Source: Brachionus manjavacas
Taxonomy: Eukaryota; Rotifera; Eurotatoria; Ploima; Brachionidae
NCBI GenBank assembly: GCA_019054805.1
Contig: JAHQIY010000008.1
Location: forward strand, 4,945,501-5,009,500
DNA length: 64,000 bases
Direction: 5' to 3'
This document shows positions 1 to 64,000 of the stretch, one piece after another (the first letter of the stretch is position 1; the number at the start of each line of letters is the position of its first letter). The notes below the pieces were generated by a model, which saw only the letters and a program-made list of their open reading frames with translations, was not told where the DNA came from and made no database searches. The position numbers and the translations under genes were made by a program.

Positions 1-215
1 AATAAATTCTGTAAGTGCAGAATGGTGCAACATTCTAAGTTGCATCAACTGTAAAAGTCTGCTAATGGTGTGCAGAATCTCTGCAAAATGCACCATGCTC
101 GATTATATTGAAATTTAATTACTGCATAACTCTGCAAATTTAGCAGGCTTTGATATTTGATGCAACTTTGAAAATTGCACTATGTTGCATTTACAGAACT
201 AAGTTTAAACCTTTA
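1..215. repeat. Palindromic MITE-like repeat, copy 1
   Basis: The two halves are imperfect inverted repeats. The left half has TTGCATCAACTGTAAAAGTC and the right half has its near-complement; the outer end reads TTACAGAACTAA. A second copy lies at 25171-25323 with the same TTAGTTCTGTG ends, and the similarity continues into a short flanking stretch (CTTTTAGAAAAAAAG) just outside. The left tip is cut or degraded at the window edge. I see no coding capacity, so this is a non-autonomous DNA element; the superfamily is unknown. Confidence 0.7.
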
Positions 216-390
216 GAAAAAAAGTAATTCAATTTTTTTACATTATTATTATAAGTTATTATAAGTTAATCTGCAACGGGTTTTAAACCGCGGAGCTAGG
301 TACCTCAAGTACATGGCTATGGCAGATAAAAAGTGTGATTTAACAACAAGTTTTAAATATAAATTCAAGAAATGAAAAATAAAGATAAAA

Positions 391-660
391 TTAAAAGTGT
401 TTTTTTGATTTGAAATTATCATATCTATTTTTAAATGAGTTCACTGTTGGTGCACTCCTAACTTCTGGTGGTAGCTCATTCCATAGGGGTACTGTTCTAT
501 TGGAAAAGAAGTTGTCTCTCGGTGAGCAGTTTTTAACAAATTGCCTGTAAAGTCTCTTCCGTGATAATCTGGTTGAGCCAGCAGGTCCCATGTTTTCAGA
601 TGCAGGTACATTGTTTCTGTTCTTTTTTTCATTTTGTACTGAATTTCACAAAACCATATA
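391..660 (-). pseudogene. 3' end of a non-LTR retrotransposon (reverse transcriptase tail)
   Basis: On the minus strand the translation carries the signature that closes CR1/jockey-like ORF2 proteins: NFFSNRTVPLWNELPPEV, then SAPTVNSFKNRYDNFK and a stop. Only this C-terminal segment survives; the reverse transcriptase core is absent, so the copy is heavily 5'-truncated. An overlapping second frame continues the similarity upstream, which implies a frameshift near 590-600. It is a dead copy of the same broad class as those at 10378, 16920, 53065 and 55060. Confidence 0.75.
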
Positions 661-2998
661 AAATAGGGAAAAAATAGTAAGGTATTTAATTTCTTAATAA
701 TAAATCAATAATTGGTAAAAGAATGCTCAAAAAGAGCATCTATTTTGAACCGAAAGAAATCATTGAATTACCTGTACTAAAAGGTACGATTCTTTGATTT
801 AAAGTCTGAAAAAGGGTATAAAATTCACTTTGTTATCAATTTTTATCTACTATTGCTGATATTAGAAGCATCAAAATTTTAATAAATCATAAAATGGCAA
901 GTCAACGAGTAGCAGAATACAACAGTGACACAGATACTGATAAACCAGAACATATGGAAACAGAAATTAAAAAAAAAAAAAAAAAAAAAACAAAACAGAA
1001 GAAAATCCACTCCATTATGTAAATTTAACAACAAGAATGAATCACTGGAAAAATTCAAAAGTTATGGTTATTTGATTGTTTCGATTACATATAATACAAG
1101 TGAAGGGATACGCGTGTATTATAGATCAACAGCACAACATTTGTTATGTCATAACGAAAGTAAAGACAAAACATTTTTTTAATAAACGATGATCATGCCT
1201 ACGAAGAACCAAGAAGAACGGAGAATAAAAAGAGTCAAAAAAAGAAATTTGTGAATTTTTTAAGTTGAAAATTAAACCCAGGCGCAAAATGAACTTGAAG
1301 GATGGTGTAAACATAACAATCCAATACCAGTTAATGATGATACACCATGTGTATAAAATTTTGAAATCGTATATGACGATGAAATTGATGAAAATGAAGA
1401 TGTAGATGGAGATGGAGATGGAGATTTCTGATAAAGAAATGCATCGTTATGACAATTGAAGATACAATTCATTTGCTACATTCAAAAATGTATAATTTGG
1501 TATATGGTTTGTTTGTATTCTAAGAAACAACGATTGGAAAAAAGAACTTACTTACGTCTTTGATTTTTAAAAAATTACATGTGTAAACATATCATAGGGA
1601 TGTCAATAAGATTGAAGTACTGTAAACCATCACATGAAGTAAAAATATGGAAAAAGCTAGCAAACGTAAAAGGAAAGACCTACAAAAGCAAAAAGTGCTA
1701 TACTATTGCAATAATGTTTTGATTAATGTTCCTTTCTTTTAAAGATTATGTTCATTTTTTAGTTTTAAAATGTTTAAAAAAGTTTTTTAAAGATATTTTT
1801 TGAAAAAAATAATGTTTTTTCTATAAATTTAATGCCAAATAAATGATAAATAAATGCTCAATAATATATATTTTTATGCTTTTAATATAATGCTCATAAA
1901 ATAATGGTCGTTCAGTATTATTTAATGCTCAAATAAATACAAGCCTAAAATTTTTTGTTTATTTAAATAATGCCAAATTTATTATAATTTTATAAAGTAA
2001 AATATAAGTATGAATATAAGTTTCTAAAGTGATCATCGAAATTGATGAAGAAAAAATACCCTTTACCCCTTTTTTTTATTTAATTTTTTCATCGATCAAA
2101 TGTTATCTCAATATACTGATTTGAAAGTTGGTTAAAATATTGATGAGTTAAATTTGTCTATCTTTGCATGCTGCGACGATAAAGTCTTATTATCACCCTC
2201 TTAAAAACACATTTTATCAGATTACTGACTGAAACTAAACTAAAATTAATCACAAATTTTTTCTTAAATCTGATTATTTTTGCACACAAAAAGACGCAAA
2301 AAGTAAATTTCATAGCTGTGCTAACCAGGTGCAAAATCTCTGAAAAATGCAATAGTCTATTTTAGACCAGCAATTAATTTCTTGTTAAATTTCTATAGTT
2401 TTGGGGTCTTAGCTGTAATTTGACCAGGTTTGGTCACCAAAATTTCTAATTTTTCACATAAAACACGATTTACTCTATTTTAATAGTTTTTTATTTCTAA
2501 TACATTTCCATTGATAATACCATACCATGTTTTTATATTTATTGGATTATATCAAAACAATAGAGAACGATAATGATGGGAAATTTTAATAAAACTTTTA
2601 TTGAACTTGTAGAGTAAGGCTCTATATTTTCTGAGCTTTTTGAACTTACTATGTGACCAGTGCCTGGTAATATGCCTAGTCACATATTTTTTTACATGGT
2701 ACTTTTTAGAAAATATTGTTTTCTTCTAGAAAAAAAGCTCTAATCTTATTATATTGTTTCGGTCTTTTGTGCTCAAATTTAAAAAAATTAAATTATTTGT
2801 TTCAGAAAATTTCAAGTTAGAATTGAAATAGTGCAAGATTTCAATTTTGAATGAAATTAATTTTGCAATATTTTAAATACTAACAAAACACCTTGTTTTA
2901 GAAAATTCAAAAATTTTACCATTTAAATATTAGAAAAACCATTCATTTCTTTTGAACTTAAAATACTAATAAAAAAATTGTAAAATTTTAAAAATAAA
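661..2998. other. Intergenic, mostly featureless AT-rich DNA
   Basis: I find no convincing gene here apart from the transposase-like relic at about 985-1260. A short GGAGAT tandem run lies at about 1399-1428. The last few hundred bases presumably hold the histone promoter, but I recognise no specific element. Confidence 0.5.
985..1260 (+). pseudogene. Possible transposase N-terminus relic (FLYWCH/MULE-like)
   Basis: A poly-A run is followed by an open stretch containing LEKFKSYGYLIVSITYNTSE and RVYYRST. A frame change at a T-run then gives NDDHAYEEPRRTENKKSQ. This order (aromatic/basic segment, YYRC-like motif, then DHDHEE-like motif) resembles the FLYWCH-type N-terminal domain found in Mutator-like transposases. 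The cysteine and histidine ligands are mostly lost, so this is a guess from pattern rather than a firm assignment. Confidence 0.25.
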
Positions 2999-3427
2999 AT
3001 GGCTGGTGGTAAAGGAGGCAAAGACGCTGGAAAATTGAGAATAAAATCCGTATCTAGATCGTTACGTGCAGGACTACAATTTCCTGTTGGACGCATACAT
3101 CGTTTGTTGAAAGGCAAGACAACAAGCCACGGTAGAGTGGGCGCAACTGCAGCAGTATATTGTGCAGCCATCCTTGAATACTTGTGTGCTGAGGTCCTCG
3201 AACTTGCTGGCAATGCGTCAAAAGACCTAAAGGTAAAGAGAATCAACCCAAGACATCTTCAACTAGCGATACGTGGCGATGAAGAATTGGATTTGCTGAT
3301 AAAGGCTACAATTGCAGGTGGAGGTGTTATTCCTCACATACACAAAGCTTTAGTAAGTGGAACAACACCTGTCACCACCACTCAGAAGCAACAAGTTGTT
3401 AAGTCCAATCTGGCCCAATTAGTTTAA
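2999..3427 (+). CDS. H2AZ: Histone H2A.Z variant
   Basis: An intronless 142-residue protein that replaces H2A in nucleosomes at promoters and regulatory chromatin. It has the H2A core ([41 protein letters not shown]) and the features that separate H2A.Z from canonical H2A: N-terminus [32 protein letters not shown] and the IPHIHKAL segment of the docking domain. The ATG chosen gives the family's normal N-terminus. Typical H2A.Z is about 128 residues; this one ends in a longer tail (about residues 119-142) rich in Thr, Gln and Val rather than the usual short GKKG-type end. The N-tail also has fewer lysines than usual. A likely poly(A) signal follows at 3555. Identification is very secure. Confidence 0.97.
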
Positions 3428-3554
3428 GTCATTTTTAAAAATAACTGATAAGTTCAATATTTTTTGTACATACCACAATCTAGTCCAGGATCTCATCTCT
3501 ATTTTGTTTTTTTTTTAAATCTTTATTAATGACTGAGTCATTTTTTGATTATTT

Positions 3555-3560
3555 AATAAA
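3555..3560 (+). promoter_or_regulatory. Poly(A) signal AATAAA of the H2A.Z gene
   Basis: A canonical AATAAA lies about 130 bp after the H2A.Z stop, the expected position for a polyadenylated replacement histone. I see no histone stem-loop hairpin. Confidence 0.5.
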
Positions 3561-3822
3561 ACTGTTTCCAAAAATATAATAAATTGTTTCTAGAGAATTA
3601 AATTTTTTAAATTTTTTTCTTTGAATGTGCTGCCCTAAAGCATGATTAATAAATTAAATAAAATTAATTCTAAATTGTCTTTTTTATAATTTAGAGATAA
3701 GTATTCGTCTAAAAAAAAAGAAACCTGAATCATTTGAAATTTCAACATTATGTTTTATTAAAAATGCAATTAAGAAAAATTTCGTATTATGATTATTTTT
3801 TTATACGAAAAAACATTGAATT

Positions 3823-6800
3823 ATGTCTTTTCAAAAATTAATTGAATTAGCCAAGGATCATGCAAGAAGAGCCGTAGAATTTGATGCAAAAAATCGGTAT
3901 GAACAAGCTATTTTCTATTACATGGAAGCTTCACAATGCTTAGTTGACGCAAGACAACTAGAACCTGGACTAATCGAATCAAGCGGCGTCTATTCAAAGC
4001 TAAATCAGTACATTTCCCGAGCTGAGACACTCAAAATAATTTTGAATTCAGCAAAATCATCTCCTGACAGCTTAAAATCTGAAATTGAAGTAATTTAAAT
4101 TTTTTTGTTGCCAAATTAACTTCGAAAAGATCTGATTATACCAATTTATACACCTTAAAATAACTAAATAGAAGAGATAAATAGTACCAAGCTTTGAAGA
4201 ATAATTTTTTTGTAAATATTTTGGTTTAATGCAAAATGTTCATCAAAATAATAAAGAAGAAATTTTAATTAGTTTTTAAGTAGTAAAAATTGTGAAAATT
4301 TGCATCTTACTTCAATAAAAAATGCTTTTAAGTTTTTGGTCCTGCACTTGGAAAAAAAATACAAACTAGGTGACATTTCGAAATTTGATTTAATTTAAAT
4401 AAAAAATTATCTTTTTTAAAAAATCAAATAAATTTAAAAATCCTGATTAAGCACAAGGTTAAATTCATCATTGATTCAAAAATTTAGTTACGAAGCTAAA
4501 ATTGAATAGCAGGATCATTGTGCAATTTTTTATTGTCATTTTTTTAATAAATTTGTTGGGAGGGAATTTAAAGTCTTTTTTTGAATTTCAAAAATTCAAA
4601 AATATTTTTTTACGAAAATCAACTTTGAATAAAGCGTTTTTTTTTAGGAAATAGTTGACTTATGTAGCCTTGAAGGAAAAATTCGAAAAAATAATTTTCC
4701 TTATCATAAAGTTAAGGATCCAGAATTACAATTTATATTTATATTTATTTAATTAATCTAATATTCTAAAAAATATTAATTTCAATTTTTTTAGAATTGA
4801 AATTTTTGCATAAGTTTATTTTAAAAGAATTATTTTAAACTCTTATTAACAAACAAATGCTTTTTCGAAGACAAAAATCGAAGTTTTTTTCAAAGATGGT
4901 CATCAAATTTTATTTAAATTCTTTTTAATAGAAAGATTTAGATAAGTGTTATTGTATGCTTGAAGAGGCATTAGATGAAGACTCAGATGGAAATATGAAA
5001 GAAGCTTTTGAGCTTTATAAAAATGTGGTTGATTTTTATCTAAAAATAGTAATTTTTAAAATTTTCTTAATTTTTAGAAATTAATTTTAAATCAATTAGA
5101 AACAAAGAACAGATATAATTAAGAATGAACATGAGCAAAATTTGTTCAACAAGTTACATAAAAATATACCCAATGCATTGGAACGTGCCGAACAGATAAA
5201 TGCATGTATTAAACAAATTGATAGCTCGAATAAACTTTTAACTCAAAAAATCGAACCTCCCAAAATAATATCATCTTCATTTACTAAAGACGAAATAGAT
5301 GTTCTCAGACACGGATCTTTTATAAATGGCCGTGATTACGTTCCATTTTTTCCCGAAATTGACAGCAAAGAAAAATTCTTTTTCTCCGTTCCTTTTAGGT
5401 AATTCATTGAAATTTTATGATTTTATTTATTTATTTTAAAAATAACTTGAATGAGACCACAAGTTTAAACAAAAAGAGCTAATTAAAAGCCCAAGATAAA
5501 TAAATATTATTTTGTACCAATGTTTTTACGGTCTGATTTATTTGGTAAAAATATTTAAAATTTTATTTTTATTTATCAGTTTTATTTGTGCCGAGCTAAA
5601 GCTCCTTCAGATATAGGCATAAAAAAGATTCATAGAATATTTTAATTTATAGCTTTTTTTATAGATGTATTTAATATTTAATAATTTATCAAAGTTTAGA
5701 TATATTTTATAAGGTAATGTTTCATATTTTGGCTTTAAAGCTGTTGAAAATTTTTTAAAATCTGAAATTGAAGTAATTTAAATTTTTTTGTTGCCAAATT
5801 AGCTTCGCAAAGCAGTTTCGAAGATCAAGATTAAAATTCTAGATAAGATCTAAAATAGAATTTCCCCTAAAGGATCCTATTCATATCTTGACTAAAATCT
5901 TATTCAGTTCAGGATAATATCTAGATCAAGGTCAGTATCGAATCATGCAAGTTCTAAAAAGGAAAAAGTAGGATTTTTAGAAAAGTTAAGATTTCTATAA
6001 AATTTCTTATAAGATCTTATTTGCTCTTTTTAAAAAATAAATGATAAATATACGAAATTTCAAATAAAATTATGATTTGTCTTGTTCAAATTAAATTTTA
6101 GAGAAATAATATGAAAAAATTTAAATAAATAATAATAAATGAGGTAAATGTTGGTTGAATAGAAGCCTCGATTTAATTTTAGGGTTCAATGATATTCATT
6201 TTTTTTAAATATTTTTATTAAAATTAACAATTTCTGACTAATGGACAATATTTTCTTTTAGAAAATTATTCTATTATCTGCATTTTTGCCTCTTATTCTT
6301 AAACCTTATCGAATATTTCGATTATACAATCATTTTAATTAATTGAGTTATTGAGTTAATTTTTTTTAAATAAAAAATTTTAAATTTAGAGAAATATTGT
6401 CAAATTTTTTAAAGCATAACCAACACACTTCTAACCCAACCCTAATCCCTAAGCGAAGCTGCGCGCCTCGCGCTCCCGATTAAGATAAATTTAACCGTAA
6501 TCCCGAGACTCGCTTTGCTCGTCTGGGATATGACTATGGCTGGCTTATGGCTGAATTCCTCTTATTAGAAAATAGTTTTGGACGGTCAATGTCAATTTTT
6601 TTTTCAATAATTCAATAATTATTTTTATTTTTTAAAAATCGAATGATTGAAATATTCTAAAGTATTTCATAGGGAAAATTTCGAACCGAATAATTTCGAA
6701 ATTATTATATTATTTCAAAATAATATTAAGATTATTCGAATTGTCCATGTATGTAATTTTTAAATTATTTTGAATGAAAATTTAAAAAAAAAGTAATTTT

Positions 6801-9800
6801 CAGTATTTTTTTTACATTATGTTAGTGGTAAAAGTCCGTTGTTTCCATTTTAAGTAATTCCAGGAGATTAATCTGAAAATAGATACTATATAACCCTATA
6901 AAATAATATTAGCAAAAAGATCATCTTCTAATCTCAAAAAAATTCCAAAAAATCTTAATTTTAAAATTATGACAGGTTTGAAATCTGAAAAACGTCAAAA
7001 AATGGATTTTTTTCTCTTTTTCGAAGTCGCCTAATTTCTTGTCCTTTTTACTTTTGACTCCTGTAAATTGTTTCATGTAGAACTTTTTGCGCTTTTGAAT
7101 TTGAGCTATTAATCATTACCGTAGCTAGAAAATTGACCATTCTGCAGTGACTTGAAAACTAAGTGACTGGTAAAGATCTTGAACATTTCTTAAGAAAAAG
7201 AATAAATATCTTAATTAAGAACTTAAAGTTTTTTTAACTCGAGATTATTACAACAAAAATGACATTAAGAACTTGACAAGAAAAAATTAATTTTACTAAA
7301 AGATTTTACTCTTTAAGATTGTTTTATGACTTTCTATTTTGTCTTGTAAGATCTAAATAGAAAAAAATAAGGATTAAAATTTCATTTAAGAAATGTTCAA
7401 GATCAATTAATAAGATCTTTGATTATTTTTATGAATATTAATTATAAGAAATAAATTAAAATCTTAAATTTTTATTTTTTAATTAATTAAATGCTAACAT
7501 TTAGATTGTGAATAAATTCAAAAAATTTAATTTTTTTCATTCTCTAAAAATATTTTTTATTTTAAATATCAGGTTCAAATGTTTCAACATAAATTCGTTC
7601 AATTGTTTGCGTTAAAAAAAATTTCAAAGAGTCTTAATTTTTTTATTCCTGTTAACTTCGATTAGAATATATTTCTTTTCACAGTTTTTTTTAAATTTTA
7701 AAAAAATTGTGATATCCTGATTTATATTTGAATTAAAATCTAAATTCTTTGATTTTACTCATGATTTTTAATGGCTCTTGCACTTTTTCTTTTAAGAATC
7801 TTATAAATTATTGTAAAAATCAAATTTTTGAAAATTTTATCATAAATTCTTGACTCTTTTCTAATCTTATAAGATCAGATACCGAGCTTGAATTCCTATA
7901 ATGCCCGCAATTGTACGAACTAGAATAATTTTATTATTTACTAAGTAATTTTCAAAATAAAGCCCACCAAATATGTAAAATCCATTTGCAATAACTCTTT
8001 TCTTTACTAGTGATAAAGACGAACGTCTTGCGTTGTCATCATCACAAAAATCAAATTTCTCAAGATGGTCCAGACCGGACGAGTTGTTTGAAAATCCAAC
8101 ATTGATGTTTTCAATTTCAAGTTTTAGTGTAAAACAAACATGTATATCAGACTGCTCATTTGTGGCATCGTTGACAGTTTGTGCACAATACGAACGGAAA
8201 TTTAGCAAAAAAATTTTATCCGGAATTATCTACCCGCAGAACAAAAAAGCTGAGCCAATCTATAATCCTTGCGGAAAGTACATGATAAGTCTAACACTGA
8301 ATGGCTGTGCTCGCAAAGTAATAATCGACGATTACTTACCTGTTGATAATTACAGTAGTCTGCTTTGCTCCAGATCAACCAACCATGGCGAGTTATGGGT
8401 CAGTTTGCTAGAAAAGGCCTATATGAAAGTAATGGGTGGCTATGACTTTCCGGGCTCGAACTCAAATATTGACCTTCATGCATTGACTAACTGGATTCCT
8501 GAGCGCTTGGCAATCCACGGTGATCACACAGAGTTCAACCCAAGTGCCGACTTTGACCGCATGTTTGAAAGACTACATTCAGGCGACGTTCTGATCACTG
8601 TCGCTACAGGGTTCATTAGCAAAGATGATGAGTCACGAACGGGTTTAGTTCCGACTCATGCTTATGCTGTCCTAGATGTCAGGAGATTTAAGAACAAGAG
8701 ACTTTTTCAATTGAAAAATCCTTGGTCTCATTTAAGATGGAGAGGAAATTTTTCCGAATATGATGTAACCAATTGGACCAGAGAGCTCAAAGAAGCTTTA
8801 AATTATGATCCGAAATTGGCAATCAATGTAGATAATGGTATTTTTTGGATCGACTATGAATCGCTTATGAAATTTTTTGATGTCTTCTATTTGAGTTGGA
8901 ACCCTTCTTTATTTTCATTTACCAGTTGTTTTCATCGGTAATTTTTTTTTTATTGAAGTTTTATCTCAACTAAATTTCTTAAGAAAATGGTCGGTATCCG
9001 AAGGTCCTATAAAGGATAGATATAATTTGAGTGAAAATCCTCAGTACGTTTTAAAAATAAGGCCGAATGCGGGATCGAAAAAAAGCAAGTTTACCACTTG
9101 GCTTTTGTTGACCAGACATATCACAGATAAAGCCGATTTTGCTGAAAATAAAGAATATATAGCATTGGTTGTTTATAAAAATGATGGTAAAAGGGTCTAC
9201 TATCCAAGTAATTAATAGAATATTTAATTTTTTTGAAGCATCAATTTCAGGGGTTCTTAAAAAGGCCCAGAATTGGCTAAATTACGTTATTTTACGTAGT
9301 TTTTCATTTAATTAATTAATTTTAAAAAAAAATGTTTTTCATGGTACATAAAAAGAAAATGATTGATATGATTTTTTTAAAAAACGAAATTTTATTTTAA
9401 AAAAAAATTTTTCTATTTCTTACTTTTTATTATGAATTTTTAAGTAAAATTACACATTTTTGGTAAAATATGGTAAAATTTTTTAATGAAATATTTGATC
9501 ATCGAATCTAAAATTTAGAAAATAACTTCAAAATCAAAGTGATTTCAATTTAATAAAATTTTTGAAGAAAAATTGTCTTTTACATATAAATAATAAGAAA
9601 AGTTAAGAAATAGAAAGATCTTATTTTTTCAAAATGAAATTTATTTAAACTTTAGAAAAAAATCATATCAATATAATTTTTGTAAATACGCATTTGAATT
9701 TTGAATATTTTATTTTTAAAGACACATTTGTTCGTTATTCTGTTTAAAATCTAATTTAAAAAAAATTGGTAATTGGTAAAATTTGAAAAATCGAGTAAAA

Positions 9801-12800
9801 TTACAAATTTTTTAGTAATTTTTTGTTAATTTTTCGATTTTAAAATTGCAATAAACGTTCTATTAAGATCGTTTTCCCTATATTTTTGATTTATTTTATT
9901 ATGTTAGTAAAATTAAATGTTTCAAAATGGTTATAGACTGGTCCATTACCATAAAGTAGTAAAAAGTACCACAAATTTGATAAAACAACGATGAATTAAT
10001 TAAATTTTCAAAAATTCAGTTTTTTTCCTCTAATTTAGGTATCACAAAAAAGAAATATTATTTTCCTCAAAATTTTAATTTATTTACCATGTAAAACTGA
10101 CTGGAGTGAAGTTTTGACATGAGTTAAAAAAAATGAGTTACTTTTTAATTAACTTTTTTTTTTTTTAAACTGAACTAAATGAGTAAATTTTCAACTTAAC
10201 TGATTATTAAAATTTATTATAAAATTATTTTGAAATACTCGATCTTTTTCTTATTCCATCAAATTTTCGAGATACAATTGTTGAATAAAATACTTACTGG
10301 TCAATTACTTTAGGGGGTGATATTAATGCGAAGACTATAGTAAAGGATGTTTTGAAATAGATGAGAATGGATTTATCTTAGTAGTAGTAGTAGTGTGAAC
10401 TGCTGTACAGCGAAAATGATCGCTATACCAAAGCCAATATGGCGCCTGGCCTTAGCAGTCTTTGCTTTTATCCATACCAAAAACTTCTCTGTCGATTATT
10501 GCCTTGGAACTATTGAGTGAAAAAGCATTTACAGCTCTTGTTGACAAACCATTCCATATATCTACCACACTATGTCTTCTTAAATTACCAGCTGGTCCTG
10601 TTGTTGTTTTTGCATAATTAATTCCATTTATTAAATTTATATTTTCTATACCTTTGACTAGTTTGTACATTTGGATTAAATCACCTCTTTTTCGCCTTTC
10701 TTCAAGGGTTTTCAAATTTAAAATCTTTAGCCTTGATTCATATGGAATATTTTTTAGACAACTTAGAAGTTTAGTCGCTCTCCGTTGTACCTTTTCGATT
10801 ATCTGTATATCACCTTTAGTTGTAGGGCTCCAGACGCTTACAGCATATTCAAGATGTGGACGGACTAGTGCTGTATAGAGTAGCCTAGGAGAAGTAACAC
10901 TTAAGTTTTTGAATGTGTGCTTGATCATAACTAATGCTCTGTTTGCTTTTGCAGATGCTGCTGAGCATTGTTTTTTCCATTTCAGATCATTTGTTATGTA
11001 AACACCTAGATCTTTTTCTTCTGCCGTTTCTTTTAGAGTATGACATAAACGATTTGTTTGGTTGAGCATTTGATATTGAAAGTTGGGATTTTTTTTTCCA
11101 ATGTGCATTACTATACATTTCTCTAAATTTAGATCAGTAGACCATGTATCTGCCCAACTAGTTAGGCTGTTTAAATCATTTTGAAGAGAGAGTGGTAAAG
11201 TTGCGTCCTGACTTAAGGGTCCGATTATTTTCAAATCATCTGCGTAAGATGAATTAAATTCCTTTAAAACTTCGACCAAGTCGTTTATGTAAATTACAAA
11301 TAAAATAGGGCCAAGAACTGATCCTTGTGGTACTCCACTCGATACATCTTCCCAGTCTGACATAGTTTCGCCCATGACTACACGTTGCTTTCTTCTGATT
11401 AAGAATGACCTGAGCCATGAGTGCATTTGGTTATTTGGAGCTTAGAGGAAAATATTTAGCAATCTTAACGTTTTATTAATCAATGACAGAAAAATTTTGA
11501 AGTCATTCATCTTTTTTTGATACAGTTAGTCTTATGATGAACTAAAATAACGCTGTAACTCAAAGCCTTACTTAATTATATATCTCTCAAGTAAGAAATG
11601 GGATCTGAAACCCAATACATTAGGTAATATTAACAAATTAATAAAAGGATCAATTTTAGATTTTTATTTCCAGTGTTTCAATTCATTCTCAAAATCTAAC
11701 TTTAAAAAATTACAAGTCTTTTAAAATACAGCAGTTTGTCAAACATGATAGCATTTTGAAGCATTTGAAATAGGAAAATTTGACTTAACAATTTTGGAAA
11801 AGCACCTGCAATTGCAAAACAAAAACTAGAAAGAATAAGGCGATTTTTAGATTTTTTTACATCCAACCATGTCCTGATTGTGGAAAACATATGGAATGCC
11901 TTCGTGCAAATGTTCCCGCACTCATTAAAAAAACTGTATTAATTTTTTGATAACGAACTTTGTTTTTAATTAATTTTTGTAAAGACAACTAAATTTTTTA
12001 AATATTATTTTTAAATGTTTTTTGATAACAAAATATATTATCAGATGATAACATAACCGAGGAGACCCATATAATACCTCTAGCATCATCAAGCGACTTA
12101 AAATAAACTTTAACTGCTTTTTTCTTCCGAGTTTTGATTTATTTTTTTTAAGATCAAGAAGCTTTAAATTAACACAGAAATAAAAATAAATTTATTCAAT
12201 CTTGGTTGTTTTAATAAATTTTTGGAACAATTTACTACTGATTATCTCTATATAATGTAATTTTGCGTTATTTTACGTAAATTTACTTATAAACCATGTG
12301 TGTCTACTCTAGTGCCTAAGGAGTCTGGAAATATTTTTGAAAATTTTTAATCATTTTAATTCTTTTTTGAAAAATTTCCTAAGAAAAAATAATTTTTAAT
12401 ATTTATCCGAACACCTATTTAGATGAATATCATAAAGTCATTTTTTTGGAAAAAATTTCTTATTTTAAATTCATTTAAAAAAATATTAAAAAATTGTTTT
12501 GAAGTGGAACCTGCGCCTTTTAAAGAAGGAGTTCGCATTAACAGCCCTCATTATTTAGTAAAGCTGGTAGATGAATGCAGTGAATCTATGATCTACACTT
12601 TAGTAATTGCCCAATATGAAAAATCCAAGTCAATATATTACACCCTTAGAGCTTATTCAACAGTTCCTTTCAGTTTAAATGAAATAACAGAGCCGTACAA
12701 TAAAAAATATTGGAAGAGAATAAGTGGAAAATGGGAAGGTATGAGTGCTGGTGGTTGCTCAAATAATAGACAAACTTATATGAATAACCCAACTTATGAA

Positions 12801-13114
12801 ATAAAACTCATCAACTCCAATGTTTCATTTAAAATTGAATTAAAAGGCCCTCAGTAGGTTTTTTGATAAGAGATAAATAAAATAATTTTAATTGTCATTT
12901 TAGGCAATACTCGGTTGGGTTTGATTTTATAAATGTAAATACGAATCAAGAGAAAAGCACAGGAGATTTTAGAAAAGGCTATTGTGTGATGACTTTAGAT
13001 AATCTGGTTATAGGTAATTATCGAATTAGGCCATGTACATTTTTGGCAAATCAAGAAGGACCATTTATTCTCGAAATATCTTCGACACATGATTTTAAGA
13101 TTAATTTGATCTAA
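3823..13114 (+). CDS. CAPN7: Calpain-7 (PalB-type calpain with two MIT domains), 7 exons
   Basis: Exons 3823-4089, 4932-5048, 5100-5398, 8011-8937, 8984-9207, 12505-12853 and 12904-13114 join in consistent phase to 797 residues; human CAPN7 is about 813. It is a cysteine protease recruited to ESCRT-III: two N-terminal MIT domains (about residues 3-80 and 90-165) bind ESCRT-III tails. The protease core has the full triad: Cys about 276 in SDCSFVASL, His about 444 in PTHAYAVLD and Asn about 464 in LKNPWSHLRW. Two C-terminal C2-like beta-sandwich domains follow (RINSPHYL, GKWEGMSAGGC, GPQQYSVGF). Introns 2, 4 and 6 are about 50 bp. Introns 1, 3 and 5 are long; intron 5 carries an antisense retrotransposon and intron 3 a duplicated piece of exon 1. 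Nothing looks broken. Confidence 0.95.
4090..4931 (+). other. Intron 1 of the calpain-7 gene
   Basis: AT-rich intron with donor GTAATTTA and acceptor TTTTTAATAG. I see no repeats with copies elsewhere in the window except its first bases, which are duplicated at 5755. Confidence 0.7.
5399..8010 (+). other. Intron 3 of the calpain-7 gene
   Basis: A long intron, donor GTAATTCA and acceptor TTTACTAG. It holds a near-exact copy (5755-5801) of the exon 1/intron 1 junction. A short repeat at about 5570-5612 (CCGAGCTAAAGCTCCTTCAG) is related to 33490-33525. A GC-richer island lies at about 6420-6545 (CGAAGCTGCGCGCCTCGCG) and stands out against the AT background; its origin is unknown. No gene was found. 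Confidence 0.6.
10378..11430 (-). mobile_element. 5'-truncated CR1/jockey-like non-LTR retrotransposon with open reverse transcriptase
   Basis: A minus-strand reading frame of 324 codons (11426-10452) is uninterrupted. It covers the second half of a reverse transcriptase: the [20 protein letters not shown] motif, the catalytic YADD box, the thumb region (KDLGVYITNDLKW) and the C-terminal ARPHLEYAVSVWSP-type segment (here [16 protein letters not shown]), ending after KLLSCLKNIPYESRLKIL and the tail. The endonuclease and first RT half are missing, as expected of 5'-truncated insertions. The 3' end has a short perfect hairpin (GCTGTACAGC at 10402-10411) and then an (ACT)n tail on the minus strand. 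It sits antisense in intron 5 of the calpain-7 gene. The intact frame suggests a fairly recent insertion. Confidence 0.9.
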
Positions 13115-13167
13115 CTATGTCTGATTTATATATTTAAATTTTAATGCATTATATAAATATTTAGAAA

Positions 13168-13173
13168 AATAAA
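13168..13173 (+). promoter_or_regulatory. Poly(A) signal AATAAA of the calpain-7 gene
   Basis: AATAAA lies about 55 bp beyond the calpain-7 stop codon. Confidence 0.45.
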
Positions 13174-13484
13174 CTTCATTTAAATTATTTTGATTTTAAG
13201 AATAAAAAAATTTCATTATATTCGACAATTTTTAATTTTTAATAAATTAATTTAGTTTAATATTAAATAAATGAAACAAAACGTTTAACTCCATTATTTT
13301 TCAGCATTCAAATTTAGAGTTTTTTTGGTTTTTAAAAAAATCGAAGTAAAAAATTAATAATTTTGTTTAGAAGTTTACTTTGTAAATTAACTAAAAACGT
13401 AATCTAATTATAAATTTGAACATAATTTTTATAATGAAAATTACTTTTTTAAAATATTATTTTTTTCCTTATTGACTCCTTGTG

Positions 13485-13760
13485 GAGCATTGAGTCATTA
13501 CTTTTGATTTCCACTCAAGTCGATCTTTTGCTTTAAGCCTAGCTTCTGCAATATTAGGACCCTGATTTAAAGGCTCTAAATTTGTTTTTGTGTATAGGCC
13601 AGCATTTGACAATGAGATCAATTCGGCATTAGTTGAGGATGAGAGGCTCAGGAACGCCTCTGGAGAACAGGTCTGGTGCCAGCTAATGATTGGAAAAGAG
13701 CATATTATACTAGGGTGTATGTACAGGCCCCAAATGTAAGATATGGTTCGTGCGCACAAC
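13485..13760 (-). pseudogene. Retrotransposon ORF C-terminal fragment
   Basis: On the minus strand the last codons read LEPLNQGPNIAEARLKAKDR, then LEWKSKVMTQCSTRSQ and a stop. This Leu/Glu-rich segment ending in a W-K-x-x-V plus short tail resembles the extreme C-terminus of RTE- or L2-like ORF2 proteins. The same ending recurs in the opposite orientation at 14228-14292. Upstream frames are broken. It is a relic; the clade is not certain. Confidence 0.5.
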
Positions 13761-14034
13761 TAAATACAACTATTGCGATCGCAAAAGCCTTGTTGTCACG
13801 AGAAAGATCACCAGCTTATGTGATGTCTTAATTTTTACTTTTTCTTAACTTCATAGTTCATCATGTGACCTTTTTATACATTTTCTTATGTCATTATATC
13901 ATTTTCAATCGTTTTTCTTATACACAAGATGTACATATTTAAAGTATATACGCAATTTTACGCGCTTATAAGCACAGCATAATAAAATAAAATATAATGG
14001 CTTAAATTTTTTGGGGGGGATAAATTTAATTTTT

Positions 14035-14645
14035 TTAAAATGACAAAAATAACTAGAAGTGGTGACTAATTTAATCAATTTTAGCTGACAATAAAAAACT
14101 AATCATTCTGACAAAAAAACTAAACGACTGACAAATACATATATATTGAGATGACTATTTAATAATTTTGCACTGAAAAAATTTTTCATTTTTATTTTAT
14201 TTTATTTTAGTTCTAATTTAGGTATTTAGTTCGACTTGAGTGGAAATCAAAAGTAATGACCCTATGCTTCACAAAGAGTGAATAAGGAAAAAAAAAGACA
14301 AGTAATTTAATTCTCTGGATTGTAAGAAATGAACTTAAATTGTGAAGTTTTCTCATAGTTGACTCTAGCTTGATGATGAGATTTGGACAAAACGGTTTGT
14401 CATCACCGTCTGGAGCTTTCTTCTGATTTTGGTGCTATAGTTCAAGATTTTTATTTTTATTGTGACATCAAAATCATTAGTTTGTTGTAAAGATAATTAA
14501 TTAGTCAAAAAAGAATTTTTGTCACTCAAATAATTATTTTATCAGTCAATTAATTTATTTGTCATCATATGTAGTTTTTTTGTCAGTAGATTTAGTCTTT
14601 TTTGTCAGTAAAATTTAATTTTTTTGTCAGTCCATTAATTGATGG
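14035..14645. repeat. Inverted-repeat element with TGACAAAAAAACTAA subterminal repeats
   Basis: At 14035-14140 the unit TGACAAAA, then ACTAA-like sequence, occurs several times (for example TGACAAAAAAACTAAACGAC). At 14480-14645 the complementary unit TTTTTTGTCAGT occurs several times. The two clusters face each other as a loose inverted repeat about 600 bp across. A retrotransposon tail fragment (14228-14292, + strand, LEWKSKVMTLCFTKSE then stop) lies between them. Clustered subterminal repeats of this type are transposase-binding arrays in several DNA transposon families; no transposase is visible here. Confidence 0.55.
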
Positions 14646-14749
14646 CCAAATAAAATCAATTTTTTTATACAAAATAATATCGTTCCATAAATACACGCTC
14701 TTTATTTTACAAATAGTTCTCTTTTGGCTTAGTGTTTACAGCGGTTTTA

Positions 14750-14865
14750 ATAAAAACGTAACGCCAGCGATCCGGCCGGTCGGCCAACGGTAACTTTGGC
14801 GTCCCAACACGTCCGACCTTACTAGACGGCCGACCTAAGCGTCCTTGCCGGCCGGTTTTTGGTTT
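14750..14865. repeat. GGCC-rich fragment related to the hAT foldback arms
   Basis: A short island (CGATCCGGCCGGTCGGCC, then GACGGCCGACC and GCCGGCCGG) is far richer in G+C than its surroundings. It has the same GGCCGGCC/GGTCGGCC vocabulary as the palindromic element at 30658-31808. It is likely a fragment or diverged relative of that family. Confidence 0.5.
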
Positions 14866-14924
14866 AATGAAAGAATTTTTTTTCTCTTCTTTTACAGTGG
14901 TGTTCCGGATTTAGTAATTTACGA

Positions 14925-15059
14925 TAATTTACGTAAAAAACAGTAAATTTACCGAATTTTACGTAAAATATTGTAAATTTACGTAAATTTACAAAAGTAA
15001 AAAAACGTAAATTTACTTGATTTTACGTAAAATTTGGTAAATTTCGATCATTTTACGTA
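14925..15059. repeat. TTTACGTAAA-type repeat interrupted by a Tigger-like element
   Basis: Several overlapping palindromes of the form TTTACGTAAATTTAC occur here. Related sequence resumes at about 16297-16560 on the far side of the Tigger-like element (ACCATAATTTACGTAAATTT). The inserted element therefore sits inside, or at the edge of, an older palindromic repeat. Confidence 0.55.
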
Positions 15060-16296
15060 CAGTGCACTCGCGCTACAACGAATGAGCGGGACTTTATAAT
15101 GTCATTCGTTATTTGAAAAATCGTTATATCAAATTTTCCATGTTAATTGATTGGTGTTAAAAAAAAATGTGTAATTGGGCGGTTGATAGATTTTTTTAGT
15201 TATTTATTGACAAAATAAGATAAAACACAAAGTAATTAACATAAACAATAAAAATAAGAAAAAATTAAATAAACTAATTTGATAAACTGAAAAAACTTGT
15301 GATTTTCGATTGTTTTTTTGATTCGATTGATTGAATAGAGGCGATGAGTTTGAAGACTGAATTTATCTCATTTCTACAGTCTTCTTTGCTATTCATAAAA
15401 TATTCTCTAGCTGTATTCAGTCCGGCGATTGCTTTTTCTTTGCTTATAAACTCTGTTTCTGTTTCTGTGGTTAGGGATGGTTCTGCTTCTTCGGTTTGCT
15501 CACCTTATATGAGATGTTGTGTCTTTTTAAAAAAATTATTTAGCCACCCTGAACTTGCCTTGAAATCAGGTTTCTGAAGCATTGTTGCTATTTTGAGAGC
15601 TTGAGCTTGTATTAGAGGACCATCGAGTGTAATTGAATTATGCGCTTTTGTGTCTCTGAACCACATATCCAGGTATTTTTCAAGCTCTTTGTACTCAGGC
15701 TCTCTCAATCTCTTAGCTTTTTTAATTTCACGCATGGACTCAGATGCTTTTTTGATCCCTTCTTGATTCTTAACGATTGTTGAGATAGTCGAAGCTGCTA
15801 ATCCATACTTGCGGGATAGTTCAGTTGGAGTTGCTTTATTATTGTAATCCTCTATTATCTCAAGCTTCAAGCTTATCTCAGGACTCTTTCTTTTTTTACT
15901 TTCTATTTTTGAAACAATAAAAAAACACCAATAAAAATTAACTATTAAACAAACAAAAGTTTATATAATAATTTTTGATTGGTTGGTTTCTTTTTATTTT
16001 GTCATTATTTTTCAGGAGTTGACACATACAGATTAAAATTTCATTGATAAACAAAAATTATAACGAATGTGCTAAAATAAGATTGTATTCGTTAAAGAAA
16101 GTGACAATTAACGTTGTTAAGTATGAAAATGGGCTTCGATTTCCCATTCGCAGTAGCGAATTTTTCATAATTTCATATTCGTAATATGATATTTTGTTAG
16201 CCATTGATTTGAATGGAGAGGAAATCGGGGCTTATACATCATTATCTGTAGCGCGATATTCGTAATAAAGCGAATCGTTATAGCGCGAGTGCACTG
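15060..16296 (-). mobile_element. Tigger/pogo-like DNA transposon, internal deletion derivative
   Basis: Terminal inverted repeats match over about 25 bp: CAGTGCACTCGCGCTACAAC at the left, and the complement of the right end reads CAGTGCACTCGCGCTATAAC. Both are flanked by TA, the target duplication of the Tc1/mariner/pogo superfamily. The minus-strand frame 15870-15274 encodes the pogo-type N-terminal DNA-binding region (psq-like HTH with ATPTELSRKYGLAASTIS, then a CENP-B HTH region ending LNNFFKKTQ). It then passes through one in-frame TAA straight into the transposase C-terminal tail. The whole DDE catalytic domain is missing, so the element cannot move by itself. The tail ends KKQSKITSFFSLSN, which contains a PCNA-interacting-type motif. 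Confidence 0.88.
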
Positions 16297-16919
16297 TAAA
16301 TTTATGTAAAAAAAAAAATGTCCAAAAAATTGAAATGATTTGGCACATTTTAAAAAAACATGAATTTTTGTTATCCTTCAATATTTATATCCAGAATTAT
16401 AAAAAAAAAATTACCATAATTTACGTAAATTTTGGTAAAATGTAATCAATTTAATGGTAAAAAATAGTACAAATGGTAAAAAATGATTATTTAAAATTTT
16501 AAATTAATTTGAAAAAAAATTTTTATTCCAATTTTTTACGTTAAAAAAATATTATAAGTTAATATTGCAAACATCTCATAGAGAGCGCATTTGGGTATTT
16601 GAAATTGTTAAAAGAGAAATACCAGGTCAAAAAGATCAGAGAAAATTCTAAGCTATTTCTAAAGCTCCTTCAAAAAATAAAAAAAAAATAAAAAAACTAT
16701 TAAATAATTTTTAAATCATTAATTTAAAAAAGCTAGGAAAAAAGACTCCAAGTTTTAATTTTGCCAAGTTTTGAAGCACGATTCAATCGATTCAACATAA
16801 ACATGCAACAAGAACATAAATAGAATCAACTGGTACTGTTTTATCAGAAGAACCCCAAATAGTGTAGAAGAAATACCAGCTAACCTATTTGTGGCACAAA
16901 ACACAAGTTTTACAGACAG

Positions 16920-17158
16920 TTTGTGAGAAAACCTTTTACCACGAAATACTTTCTTCACAAACAGAATCGTTCCATCTCGGAATGAACTACCTGACCAAGC
17001 CAAGAATGCGACAACTGTTGAGCAATTCAAGGTCGAGTATGACAAACACAAAACAGGTACTTGATCAGATAACCGGAGACAAACATATCTGCTATAGCTG
17101 GCTACCAGCTCCGCGAGCCACTGACTTGCTGTCGATTATTTAATAATAAAATCAAATG
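16920..17158 (+). pseudogene. Non-LTR retrotransposon 3' end, copy A
   Basis: The frame 16951-17064 reads FFTNRIVPSRNELPDQAKNA, then TVEQFKVEYDKHKTGT and a stop, the usual end of CR1/jockey-like ORF2 proteins. The 3' UTR has the perfect hairpin AGCTGGCTACCAGCT at 17096-17110, and the element ends in an AT-rich TTTAATAATAAA tail. A nearly identical copy lies at 53065-53290. Only the tail survives. Confidence 0.8.
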
Positions 17159-17160
17159 AA

Positions 17161-18095
17161 GATAATAAGAATAATTAAATAGTTAATTAAAAATAGTTAA
17201 AGCTTCTTTTCTTCGCGACTAAAATAGATGAAAAACAAAATGTTGGAGCGGATTCTCGGAGTTAAATAAGAAATAGAGATAATGATTAAATGTTAATTAT
17301 TTCTTTTTTAATTAGAACAAAATTTCCTAAGATAAAAAAGTCAAACTCAAAGATGTCTTATCAACAAACTAAAAAAAAATATTGGAAAATTTACCTGACT
17401 ATCTAAACCAGACAATTAAATTTTTGGAAATAAAAGGCAATATTAAATTATTTTTTTTTAAAAATTCGTCTCTTTTACAATAAATTCTTTTACAATCGTA
17501 TTTCCCAAAGTTGGACTGAATGCTAGAAGCAGATTAAAATATTATTATTATTATTATTATTATTTATTCATAAAATTACGCCAGATTCGGCGATGTAAAA
17601 AATAACATAAAATTGAATACAAAGGAAGGTAGTTATGTACTGTTTGTTTTCCCTTTTTTAAATTTACAATTATGTTTAAGAAATTAAAATATTAAAATAG
17701 ATTTTCATTTTTTACATAAATACCACAAAAGATTTAATTTTAAATTAAATATTCAAAGATTGAGATTAACACAAAAATAAATAAAACCTTGTTCAAATGT
17801 CTTAGGTAATTATATTTCAAATTTTATTTATCTTTTTGAGATAGGGTTGAGCAATCAAACACTATTATAGAACAAAAGCAATAAAATACAGAAGATTTTA
17901 CAATGAAATTAGACATAAAAAATGGATTCAATTAAAACTTAAAATATTTACTATTTCAACTTAATTTTATGGAAAAAAAAGTTCTGTCATTTTAATTTTG
18001 ATCAAATTTCTCAGCAGCTTAATTTTGATTATTCTATTATTTACAATAATCGAAACAAATAATTCAAAATATTCATTACAACATTTATTTAGAAT
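17161..18095. other. Intergenic AT-rich DNA with (TTA)n microsatellite
   Basis: A (TTA)n run of about eight units lies at 17541-17564 and is followed by ATTACGCCAGATTCGGCGATG, which looks like the end of a short interspersed repeat. No gene is seen up to the stop codon of the minus-strand gene at 18096. Confidence 0.5.
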
Positions 18096-20789
18096 TTAAA
18101 CAAGATTTCCTTGGCAATATTTTCCTGAGCAATCATCAAATGGAAAATATTCTGGTATTATATTAACTTCAGTGTTGATAACATTTACAGTGTCATCAAG
18201 TCCTTTAAAGTCAAATTCCATATAAAATCCCAGATAGAACTTCTCAGGCTTTTCAAAAGCTATCTCATAAGTAGTTTGATCAGAATCTGCTATAGTTGTT
18301 ATTCCATTTTTAGTAGGAACCCACTTTACAGGGTGAAGCTTCTCTTTTGAAGGATCATTAGGATCAGCTTCTGCTCTTCTGAAGTCTCTCCTGCCATCTT
18401 CTAATGTGTAGGCATAAAAACATTTTACATCAAATGGAAGCAGATGATCTTTGTCAATAAAAGCTCTTATAATTCCATGAGACGAGTTATTTGGCCTAGA
18501 CCATCGAAGTCGTGGTTTTAGTCTTTTTTCGTACGAACTGATAAAAATCCCCGATAAAGACCCCAAAATTTCACTGTCTTTTCCACTTAAAGAGTGACCA
18601 ACATTATCGAATCTTCGGAGTAGAGCAGTCCCATTCGTTGCAGCTACCAAGTTGTCCCAATAAGCAAAAGTATCATCTGGCAGAAAAAATTCATCATTTG
18701 CAGCATTCATTACCATGATTTGAGTATCTTTATACCGCTCGAAATAACCTTTTTAATTTATTTTTTAGATTGAATTTAATTGTTTCAATTTTTTACTTAA
18801 TGGATCGACTAGTCTCTCCAATTCGTACAATTCTCTACTATCAATGTATTTTAAATTATCTTGACTATAGTAATCATAAAATTCGAAGGTCCATCCTCCT
18901 AAACTTTTGAAATGATTGTGAAAATTCTAAATAAATTTTTTAAATATTTTTTTGATTGAAATTTGTGGAAAATTCTCACCAAATTTAGGTTAGCCAAGTC
19001 CATGACTATGGGAGCTGCCGCGAAAACACGCTTATTATCAACTGCACTCTAAAATTAATTATTAAATTAATTAGGAGAACTTCTTTGCTAAATTGCTTTA
19101 TACAGATGTCCACGTAGTCCATCCGCGTTTAGATTTACCAGTAGTCATAAACTTATCTATTTTTATTCCAAAATTTTTCAAAGAAAAATCTTCGACTGTA
19201 TCCATAGCTTTGATAACAGCTTTGGTCATTGGAAATCGCAGGAGAATAGTGGGATTGCTAGTATTTTTTAAAAAAAGCTTCCTAAAAAAATAATAGATTC
19301 TTAAATTAATAAAAATCAAGAAAAAAAACCATGTCCAAGAAATTATTTCATCCTCTGATCTGGGCACTTTATCCGGATCATTCTGAATAAATCAAAGTTT
19401 AATTGCAAATTTAAAATTTTAATTTTGAAAATTATACATTAAAAACATACGGCTGGTTTGGAACTTGTTGAAGAACTGCTGAAATTGTTCCGGTTATTAA
19501 GGAAAAATTTGAAACCAACTGAATGTCTCCATCTGTTGGCTTTGGGATTCTTAAATCTCAGAATTAGTCTAAGTAACCGGAAAGCCAATAAATGAAAAAT
19601 TAAGAACATTTATTTTTTCGAAATTTCTCAACTTTTTTTGCAACAGTGAAAATTAAAATTTTATTTTTAAAACTGATTAAGTGTAGAGTGAAGTCAACTC
19701 AATTAAGAATCACTATATTCATCATAAAGGATAAAAGTTCAAGAATTAAATCAAGGTTCTATAAAATATGGCACAATTAATAAATAAAGAAAAATTGAAC
19801 AAATATCATTTTGAAATACTGATAATTTTCTTAATATATCCTTTTTTTGCAATGCCTCAGAAATAAAAAATACAAAAATTTAATAAATATCCAAGCGACC
19901 AGTTCATCTAAGAGGGCAGATTTCTGATATTTTACGGAATTTTCAAAATTTACGATTTTTAGCATTTAAGAAAAAATGATCTTGTTAATTTTTTTTGAAA
20001 AAAAAAAACTGTTTTTAGAAATTAAGTCTTATTCAGTAAAAAATTCAAAATCATTTTTTTTTGGTATTTGAACTATTTAAGCATTGTTTACACCAACTTC
20101 CGATATCTCATGTAAAATTGGTCTCGTTGGAATGGGATAAAATCTCACCAAATACAACTGAGAATACTAAAAAAATATTCCTGAACTGAATATTGGAACA
20201 ATTTAATTTTTCATGAGAGGTGTAATAAGAAGGATATGTAACGTAAGAAAAAAGAATTTAAATTTAAAAAAAATTCGTAAATAAATTTTTTAAATCTTTA
20301 ATTTTTTTTAATCATTCTTAGTCTGAAATCTGTTCTTCTTCACATTAAACCTCGAGAACTTTTTGGCTCGAAAGATGAAAAAAGATTAGTAGATTTTTAA
20401 AGATAATTTTTGAATTAATTAATTAAAATGAAAATAATCAAAAAATACTCTTCTTTATTGGAGCTTCCACCAATCCACATCAAAGAAGCATCTGGCCTAA
20501 AAATTTTATCAGGAACAGCTAGTGAAAGATAATGCCACCATATCGGTCTTTGAACAATTGTTTCTAATTTTCTGGTAAAATTCACTTTTTTCTAATTGAA
20601 ATTAATTTTACCATCTTGCCATTTTTGGGATGTCATATTTAAAATAAACAATTTGTATCCGCTAAGTTCATAAGTATGAATTAGTTGATAACCATAGTTG
20701 GGATCGAACTGGAACACATAGTCATCAAGGGGCGTTTGATAGCCAAATTTAAACAAGAAAAATAGAAAAAAAACACCTTTAAATCTCAT
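18096..20789 (-). CDS. PhoPQ-activated-protein/AprA-like secreted alpha/beta hydrolase, 8 exons
   Basis: Minus-strand exons 20612-20789, 20449-20563, 19438-19549, 19330-19382, 19104-19281, 18980-19048, 18797-18926 and 18096-18748 join in phase to 495 residues. The N-terminus MRFKGVFFLFFLFKFGYQ is a signal peptide, so the product is probably secreted. Family hallmarks appear in order: PLDDYVFQFDPNYGY, LNMTSQKW, RPIWWHYL, VLQQVPNQP, a nucleophile elbow TTGKSKRGWTTW (Ser about 203), NAANDEFFLPD (acid) and NVGHSL (His about 330). These belong to the PhoPQ_related family (PF10142), which includes Dictyostelium autocrine proliferation repressor AprA. The enzymatic substrate is not established for this family. 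Exon 1 would hit a TAG if read through, and a 48-bp intron removes it. The 5' start precedes a hydrophobic leader with no better upstream ATG. Confidence 0.88.
19550..20448 (-). other. Intron 2 of the AprA-like gene
   Basis: The only long intron in this gene, about 900 bp. It is AT-rich and I see no repeat family or coding sequence in it. Confidence 0.6.
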
Positions 20790-21024
20790 TTTGAATTTTG
20801 GATCAAAATTGGTTAAATAAAAACACTGAGAAAACTCGTATGATTTATGTTATTTTTAGAATCACAAGATTCCTTATTTTATTATCAAAAATGCACAAAT
20901 TATATAGATTAAGTCGAAAATAATAATTTTTTTTTTTGGAAAAAAATTATCTTCACCATTAAAAATCTAACAATTTAAATAAATGATAAAAATAAAATAA
21001 AAAAAATAAAATTTTTTAAAAGTT

Positions 21025-21030
21025 TTTATT
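21025..21030 (-). promoter_or_regulatory. Poly(A) signal for the Piezo gene
   Basis: AATAAA on the minus strand, about 30 bp beyond the last Piezo stop codon. A second AATAAA overlaps that stop (21058-21063). No AATAAA is seen between the two alternative stop codons, so both isoforms would probably use the same 3' end. Confidence 0.45.
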
Positions 21031-21058
21031 TTCTTTCAAAGTTAAGTTTTTTCTTGAT

Positions 21059-21371
21059 TTATTGATTTTTCTTATCATCATTATCAATGGCTTCTTGATC
21101 ACCACTAGACCTGTTTTGAAGATTTTTTGGCGGACGGGTGTACTTGATCATCGTCTCAGGCGACCGATACAAAAATATAATCTTTGCATACAATTCTTCT
21201 TCTAGCAAAAACTGCTTGTTTTCTCGCACCATATACACTGATCTTACCAACTTAAGAATTCTATCCACGTTTGGCAACTGCTCGAATATGATTTTCATTG
21301 ATGAATTGACGACCATAATGCGGATAAAACGAGATAAAGCAAGCACAAAAGTTATATATATACCTATAATT
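21059..21371 (-). CDS. PIEZO: Piezo alternative last exon, distal copy (canonical-like)
   Basis: The acceptor CTCGTGAAG is followed by a 103-codon frame plus stop in the phase required by exon 21864-22050. It encodes the pore-lining inner helix ([20 protein letters not shown]) and the C-terminal domain. It keeps the family ending closely: [36 protein letters not shown]. The SPET sequence includes the Pro-Glu pair that forms a cytosolic constriction in mouse Piezo1, and the Phe of the M-F constriction is kept while the Met is Ile. A 25-residue charged tail follows. Confidence 0.9.
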
Positions 21372-24300
21372 CTTCACGAGAAAAAAAAATAAAAAAAATA
21401 TTTAAATGCGAACTGTTGTGTTTTTTGGTCTTCGTCTTTCTAATTCTTTTCGATTACATTTGGTTATGTGAATCATGAAAGCCGGATCTCGGTAGATATA
21501 AATCAACTTTTCATATAGCTCATCTTCTAAGTCGAGGAGTACCAGAGATCTAACCAGAAGTATATCATTGAGCAGCTGAAGTATTTTATCCACATTGGGT
21601 AATTCCTGGTAGATTATTTTTGTCGATGAGCCCACAAGTGCATCTCTGACCAGCTGGGCAATTAAAATAATGAAGGTTGAGTATAACCCTACAATACTAC
21701 AGGTGATAAAAATTAGCCTCTTATCTTATAAATTCAGTTCATGCAATAAGCAAAAAGCACTACATAAAAGTGATTAAGTTACGAGAGATTGGGTCAGATC
21801 AAGCGTTAGGAGAAGACATTAGGAAGACAAAATAACACTCAAAAAATAATATTAAAAATTTACCCTTGTTCGGTAATAAATGAGATGCTTGATGGAGAAA
21901 CTTGATCACTTACTACTACAATTGACAAATAGCCAGATTTGGAGCATGGTGGAGTGTAGTTTTTTGTTGGAATTTCCAAAGCGTCCCACCACAAGTTATT
22001 CGATTGGTTTCGTAATTTTATTTGAATGTCAACATAATATTTAAGTTTTTCTTAATATAAAATTTTTGATCAAAATTTTCAATAAGTAAATAAATCATGT
22101 GGATAGATAAGATATTATTTTAAAATAAATTAATTGTTAATAATTTAAAAATAATAAGCAAAAATTTTTAATAAAATTTTTTTTTAATTAATAAATTTTT
22201 AATTATACTTTAAATTAAAAAGAATTTTTTTTTTTTAAAGGTTTATCAAAAAAATTCATAAAAATCATTTAATTCTTTGAATTTTAAACACGAATTCAGT
22301 TTAACAATAAGTACGTAAAAACCAAAAATATGGTGAATGTTCAATTCATAGATTTTTTTTTCAAAAAATTATTTTAATCTCTTGAATTTTTCGTTGACAA
22401 TAAAAAGACAGGCAGTTAAAATTTTGAAAAATCCATAAAATAAAAATTCTTATTTAAATTATCCGGATTTACTTTTTTGTATTTTATATTTTTTTGAAAA
22501 TCTTGCAAAAAACATTTAAAATTTGTTTAAAAAAAAAGTTAAAAATTGTTATTTGATATAATCAAATTTTGTGTTTTTTTTAAATACTTTTCTTTTTAAT
22601 TTTCTTTTATTTTTAACTAATTTGAGGGGAGCCTCGGGCAGCACAGAATGGAACTAAGTTTTCCTTTTTGGCCCAACGAGTAAAAAAAACGAAAAAAAAA
22701 AAATGAATAAAAAACTAAGACTAGTTTTTAAAGAGATGAGTTAAATATCGTTTTTAATAGATTCGAGTATCTAAAAATCTATCCAAAAAAGCCCATTAAT
22801 ATATTTCTATCAAATGTATGTTTATTAAAGCATATTTATTCTTATAAAAATAAAAAAAATGCTTAATCAAATTGAAAATTTTAGGGCAAAATATAAGGTA
22901 CAGTCATACCTTCGTATAACGAACCTCAATTTAACGAAATCCTTGAATTAACGAAATGAAAACTAAGAATCGGAAATAACTATTTTAAATTCTATACAAA
23001 AAATTTTCGAAATAACGAACTTTGATATAACGAAATTTTGATGCAACGAAATAAAACTAAAGAACAAATAAATAGGTTTCTTTTAAAAATTAACTTCCTA
23101 TAACGAAATTAATTTCTAAATCATCCGATACAGAACCGAAAAACGTAAATCTTTTACACTTGAAACGAAGGTTGAAATAATTAAAAAACATGAAAAAAAT
23201 ATTTCAACTACAGAACTGGCGAAACAATACAACTGTAGTCCATCTACAATTTCAACCATATTAAAATCAAAAGCCAAAATTATGGAACATTATCTTATTA
23301 TTATTATTTATTATTTTTAAAAAAAAATACATACACCTCATAGGCATTTAGTAAAAAAAGGTTCATTTATATATATAAAAAAAAAGTATTTATATAAAAA
23401 TTTAAGTCACTTTTAATAAAGCATTTAGCTCATTGTACAAATAAAAATAATTAGTTTTATTCAATATAAATTTTTGTATTAGATAAAAATAGTATTTTAC
23501 AGAATCAACTAAGCCCATGTTATTACCCATAAATAGGGAATTAACCAGTTCTACCATCGTATTTGGATCATAATCAAGACAGTTTACATACAGTTTTTCT
23601 TCAACACTTTTGATTTGTTTACAAAAGGACGTATTGTCCCTGTCATAAACTTCATTTCCTTTTTTAATTTCATTAAAAACTTTCCAGCATAAGCTATTAT
23701 TTATAATTTGTTTTAAGAAAAAAATTTTATGTTTGTAGTAAATCTGAACATTATGAAAAAATTTTTGTCGGTCCAGAAAAAAAAACGAATTAAACTATCA
23801 AATTACGATGACGTCGATCAAGCTGTAATTTTTTGGTTTAATCAAGTAACAAAATATAAAAACGTTACAATCAGTGGTCTCGAAATCCAATTACAAGCAT
23901 TGAAATTCTCGATTATGCTGGGTCATCTAGATTTCAAAGCCAAAACTCTAACGACGAAGAAGAAAAAGAATATCGAGAAATTTTAAATTATGAAAAAAAA
24001 ACTCGATTTTGATAAATACGCATATGTTTCGACGCAGAACTTCTAGCTTTTGGTACATTAAGCGACGAAGAAATAGTAAAAAAAGTTGGCTGTGACGATC
24101 AACTTAATATAGCGACTGATTCAGACGAAAATGAAGAGATAGAAGAAATTTCAAAACCAACTATTAATTCAAAAGAGGCTTTAGATAAAATTAACGACTT
24201 GAGAATTTTTTTTTTCTTTAAATAATAGCGATTGTTCTAGTTTTATCAATAATTTGTTTAGTATTGAAAACTTTTTGATTGATATGCTTTTACTAAACAA

Positions 24301-27300
24301 CCTTCTTTGAATGAGTTTTTGTTAAATAAAAAAAATTAATTTTTCCATTTTATTTTGTTTTCTTTTTCTTTTTTTTTAAACATTATTTTTCCAAAATTAA
24401 ACTTTGAAAAAAAAATTTTCTCTTAATCCTTTAACATGTAAATTTTGATATAACGAATACCAAAATTTCGAACCGACCCTTTCGTTATACCGAGGTACGA
24501 CTGTAAAAAGTTTTAAAATATTATTTTTTTATTAAAAAAATTTAAGGAAATTTGTCAGTCTAATACTCTGCGAATGTAATGCATCAAGTTCAAGTCTAAA
24601 GGATATAAAATCGGGCGATGGTCTAGATTCGTGCTAGCTGAATTAGTTAAAAACAATTTTAAATTTCACAAAAAAGTGGAAATAAGATTTTCATTGATTT
24701 TCGTAACAAGTAATTAACTTGTTCAAAAATATCTGGAAAAAAATTATTTTTTTAATTTTAATTTTTTTTAAAAACAATTTATCTTCTAAAAGTAAACCTT
24801 CGCAAAAAGTCTTTGTTCAGAAATTCAATTGGTAAATGCGGTCCGGCTGCCTCAACTAGAGGACTTAGTAAAAGAATAAGATCACAATGTTTGTGGATAA
24901 GATTCACGCAGTCATTCTACTATTACTCCTATTACTACTGTTGAAATTTTGTATATAAAATTTTAATGGGCCAGCATAAAATATTTTTTTTACTTATTAA
25001 TTAATAATTTATTTATTTTGAATAAAAATATTCTCGTGTCAAAAAACAAAAGTTGTTTGTAAGCTTAAATTTTCGAAAATGCTGGTTCTGTAAAATTCAG
25101 TACACAATGATAAAAAAAAACAAAAAAAAATATAAAAAAATTTGAGTAACTTTTTTTCTAAAAGCTTAAAATTAGTTCTGTGAAAGCATCATAATGCAAC
25201 ATTCAAATTTGCATCAAGGTCTGCTAATTTTACAATATAATCGAGCGTAGTGCATTTTGCAGAGATTTTGCAGACCTTTACAGTTGATGCAACTTTCAAT
25301 GCTGTATTCACAGAACTAATTTTAAACTTTTAGAAAAAAAGGTTATTTAATATTTTACACTTTGTTCTGTTCTTTTGTATTGAACTTCAAAAAACCGAAA
25401 ATGCTGACATTAAAATATTTGGTAATTAAATTCACTGATATAATTTAAATTGATCAAATTTTTTTCTTTAATTTGATTCAACTTTTTAAAATTTTGAATT
25501 TTTTAATTATTTTCAAAAATCCAAAAAATTAATTAAAAATTTAAATAAAACTATTTACCCGAATTTTTCATTGAATCAATTTCCACAATATTTCCTTTAG
25601 TTCTGGCATGAACAAACCTGGGATAGACCGATTCTAGCTTGACACTTTTAGCACTATTTTCGTTATTTAGCATTTTGTAAAGCTCCAATTTAGTTTCGTT
25701 GTAGAGCTTTGACTGCTTGGAAGCTGAAACAACCTCACTGATTTGTTCATTCTTAAGGCCCGTAGACACTCTTGTAATTGAATAAAAAAAATTAAGCTCA
25801 ACTGGATCAGGTTCATTCAATTGTTCTTTCAGATTTTCAAAACTGGGTGGACTTATCTGCCAAATTGAAGTCGAATTTCCGGGTATAGCTATGCAAAAAA
25901 CATCATCCGGAGTATAGTCTTTTAAAAAGCTATAAGAACCAGAATCAATGTTCTTCAAGGAATTGAAATCATTAAGGCTAAATTTTTGTGCAAGACGCTG
26001 CTGAGAGGACATCGAGTAAATCTGTAGGAAACCGGCAATCTGCAAGTCAACTTTGCAAGTCTGTGGTGGAATTGATTCATTGAAGTCTTTGCTAACAGAA
26101 AACAGAAGCAATGGAAACCAAATGATGAGTATTATTATTGTCAAAAGAAGACCTCCAAAGCCATACTTGATGGTGGCTTTACGCTTGTTACCTCTTGGAG
26201 TAGGATATTTCTAAAATAAATGTTTTAAAATAAATTTTAATTTCAGAATTTTTTTTTTATTTTTTTAAATACATTTTCGTTGTATCTGAAACATTTGAGG
26301 ACAAAAATATTGGCGTAAATATCTTCCATCTGAAGCCAATCTGATAGACTAAGAGAGGTGTCGGTAAACATCCAGTCCATGAGCGATCTTAGCTCGAGTA
26401 AAAATGGAACTAGAAGAAAACCTTTGAAAAGGACAAGGTTTATGTAGCTGTAACTCTTGGTCAAAAAATTTCCCAAAATTCTAGTCGGGTATCCGCATCT
26501 GATTTGTCTGGAAGAATAGCCAAAGTAAATACATTTCACCAAGTACCATATTTGAACAGGCTTATTTGCAGTAAAAGGCAATTTGGTGATGTACGGAAGG
26601 ACAAAAAAAACCCAAATGTGAACAAAAAGAACCAAAGCCAGCTGGAATAAAAATTTTCCAACCCTGTTCTTTCTTAGATATAAAGCTCGATCAACTATCA
26701 TGAGAATAAATTGAATCAAAAACATGACCAAAAACGAGTACGGCACCTTGTTGTCTTTTATGGAACTTACCACACTGTTTGAAGAATCCTCGGCTGCCAA
26801 ATAGGCCGACTCGCCGAAGTACTGATATGTAAATATAGTTATGATACAGTTTATGAACTCACAGAGGAATGTTTTAGCATAGCAGTCCACAACAACGGCA
26901 TAGTGTTTGGATTGAATGTCACGATAGAATTTCAAAAATGGATTAGTTGTCTTTTCTCTTAAAATAAATGTTATGTTAAAAGCTTTAGTAGTTAGATAGG
27001 AGTTAGGTGAGTGTTATGATTTCAAGCTTTTACAAGACATGGAATAGATATTTACAAGACAACATTTAATAATAGGAGGGAAAATAAAATTTAAATTTAC
27101 ATGATTTTTTTTAGATAAAATTCTAATTTTCTTTTAAAAAAAATTTTTTTTTAATTAACTTGACTTTGATTTATCATTTTTTGGATAAAAAATTTTGTAG
27201 GTTGATCCAACTTCCGGTTTGTGACGGTATTGTAATTAAATTTTAAACAATTTTAAATTATAATATTTTTTTTTCGCAGCGCTAAGACCTCTCAAACTTA

Positions 27301-30300
27301 AAACAAGAAAAGCAACTGAAAAATTGGACCCTGTACTATTTCAAAGCTTGATTTAGGTTCAACAACCATGTGTTAAGTTGAGATTTAGAACAAATGTTAT
27401 TTTGGAAAATGATTAAATTCTTAATTCTAAATAATCCTAAAAATCATATTCTTCTTTTTTTCAATTTTTAAAAATTAAGATAATTTGATTGCTGAAAAAA
27501 TTATTAACTCATACCATCAGGTATACACTGCCGATTTGACACATTGATTTCTGGTAATTTTACTTAAAATTACGTAAATTCACTTTTTGTTACAAAGGAA
27601 TTTTGGGTTAATTTGCGTAATTTTACGTAAAATTACCAGAAATCCGCGTGTCAAAGCGACACTGTAAATTTTTCCATTTTATTTCTTTGTATAATATGTA
27701 TAAAACTTTGTCTTTTCAAATTTTATTTTTTAAAAATAATTTTTATAAAAATTTCTTTATAAAATCTTTATTATTTTGAAATTTTTTAACAAATACATGA
27801 ATTAGCGAAATATTTTAAACTTGTCATAGTCAAAAATCTAAACAAAAATTCCAGACTTCATGCGGTTCGATCAAAATTTAAGGACCGCGAAGTTAAAATT
27901 AGAGAATAAACCTTTAACAAAAAAATAAATATAGCTCTTTAATTTTCCATTATTTACGTTTTTATTCTTCATAGATTTTATTTTTTAATTGTGGAAACCT
28001 GTTTTTTCAAGTCAAATATTTATTTAAAAATAAAATTCAATTAATTTTTTTGAATAGTATTCTCTTAATTATTGAAATTATTATTAATTTTTTAAAATTT
28101 AAAAAGTGATTGAAACGCTTAAGTGACAAATAAATGAGGAAAAAATTTTGGCAAATTGTTGCTGAGATTGAATTAAAGTTAAAATTTAAAAGATATTTAA
28201 CAGTCTTCGACAAATTGATAAAATGAATTTTTTGTCCTCTTTTATTCACCACCTTTTGTTTACACACGTGTAAAAATTTAGTAAAAAAACTTATTAAAAA
28301 ATAAAAAATTTAAATCTAAAATTCGACTAAAGGCTCTATTTTTGAATTTTTAATGCTTCTTTAGCCTTATCCAATTTTTTATATAATAATAATCTCTAAT
28401 TGCTACCAAGTGAGATAATTAAGAAGCATTTCTATATAAAAGCATAAAAAATCATTATCTCAATCTTTTTGTGCTAAAGAGACCTTTGTTGGTTCAGATA
28501 AACACAAAAAATGGCGAAAATTTTTTAATAAATTTAACTTTAGTTTTGTTAAATGAATTTTGATCTTACTTAGAATTTTTTGTAAAACTCCATTGACTAA
28601 ACATTTTATTTGAATGAATTTTAGCAATTTTGAAACTTTAAATTTTTTTTATAAAAAAATGCTATAAAAAAAAGTTTAAGGTATTTGTTAAGTCAGACCC
28701 AATTGGAAATTTTCCTTTAAAATCTTAATATAATTTGATAATTTTAAACTTAAATTAAATACAATACCGTTTAAAAAAAATTAAGTCAAATAAAATTTTT
28801 AATTACTTTGATACTTGTTCTGCTTTATTCTTTAACCGCTTAAGACCAATATTTTCAGCATCGTCATAATCATTTGCATTTTCTTCTTCAGTCAGTTCAG
28901 GCTCATCGACAACTTCACCTGTTTCAATTGGTAAATTTTCACTAGTCTCCTCATCTAGATCATTTTCAGCATTAATCTCCTTATTTTTGATTGTAATCAT
29001 CTCGTCATCATCCTCATCATTTGAATAGTCTTTCCAAAGGCCAAGGCGCTTGAGAATTGTTCGGTGCAAAAATATCACCAGCAGACAAAATAAATCAAAC
29101 ACAGCAAAATTATTAATTTTCGCTATGCCAAGTACTTGAAGCAATTTTTTAAGTGACTCCTTATCCTGAGAAAAAAAGTCAAATTGAAAAAGGTATTTAA
29201 TAACCACAATAGCTTCGATGTATGTGATGCTGGAAATCCAAAAAGTTTTTGTCGGACGTGGTAGACAAAGCATTGCCCATAAAAATATTGAAATCGGTAA
29301 TGGCACCGAGAGCAGTGAGGCTGATTTTAAATGATTTAAAATCATAAAAAAATAGCAAATAAACTCAGATTGACTTAGAGCAAAGTAAAATATAGAGGAA
29401 AGGAATTTGTCGATTCTAGATTGTGAATTCATATGCTGATTCAACTCTTTCAAAGCTTGATGGATATCTTGGTCAGTTAAGTAGCCGTCTATTGATTGCA
29501 TCGATGGTTCTTGGCTGTTCGAGTTGAATTTCAGTTTAAGCTTTTCTTTAGCTAGCATGTGGGATACCAATCGGAAGTCTTTGGATTGCTTGTTTAAGTA
29601 AAAAATGAGAACATCAATAGTAATGAGGAAGTATTTTTCAAAGTAGTATTTGATGGTCAGAAAATGTTTGTTTTCCACTGTTAACCAGCTTTTTTTTTGT
29701 TCAGTTTCTTTTTCATTTTCGTTTTCTTTTTTATCCAGAATGATTGCTGTTGACAAAATTGCTTGCTTCATTTCTTTTGAGAAATTCGAAGAAGAGTCGG
29801 ATGACGATAAAAATTCTTCATCTAAATCTTTTGATTTAGGAGCTTGGCTATTTAGATCAGCACATTCGTCGGCATCTAATTCTTCATCAAACATATAATA
29901 GTCGCCAGAACGTACAGCTTAAATAAAGATTAAATGTATTAATAAAAGTTAAAGATTACGATCGAGCTTGCGAGTGGAAAATATTCCATTTTACCATTTC
30001 AATAAAGAATTTAATTTTTTTTAATAAATTTTTTTTTTTAAATATTTTATTAGAAAACATTAGTTAAAAATTTGATAATTTGAAAATATTTCTAGAAATA
30101 AAACCTACTCTGACCGAATTCGCGATGAATTAGAAGCATCATATGCAGTAAAGAACAGTGTTGTGAAGAGAGAAGCAAGGCGTCATAAGAGATCATAAAT
30201 AAACCAGCGTACTAGTGAAGCAGAAGAATTCAGCTAAAGATCTACATATGCTACACAAGTTCACTAAAATAACATGGGCTCTTCAGGTTAAAAGAGCAAC

Positions 30301-33300
30301 GTTAGTGAAGGACAAAGAAGATTTTTTAACAACTAAAAGAGATAAGGGATAAAGATGTGCAGAGTACTCTAGAAAAGTTCTAAATAACGGGTGTAGAATA
30401 AAAATGGCACAAAAGTTTGGTTTAATTTGTTATAAGAGTGGACAAGACCTTTTGCAATTTTTTTTCAAAATTTAAAATCAGGCTGATCCTAACTTTAAAA
30501 TAAATATAAATTATAAAGTTGAATTTTCGACAAGTTGTTAGTAAAAATGTACGAAACCATCAAAAAAGATTTGTACAACTTTGTAAAAAGTAACCAAAAT
30601 TTGCCAAAATGCGAAGTTGAAAGGCAATTCACTTTATAGAAGTAACGTTAACAAGACCAGTGTTGGGGGCCGGTCGAGAGGCCATGTGGCCGGCCAGAAA
30701 AAAAAAATGGCCGAGACCGTGGCCGGAGGTGCAGGCGGCCAAAAAACGGCCGGTCGAAAAAACGGCCAATGACCGTGAATGGCCGGCCAAGCCGCGGCCA
30801 ACTGACGTACCGACCGTGAAATGGCCGGCCAAATTTTAGAAGACCGTGTGGTGGCCGGCCGAGTATCGGCCAAATAAAAAACCGACCGTGAAGTGGCCGG
30901 CCAACTGAAAGGCCTTTAAATGGCCGACCGTGTGCAGACCGGCCGGCCACAAAACGGTCCAAAAAAAAAATTTTACGTAGATGATTAAAAATATTTAAAG
31001 ACATTAAAATTTGCATTTATTATTTATCAAATATTCTGAATAAGCTAATTTTTAATTATTACCTCATTTTTTTCCGATATTTTTCAGAAATCCTTAAATT
31101 ATATATAGTAATTTTGAAAGAAATTTTAAACTGAATAAGGATTTGATCCATGCATAATATGATCAAAAATGAATAATTGTACTAGACAACTGTGCTATAA
31201 GGATTTTAAAAAAAATATATTTTATTCTTATTTATATTTTTGAAAATTTTTATTTTAATTTTATATTATATTAAAACGTTTATTAAAAAAATAACTAAAA
31301 TTCAGAATTCAAAATTACTATATATAATTTAAGGATTTCTGAAAAATATCGGAAAAAAATGAGGTAATAATTAAAAATTAGCTTATTCAGAATATTTGAT
31401 AAATAATAAATGCAAATTTTAATGTCTTTAAATTTTTTTAATCATCTACGTAAAATTTTTTTTTTGGACCGTTTTGTGGCCGGCCGGTCTGCACACGGTC
31501 GGCCGTTTAACGGCCTTTCAGTTGGCCGGCCACCACACGGTCTTCTAAAATTTGGCCGGCCATTTCACGGTCGGTCTGTCAGTTGGCCGGTCCTGAAAAG
31601 GTCGGCCTTTTTAAAAACTGTCCACAGAGGGCCGACCAATTCACGGACGGTCAAAATTGCGGCCGTTAAATTCACAGCTAAAATAGGCCGTTTATAGTGG
31701 CCGGCCAACTGGCCGTTCAAGTCCGGCCGGCCAACTGGCCGTTCAAGTCCGGCCGGCCAACTGGCCGTTCAAGTCCGGCCGGCCAAAGTTGGCCGCCCCC
31801 CAACACTAAACAAGACGCCGGAGAGATTAAAGAACAAGTACGTTAAAAAATTGGAAGAAAAATTATTGGTCTATCAACATGTCCACCTTGGAGAGTTTAT
31901 TAAGAAACGACTTGAACCAAAGATTAAAGAATATTGTCAGGATGGCAATTATGTTTTTTTCGCACGACTGAGCATCATCTCATTATGCGAATATGGTATA
32001 AAAATAAAAGGTATGTTTCCAAAGAAGTGAATCCAGAAAAAGTACCAAAAGCACGACCAATCGAAGATTTTTGGGGAAACTTGAAAGCCAAAGTTTATGA
32101 GGATGATTGGAAGGACAAAAATCTTTATCAACTCGAAAACAAAATTCGCACTTGCCTGAGCAATATGGACCCAAAGGTTGTACATGCCCATGCCAAGACT
32201 GTTCGCTCTAGGCTCGATATCATACGTCGTCATGGAGTTCAATACCTTAGCTGATATTATTTTTTCAAAATTGGAGGGTTCAGTTGAAATTTAAAAATAA
32301 ATTTGAAGCCTTTGTTAAAAAAAAAATTTTTTATGATAAAATTAATTTTGTGCCATTTTTTATTCTACACTCGTTAGATTAGATAATCAGCTAGCACTGA
32401 TATTGTCACACAACTGACTAGCCCAAAAGAAATATAAGCTGCGGTGAAAGCTCTGAAGAACAAAAAAGTCCCGGGTATTGACCGAGTCACGGCAGCAACA
32501 CTGAAAGATCATAATAGAGATAAAACAAAACCTTTTGAGCAATATATAGCGGTAAGAAATCATACTAGAGGACTGGTCAAAGACCTTATAGTCAAGCTCC
32601 CTAAGAAAGGTAACAAAATGATTTGTGACAATTGGCGAGAAATAGCACTGTTTCCAATAGCAAGCAAGGCGTTCCGCAGCATAATACTGGAAAGAATCAG
32701 GAACTCCTTGGATGTTATACTTAAAGAAGAACAAGCAGGATTTAGACGAGGTAGAGGATGCATAGACTAGGTATTTACACTGAGGAACATTATAGAACAA
32801 AGTCTGGAATGGAATAGCCCCGTGTATCTTAATTTTTGTGACTTCAAGAAAGCCTTTGATAGCATACACAGAGAAACCTTGTGGGCCATATTAAGATCTT
32901 ATGGCCTAGCACAGAAGATAGTTAACTTGAAGATAGTTAAAACTCTTCTACGAGAAATTCGAGTGTAGCGTCATTCTGGAAAAAAGGCAATCTGAGAGCT
33001 TCAAAATCTGTACAGGATTCCTAATAAAATGAGTACATGTCATGATAAAAAGTACTGCCAGTGCGAGGGGTATTCAATGGGGATTAACAGTAAAGCTTGA
33101 AAACTTAGACTTTGCGGATGATATGGCGCCAATATCCAATACAGAAGGACAAATACATATGAAGACGCAAGGACCTAGACATGTACTTAGAGTGAAGGAA
33201 ACTCGAGACACCAGAAAGAGACCTCTCACTACCATGCTTTTCGATTAAAAAAGAATTTTTAAATGTATCAAATAATATTGAAACTAAAAGCAAAAAAAAA

Positions 33301-36300
33301 AAATTAGAAATCAATTAAGCCAAAAATCAAGAAGACATTTTTTACTGGTCTTTTTGAAGATTTGTTTGAAATTTTTCACCGCAAAGAAGTGACTTTTATT
33401 TTAGATTTGGCAAAGAATATAAATAAAAAATTATATTTTCTTATCAATTTAAAAAAATACCATTTAAATAAATTTAATTATTTATTTGTTTATCTGTACC
33501 GAGCTGATGCTCCTTCAGAATTTTTAAGATCTTTGCTTCTTTTATGTTCAAAATTAAAAATGACACAGGCGGTCATCTACGGAATAAAAATAAAATTTTC
33601 GCTTTAAAATTTTTTGATTTTTTTTTCATTTTAAATGATAAAAAGTAAAAATTCAATTACATAATTTTAATTTAGCCTATTCTCAGCCTTTTATAAAAAT
33701 ACTATTTATCACTTTTTTATAAGTAATCAACCCTCGATTTGTCTTTTTCTTTTTTTTTGTTAATACAGTGCTGCTACGATACCTTGAATTCACCATATTT
33801 TACGTAAATTATGGTAAAATACCGATAATTTATTTATTTATTTCAATGAACGCCTTAAAGGCGATGTTAATAAAAATTTAGAAAATAAAATGTAATAAAT
33901 AAGACAAAGTTTTAGTGTTTTCTAAAAAAATATTTAATTTAAATATTTAATTTTAATTACTGTAAAATTCAGTGAAAAAAAAAATTTCCAAAATTTCTCG
34001 AAAAAAACTGGCTTGTAAAATTTATTCCAAAAGGATCAACATTCAAAGAAGCTTGGGACAAGACAGCTAACAGCTTAAAAGCAAAAAAAGCTAGAAAATA
34101 AAATTTTTTTTGTAAAAAATGTTTAATTATTAATTTTCATAATTTGTTTAGAAAAAAAATTGAATGAAATAATAAAAAATCCATTTTTCCTTTTCTGTTG
34201 AATTTTTACCATTTTTTACCTTTTTTTACAAGAATTTACCGAAATTTACGTCAATTTTTGTCAAAAAATTTTTTTTTGTTTTCCTTTTTCAAAAATTCAA
34301 AAAAAAATTTTTTCGTGGAAATTGGTTTTTTTCGAGAAATTTTGGAAATTTTTTTTTTACTGAATTTTACAGTAATTATCGGTATTTTACGGTAATTATC
34401 GGTATTTTACGGTAATTATCGTTATTTTACGAAAAATACCCTTTTTTAGATTACCATATTTTACGGTAAATATGGTAAAATATTGTGAATTTACCATAAT
34501 TTACGTAAAATATGGTGAATTCAAGGTATCGTAGCAGCAATTGTATTTCACATTGTATTTCACAATTTTTTAAAAGTTTTTAACTTTTTTTTTAAAAAAA
34601 ATTTGCTTAAAAATAAAACATCCGTTTCAAAGCTTTTTCATTAAGCGAATTCAAGAACAGCAAAAATTTTTTATTTTATAAAAATTGTCAAAATCAAAAA
34701 TTTTTTTAAAACCTAATGCAAAGCTAAAATTATTAAAATTTCTATTATTTACCAACTAAAAGACAAATTTAGATTCAAAATATTTAAATATAGAAAAAAA
34801 AAGATCCCTAATTACCTTCATAATGATCTTTTGGATTCTTGGCCACTTTATCAGTTTGATGCTCTCTAATTCGCTCAACATTAGCTTTCAGTTTTTCCAA
34901 AATTTTGTCCTCTTTGTCTTTTTCTCTTTTAACTTTGTGTCGAATTATTTTCTTAAATATCTCAGCACCTCTAGATAAAAGAAAATTGATAAATTTTGCC
35001 AAAATACATTTTCTAGAAAAACTACCTGGCAGCTAAAATTGCTTGGGCTCGATATTCATTTACCACATGTTCGAACATGTTGGACATGTAGAGACGTCGC
35101 TGAAGCAACAATACCAGAAAACAAACAATGTCCCATACCAGACCGACATCTCCTGAATCATCATTTGCCAAACATTTTGTTTCCGGAAATTTGTCGGATG
35201 GAAGCGCTTTGCAGTTTATGCCAAAAATGTCAATCAATAGGCAAATAGAACTAACTTTACTCGAAAAAATACAAATAACTATCTTTTTTTTTAATAAATT
35301 GATTTAGTTTATTTTTTGCTTTTAATTAAAAAAATATCTACCTGCAGTACTGCTTTGATAAAAATGACCAGAAAGCAATAAGAGACAAGCACGTTCCAAC
35401 TTAAAAAATAGACAATTAATAAAAAAATTCATGAGAAATAAATTACAATTTTAGGAGTTTGTTCAAAGGTCGCATCAGAAAAGTTTGTCCCATCCATAAG
35501 AAAATAAAGCTCAAAATGACGTATCCCATGCACAGGATACTTATTCGGCTTGTGCCGGACAAAAAAACTATTGCCAAAACCAGCCAGTATGAATACATGT
35601 AAATAGCATATTTTAATCTGTCCAAATAGTTTCTAGTCTTTGAGATAAAATCGTGGAATGGGTTCGCTTGAAGAGGATCTTTTTTTTCATAAACAAGCTC
35701 GTCATTTTTTCCACCGATTGTTTCTATCATGCTGGTGGAAATTTTTGCATGCTTGTCCATTTCCAGATTGAATACATTCAATTGTAGCCATACAAAGAAA
35801 ATTTGAAAAAAGTCTGCAATTATTTTTGTGGCTGATGGAGGGCTTGAATAATCAGGGAGAAACAGCCAAATTCGAGCCTTGTTTATAATGTTGTTGGGCT
35901 GGCTTCGATTCCACTGTGACCACGGGTACTCATAGCACAGCACTGATGGTAGCCCCAGGCATCCAGCATATTGAATTGGAAGTAAAAGGATTAGAAAAAC
36001 AAAATAGTAAATCCATATTCTTCTGATAGCTGTTCTTCTCAGATTCAAAAATATGCCTAGCCAAATTCCGTATACCAAAGCATACAGATCCATTCGAGTT
36101 ATTATCACAATGGAGGTCATGAATAGACAAATTTCCAAGCCGAATCGATAGAAGAAATAATTAGCCATATATTTTAAAAATTGGAAAAAATCTTTGTCCA
36201 TATCTAGCCATGTTATGTGGTCAAATAGAATGCTGTAAATGGGTGGTGGGATGTTTTTTTTTAACCTGTAGTGTTTTTGCTTGAGTTTGACTATTTTTTG

Positions 36301-39300
36301 AAATGTCAATAATAAAAATATGATGATGTAGTACTTTTATTAAAGTAGTTAAAATTGAAAAATTTCGAGCTTAGAGGAAGATTACTTTTAGGTTATCTTG
36401 TATATTATCTGCCTTTTGAATGCCAATGTATTTCAAGTTGTCCTGGGGTTTGAGCAAAAATGGATCAATTGTTGAATCTGAACGATTAGTAAACTAAAAT
36501 TTTTTAATTATGAAAGTATTTTGTTTTAATAATTTTTTTTTTCAATTTTACAATTTTATTATAATAATTAATAGAATTAAAATACTTCGATTTGAAAATT
36601 TTTTTAAAGGCTAAAATTTTATGATCAAAAAAATTAAAATCTAATTAAAAGAATTTATTCCTAAAAATTTGGATTCAAACAACACTAAAAAAAATTTCTA
36701 ACTCTTGATTCAAAATAATTTTTTTAGAAGAAAAAAATTGATAATTAAGTTTTGGAATTATGATTTTTTTGAGCAAAAAGAACAGTACAAAACTTTAAAA
36801 TTATTATTATTATATTAAAAAAAAATTTTCTCTATGCCTACGATTTATTTTTCAAATATTTCAGCTGATAAAAGTTTATCTATCACCTAAATTTAGTTTA
36901 ATATACAAAAAATCTGCAATTCGTTTGCAAATCTCCATTTGGCAAGTTTTTTTTTCTATTTAACTTTTTTGAAATTTTGAAATTACGTTGTTTCATTAAA
37001 ACTCAATACTTAAGCATGTAAAAATTTGAAATATAATTACGCAATTATTTTTAGAAATGTAAAATAGAAAAAAAAACCGCGTATAATATTCTTAAATAAC
37101 AATAAAATGCAATTTAAAAACTAAAATACTGAATTAGGAACAAAATTAAAACATTTTAGTTTTTTTTTGTAATTAATGTCAATTACATTTGAATTGATCA
37201 CTATTTTAATTTAGAAATACATTATTGATTGAAATGAAACTCTTATACAATCAAAAAAACCTAAATTATTTATTAATTAATCCTATAATGTTCAAAAAAA
37301 TTGCCACTTTAAAATTTTTTATCTTTCATTTTTTGTTTATAAAATTAACACTTTTGATTTTATTTTTATATAAACCAATGTAGCCTTATCTCTAGTTCGA
37401 TATAGTTAATCAAATAAATAAATGAATTTTTAAAATAACTCGGGAATTAAAAAAAAAATTCCTGTAATTGAAGAAATTCCTAATAACATATCTCAAGATC
37501 AGGCTTTTGAAGCTAATACTAAAGGAAAAACTAGAGGAAAAGGTAAAAGTTATTTTCCCTTCTGCAGTTTTCGCTCCTTGGAGGATGCTAAAAAATGCCT
37601 CGATAGAGAATTTGATTTTTTTGTCCTTAAAAAAAATATTCTGTTTTTATTTTTATTTTTTTGTTCTATTTAGATAATTAGTACTTTATATTTCTAATAA
37701 AAAGTAATGAATAAAAAATTTTGTTCCAAATTCAGTATTTTAGTTTTTTTTTTGCATAAAATAAACACAGGTAATAATTATATGCCAACAACTTAAATAC
37801 TAAAATGTGCCTGTTTAACTCTTCAACTAAGCTTTATAGACTATAATCTGTCTTTAAAAACAAATAACAAACAGTCCACTTATAAAACATAAAAAATGAT
37901 AAATAGTCATAAAAATTTACTGAATTTAAATAAATATTTAAACTAAAAATTTTTCAAATATTTTATTCAAATTTTAATATTTTTAATTTAATTTCAAATT
38001 GCTTTTCAAATTAAAATATAGTTCGAATTTTAATTTAAAACTGACAGTTTTCGAATTTAATTTAAAAAGGGAAAATTAATCAAATTTAAATTCAAATTTA
38101 ACTGATATTCAAAATTGTATTCGACTTAATTGAACATTAAATTGTTTGTTTAAACATTTTTTTATTTTAATTTTAAATTTATGTCCTTTTATGTTCAAAA
38201 AAATAATTCGATTTCATGACTACATTTTTGATTTATTTGTTTTCTGGTCAATAAAATAATTCTTCTGTTTAAAAAAAAACGGCTTTTAAAAAAATAATTA
38301 GCTGATGAAAAGAAACTTTTTTCATCAATTTCTATCTTAAATTTATTTTAATAAATTATTAAAGAAGAAATATACCTGTACTGTTAATTTACTTAGAATC
38401 TCGAATAAAAAATGTAAAAATTACTTTATTTGATTTAGTCAAGTTTAAGTGAAAAAAAAACCGAATAAAAAAAATCAAAACAAAAATTACTTAATTTATA
38501 GCCTAAAATACTTAGTTTTTACCTAGTTTAATTATTTTACTAAACATTTAAATAAAAAAAAATTATGTCATTTATATTAATAATATTAAAAAAAATTGAC
38601 TTGCATAACCAAGACGACTTTTTTTTTAAACATAAAAAAAATAATTTGTGCAATGTTTTAAGTATTTTAACAGTAAAGGTAATGATCGTCCATTAATAAA
38701 TAGACTATGAATTAGTTGCTACAATCATTTTGATAAATTTTACTAATTAGAGAAAATAATTAGGATTTACTTACTGTACAATTGGTGACCATTGGACTGT
38801 GAACAAATTTTAATTGAAAAAACATCGATGAAATAGTTAGCACTGAGATCCAAATTTGAACAATTCCCGAAAAAATTGAATTTATTCTCTTATCAAACTC
38901 ATTGCAATGGCTAGCAAGGATACTAAGCAAAAGTGCTACAAATAAAATCAAGTTTAACAATGTCACATTTTTGATGCAATAGATTCCTATAAGACAAATA
39001 AGAGCTTTATAAACATGTATTTCGGCTAAACGCCACATATAAACTGATACAATTGAATACCATTTGTTGACTTTTTTGATATTTCTCTTCAAAAACGACA
39101 AAAAATTTTCTTTTTTTCTTTTTAATTTATTTTCCTCATCAGAAAGATTGGTCTGTAAATTGGTGACAACCAGATTGGTGTTGATACTGCTTGTTGGTTC
39201 TACCACTTCGACCGATTGGTCTGTGAATCTTTTTGAATTTGTTAACTTCATCCAGGAATCGTGAAAATAGTGATTTTGGATTATGTTGACAATAAGAAAA

Positions 39301-42300
39301 GTTGTTGGCGTGAGTAATCGAACCACTAGTTGGTCAGTTTTGTCGAATTTTTCAAAACCAATTGATGACAATATTTCATCATCAATATTCAAAACACGTT
39401 TAAAATACACCGGTACTTCGTCAAATTGGAAAATGTAAATTAAAACAAGAACTATCATTGAATAGATAATCACAATAAAATTAAATATGTACAATGACAT
39501 CCTCCAAAATGTATTAAGCAGCTTAAAAATAAAAAATTTAAACATACATGATCGTTAAATTTTTAGCTTTTAAAAAGGAATGCATGATAAATGCAAAGCC
39601 TTGTTTTGGTTTCATAACAAATTTATGAAATCCTGAGCCATTTGTTTATCTACAGAGAATATATTTTTATAAGAAAATAATTTTTATTGTCATTGTATTT
39701 AAGTTTAATTAAAAATATTCAAATTTGTTTTTTTCCCAAAAGTAATGCATGAAAAATGTGGATTTGATTTACGTAAAGTGAGGTGAAATTTCACAAAAAA
39801 CAATTATTTTTGGTAAAAAAATATTCAAAATAGACTTTATGAAAAATAATAATTATTGTAGATTTCACTTGTTGGCTTTTCTTTTAAAGCATAATCTATT
39901 ATCTGATTCACAACACGGCTTCATGCCAAAAAGATCATGCTCAACAAATTTACTAGAACCGCTGGATTTTATCACGTCAGCTCTTAACAGAGGTTTATCT
40001 GTCGATATTATATAAACTGATTTTTCGAAAGCATTTGACAGAGTATCGCATAGGTTGTTATTATATAAACTTAAGAGACATGGTTTTACTGATACTGATA
40101 TGGTTTTACTGATAGGGTTCCACTATGTCAAATTGGTTCAGTTCAGTACCTCAAGGTTCAGTTTTGGGACCACTTTTATTTTTAATATTCATAAATGACC
40201 TTTCGATTGGTTTAGTTAATAAACGTGAAAAATATGCCGATGATACTAAAGTTTTTTCTGTAATTAAGAGTTTACAAGGCAATCTTGTACTTCAAAAAGA
40301 TATTGATATTCAAGCTGGTCACTTACTTGGTCGTTGGATTTAAATATTGAAAAATGCGGTGTAATGCATATTGGCTCAAAAAAGCTTTGTTTAATTATAC
40401 AATATTTAGTAGATATGGAACGAAGAATTTATCTAAAACAAATCTTGAAAGAGATCTGGGTGTTTATATTCAAAGTGACTTGAAGTGGACTAACCAAGTA
40501 AAATATTGTACTATCCGTGCAAACCGTATTTTGGGTATGATCGCTAAGAGTTTCAGGAAGTTGAACATTGATACATTGAGAATGCTTTATACAGCACTGG
40601 TTAGACCTCATTTAGAGTTTGCCATTTGCTCATGGTGTCCGTTCCTCGAAAAAGACATTCCTGAAATCGAGAAGGTCCAAAGAAGAGCGACAAGAATAAT
40701 CCCTTCACTTCGAAAATATGACTACTCGAAAAGACAGGAAATGTTTAACTTTACTAATCTTAAAATAAGGCGGATGAGAGGCGACTTAATCCAACTGTTT
40801 AAAATTGTTAACAGATATGAAAATATCAATTTTGAAAATGGTATCAATTTTTCCCGAAATCACTCTTACAACTTAAGAGGACATAACAAGTGTATTGTTA
40901 GAGAAGATGCGAAAAATTTTTTGCAACGATATCATTTCTTGACAAACCAAATAGTTAATATTTGGAATAGTCTTCCTCAGTACATCATCAATTCTGGATC
41001 AATTAATAACTTCAAAATTAACTTGGACAAATGGCTGAGGAAACAGTCTAATTTACTGCCATAGCTTCAAAGAAGCTTAACCCGTTAAGGTCGCAGTATT
41101 TCCTACTACTACTACACTTGAATTTTTTTAAAAATATTTTGTATGTTTTTTAAAAAATTTTCTCAAAATTAAGATTATTTTGGAAAGTTTTCTTAAATTT
41201 AGATTTTTCACTTTTAGGATTTAATTTTATAAATACTCCTGTCGGATAGTCTAGAAATAGTGGCTATGTGTCTTTTGCTTACTGTCATTTGAATTTTCAA
41301 TTTATTTCATATTAAATTAAATTTTTTTTTAACTAAAAAAGACCATGATTTTCTTCACACATAACAAAGGAATTGTTTAATATTAAACTAATTACCTCAC
41401 CAAAAAAACACTTAAATTATGACATTGTGTAAAAAAATTAACATTTTGAAGTTTTGATTTTACTGCCACAGACTTGTATAAAATTTGAAAGTATTAAATG
41501 TCAAAAAGGAGTTATTAAAATTTTCTTAAAAAGTAAAAAAGTTCAAGAAAAATATTTAAAATCTCAACTCAAAAACATTGCTTGAATTTATAGTTTTATT
41601 TTTACTTTCTTTTCTAATAGACTATTAAAAATCATAAAAAAAAATTTAAATGTTTCTCTTGGACTTGTGACCTTTATAAAGCTTTTCATTATTACTGAGT
41701 ATAAAACTAAGGGCTGTTCAGCTTGATAAAATTTTTACTTAATTATATGGTCATAAAATTGAATTCATTAAAAATTGAATAAATTCTCAACTAAATTTAA
41801 CTTTTGATTTAAAAACTTTTTGAAAAAATTAATTTTTTTTATCTTATCCACATTTTATTATTTAAGGAAAATTTTATCAAAAATCTTTTGAAAAATTCAA
41901 ATCAGCTAAATAACATGACTATTGGGTCACCAAGCTGACTAGTCCCAAAACTCATGCAATAAATAAAAGATGGTCAGAAATTGAATTTTTTCAACTTTAA
42001 TTCTTTTACATTTTTTCATCAATACTATGACAAAAAATGCTGTTTTAATTCAATTACTAGACTTTAAGCTTAAATTAAAAATAACACCAAAAATTTGAAT
42101 TACTTGAAATGTAGTAATAAAATACAAAAATAGACCCATGTATCCTATTCGATAGGCGACAACTTCGTTTTGACAGCTCATCAATAGGAGCATAAGAGAT
42201 GAGAGAAAAATCCAATATTTGGCAAAAATAGACTGAATCCATTCGACAATTTCAGCCTGAAAGTTTTGATCCAAAAAAGGAAATTGACTTGTATTGGTCT

Positions 42301-45300
42301 CATGTGTTGGAATGTTTAAAACTGTTGCTTCGTGTCGTTCTGCAATGAATTGATGCAAAGTTAGCCAGAAAAACAATGTAAGAGCAGCCTTGATTGCCAA
42401 GTGAATTATTGGAGTTTCATGCTTTTCCAGACCGATTTCTTTAAACTCGGGCAATTCTGCTGAATTTAGTCGCAGGCTATAAATAAACTCTAAAATCAAA
42501 AGTGCTATTGAATAGGCGACTATTAAAGGAGATGATCTAAGACACCACTGTCTTGTCTTTGGCAAAGTCCAAATTAAACAAGCCCATAGTAATAGGACAA
42601 GAGTGAGGAGTGAATGGTACAAAATACTCCATGCCATCATTGAAACCAACGATAAAAGATAACTTTGTTTGTTAAAAAATTTGAATATTGATATTAAATA
42701 TGCTCGAGTGTAGTCGAAGAAAATCGCTGTTTGACGACGTTTTTTGTGATTGTCTTTTCGTCGCCGAGTGTTCGATGATACATCACTGTTGCTATTGACT
42801 GAATGAGTAGTAGAGGAAAATTTTTTTAGCCTCAAATTGGCTGTTTGAATTCCTGATTCAGTTCCATCAGCAACAAAAAGTTTCTTTGAAAAAAATTTTT
42901 TTTTATTTTATTCTTTAAAATAAATTTTAAAAAAAGCATCAAGCAAATTTTTATTAAATCCCCGAGCATAAAAAATGTGCAAACAAATAATCTAGATTAA
43001 AAATTTTGATTTACTAATTTTATAATTTCAATGGGGATTAGGGATTTTTTTAGCCGATTTTTTCTTATTGATGATTTTATTCTAAACTTCATGCCTTTTA
43101 CCTTTTCAGGATCAATTAGTTTTTTATCATCCAAATCAATCAAAGAGTTCTGATCATTTATTTGATCTGAGTTTATGGTTTCGTGTACATAAACTCCGAT
43201 CTTTGAATTTAATTTAAATTTGTTTTTTATTTAAATTAGTCTGTTAGTAAAAAATCTTGGCTCAAAAATTTAAAAATTTTTTGAAAAATTGAATGGGTTT
43301 TTTATCTTTTGACGCTAGATATGTTCATTCAAAAAAAATTATTTCACTGATCGTATCAATAAAACAAATTGCTAGGATTAAAATTTAATTTTATCTCTAG
43401 TTGTGAAGCATTCTTGCTTAAAAATTGCCAAATCTAAATTTTGAAAATTTTTTCAAGTCTTGAAATTAATAAGTTTAATTTTTCATGTTTTGGTTTTTGT
43501 GTCATTTCGTTAATGACTAGAATCTTCGATTGTTTTCTTGATATAATGTTTTTTCAAAAATTCAAATCAAGACATTTTTTAAAAATTTCAAAATTGAAAT
43601 TAAAAATTTTAAAGTCAAAGCTGGTGATTTAATACCACAATGTTCAATATTAAATCCAATTTTACTCAACATTTATACAAAAGATTTACCAACTACACAG
43701 ATAAGACTTTTTCATTATTTATCCTGATGATCTGGCTACTCTCTTTTTTTTTATAAAATTCAGAAATTTTTGAGCTCCAATAAACGAGTTTTTTTTAGGT
43801 AGAAAATGACTAAGGTTTAGGCAATTCAAAACTTCAACATTGTCTAGAATTAGCAATCAATTATGTAGAATGCTACATTTTTTCAAGAGAAAAAATAAAA
43901 AGTCAAAAAAGAATTAAGTATTTTTTATTTTGATTTAATTTAATTAAAAAATTTAGAAAATTTTAAAATAAATAATACTGAAGAAACACGATGTCAAAAT
44001 TAATGTGGTTCAAATCATAAACTTTAGTCAGAAATATTAATTTATAGTCCACAACCTCCGTCAGATTCTATCAATCTTAATAATTTTTCAATAAAATTAA
44101 AGCTGATAATTTTTAAAAATTTTTTACAATCTGAGTTTAATCGGATTTCAGATAAATAATAATCGGATAAAAGTTAGAATGCCTGAGACTATGGTTTAAG
44201 ATTTGGAACACTTTAAAAATAATTTTTTTTAAAAAGAGTCTAAATTAAGAAATTCTTCAGACTTAAGTTTTTAATTTCAAAAAATCTTTTTGAATCTTAG
44301 AAAGCAAGCCGTTTTTCACGCGGGAATTTTTTTGAATAATATGATAATTGCAAAAAGAACAGCAGGCATAAACTAAAAAGCAAGTAAGCTATTAATAAAA
44401 AATCTTCAACGATTATTGTAAATAATTATCTAAATTAAATTTACATACTAACACGCTTTTTTCTAAAATTCTTTGGGTAAAAAATACCATTTACCATAGT
44501 TAAGTTTTTAGGGGCTATTTTTGATGGGATACTTTAAAGTAGGTAACAACATTTAGGAAGAAATGAGCTCTTCAACCGAAAACTTTGGAATATATCTAAA
44601 AAGCAGTTGTTGAGTAGTTCATAAACTACTTAAATAAGCATAATTATTAAATATTTTGTATATTCTGAAAAATAAAGTGGATTTTTAAAGATTAAAATTT
44701 TTATGGCATAAAAATGCCTGCAAACAAGTTATTTTTTGATTAAAATTGCTAAAATTTCTCAAATGAAACATTATTCTACTATCATCTGTTAATTTATGAG
44801 AAAAAAAATAAAAAGTAATCTTTTTGACTGATGATAAATAGTTTGGACTTTTTAATTTTAGGTAAATAGCAGAATAAAATTTAAGATTGATCAATTTTTA
44901 AAAATTTCAAGAATTATCAAAAAATTAAAAATTCCTTGGCGAAATTACAGATGACTATCCTTTTTTGGGAAAAAAAATTAAAAAAATTTTGCTCAAAATT
45001 TTATACAACTACACAATCTTTACTGATTTTTTGATAAAAATATTTAATTTGATAGTACATATCATAAAATAATGAATTGAAAAAAACAATGACGTCAATA
45101 GAAATCGATTTTAAAATTTTTCAAATCTTAATCTGGAATTTTTGTTGAAATAAAAATTCATTATGTGTTTATTCATTAGAAGAGTGACTTTGAACTCAGG
45201 TCAGCATTGTACACTTTTTATCACTGTAATTAATTAAACATATGGCGTGGAAAAGCTTTCCAAATTTAAAACACATTTACAAAACGAGATAAAATTTAAT

Positions 45301-48300
45301 GCAAAAAAATTTAAATGCAGTTATTTTAGATTTCTCATATCTCCAAATGGTTTTGTCTTAAGTTTATATGACTTGAAGTTATTAAGATAGTCAAGATGCT
45401 TTGTTTTTTGTACTCTCCAATTTTAGTTGTATAAAAAGTGAGCAAAAAATTTTATTTTTAATTTTTTAGATAAAGCTAGACAATTTTAAAATGCCTCGCT
45501 TGGACACTGATATAAAGCTGGATTTCAAGGACGTCTTGATTCGACCCAAGCGTAGCACACTCAAAAGTCGCAGTGATGTAGACACCCTAAACACTGCCAA
45601 AATTAACCACTCTAAATTTTAAATTTTTTAAGGTAGAACTGAAGCGAGAATACAATTTTTGCCATAGCAAACGAAAATTTTGCGGGGTTCCCATAATGGC
45701 CTCCAACATGGACACCGTGGGAACATTTTCAGTTGCCAAAGAAATGTCCAAAAATGGCTTGTTTACCACTGTGGCCAAGCAAGTGAGTGTCGAAGAGTGG
45801 ATAAATTTTGCCAAAGAAAATCCAGAACACTTACAAAATGTGGCCGTGTCATCTGGAATATCCGAAATGGACACACTTCACCTGAAGAACATACTGACTG
45901 CGGTCCCCGAAGTCGGCTTCATTTGCTTAGATGTAGCCAATGGATACACCGAGCATTTTGTTGAGTATGTTAAAAAAACTCGCGCCAACTACCCTGAAAA
46001 GACCATAATTGCAGGCAATGTTGTAACTGGCGAAATGGTTGAAGAGTTGATCTTGTCCGGGGCCGATATTGTCAAAGTAGGAATCGGCCCAGGCTCTGTG
46101 TGCACCACTAGAATCAAGACCGGAGTGGGATATCCACAATTGTCGGCAGTTATTGAATGCTCCGACGCTGCCCACGGTCTAGGAGGACACATCATATCTG
46201 ATGGAGGCTGTGTCTGCAGCGGTGATGTGGCCAAGGCTTTCGGTGCAGGTGCCGATTTTGTCATGTTAGGTGGAATGCTGGCAGGTCATGACGAAACACC
46301 AGGAACTGTCATGGAAAAAGATGGAAAGCAATTTAAAATTTTTTATGGCATGTCCAGTCAAACAGCTATGGAAAAGTATTATGGCCAAGTTGCGGACTAT
46401 CGAGCTTCGGAAGGAAAGACTGTGTATGTTCCTTATAGAGGACCCATTCAACCAACAATTCAGGATATTCTTGGTGGATTAAGAAGCTCTTGCACTTATG
46501 TTGGTGCCTCTAAGCTAAAAGAAATCAGTAAAAGAACCACATTTGTGCGCGTAACCCAGCAAGCAAATGATGTTTTTACATCAACAACAATTAATAAATG
46601 ATCATATGAAATTTTTTAAATAAATTTTTCTCAAATTAATTTTTTCGATTTTTGAACCAAGATCACATTGACTGCTGATAAAATAAAAATCCTTTGTGTT
46701 TCTTAAAAAAATTGATCATCTCAAATTCCATAATTTTTTGTCAATTTTTTAAAAAGAAAACTAAAAAGAGCATTTATCCAAATGGAAAGCTTATTTTTTT
46801 ATTTTATATTTTTCAATCAATCTTTAAGTAAAAAAAGCCCAACCTGTTTCTGATAAGATTTAAAAGAGATGTTTAGAATATTATCCTCTTTGATTTTTAT
46901 TAATAATATCAATCCATTTTTGGGCTTTATTTACTTGAAGATTTATTGAAAAATGAAAAAAAACAATTTTTTGGCAAAAATTTAATAATAAAAAATAATA
47001 ATTTAACTTTAAATTGACTATTTCAATAGATTCAAATGAAGTTTTTTTTTTTAAAGAACAACGTAAAATAGAGGGAGATTAAAAAAACATATAAAATGTG
47101 AATCTAAAAAACAAGAATATAAACTAAAATTTTTAATTTTGAATCTTTAAAAAAGTGAACTAAAACATTAAGTAAAATATTATTGTTCGAAAAAAACAAA
47201 ACATTTATTTTTATTGATTTTTTTTAATATGAACAAAAAAGTTAACGTTTTATTAACATTTATGAAAAAACAAATTTATGTGTTGGCTAACATTTTAAAA
47301 AATAAAATCAAGTTTATGCTTGATTAATTTATTGTTTGTTTTATTTACATTTAGTATGCTTCTTTAATCCTCACTCACGTAAAATATTCAAAAATGATTA
47401 AATTATTTTTGAAAAATATTGAAAAATACTATTAAAATTACTTAATTTATTTTAAGTCTAATTAAGTAAAATAAATGTATTTATTAAAAGAAAAAGTAAA
47501 AAGCTACATTTAGAAAACCCCTCTTATTTGCAGCTTTTTTTATAGAAAGTTTTTCAAATTAAATTCAAAAGAGTAAAGTAATTTTTTCTCAAAAAACTAA
47601 TTTAATCATGTTTGATTAAATTTATTATTTAGAATATTTTAATTTTTCAAGATAAAACTTTAATTATTAAATAATATTATTTGCACCCGTTCTTACAATT
47701 ATTTCAAAGGAGAGCCATAGAAGCGATGCAAAAAATGAATTTTGAGTAATTTTAAATAATTATCATTCTTTTGATTCAATTGACGCGAATTGCGGCGATG
47801 TATAAAATAATTAAATAAAAAAGATAAATAATGAGTAAATACAGATTTAGATTTACAATTTTGATTATTTGATCTAGAAAAATGCATGTTATTTAAAAAA
47901 TCATAATTTTTAAATAAGTAGTTTTATTTATTTTTTAGATCCTAAAAAAAATTATTTAATTATTATTATGAGTCAAAATGAAAAATTAAAATTTTGCAAA
48001 AAACATCTAAGAATCTTATTAAAGAATATTTTTTAAACTCAATATTCGATTAATAGATTATTTTTCATTGCTGAACGAAACCTGCCAATCTTTTAACTAT
48101 TGATGATCAATTAGTTTGAGAACAAAAAATTTATTTTCTAAGCAACAGTCAAAAATAAATAAGTTAAAAAATCTAACCTGTTTTTCATTTATTTCATCGA
48201 AATCATTATTTTTCACCTGATCTGATTCAATCGGCTTGTCAACATTTATTTCAGGTGAAAATCCTGTAATGCGAGGGCTCGATGAAGCCTTTCTCTCTAG

Positions 48301-49617
48301 ACCATAGCTTAGCTCTAGGGCTATTATCCAGTATAGAAAAATGCAGAGCAAGGGCTGAAAAACTTGGGTTAACTCAAGATTTGGGTTCAGGTAAATATGC
48401 GAAGGCTGTTCACATTGCCACTGTATTATCTTATTAAGACCAATTAATCTTGCCAAAAAGGTACCGGGCTCGACCAACTGCTTGAACAATTCTAATTGAT
48501 ACAAAAAAATTGTCAATGTGTGCAGAGAAGTGTAAAATATGAAAAATATTTTCGTGTAAAATTGGGACTTTGTGGCCTTTAGTCTTCCAGTTACGGACCA
48601 TTTAGTGGCCAAAAATACGAATGCCACAAAGTATGGAATAGTTAACAGAGATGGCCAAATTGACGCACAAGAAAATAATAAACACATAAACAAAATTTGA
48701 TTTATGTAAGCTAGGACTATTTTGTATAAGCGTTTTATTTTTGTGTTTTGTTTAGGCAAGTTTTGTTTGTTGGAAGCAACAGTGTGTCTGCTGGTCGTAG
48801 GGGTTACTGGCTCATGTTCATTTACATTTTTCAGAGGACAAAAATGATCTGTAAAGGTGGTGTCTTTGGTTGACTGGTTTGGATATTTGTAAAGCAAACG
48901 ACGCTTGTGCTCAATAATGCAGCTGGAATATTTTCTGTTAATCAAAAAAGTGATAAATGCGCCAGCCAAAAGTATGACATCTGGACTCAGCACCCGAAAT
49001 ATGTCACCCACAAAGGCTTTATCAAATCTGGCATAGCCCAATTCTTGGAATAATTCTTGCCGCAAAGAACAATTGGGCAAAAGGTCTGATTTGGATGAAA
49101 TTATGACTATTTGGAAAATCAACTGACCAGCTAGGCTGACACAGCTGATCACCATAAGAAGCAAAACAAATTTTTTAAAATGATTAGACAACGAAGTTTC
49201 GTTTATGGGGTACAAAAATGGAAGATAGAACAACAAAAACAAGTGGATTAGCGACTGAAAATTGGGTCTTAAAATGACGCCTATTTAAAAAAAAAGATAG
49301 AGAAAAATTTGTTTAATGATTTATTTTTACTTACAAACAAGCAGTATTATTGGAATAACTGCGATTAGAAAGAAAAAGCTGGTACGTTTGTACAAGGTGA
49401 TAAATTTGGCGCCAGAAAACTGGCTGGATGTTTGAGTTGGATTTTTGGCAACATCTTGTGCTGACTCGAACTCAGATGATTGTTGATTTGTGCCAGATAG
49501 TGTAGATTGGTTTTGAATAAGTCGAGCTTCTAAACTCGCGTCCAATATCGAATCGGCCGCTTTTACGACTATAATGTCGTCTATGTGAGAGTTTGAGGCT
49601 TCATTTACCAAGTCCAT
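21059..49617 (-). CDS. PIEZO: Piezo-type mechanosensitive ion channel, complete gene
   Basis: Minus-strand exons: 49335-49617, 48178-49280, 43102-43200, 42104-42883, 38775-39521, 36386-36493, 35447-36333, 35342-35399, 35026-35282, 34816-34970, 28807-29917, 26273-26957, 25559-26210, 21864-22050, then one of two last exons. All junctions keep phase, giving 2474 residues with the distal last exon (human PIEZO1 is 2521). Piezo is a trimeric stretch-activated cation channel of the plasma membrane. Landmarks are [19 protein letters not shown] near the N-terminus, the repeated transmembrane blades, [28 protein letters not shown], the family PFX2EX6W motif ([12 protein letters not shown], about residue 2047) followed by [14 protein letters not shown], and [14 protein letters not shown] leading into the extracellular cap. 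Large introns hold many transposons and the whole GMP reductase gene. The start ATG is the first in frame; the N-terminal cytosolic stretch is rather long. Confidence 0.96.
21402..21696 (-). CDS. PIEZO: Piezo alternative last exon, proximal copy (diverged)
   Basis: The acceptor TCACCTGTAG is followed by 97 codons and a stop, in the same phase as the distal copy, so it can also be joined to exon 21864-22050. It encodes a second inner helix and C-terminal domain: [56 protein letters not shown]. Helix spacing and length match the distal copy, but the Phe of the conserved constriction is Tyr and SPET is changed to DPAF, removing the Glu. There is no frameshift or internal stop, which argues for use rather than decay. 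Its stop is about 30 bp before the distal exon. Confidence 0.85.
22901..24503 (+). mobile_element. Tigger/pogo-like DNA transposon with broken transposase
   Basis: The ends are inverted repeats: CAGTCATACCTTCGTATAAC at the left, and the complement of the right end CAGTCGTACCTCGGTATAAC. Both are flanked by TA. On the plus strand at about 23130-23280 a pogo-type HTH is readable ([20 protein letters not shown]). It is cut by a 452-bp insertion and continues at about 23750-23960 with a CENP-B-like segment ([31 protein letters not shown]). Short C-terminal pieces follow to about 24230. Frameshifts and the missing DDE core make it inactive. It lies in the Piezo intron before the last exons. Confidence 0.87.
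23294..23745 (-). mobile_element. Retro-inserted sequence with an unidentified 115-codon reading frame
   Basis: The insertion is bounded by a perfect 9-bp direct repeat GAACATTAT (23285-23293 and 23746-23754), which is single in an uninterrupted transposase frame, so it is a target-site duplication. On the minus strand the insert is open from its 5' edge to a stop at 23402 (segments [58 protein letters not shown]). It ends in an (AAT)n-rich tail. This fits a 5'-truncated non-LTR element or retrocopy. I do not recognise the protein. Confidence 0.7.
25171..25323. repeat. Palindromic MITE-like repeat, copy 2
   Basis: Ends TTAGTTCTGTG and CACAGAACTAA are complementary. The body is an imperfect palindrome with TTGCATCAAGGTCTGCTAA in one arm and its complement-like CTTTACAGTTGATGCAAC in the other. 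It is homologous to the repeat at the window start. Confidence 0.75.
26958..28806 (-). other. Piezo intron between exons 28807-29917 and 26273-26957
   Basis: Contains the small palindromic MITE at 27524-27666; the rest is AT-rich without recognisable features. Confidence 0.6.
27524..27666. repeat. Short MITE with TTTTACGTAAAA core
   Basis: Two arms of about 57 bp are inverted repeats: TACACTGCCGATTTGACAC at the left against TACAGTGTCGCTTTGACAC (complement of the right end). Each continues ATTTCTGGTAATTTTAC, with the internal palindrome TTTTACGTAAAATTAC. It is the cleanest small copy of the ACGTAAA hairpin group in this window. Confidence 0.8.
30658..31808. mobile_element. hAT-type non-autonomous foldback element, GGCC-rich arms
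   Basis: Ends CAGTGTTGGGGGC and (complement) TAGTGTTGGGGGGC lie inside an exact 8-bp direct repeat AACAAGAC (30650-30657 and 31809-31816). This is the target duplication length and terminal style of the hAT superfamily. Nearly the whole element is a palindrome: arms of about 450 bp surround a loop of about 190 bp. The outer part of each arm is packed with GGCCGGCC, GACCG and CGGTC words; the inner part is AT-rich. No transposase is encoded. Long open frames across the arms are by-products of composition. Confidence 0.88.
31697..31786. repeat. Three tandem copies of a 26-bp GGCCGGCC unit
   Basis: The unit GGCCGGCCAACTGGCCGTTC plus AAGTCC is repeated three times without change in the right arm of the foldback element. 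It has no counterpart in the left arm, so it expanded after the palindrome formed. Confidence 0.85.
32380..33190 (+). pseudogene. Reverse transcriptase fragment of a second non-LTR clade
   Basis: The plus strand carries [19 protein letters not shown], then [34 protein letters not shown] and (after a stop) [18 protein letters not shown]. Farther on, after frame breaks, comes LDFADDMA. These are consecutive RT motifs, with FADD in place of YADD as in many non-LTR lineages. The [11 protein letters not shown] type differs from the CR1-like copies elsewhere in the window. Several stops and frameshifts mark it as dead. It begins right beside the mariner end. Confidence 0.8.
33766..34543. repeat. 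Large palindromic element with TTTTACGTAAA terminal arms
   Basis: The left end TGCTGCTACGATACCTTGAA then TTCACCATATTTTACG is matched by the complement of the right end over about 50 bp. A second inner pair is also inverted: TTTCCAAAATTTCTCGAAAA near 33988 and its complement near 34320. Between them lies a coding-like stretch (34013-34101, [20 protein letters not shown]). A tail-like repeat (TTTCAATGAACGCCTTAAAG) at 33841-33860 is inserted in the left arm; a second copy is at about 63690. A non-autonomous element of the ACGTAAA group. Confidence 0.75.
36494..38774 (-). other. Piezo intron with a possible transposase remnant
   Basis: Mostly featureless AT-rich DNA. At about 37460-37625 (+) the frame [20 protein letters not shown], then [20 protein letters not shown] reads like coding sequence. 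It resembles the leading segment of FLYWCH/MULE-type transposases, as does the relic near 1000, but it is short and unsupported by flanking domains. Confidence 0.35.
39850..41115 (+). pseudogene. CR1/jockey-like retrotransposon copy, degenerate
   Basis: Plus-strand pieces in successive frames follow the RT order: [26 protein letters not shown]-like, [20 protein letters not shown] with YADDTKVF (40125-40343), then [18 protein letters not shown] through [20 protein letters not shown] to the C-terminus (40354-41064). Stops at about 40010 and 40340 and other frameshifts disable it. The 3' UTR has the hairpin AGCTTCAAAGAAGCT (41063-41077) and ends in (CTA)n/(ACT)n. It sits antisense to Piezo in an intron. 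Confidence 0.88.
43610..43770 (+). pseudogene. Short reverse transcriptase fragment
   Basis: The frame reads [20 protein letters not shown], then DLPTTQI, followed by a broken YPDDL-like box. This is the GLPQGSVLSPILFNIYTND to YADD interval of jockey-like reverse transcriptases, heavily mutated. No ends can be defined. Confidence 0.65.
45491..46601 (+). CDS. GMPR: GMP reductase, 2 exons, nested in a Piezo intron
   Basis: Exons 45491-45577 and 45633-46601 (55-bp intron, donor GTAGACAC, acceptor TTTTTTAAG) encode 351 residues; human GMPR is 345. The enzyme reductively deaminates GMP to IMP with NADPH, in cytosolic purine salvage. It is an IMPDH/GMPR TIM barrel without the CBS domains of IMPDH. 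Visible motifs: [20 protein letters not shown] at the start, the substrate/cofactor segment [11 protein letters not shown], the catalytic loop [11 protein letters not shown] with Cys 186 at the same number as in human, and [20 protein letters not shown] for phosphate binding. The C-terminus is complete. It is transcribed opposite to Piezo. G+C at third positions is visibly higher than in the flanking intron. Confidence 0.97.
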
Positions 49618-52600
49618 TTTTTGATATTAAAATTTTTTTCAAAACATAATTCTAAAAAATTTATCATAAATTTTAGATAAAATGATTTGCGAACAAAGTC
49701 ACTTGTTATAATAGGCGAAGATGAAGGTTTTTTTTATTGAAAGTTTATAAATTAAAATGCAAATTTATCTTTATTTAGAAAAATTTTAAAAATTTAAATA
49801 AATTTCAACAATTAATCTAGCATTACATAAGAGCTAAAATAATGACTTAGCTTAAATGTTAAAATTTGTAAAATCAAAAATGTATCTCTTTGAATTCGTT
49901 AAATTTTCATATTTTTTTTTTATTATCATTTGAGAATAATTCACCTATTGACGGTGGCTGTTAATATGACTTACTATGAAAAGAGTTATCATTTTATACT
50001 TTAGGTTAGAGTTCTACTCATTTAACTCATTTTATACATTTTGCTCATTTTATTCGTTTTACTCATTTTATACATTTTGTTCTTCATAGCTTGACTTAAC
50101 CTTTTAAGCTTGGTTTAAAAGTATATAGAAACCATTAGTTGATCTTTGGTGTCAAAAGGTTGAATAAAATTTTTGAAAAATTCTATAAAATTTGTTATCA
50201 TTTTTATCAAAAATATTTAAAAAGATTAAATAGTCATTGATTATTTTTTAATAAATGATTCATCAATGATTAAAAATTGATTAAAAGTAACAAAATTGAG
50301 CACATTATTTCCCTTCCCTGCTAATTTCAATAAACTTTTCGCCTATTCTATTAAAAAATAGACCCCCAAATCAAAGTTAAAGCTAATTTAATAAAAAAAC
50401 CTTTGCCTTGTGCTTACCCAAACCCTAAACCAGGGCTTCGCCCCGGACCCCTTTGGCCTTAGCCGCTGTTACCTATACCTGGTCAGTGATCCGGATCTCG
50501 ACTGGCTGCACCTGCTTCTAATTTACATGGGTTTTAAAGAAAAAGAGGGTTTTTATTGAAATAGTGGAATTTTTATTTAAATTTTCTTTGACGAAAACAT
50601 TATTTGCTTATATTTTTATATGTTTAGATTAAATTTTATATTTTTTTTTAGAAAATTTATTTTTTTACTTATTTGTAAATCTGTCCCAAGCCTTTGGTCA
50701 CTCATAATAAATAAGAAAGACTAAACATAAAAAAATAAAAAATTAATTTTTAGCTTGAAATAATAGTTAAACTAATTGATTAATTTTTTGGGTTACTTTT
50801 TTTAGGATTATTTGCCCGAAAAAAAATTTATCGAATTATCTTTGTTTCTAGCGAGACCCAGGTAAGTCAATTAGTGCTCAAATTAAGGTTAACTGTAATT
50901 TTTTGTTGCTTGTGATTATTAGCCATCCATCGGTATGAACAAGAAGCAGATAATTTTGCAAAATCAAATTGATTAATTCTAAATTATATCATGCCAATAC
51001 TGACTCCGTTGTGTAATCGCCATCTAACTATTCGTTCTTTCTTTCCAAAGCTAAAGACGTCTGGCGAAGTCTCTCTTTTGATTAAACTATGGTTTTTTAA
51101 AGTCAAAAACAACGAATTAGGCAAAATGAGTAAATTGAGCAAAATGAGCAAAATCAGCCATAAGAAATTGACATTCATTTCGACAATACATGGGTTTAGG
51201 GATTCGGGTATGCTGAAGGTAAGAAAAATATTAGTTAAATATAAAATTTATATTTAAAATATTTATTAATAAAAGGTTTTTTTATTACCATTAAGAACAA
51301 AAATTACACAAAGTACAAAAGGGAACAGGGACAAATAAGTTAATTAGAAAAAGTACAAAAATTACAGAAAGGATTTTTACTTTTAAATATTTTCATTGTC
51401 TATACCTCGTAAATATGCAAAGACTAATTTTAAAAAAACGTTTTGACTGAACGAGTACTAAACAGCAAGAAAAAATCCAAATAATATGATTAAAAAACAA
51501 ATCCTAAGAATTAGATTTTTTCAATTTTTTTTTTATATAGAATTTAATTTGTTTCTTAATGACAATTACTCTTAAATATTTTGAAAAGAAGGAAAATAAG
51601 CTCACATAAAAACATTAAAATCATTTGAATTCACAGCATATATTTCAAAAAGAAATTGCTAGACATAAACCTATTGCTCAGCTTTAAATAATTTTTAGTG
51701 ATAGTTTAATTTTTTTATTATTTTTTTTGAATAAGCTTAAAATTTTTTTTTTTTTAAGTTCTCTTAAGAAATCTTATCATAAAATTCATTAAATTCAATC
51801 CAAGATCATATTTTTTAAACTTTTCACAAACGCTTTTGTTTTTAGACATTGTCACTTTTTAATTTATTAAGACAATTTTTCCATTCAAGTCACAAAATTT
51901 TTTAGATTTTTTTTTTTGAAAAAAAAATTAATTTTCAAGGCTCTGTTCAATTAAGAGTCTAAAATTTTTTTGGTTAAATTAAATTTTATCATAAATTTGG
52001 TTAAAAGTAAAATTCACCAAGCAGATATTATAAAGAAAATCAAAAATTTATTTTTCTTCAAAAATATCTTAATTCTTTTCTAATCTTAAAAGAATTTTTT
52101 GTTTTTTAAAGAAGCCTTACACTTTTTCTTTGAGAGTAAAAAACTTTGGAGAATTCTTTTAAAGAATGTATTAAACAAAACTTCTTTTTAGTTTTTTTAT
52201 CTTATGTTTTGTAAGTCGTTTTAGCTACCATAGTGAAACTCTAAGTCTTGCTCTACAGACAAGAAGCAAACCAAGCACTTAATGCCTGTTGCCAAGAAAG
52301 CCAAGAATGACCAAGCACTTAATGCCTGTTGTAGCTCATATTATTTATTATTATTATTATTTCTTTTTTAAGGTCTTTATAAATAGAAATGCTTGACTTT
52401 GAAAATTTACCAAAAAAACTTAAAAGACATAAATTCGATTAAAGATTTACAAAAATTAATTTTCATAATCTATTCTTTTCTTTTTTATTTCTTGAACTGT
52501 CCAACATCCAAATTTAAGTCCATTATTTTTTTTAATTAATAAGATATAGTTTTCAAAATTCCTTGAGTAATATAACCCTGAGGTCGAGAATTTTTATTAT

Positions 52601-53064
52601 TTGACAAAGTTCAATCAAAGCTATTATTTTAATTTCATCAAAATTATTAATTTTGAGTTCAAATCTTAATTTAAAATTTCGAAAATATCAAACAAATTTA
52701 AAAATTTTTAAAACAAATAATGCTAATCTAAAAACAATTACCAATTTTTTTTATATTCAAACATAATTTATTTAAAAAAGAGTCTAAATTAAGGAATTTT
52801 CCTAAGTTCAAAGCTATTCACTTTCAAAAACAAGGTTTTAGAAAACCAACTTTTCTTTATACTTGTCTTTTTCTAAATATTAAGAAAACTTCAGTGAAAA
52901 TAATGCTACAATCACCAAATAGATAAGATAAACGATTTTATTATTTATGGCTATACATGATTGATCATATTCATTAATTAATTTTTTCAACAAATTTTTT
53001 ATTAAAACACCAATTTTTATGATGTAAAATTTCAGGAATTATGGGTCTTTCTATTTCACATACT
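49618..53064. other. Intergenic region upstream of Piezo
   Basis: No gene recognised. At 49990-50095 CATTTTACTCATTTTATA-like words are clustered, and at 51115-51165 the complementary AAAATGAGYAAA words recur. A GC-richer island lies at about 50400-50525 (CAGGGCTTCGCCCCGGACCC), similar in character to the island near 6450. At 52265-52335 a 23-bp sequence ending CCAAGCACTTAATGCCTGTT is directly repeated 41 bp apart and is followed by (TTA)n. The immediate upstream few hundred bases should hold the Piezo promoter; nothing specific is visible. Confidence 0.5.
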
Positions 53065-53290
53065 AGAACAGAAACTCTCTACCAAGAAATACCTTCTTCA
53101 CAAACAGAATCATTCCATCTCGGAATGAACTACCTGACCAAGCCAAGAATGCGACAACTGTTGAGCAATTCAAGGTCGAGTATGACAAACACAAAACAGG
53201 TACTTGATCAGATAACCGGAGACAAACATATCTGCTATAGCTGGCTACCAGCTCCGCGAGCCACTGACTTGTTGTAGATTATTTAATAAT
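53065..53290 (+). pseudogene. Non-LTR retrotransposon 3' end, copy B
   Basis: Nearly identical to copy A at 16920-17158: the frame FFTNRIIPSRNELPDQAKNA, then TVEQFKVEYDKHKTGT and a stop, the same 3' UTR, the same hairpin AGCTGGCTACCAGCT (53239-53253) and the same TTTAATAATAAT end. The two copies keep the original frame but have different 5' break points. This is typical of 5' truncation at insertion, although both are very short. Confidence 0.82.
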
Positions 53291-55059
53291 AATAATGAAA
53301 AATAGAGAAGAAGTAAGTTTTTAACTTAAAATCCTAAAAAAAATTACATAATAATTCAAAAGTACTAAATTCCTAACTACTAAAGCATTGTATACAATTA
53401 TATGAGAATTCAAGTGCAATTCTAAAAATACAGTTTTCTGAAAGCCAATTTCTCAGGTATTGTAATTTCTAACTCAAAAAGTTTAAAAATTTAAAAAAAA
53501 AATATTGGTTTACTTAACATATAATTCTCAAGGAAATTTTTATAAAAAAATAGAACATATCTCTTGGATAAAAAGCTAATATCATAACAAAAAAGGGCAG
53601 TTTTCTAGAATAACTCACTTACTTTTAAAAATTGGGCTTTCTTAATATTTTTTTTCCTATTTTTGTAATAATAAATAAGTCTTAACCTTTTTTTTAATTT
53701 ATTGAACTTGCGGCTCCTTTTAATGATATGTGATTTCAAAATTCATGCACTATTAGGAAAAAAATAAAAAATTTGAGCTAAGATTAAAAAAGATTTAAAA
53801 GCTTCAAAAAAATTAGATTCATTTTTTTTCTAAAAAAACTGGTTATAAACTTAACTATTATCTTGGTGGACCATTAAATCGCAAATTTTATGACTAGACA
53901 AATTTAAAAAACAATATTTAAATAAAATTCTGCAAAATTTTTCCTAACTGAGACTAATTTGCCCTTTTTGGCTCGAAAAAGTTCATTAAATTTATACCTT
54001 TCGGTTTGTCACGTCAAGTGAGAATAATTGATCATTCTAATTCACTAATTCTGCGGAATAAAGAATCGATCAATAATAATCTAAAAAATTCTGAATCTGA
54101 AAATGAATTCAAAAAGTTTATTTAACCTATCAAAAACAATTTTTTCATGACATTGGACCAACTCTCAAAAACAAGCTTTGAATCAAATACATTATGATGG
54201 ACTCAGCTCTAAAGCTAATTGATAAAGAACCTAAAAAAACACTCTGAACTTTTAATTTTATTTTACTAATAACTTAAATACTAATCCATCTTGTTAGGCT
54301 TTCATGCTGAAATAAGTCTTAGTAGAATGAAAGTTTTTTATTATAAAAACAAAATTTGAAAGTTAATTACTTTTATAAAAGATCATTAGCTTTTAAAGTT
54401 TTTATCATTAATTACTCAAAATTTCCCTCTACTTTCTTACTCTAAATATCCGATTTTTGTACTATAGTTTAAAATACGTGATTTCAAACTTGTTAAACTA
54501 GTTTAAAGAAATCTTTATTTTTATATGCATTTAATTGATTGATATCCTTTATGAGTTATTTTATCAAAAAAATATCTATTAAATTTTAAGTAATTTATTT
54601 TTGAAAGTGTGGAAGATTTTTATTTGTCTAATGCCTAAGGATTGTAAATAAAAAATCACGATCATTTCAATGTGTGCAATAGTTTAAAAAATTTTCTAGT
54701 TTGATTTTAGTCTTGATTAAAAATTAAAGTTAAAAAAAAAAAAATAAAAAAATAAAAAAATTTTTGCGTATTTTCTTTTGATTCAAAAAATAAGTCATGA
54801 TCATTTTTTTTATTTAAATTGTAATATGCAAAATGAAGTGATAGAGGTTAAAAAATTCGAATTTCTTAAAACTAATTTATAATATTCAATTAGTTTTGTC
54901 ATTTTTTTTTTGATTTTAGATTAAAATTAAAATTTTTAAAAAATCCTTTTAATAAAATTTTAAAGTTTTTAATTGTGATGTTCATTTTTCAAATAACTTA
55001 TCAAAAATTTTTGAATAATTTTTTCTAAAGTAAAGATCATTCTAATTTTATATTAAAAA
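53291..55059. other. Intergenic AT-rich DNA
   Basis: I see no gene, RNA or repeat with a second copy in this stretch. Confidence 0.5.
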
Positions 55060-56385
55060 AAAAGGTGATAAATCAACGGCCAGCAATTATCGTCCTGTGT
55101 CTTTAACTTCAATTCCGTGCAAAATTATGGGAAGCACAATAAGAACCAAAATAGAAGACAATCTTTATAAGAACAATATTATATCTAAAGAACAGCATGG
55201 ATTTGTCAAGAAAAAGTCGTGTACATCTAATCTTCTGGGAACTCTAGATTTCATCTCAATGAGTCTAGATAAAAGTATTCCTGTTGATTTAATTCTGCTA
55301 GATTTTGCGAAAGAATTTGATACTGTTCCGCACAGACGACTAATAGCTAATTTGAAAGCGTATGGCTTTGATGGTCTGACACTAAAATGGATTAAAGTTT
55401 TCTTGAAAAATAGAAGACAACGAGTTGTTCAAGGTGAAGTTTTGTTGGATTGGGTTGAGATTTTTAGAGGTGTATTACAAGGATCAATGATAGGTCCACT
55501 ATTGTTCGTTTTGTATATCAATGATCTACCAAAAAGAATAGATAATGTTGTCAAAATGTATGCAGATGATACAAAAATATTCTCGCAAACTTTATCAGAA
55601 ATAAGCGCAGTGAAACTACAGTCAGATTTAGATTTAATTTTCAAGTGGACTCAAGATTGGCTTCTTCTCTTCGACACATCAAAATGCATTACGGTCATAA
55701 AAACAAAGATATCACTTATTTTATTTATGGTAAACAGCTATCAACGCCAGGAACCGAAAGAGATCTTGGTGTTATCTTCAATACAAATTTTAAATGGAAA
55801 AATCAAGTGATAGAGGCTACAAACAAAGCAAATCAAATGTTGGGTCGCATCAGGAAATCATTCGCTCGTTTTGATTGTAATTTATTTAGATCATTGTTTT
55901 TAACTTTGTTCGTCCTATTTTGGAATTTGCTGTGCCTGTATGGTCTCCAATTCTCAATTCGGACTGTGAGAATGTTGAAAGGATTCAACGCAGAGCTACG
56001 AAAATTGTTTCTTCAATTAGAAACAAACCGTATGAAAGCAGATTGAAGGCTTTAAACATTCCAAATCTGGTGAAAAGAAGAAAAAGAGGTGATCTAATTC
56101 AATTATACAAGTTAATGCATGGAATAGAATTGGTTGAAAAAAGCAACAATTTTAATGTCACCAAATCCAAGGAAGAGGTCACTGCTTCAAATATCACAAA
56201 GAAATTTCGAGGCTCAAACATAGAGATAACTTTTTAACAGAACCGCTTACATATGGAACTCACTGCCAAATCAATTAGTTGAAGCTCCCAATGTTAACAA
56301 CTTTAAAGCAGGCATTGGTTGCTGGATGAGCAGCACACTCGCTGGCTAGCCAGCTACAGTCAAAACTACTACTACTACTATAAAA
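55060..56385 (+). pseudogene. CR1/jockey-like retrotransposon copy with frameshifts
   Basis: The plus strand begins in the RT fingers (ASNYRPVSLTSIPCKIMGST) and runs through EQHGFVKKKSCTSNLLGTLD, LDFAKEFDTVPH, GVLQGSMIGPLLFVLYIND and the catalytic YADD (55097-55810). It shifts frame near 55645 and again near 55915, and ends with PVWSPILNSDCENVERIQRR and the C-terminal tail near 56237-56350. The 3' UTR has a perfect 14-bp palindrome GCTGGCTAGCCAGC (56341-56354) and an (ACT)n tail to 56385. The endonuclease is absent. It is a 5'-truncated, slightly decayed copy, longer than the others in the window. Confidence 0.9.
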
Positions 56386-56970
56386 TGGAAATATCTTAAT
56401 ATTTAAAACTTTGTGCCATTTTTATCCGAAAATATTAGTTTCAAAATTTTTCACCCCTATTTCCATATTGTATAATTAACCCAGTTTTCTTAGGAAAATT
56501 ATGTCAAGCTATTTTACTTTTTTTTCATTCGTTTTTAGAAAATTTGTCCTTCTATCTTTATTTCGATAAGAAAAAATTTAAATTTTATTCGAAACCAAGC
56601 TCGATTCCAACCTGCCTGGGTATTTTCCAAACTATATTTTGAATAAAAAATTTACCTCAGTTTTAATGAATTCAAAATGAATATAAAATATTTTATTTCC
56701 TATCTAAAATGAGGGACTTGCATTTAAAAGGAAAGTGTAGAGACTTGTCCTTCTTCTTTACCCTTATCATGTTTCTCAATGTTGTCAATAAAAATAACGT
56801 AATCATCCGAAATGGGTGACAAGTCTTTAAAATAGAGTACTCTATTTTAGTGACATGTAATAAAAAGTGAACACATTTTAAAACTATTAACAATTGTTAA
56901 AACTTATATAAAATCTTTAAAATTGAAAATTTAATTAACTGTTTGAATTAACTGACTGATTTAATTTTAA

Positions 56971-57109
56971 TTATGAGTTGAAGGATTCATTTAAAAATCA
57001 GATAATAAAGAATGAACAAGAAGCAATTGTGGCGATAATTGATTTTCTAAAAAGCTTGGGTATCGAAAAATGCCAATCTTATATAGAACATTTAAAAAAG
57101 ATTTTATAA
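56971..57109 (+). other. Short coding-like stretch, unidentified
   Basis: The frame reads YELKDSFKNQIIKNEQEAIV, then AIIDFLKSLGIEKCQSYIEH, LKKIL and a stop. Composition is that of a helical protein rather than translated intergenic DNA. An AG acceptor-like site precedes it, so it could be a terminal exon, perhaps of a gene carried by the surrounding inverted-repeat element. Confidence 0.35.
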
Positions 57110-57630
57110 AATACTTTTCTTCATTAAAATTTAAATATTCAAAAAAAGGAAACCACAATAGCAAAAAAAAAAATTGAGATCGGTCTAATCACTAAAAATA
57201 TTTAACCATACATAAATAAAACAAAATAAAATTCATTAACTTACATCTTCTTACGTTTTTTTACTTTTTTTTCACTTTATTTAACTATATTTTACGTAAA
57301 TTCACCAGATGGGATTTCATGTTTTACATAAATTTACGTAAATTACGTTTTTTTATTTTAATATAAAAATTAAAAAGCTAAAATTTAAAAAATGTTTATA
57401 TTCTGAAAAATTTCAAGAAAAATAAGAAAACAGCAGCTTTTTTGGTTCTTTTAGAATTTAAAAATAGCCATTTCACTAGATCAATTTCGATAAATAAAAT
57501 ACATAAAAAGTTTAAATATCTAAAGAATTTTGTTCTAAATTTAATTACAATAGAATGAGTCATTTGGCCTTAAGCCTTTTGGCCTCCAATCGCCATATAT
57601 CCAATTGCTACAATTTTCACATGATATCCA

Positions 57631-57980
57631 TTAATCCTGAAAATTACTTTTAGAAAAAAAAAATTTGCATCTAAAACAACGTTTTGAAAACAATTCAAAT
57701 GATTGATTATTTGATTGATTAATGTTGGTTGATCGAAGTGGTTTAATTGTAAAAGATGACATCTTTGATTTAGTAGCTCTAGTTGCCTTTGGCGAACGAC
57801 AGCGCTTGGTGAAATTGGCTGTTGAGGATGGTTTCTTTTGGATCTTTTTTTCACTTGGTCCTGATATATTAGGGGACGATCTCTTTTGATTTTTTCCACA
57901 GGAATGTAGCAACGCTGAATTTTTTTTTTTCAATTTTTCTTTCAAGCATGTCATCAAAGCTAAAGCAGTTTTTAAAATTT
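57631..57980 (-). other. Lys/Ser-rich reading frame inside the inverted-repeat element
   Basis: After an acceptor-like CTGCTTTAG the minus strand is open for over 100 codons: KNSALLHSCGKNQKRSSPNI, then KKPSSTANFTKRCRSPKATR and KSKMSSFTIKPLRSTNINQS. It looks like a disordered basic protein segment. An overlapping frame is equally long, so the true frame is uncertain. I do not recognise a domain. Confidence 0.35.
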
Positions 57981-58363
57981 TTATAATTTATTCGCTTTTA
58001 ATTACATGTCAATAAAAATGAATTTTATTTATTATTTTTAAGTGCTTAATTTTGAATAGCATGTCACCAAAATAGAGTACTCTTTTTTAAAGACATGTCA
58101 CTCAATTCGGATAATTACGTTATTTTACAGATTTTGATAAAAAAAAATTTTAATATTTAATATTTTAGATCAATTTTTGTTTGACTTTACCACAGTTTTG
58201 TTTGATAGTCCCAGATTTGGGACTCTTTTTTTTCAGTTTTCCAATAAGAGAGCATTTTTTTATGACGTTCTCTCTTGTAGATATATTTTAGACAAAATAT
58301 CAAAGTCAAATATCAAAATTTAGCTGTGTAAAAAAGTTTATTTAATAAATAAATAATTTAGAA

Positions 58364-61021
58364 TTAATGTTTATTTCCAGACTTTCGACCTAGTGAAGAA
58401 TCTTTACCGGATTTAACTGATTCAGTGTCATTCAGATTACCATTGTTGTTTTTGTTCACCGGATCCCTTTGTTTCATTAGTTCAGTTAATTTAACATAAT
58501 TTTCGTAATCGGATGAGAAATCATTATTCTAAAACAAAAAATTAGAAGTTGAAATTTTCAAATTGGACTAACAGTCATCACTAAGCGAAGTAGACCAGTT
58601 CCTTGACTTTTATGTAGTTCCATAAAAGTTTTTTGATATGAAAGTGCCATTAAAAAACTATTTACACTTTTTTCAGTTAATTCATTTCCTGAATGAAATA
58701 AATAAATTAATTCTAACAACTAATTGAAATTTTACTTGATAAATTCAAGCTTAGAAGCGTCCGGTTTCCAAGCAGCCATAATTTGTCAGCAATAAATTCA
58801 GCAATGTCAGTCAAAGGACTTATTTCCAAAAAGGCTAACTAAAAATAAAAAGGTTTATTGATTTTTAAAAGTTTTTCAGCCAAAACTTAAGGATTTAAGG
58901 AGCAAAGATAAATGTACATTTTTAAGTCGTGTTGAGTATTCGTTTCCATAATCATCAGTCTCCTATAAATTAAAATTAAATTATACATTAATGCATCTTT
59001 AAACAACATTTACAAAAAAAGCATCTTAACATTTAAAGCTGAAATAGTGAAAATTTTAGCATAAATATAAAGCTAAATATTTATAACATTAAACATTTAA
59101 TTGATTATTTCATAAGCTAAAAAAAATTAATTTATATTTATCAGAGTGGTATCTAGCACCTGCTTTGCAATAAAAAAATTAAAGAAATTGATAAATTAAT
59201 ACTTAGCAAATAATGTGAACAAATTAGAAAAAATATGCGAGAATATGAAGTAATTATTATCAACAAAGGGGTCCTGAAGTTAATGATCATTTCAAAATAT
59301 CATTTCAAATCCAATAGTTTATCTTTGGTACTTTTATAAATTAATGCTTTAAAAAGTAGCACCCTTTACATGCTTTGTAGATTTGAAAAATAAAAAAAAT
59401 AAAAAATTAAATTTTCAACACATTTTAAAAATATTATTTATAAACTGATTTTTTGTAAAGTTTATTTTAAAAATTTCAGTCTTTTCATTTCCTTACTTAT
59501 TTGAAATTTAGTATTTGAATTTAGTTCTTAAAATTTAATTTTGAATGCTAGATACAATTAATCTTTGAAATTCAAAATTTTAAAATAAACTTTACATAAA
59601 TTCAGTTATAATTTATGTATTTCAAAAAAGATTTGTTTATTTGAAAAATCTTTAAAAAATTTGAGGATAAAGAATTTTTTAAAATGAGTCAAACATTTTA
59701 AAATCTAATTTGTTAATTAAAATAATGTTAACAAGCTAATGTCCTTTTTGACTCATTTTTTCAATTAATTTTCGAAAGAGATTCAATTTTTTTTCCTTTT
59801 TTTTCGCGGTTTTTAAGATCGTAGAATTAAAATTTGAAGTAATCAAAAAAATTAGACAAGATCAAAGTTTCTATTCTATCAAAACTCTAGTTTGTGAAAA
59901 TGTATAAATTTTAACCAATTTTTGACATCTGGTCTGGCTTATTCTAGATAAAAAATTTTTTTGAACATTTTTCGAAAAATATCTGAATATTTTAAAATTG
60001 ATTAGTTTAGTTTTAAATTTAATAAATTATTTTCTCAAGAAGGGCTTTAAATAAATTAAAATGATTATTAGTAACAGAAGGCATTGACAAACGATACAAT
60101 AAGCTAAAACACAAAAAAGACTTAAATGCAAACTTACATTAAATTCTTCATCTTTCGTATTTCTTTTTCCAGTCTTTGCCAAAGTTTTTATAGAACGGTT
60201 GATTTTAACATCATTTACAGAAGCTAAAAAACAAATATTTTCTAAGTTAGTATTTAAAATTTTATTTTATCTTTTGCATGCAAAAGCCTGTCTTAATATT
60301 TTAAACTAAAGGTAAAATGTGTTTAGGATCATAAACAGACACGGGTCTAAATCAAACTTACGAGTCTCTTTTGTTTTCTCAACTTTTAAATAATTTTCAG
60401 AATTAAAAAAAATGTTAAAATACAAATTAAATTTGTTTAAAATCAAACCTTTTCGAGCGGCTTTATCATCTTTCTTATTTTTGTTCAAAAGTTCTTTTGA
60501 ATTTTTCTAAATAAAAACATGAAATTTTACTAGATGTTGATTAATTTTTGAGAATAAAAAATATACTTGATTAGCCTGGCTGTTTTGAACAGGCAATGTA
60601 GCTGCCATTTCGCCTGCTTTTTTATTAATAGGCTTTTCTTTAGCTTTTTGCAAAGTTAAAGTTAATATTTTTTTATTTATTTTAAAACATACGGTCAGGA
60701 ACTTTACGATCTGATGTGGAAGTCTATTTAAAAAATAAAAATGAAGTAAATTGCATTAAAATACAGGTCAATTTGGGTATAAGGTAAGCCTTGAAAGAGA
60801 TACAAGTATCATTCTTCAATGTGTTAAAAATTTTAAAATTTTTAATGATAAATTAAAGTTGATACTTATTAAATATACTATAAAAATTTTTGGTTTAAAT
60901 TGTTTAAATTCGACTTATTATAAAATCAATTAAAGTGGACATGAAATCCATGCAAGGAGAAGTGATGGCTCAACCTCTGTCTTAAAATGTCTTTGGCTTG
61001 TGGTGCCGCTTTTTCTGTTTT
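58364..61021 (-). CDS. LRRC71: LRRC71-like protein, C-terminal half, 10 exons in the window
   Basis: Minus-strand exons: 60975-61021, 60693-60723, 60567-60643, 60449-60506, 60362-60382, 60138-60223, 58918-58962, 58736-58838, 58573-58688 and 58364-58528. All are phase-compatible; the first enters in phase 1 from an exon not found in the window. The first six encode a Lys-rich low-complexity linker. The rest encode a final leucine-rich repeat module: DIAEFIADKLWLLGNRTLLS, LNLSRNELTEKSVNSFLMAL, GLLRLVMTNNDFSSDYENYV, LTELMKQRDP. The order charged linker, LNL-x-RN-x-(L/I)TE, long insert, GLL-x-L, then LM-x-RDP is that of the LRRC71 C-terminus, a poorly characterised protein. The N-terminal LRRs must lie further upstream. 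Donor GTTGAG of the first exon is weak. Confidence 0.75.
58963..60137 (-). other. Intron of the LRRC71-like gene
   Basis: AT-rich, 1.2 kb, with no recognisable insertion. Its boundaries are a canonical GTAAGTTT donor and TTTATAG acceptor. Confidence 0.6.
60362..60382 (-). CDS. LRRC71: 21-nt microexon of the LRRC71-like gene
   Basis: The sequence TTGAGAAAACAAAAGAGACT plus C lies between an AAAAG acceptor and a GTAAGTTT donor. Its length is a multiple of three, so it adds seven residues (VEKTKET context) and can be skipped without changing frame. Both flanking exons are in the matching phase 1. Confidence 0.6.
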
Positions 61022-62575
61022 CTGAAAATTAAATTGATTTGTAACTAATGGAAATATGTAAAATAATAGACTCGGTTATAACCCTGGTTTTTTCTAATTA
61101 ACTTTAACCCTGGGCTTATATAGAAAAACTTACCTTATAATTTCCAAATATAATTTTCATTATAATCCCAGTGTGATTATTAAGATATTTAATTTTCCAT
61201 TTTTATTTTTGCATAATTTCAGAAATAAAAATACTCTAGTTTTTATCATAAGCTTACAAAATAATTTAAATATTTTTTTATGCTTTCTTATAAATTTTTA
61301 AATAAATAAATTTTTTTTTTTTAATATTTAATTTTTTTGTCATCACGATAATTGGCGCTAATTGGTTTAGGATAGTGAATTTGTGATAAGCCTTTTCTTT
61401 TTTATCACTAATTTAACTTTACCTACAAAATTAAACCTATATCTTTATCTATGTAAAATAAATTTTATCGTATAAAACGATTTTATTAAAACAAAATTTT
61501 TTCAATATAAAAAAAAACCTAGGGTTAGGTTTAAAAAAATAAATAATTAATTTCTTAAAAAGACTTCTTCCAAACTCCAAAATACTTATAACATTTTTCT
61601 TTCCTTTAAGTTTTCATTTAGCAATTCCCTTAGTTTTCATTCTTTCAGTTAAACAATTGACTTTCAAGCACTTTAGATTTTGGTGATAAAATTGTATGAA
61701 TCAATTATTATGTTAAAGAAGATTTTTTATAAGGAAAAAGTTTTTTTTAAACCATTAAAAAATTTTATTTTTAAAGAGTAAATTTATTTTAGTAATAAAA
61801 AAAAATTGAGTTACAAAAACAATTTCTAGCTCTTGAAATTTAATCTTTTTAAAAATAATACACGTATTTTTTGAAAAAAAAATAAATAAAAATCTTTCCT
61901 TATAAAAACCACTATTAAATTTAAATAAATTCTAATCCAATGTCGCAAAAATAGCATCAAACTTATGAGGATTAAAATTAACATCAAAAGGTAAAACTAA
62001 AATTAGCTACAGAGTATTAAACTTGATAAATTGATTATCAAAACAGTTTAAAAAAAACACAGAATTCACGGATAAATTGTAAATCTAAGAATAAAACATA
62101 AGTTAATATTATGCTAATTATTTAGGTAAACTGTGTAAAATTTATGGAATTAGCCGCCTTGGGGCTTGAGTGAGCTTGGTTAAAGATACCGTGTTTAAAA
62201 GTTTGATCAAAGGTTTAGTGATCTCTAGGACGATTAACTACAAAAAAAATTCAAATAAGGGAAATAAATTTACTGTAAATAATATTAAAAAAGATGGAAT
62301 CCGGAGCGAATCCCTAGGCTAGGAATCCAGGTTTATATAAAAAAAAGGGCTTAAAATTCTGTTTTATATTAAATTCATTTTTAAGAGCTGTATCTGCGTA
62401 CAGCAAACTGAATTCTTAATTTTTCTAAGCATTGTATTTTTGTCTCATTAATAATTATTTTAAAAAGTTATTCGAAATTTGTATTACTAAAAAAATAAAA
62501 TTTTTACATTAATTTTACTTTTTTTTAAAAATAAATTTTTAAAAATTTCGATAATTTTTTTATTTTTTTTTTTAG
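61022..62575. other. Presumed 5' intron of the LRRC71-like gene, no features found
   Basis: AT-rich sequence with a slightly GC-richer patch at about 62150-62335. I looked for further leucine-rich-repeat exons on the minus strand and found none. Confidence 0.45.
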
Positions 62576-62630
62576 ATGAAAATCCTTCCAAAGATCAATG
62601 GCGGAAACCTAAAAAATGTCAAATGAATCT
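62576..62630 (+). other. Orphan exon-like segment on the plus strand
   Basis: A strong acceptor (T-run then TTTAG) and a consensus donor GTAAGTTT frame 55 bp that read DENPSKDQWRKPKKCQMN in one frame. No partner exons were found, so it may belong to a plus-strand gene beyond the window or be chance. Confidence 0.3.
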
Positions 62631-62998
62631 GTAAGTTTTAAAATCTATAAAATATGCATTTTAACAATTTAAAATTTTCCTGAATTAATTAATGTATTAG
62701 TTATCCTCTACAAAATTTTTTTTTTTTATTATTAAAACTTAATTTGATAATTTTCCCGACAACCACGATTACAATTATGAAAAAAATATACAGAATTGCT
62801 TCCACACTTGCCTTTTGGTTAATTTACGTAAATTGGCGAAAATTAATGCATAAAAGAAAAATATACGTAAAATTTTACATGAAATTTTTTTTAACTAATA
62901 GGTAGATATGATCAAAAAAGTAAATTTTAAATTAATTAACGTAGTTTTTTCTTACAGAAAATAAATTAATCTAAATTTGGTTTAATTTTTTGTGTTTG

Positions 62999-63936
62999 AA
63001 TTACAAAATGTATCCAATGTTGAAATAACATAGAAAAATTGCGATATTTCAAATATTGTTTTCAGTCTCAAATAAAAAAATAATTTTAAGTTAGTATTGC
63101 AAGCATTTTCATTCATGAAATTAAAACTTTTTTTAATTGAACGAGTTTAGTTTTTATTTGAATAATTGAATGTATTGTGAATTTCAAAAACAAAAAGAAC
63201 AAAAATTCTTCTTTTTTTGATAAATCAAAATTTAATGTTATACAATATATTTTAAAAATACTGCAACATACTTGGTTGCATCTTTTTTACCTAAGATAAA
63301 AAACTTGAAAATTTTGAATCGTCTATTGAAAATTTGGAAAGCATTGAAATCGAAATTTTAGGCTTAATGGTCAAACAAAAAACAAAATTGGATTATTTTA
63401 ACAAATAATTTTTTTGATTTCTGATTTATGAATTATGATTTATCGTACTAGATTATGCTTTTTAAATTAATAAAAACTTTAAAAATAACATTATTTTCTC
63501 TTATTTGGATATAACGAAATTCGTTTATTACGAACTGCTTTTGGATTCCCCCAGTGACTTCGTTATAACCGTACTTCACTGAATTATGAAAAATAGAAAA
63601 TAAAACGGAGATATTTTTGGAAATAAAATTTTTTCAAACTTATTCAGGCTTATGAAATGATGAACCCTAATTATTATTATTATTATTTATTTCAATGAAC
63701 GCCTTTAAGGCGATGTTAAAAAAAAAATAAATAAATGAGATACTACGTTCATTAGACCTATTTCTACGTTCTATTTTCCTATTTTTTATTATAAAATGTT
63801 TTGTTAAAATACATTAAACGAACCACAATTAAAGTGTTTAAGATGAACCAAAAAAAATTTAAGAAATATTTGAAAAAAATATTTGAAATATCGCAATTTT
63901 TCTATGTTATTTCAACATTGGATACATTTTGTAATT
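62999..63936. mobile_element. Element bounded by about 57-bp near-perfect inverted repeats
   Basis: AATTACAAAATGTATCCAAT and onward through GAAATAACATAGAAAAATTG at 62999-63057 is repeated in inverse at 63880-63936 with almost no mismatch. Inside lie a Tigger-like transposase C-terminus (63297-63407), the right terminus of a Tigger element (63481-63581) and, near 63671-63720, an (ATT)n plus GAACGCCTTTAAGGCGATG repeat shared with 33841. The near identity of the arms suggests youth relative to its decayed contents. Confidence 0.7.
63297..63581 (+). pseudogene. Tigger/pogo-like 3' remnant
   Basis: The frame 63297-63407 reads KLENFESSIENLESIEIEIL, GLMVKQKTKLDYFNK and a stop, like the C-terminal tail of pogo-type transposases. 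It is followed by the terminal sequence whose complement reads CAGTGAAGTACGGTTATAAC, a typical pogo-group terminus. The left half of the element is absent. Confidence 0.6.
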
Positions 63937-64000
63937 AATAGTTCTCGATGCATGTTTACAAATAAATAAATTTTCATCTTCATATTTTCCAAATTTTTGA

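What the first reader, a model, noticed from the sequence alone, without database searches (positions are those of the whole stretch)
21059..21696. Tandem alternative last exons swap the pore helix and C-terminal domain of Piezo
Two homologous terminal exons (21402-21696 and 21059-21371) are both open, have acceptor sites, and are in the phase needed by exon 21864-22050. Each encodes a complete inner pore helix plus C-terminal domain. They differ at positions known in mouse Piezo1 to shape the cytosolic constriction: Phe kept versus Tyr, and SPET versus DPAF. The intron tract before the distal exon is squeezed into about 30 bp after the proximal stop. One 3' splice-site choice, with the distal exon becoming 3' UTR in one isoform, would give channels with different pores. 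I know of no described Piezo gene arranged this way.
Basis: partly seen in the sequence, partly recalled or inferred. Interest (0 to 1): 0.88.

Follow-up and report, generated by a model that had tools for sequence, protein, structure and literature searches.

The report
Piezo gene with two interchangeable pore-ends
A rotifer's only touch-channel (Piezo) gene carries two different, both intact versions of its last exon, so that choosing one splice site or the other would build channels with different pores; gene models of other rotifers and of molluscs show the same kind of double exon, so it is probably an old and working switch rather than a relic.

Summary
In a 114-Mb genome that is rotifer by its best protein match (Brachionus calyciflorus), the only Piezo gene found ends in two tandem, homologous, open last exons (21402-21696, 21059-21371). 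Both match Pfam Piezo_cap, follow the donor at 21863 in the right phase, and lie 30 nt apart. Each encodes the inner pore helix and C-terminal domain; no other Piezo exon piece searched is doubled in the window. A B. calyciflorus model and an mRNA-like monogonont contig use the distal exon; no proximal-exon product was found for monogononts. The proximal exon shows no decay and long past constraint, but recent loss is not excluded.

The arrangement recurs: of 12 bdelloid models seen, six contain both copies in this order, one ends in a proximal-type exon, five in the distal type; Solemya, Mya and Octopus models hold an analogous pair. Eighty-three columns cannot say whether this is one duplication or several. 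The copies differ at sites that in mouse Piezo1 govern inactivation, its voltage dependence, cation selectivity and the constrictions. The papers listed by my searches describe no such gene; a 2025 review knew only cassette-exon Piezo splicing. Best reading: a working alternative-3'-splice-site switch of the pore. RNA and electrophysiology are missing.

The parts
21864..22050 (-). Penultimate Piezo exon (end of the cap domain), shared by both forms; ends two bases into a codon
   Evidence: Junctions fixed by alignment to B. calyciflorus P0003; PF12166 profile 149-218
21858..21863 (-). Shared 5' splice site AGG|GTAAAT
21697..21863 (-). 167-nt intron removed when the proximal exon is used
   Evidence: inferred, no transcript
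21402..21696 (-). Proximal last exon: inner pore helix and C-terminal domain, 97 aa plus TAA
   Evidence: open frame; PF12166 2.1e-25; solved Piezo chains from 4.8e-17
21372..21401 (-). 30-nt spacer: T-rich tract and the distal 3' splice site (...CTCGTGAAG|A)
21059..21371 (-). Distal last exon: inner pore helix and C-terminal domain, 103 aa plus TAA; becomes 3' UTR when the proximal exon is used
   Evidence: open frame; PF12166 3e-35; this junction reproduces the B. calyciflorus model P0003; orthologous exon joined in the monogonont contig P0226
21025..21063 (-). Two AATAAA signals (starting 21063, overlapping the distal stop, and 21030); no AATAAA or ATTAAA elsewhere in 21900-20900, so both forms would share the 3' end
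25559..36493 (-). Upstream Piezo exons modelled with junctions: 36493-36386 (its 5' end not determined), 36333-35447, 35399-35342, 35282-35026, 34970-34816, 29917-28807, 26957-26273, 26210-25559
   Evidence: Pfam Piezo domains on the longer exon frames
38763..49284 (-). N-terminal Piezo exon frames (around 49284-48100, 42907-42053, 39554-38763), boundaries not refined
   Evidence: tblastn of bdelloid P0019; PF24871 on the 39554 frame

Best explanation
It is a splice switch of the Piezo pore. The donor at 21863 is joined either to the acceptor of the proximal exon (21696) or to that of the distal exon (21371). Proximal use makes a protein that ends at its own TAA, with the distal exon carried as 3' UTR. 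Distal use removes the whole proximal exon inside a 492-nt intron. A protein with both whole copies cannot be made: the proximal exon ends in a stop, the gap is 30 nt, and of ten GTs inside the proximal exon the two with the right phase read GTT, where all nine donors of the gene model read GTA. Each product is a full Piezo with a different inner pore helix and C-terminal domain. From mouse Piezo1 data I predict that the distal form (L/A at the gate, Arg at 2479, E2495 and E2537 kept) inactivates more slowly and otherwise stays close to canonical. The proximal form (I/L at the gate, Gln at 2479, Gln at 2495, Ala at 2537) should inactivate fast, with weaker voltage dependence and altered permeation. 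Shown: anatomy, homology, long past constraint, recurrence in gene models of relatives. Inferred: use of the proximal site in this species today, regulation, the biophysical difference, and possible mixed trimers.
For: Frames, phase, spacing and shared 3' end. Single Piezo locus in the assembly. Distal use: B. calyciflorus model P0003 and P0226, a 410-aa protein filling a 1257-nt contig, so probably mRNA. Proximal copy: no stop in 97 codons; 15 of 19 sites conserved in at least 90% of 55 reference sequences kept, distal 18 of 19; 8 of 12 four-fold silent sites differ from the distal copy, which is the saturation level (0.695), while 35 of 80 residues are identical; a neutral branch of length 1.0 would leave 17% identity and an open frame in 0.25% of 2000 runs. 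Recurrence: of 12 bdelloid models, six hold both copies in this order, P0126 ends in the proximal type with its own C-terminus, five in the distal type; mollusc models P0026, P0072 and P0007 hold two copies. Functional sites: PMC6349400 and PMC7815867 (passages); PMC4445471 (abstract and outline) ties Piezo1 permeation to the C-terminal region.
Against: No record with the proximal exon was found for any Brachionus; in the search aimed at it 1 of 138 candidates passed, and it carries the distal exon. Recent loss of the proximal exon is not excluded: after a neutral branch of 0.10 or 0.20 the frame would still be open in 22% or 6% of runs, and a branch of 0.10 would leave 79% identity, the same as the share of conserved sites kept; saturated silent sites only show an old copy. 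The silent estimate rests on 12 sites (interval 0.35-0.90). That conserved sites match better than variable ones (Fisher P=0.0013) would also be expected of a copy that stopped working recently. With a small acceptor profile from eight introns both acceptors score low (distal -1.4, proximal -4.9, against 2.4 to 12.3 for the eight left out in turn), and six of 45 AGs downstream of the donor score higher than the distal one, so the profile neither supports nor excludes use. The frame-specific codon signal of the proximal exon is weak: 0.140, against 0.130 in the +1 frame. Six bdelloid models splice both copies into one protein; I read these as prediction artefacts but cannot prove it.
Confidence: 0.76

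Rival explanations
1. The proximal copy is a relict exon that is no longer spliced; only the distal form is made.
For: Only the distal exon is documented in monogononts (P0003, P0226). The proximal end branch is long (1.87, 2.23, 1.78) and its acceptor scores lower than the distal one. A recent loss (neutral branch up to about 0.2) would leave the frame open in 6 to 22% of runs.
Against: 97 open codons; 15 of 19 strongly conserved sites kept; silent saturation with 44% protein identity, so an old loss is unlikely: at a neutral branch of 0.35, which alone would give about the observed identity, the frame stays open in 1.6% of runs. The proximal copy is as similar to mollusc proximal-type Piezo (46.0%) as to its own distal neighbour (43.8%).
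Confidence: 0.16
2. Both copies are included in one protein, as six bdelloid models show.
For: P0019, P0021, P0062, P0123, P0124, P0125 join both copies.
Against: Here the proximal exon ends in TAA, the gap is 30 nt, and the two in-phase GTs (21687, 21507) read GTT. P0126 ends naturally after a proximal-type exon. Five fused models leave the proximal copy after (N/S)PQ plus one residue and one (P0125) only after RETTNTQ, as gene predictors do when forced to bridge a stop.
Confidence: 0.03
3. Proximal choice mainly makes an unproductive transcript that lowers Piezo output, the peptide being incidental.
For: It would leave a 3' UTR of roughly 370 nt or more that contains the distal exon.
Against: No exon junction follows the proximal stop, so classical junction-dependent decay is not expected (general knowledge). 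The peptide is a full pore helix and C-terminal domain with most strongly conserved sites kept.
Confidence: 0.05

Closest known systems
Bdelloid rotifer Piezo gene models (Adineta, Rotaria; database models, not described in a paper that I found)
   Same: Two copies of inner helix plus C-terminal domain in the same order, both beginning at the same residue (I[IV]G[ILF]Y); one model (P0126) ends in the proximal type
   Different: Six models fuse both copies; five models carry only the distal type. The window's proximal exon is on average less like the bdelloid proximal type (37.0%) than the bdelloid distal type (43.5%); orthology is suggested by site pattern only and not resolved by trees
Mollusc Piezo models (Solemya velum P0026, Mya arenaria P0072, Octopus vulgaris P0007; database models)
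   Same: Two tandem copies of inner helix plus C-terminal domain (in P0007 the first copy is truncated)
   Different: The mollusc first type (FILLIGR..L) does not share the rotifer proximal departures from conserved sites; a common origin is neither shown nor rejected
Mammalian Piezo1.1 and Piezo2 exon 33/35 splice forms (PMC12490864 section 13)
   Same: Alternative splicing of a Piezo gene that tunes channel properties
   Different: Cassette exons (for exon 30 and 33 in the lateral plug region), not duplicated last exons and not the pore helix
Drosophila Shaker alternative carboxyl exons (recalled; my search gave a listing only and I read no paper on it)
   Same: Alternative 3' exons exchange the inner pore helix and C-terminus of a channel and change inactivation
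   Different: A potassium channel; unrelated protein; recalled only

Membership tests
Piezo channel family | Piezo domains and C-terminal pore module | tested here: met
   PF24871, PF15917, PF23188, PF24874, PF12166 on exon frames; P0003 at 73% identity over 64% of the query
Alternative (mutually exclusive) last exons | Two homologous terminal exons, each with acceptor, correct phase, own stop | tested here: met
Alternative (mutually exclusive) last exons | Both forms present in mRNA of this species | not testable with these tools
   No RNA for this genome; the distal exon appears in other monogonont records (P0003, P0226), the proximal in none that I found
Alternative (mutually exclusive) last exons | Both copies under purifying selection now | tested here: inconclusive
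   No decay and long past constraint, but a recent loss in this lineage is not excluded. For bdelloid P0126 the conserved-against-variable contrast is not significant at the 90% threshold (10 of 19 against 22 of 53, P=0.28) and is at 80% (19 of 31 against 13 of 41, P=0.012)
Rotifer-wide proximal exon (one duplication before bdelloids and monogononts split) | Proximal copies form one clade | tested here: inconclusive
   64-row tree: one clade 84/67; 59-row and 29-row trees: not one clade, holding them together not rejected (p-AU 0.395, 0.418); a Brachionus-own duplication is not rejected either (0.367, 0.176)
Rotifer-wide proximal exon (one duplication before bdelloids and monogononts split) | Shared departures at otherwise conserved sites | tested here: met
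   At 20 sites conserved in at least 90% of core rows all 7 window departures lie among the 11 bdelloid ones (P=0.004); at 95%, 4 of 4 among 7 of 16 sites (P=0.019); at 85%, 8 of 11 among 13 of 33 (P=0.008). None of 10 control rows reaches P<0.1, but most depart at few sites
One spiralian origin together with molluscs | Rotifer and mollusc proximal copies form one clade | tested here: inconclusive
   p-AU 0.395

The most novel reading that the evidence does not exclude
One duplication of the last Piezo exon, at or before the common ancestor of rotifers and molluscs, has been kept ever since as a pore switch: a splice-site choice exchanges the inactivation gate, the voltage-modulation residue, the selectivity acids and the constrictions of a mechanosensitive channel, giving animals with a single Piezo gene the kind of functional range that vertebrates get from two genes.
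Probability: 0.2. Interest if true: 0.92.

Novelty: new variant of a known kind. Interest (0 to 1): 0.78.

Why it matters
How one Piezo protein can serve mechanical senses with different kinetics is open in animals with a single Piezo gene. Here nature supplies a matched channel pair, identical except for the pore helix and C-terminal domain, so the part of Piezo that sets inactivation, voltage dependence and selectivity can be read from a natural swap. The same arrangement in bdelloid and mollusc models lets one ask whether the pore is a preferred target of splicing, and warns that gene models may fuse or drop one of the two exons.

Tried and rejected
A second Piezo gene or remnant: rejected, one locus in the assembly. 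Haplotype or assembly duplicate: rejected at 44% protein identity. A third copy or other duplicated exons: none in the window among the 14 pieces searched. Tree evidence for a rotifer-wide proximal clade: tried three times, unresolved. Acceptor strength: too few introns to judge. Codon-usage test: the exon differs from intron (0 of 5000 draws reach it) but the frame contrast is weak. Search for other Brachionus proximal exons among proteins of about 244-777 aa: one hit, carrying the distal exon. Papers: among those listed, none is, by title and start of abstract, about tandem terminal exons of Piezo, rotifer Piezo or mollusc Piezo splicing; the lists were partial (for example 20 of 48, 15 of 21, 15 of 215).

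I therefore lowered the main reading from 0.80 to 0.76, raised the relict reading from 0.12 to 0.16, and call present constraint inconclusive.

Rows left out: 64 of 67 exon copies went into (a truncated Octopus copy, a Mya duplicate and a mytilid near-copy dropped); one search drops five further rows; one search uses 29 rows chosen for rotifers and mostly short-branch outgroups. Mollusc models P0031, P0033, P0036, P0039, P0041 were seen but not put in the trees. Single-copy mollusc models were put in the proximal or distal class by their likeness to the ordered copies of P0026, P0072 and P0007.

Full report
What is there. The window lies in an unnamed 114-Mb assembly of 61 contigs. The best match of the gene is Piezo of the rotifer Brachionus calyciflorus (P0003, 73% identity over 64% of my query), so the window is very probably from a monogonont rotifer; the species is not established. 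The Piezo gene runs on the minus strand from about 49284 to 21059. The junctions from 36386 to the last exon were placed against P0003. The penultimate exon (22050-21864) is followed by two homologous last exons. The proximal one (21696-21402) has 97 codons and TAA, the distal one (21371-21059) 103 codons and TAA. Both have an AG acceptor in the phase set by the donor AGG|GTAAAT. Between them lie 30 nt. Poly(A) signals in 21900-20900 occur only at 21063 and 21030, across or after the distal stop, so both forms would share one 3' end.

Is it more than chance. Both exons match Pfam Piezo_cap (2.1e-25 and 3e-35) and solved Piezo structures. A search of the assembly with the distal exon returns only these two places (E 1.8e-61 and 1.7e-17), and the Piezo_cap profile returns these two plus two upstream cap exons: one Piezo gene, with its last exon doubled. 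Of 14 exon pieces searched against the window (one of them in a frame other than the model's) only these two match each other. An intron-like stretch would stay open for 97 codons with probability 9e-4.

Is the proximal copy alive. No expression data are at hand. Over 80 aligned codons 35 residues are identical while 8 of 12 four-fold silent sites differ, the saturation level (interval 0.35-0.90 on 12 sites); differences by codon position are 40, 25 and 52. In simulations that start from the distal copy, a neutral branch of 1.0 leaves 17% identity and an open frame in 0.25% of 2000 runs; 0.35 gives 47% and 1.6%; 0.25 gives 57% and 4%; 0.20 gives 64% and 6%; 0.10 gives 79% and 22%. So the copy is old and was under constraint for most of its history, while a recent loss of use is not excluded. 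It keeps 15 of 19 sites conserved in at least 90% of 55 reference sequences, the distal copy 18 of 19. It is 43.8% identical to the distal copy and on average 46.0% to mollusc proximal-type Piezo.

Relatives. The first protein search listed the best 120 of 1686 Piezo proteins, the second the best 120 of 1062. Twelve bdelloid models were among them. Six (P0019, P0021, P0062, P0123, P0124, P0125) hold a proximal-type copy followed by a distal-type copy; P0126 (Adineta ricciae) ends in a proximal-type exon with a complete C-terminus; five (P0127, P0128, P0129, P0130, P0035) hold only the distal type. In the five proteins with both copies that I compared, the proximal type is 84.0% and the distal type 89.3% identical between proteins (proximal lower in 9 of 10 pairs). 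The acanthocephalan P0131 shows one copy. Outside rotifers, Solemya (P0026), Mya (P0072) and Octopus vulgaris (P0007, first copy truncated) models contain two copies in tandem, and other mollusc models end in one type or the other. P0018, 2356 aa on a 7306-nt contig, ends in the first mollusc type, and P0017, 2389 aa on an 8635-nt contig, in the second: such contigs leave little room for introns, so both types probably occur in mRNA, P0018 and P0017 being mollusc by likeness only.

One duplication or several. Eighty-three columns do not decide. The 64-row tree groups the window's proximal exon with the bdelloid proximal copies (84/67); trees of 59 and 29 rows do not, and neither a rotifer-wide clade (p-AU 0.395, 0.418), nor a Brachionus-own duplication (0.367, 0.176), nor a joint clade with mollusc proximal copies (0.395) is rejected. 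By plain identity the window's proximal exon is less like the bdelloid proximal type (37.0%) than the bdelloid distal type (43.5%), which speaks against a simple orthology; both proximal types sit on long branches. Site patterns favour a shared rotifer origin: at 20 otherwise conserved sites the window's proximal copy departs at 7, all among the 11 where bdelloid proximal copies depart (P=0.004; 0.019 and 0.008 at the two other thresholds). None of ten control rows reaches P<0.1, although most depart at few sites and one, Platynereis, shares 3 of 3. Only two of the seven share a letter (2531 Tyr with all six bdelloid copies, 2535 Asp with one of six); 2532 Ile, at a less conserved site, is shared with all six and seen in 2 of 58 others. 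I hold a rotifer-wide origin to be somewhat more likely than not, and a common origin with molluscs to be open.

What the switch would change. The exchanged piece starts at mouse Piezo1 residue 2466. In mouse, L2475/V2476 form the main inactivation gate; L2475I gives 2.8 ms and L2475S 62.2 ms, K2479 sets the voltage dependence of inactivation, M2493/F2494 and P2536/E2537 are the constrictions (PMC6349400, passages). Neutralising residues including E2487 and E2495/6 reduced or abolished cation selectivity (PMC7815867, passages). Permeation properties follow the C-terminal region (PMC4445471, abstract). In the window these positions read, proximal then distal: 2475 I, L; 2476 L, A; 2479 Q, R; 2487 G, N; 2494 Y, F; 2495 Q, E; 2496 E, Q; 2537 A, E, with 2493 and 2536 unchanged. 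Bdelloids: 2475 S in 6 of 6 proximal, I or V in 9 of 9 distal; 2479 S or T against R; 2537 Q in 6 of 6 against E in 8 of 9. Molluscs: 2476 L in 15 of 16 proximal-type and V in 10 of 10 distal-type rows; 2495 R, L, K or N against D, E, M or T. So in all three lineages the copies differ at the inactivation gate, though in different ways. In the window 8 of these 10 sites differ, against 56% of all sites, which by itself is no clear excess. Transfer from mouse to rotifer is an inference.

How it probably works. One donor is offered two acceptors 325 nt apart. Proximal use makes the proximal protein and carries the distal exon as 3' UTR; distal use removes the proximal exon as intron. Regulation is unknown. 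Both acceptors have G at -4, which none of the other eight introns has; with so few introns this is only a hint that they are weak and regulated.

What is known. None of the papers listed by my searches (partial lists, titles and starts of abstracts) is about tandem last exons of Piezo. A 2025 review (PMC12490864, section 13 read) states that the two articles it discusses, both on cassette exons of mammalian Piezo1 and Piezo2, were the only ones that explored Piezo splicing. A leech paper (PMC7992859, passages) speaks of two piezo genes; the passages mention no exon switch. Subscription papers are mostly not covered. Exchange of an inner pore helix by alternative 3' exons is known to me for Drosophila Shaker (recalled). 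Hence: a new variant of a known kind, with unusual reach if the isoforms are confirmed.

Noticed in passing
P0127, P0128, P0129, P0130, P0035 against P0019, P0021, P0062, P0123-P0126: In bdelloids five Piezo models show only the distal last exon while seven show the proximal one (alone or with the distal); Adineta ricciae, A. steineri, Rotaria magnacalcarata, R. sordida and Rotaria sp. Silwood1 have models of both kinds. One of two gene copies may have lost or hidden the proximal exon.
   Followed up: partly
P0122 (Gonioctena quinquepunctata, beetle), C-terminus: A beetle Piezo model has a second, strongly diverged inner helix and C-terminal domain after a normal one; possibly another lineage with a doubled last exon, or a prediction artefact.
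   Followed up: no
bdelloid distal exons and acanthocephalan P0131, mouse position 2484: A one-residue gap between inner helix and C-terminal domain is in 9 of 9 bdelloid distal rows and in 2 of 21 rows outside rotifers and molluscs (by their lengths these are P0131 and the diverged Gonioctena copy): a possible shared mark of bdelloids and acanthocephalans.
   Followed up: no
window 31699-31786: A perfect 26-bp tandem repeat (3.4 copies, GC-rich) in the 4.9-kb Piezo intron, amid open frames on both strands; two of those frames (31952-32290, 32390-32890) have no Pfam match. Possibly a mobile element.
   Followed up: partly
window 18096-18752 (-) and about 20789: A PhoPQ_related (PF10142) gene fragment lies downstream on the same strand; an ATG near 20789, some 240 nt after the Piezo poly(A) signal, may belong to it.
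   Followed up: no
window 15505-15960 (-): Open frame with Tc5-type transposase DNA-binding domains (PF03221, PF04218).
   Followed up: no
window 23405-23794 (-): A 130-aa open frame without Pfam match inside the 3.5-kb Piezo intron; chance or a nested gene.
   Followed up: partly
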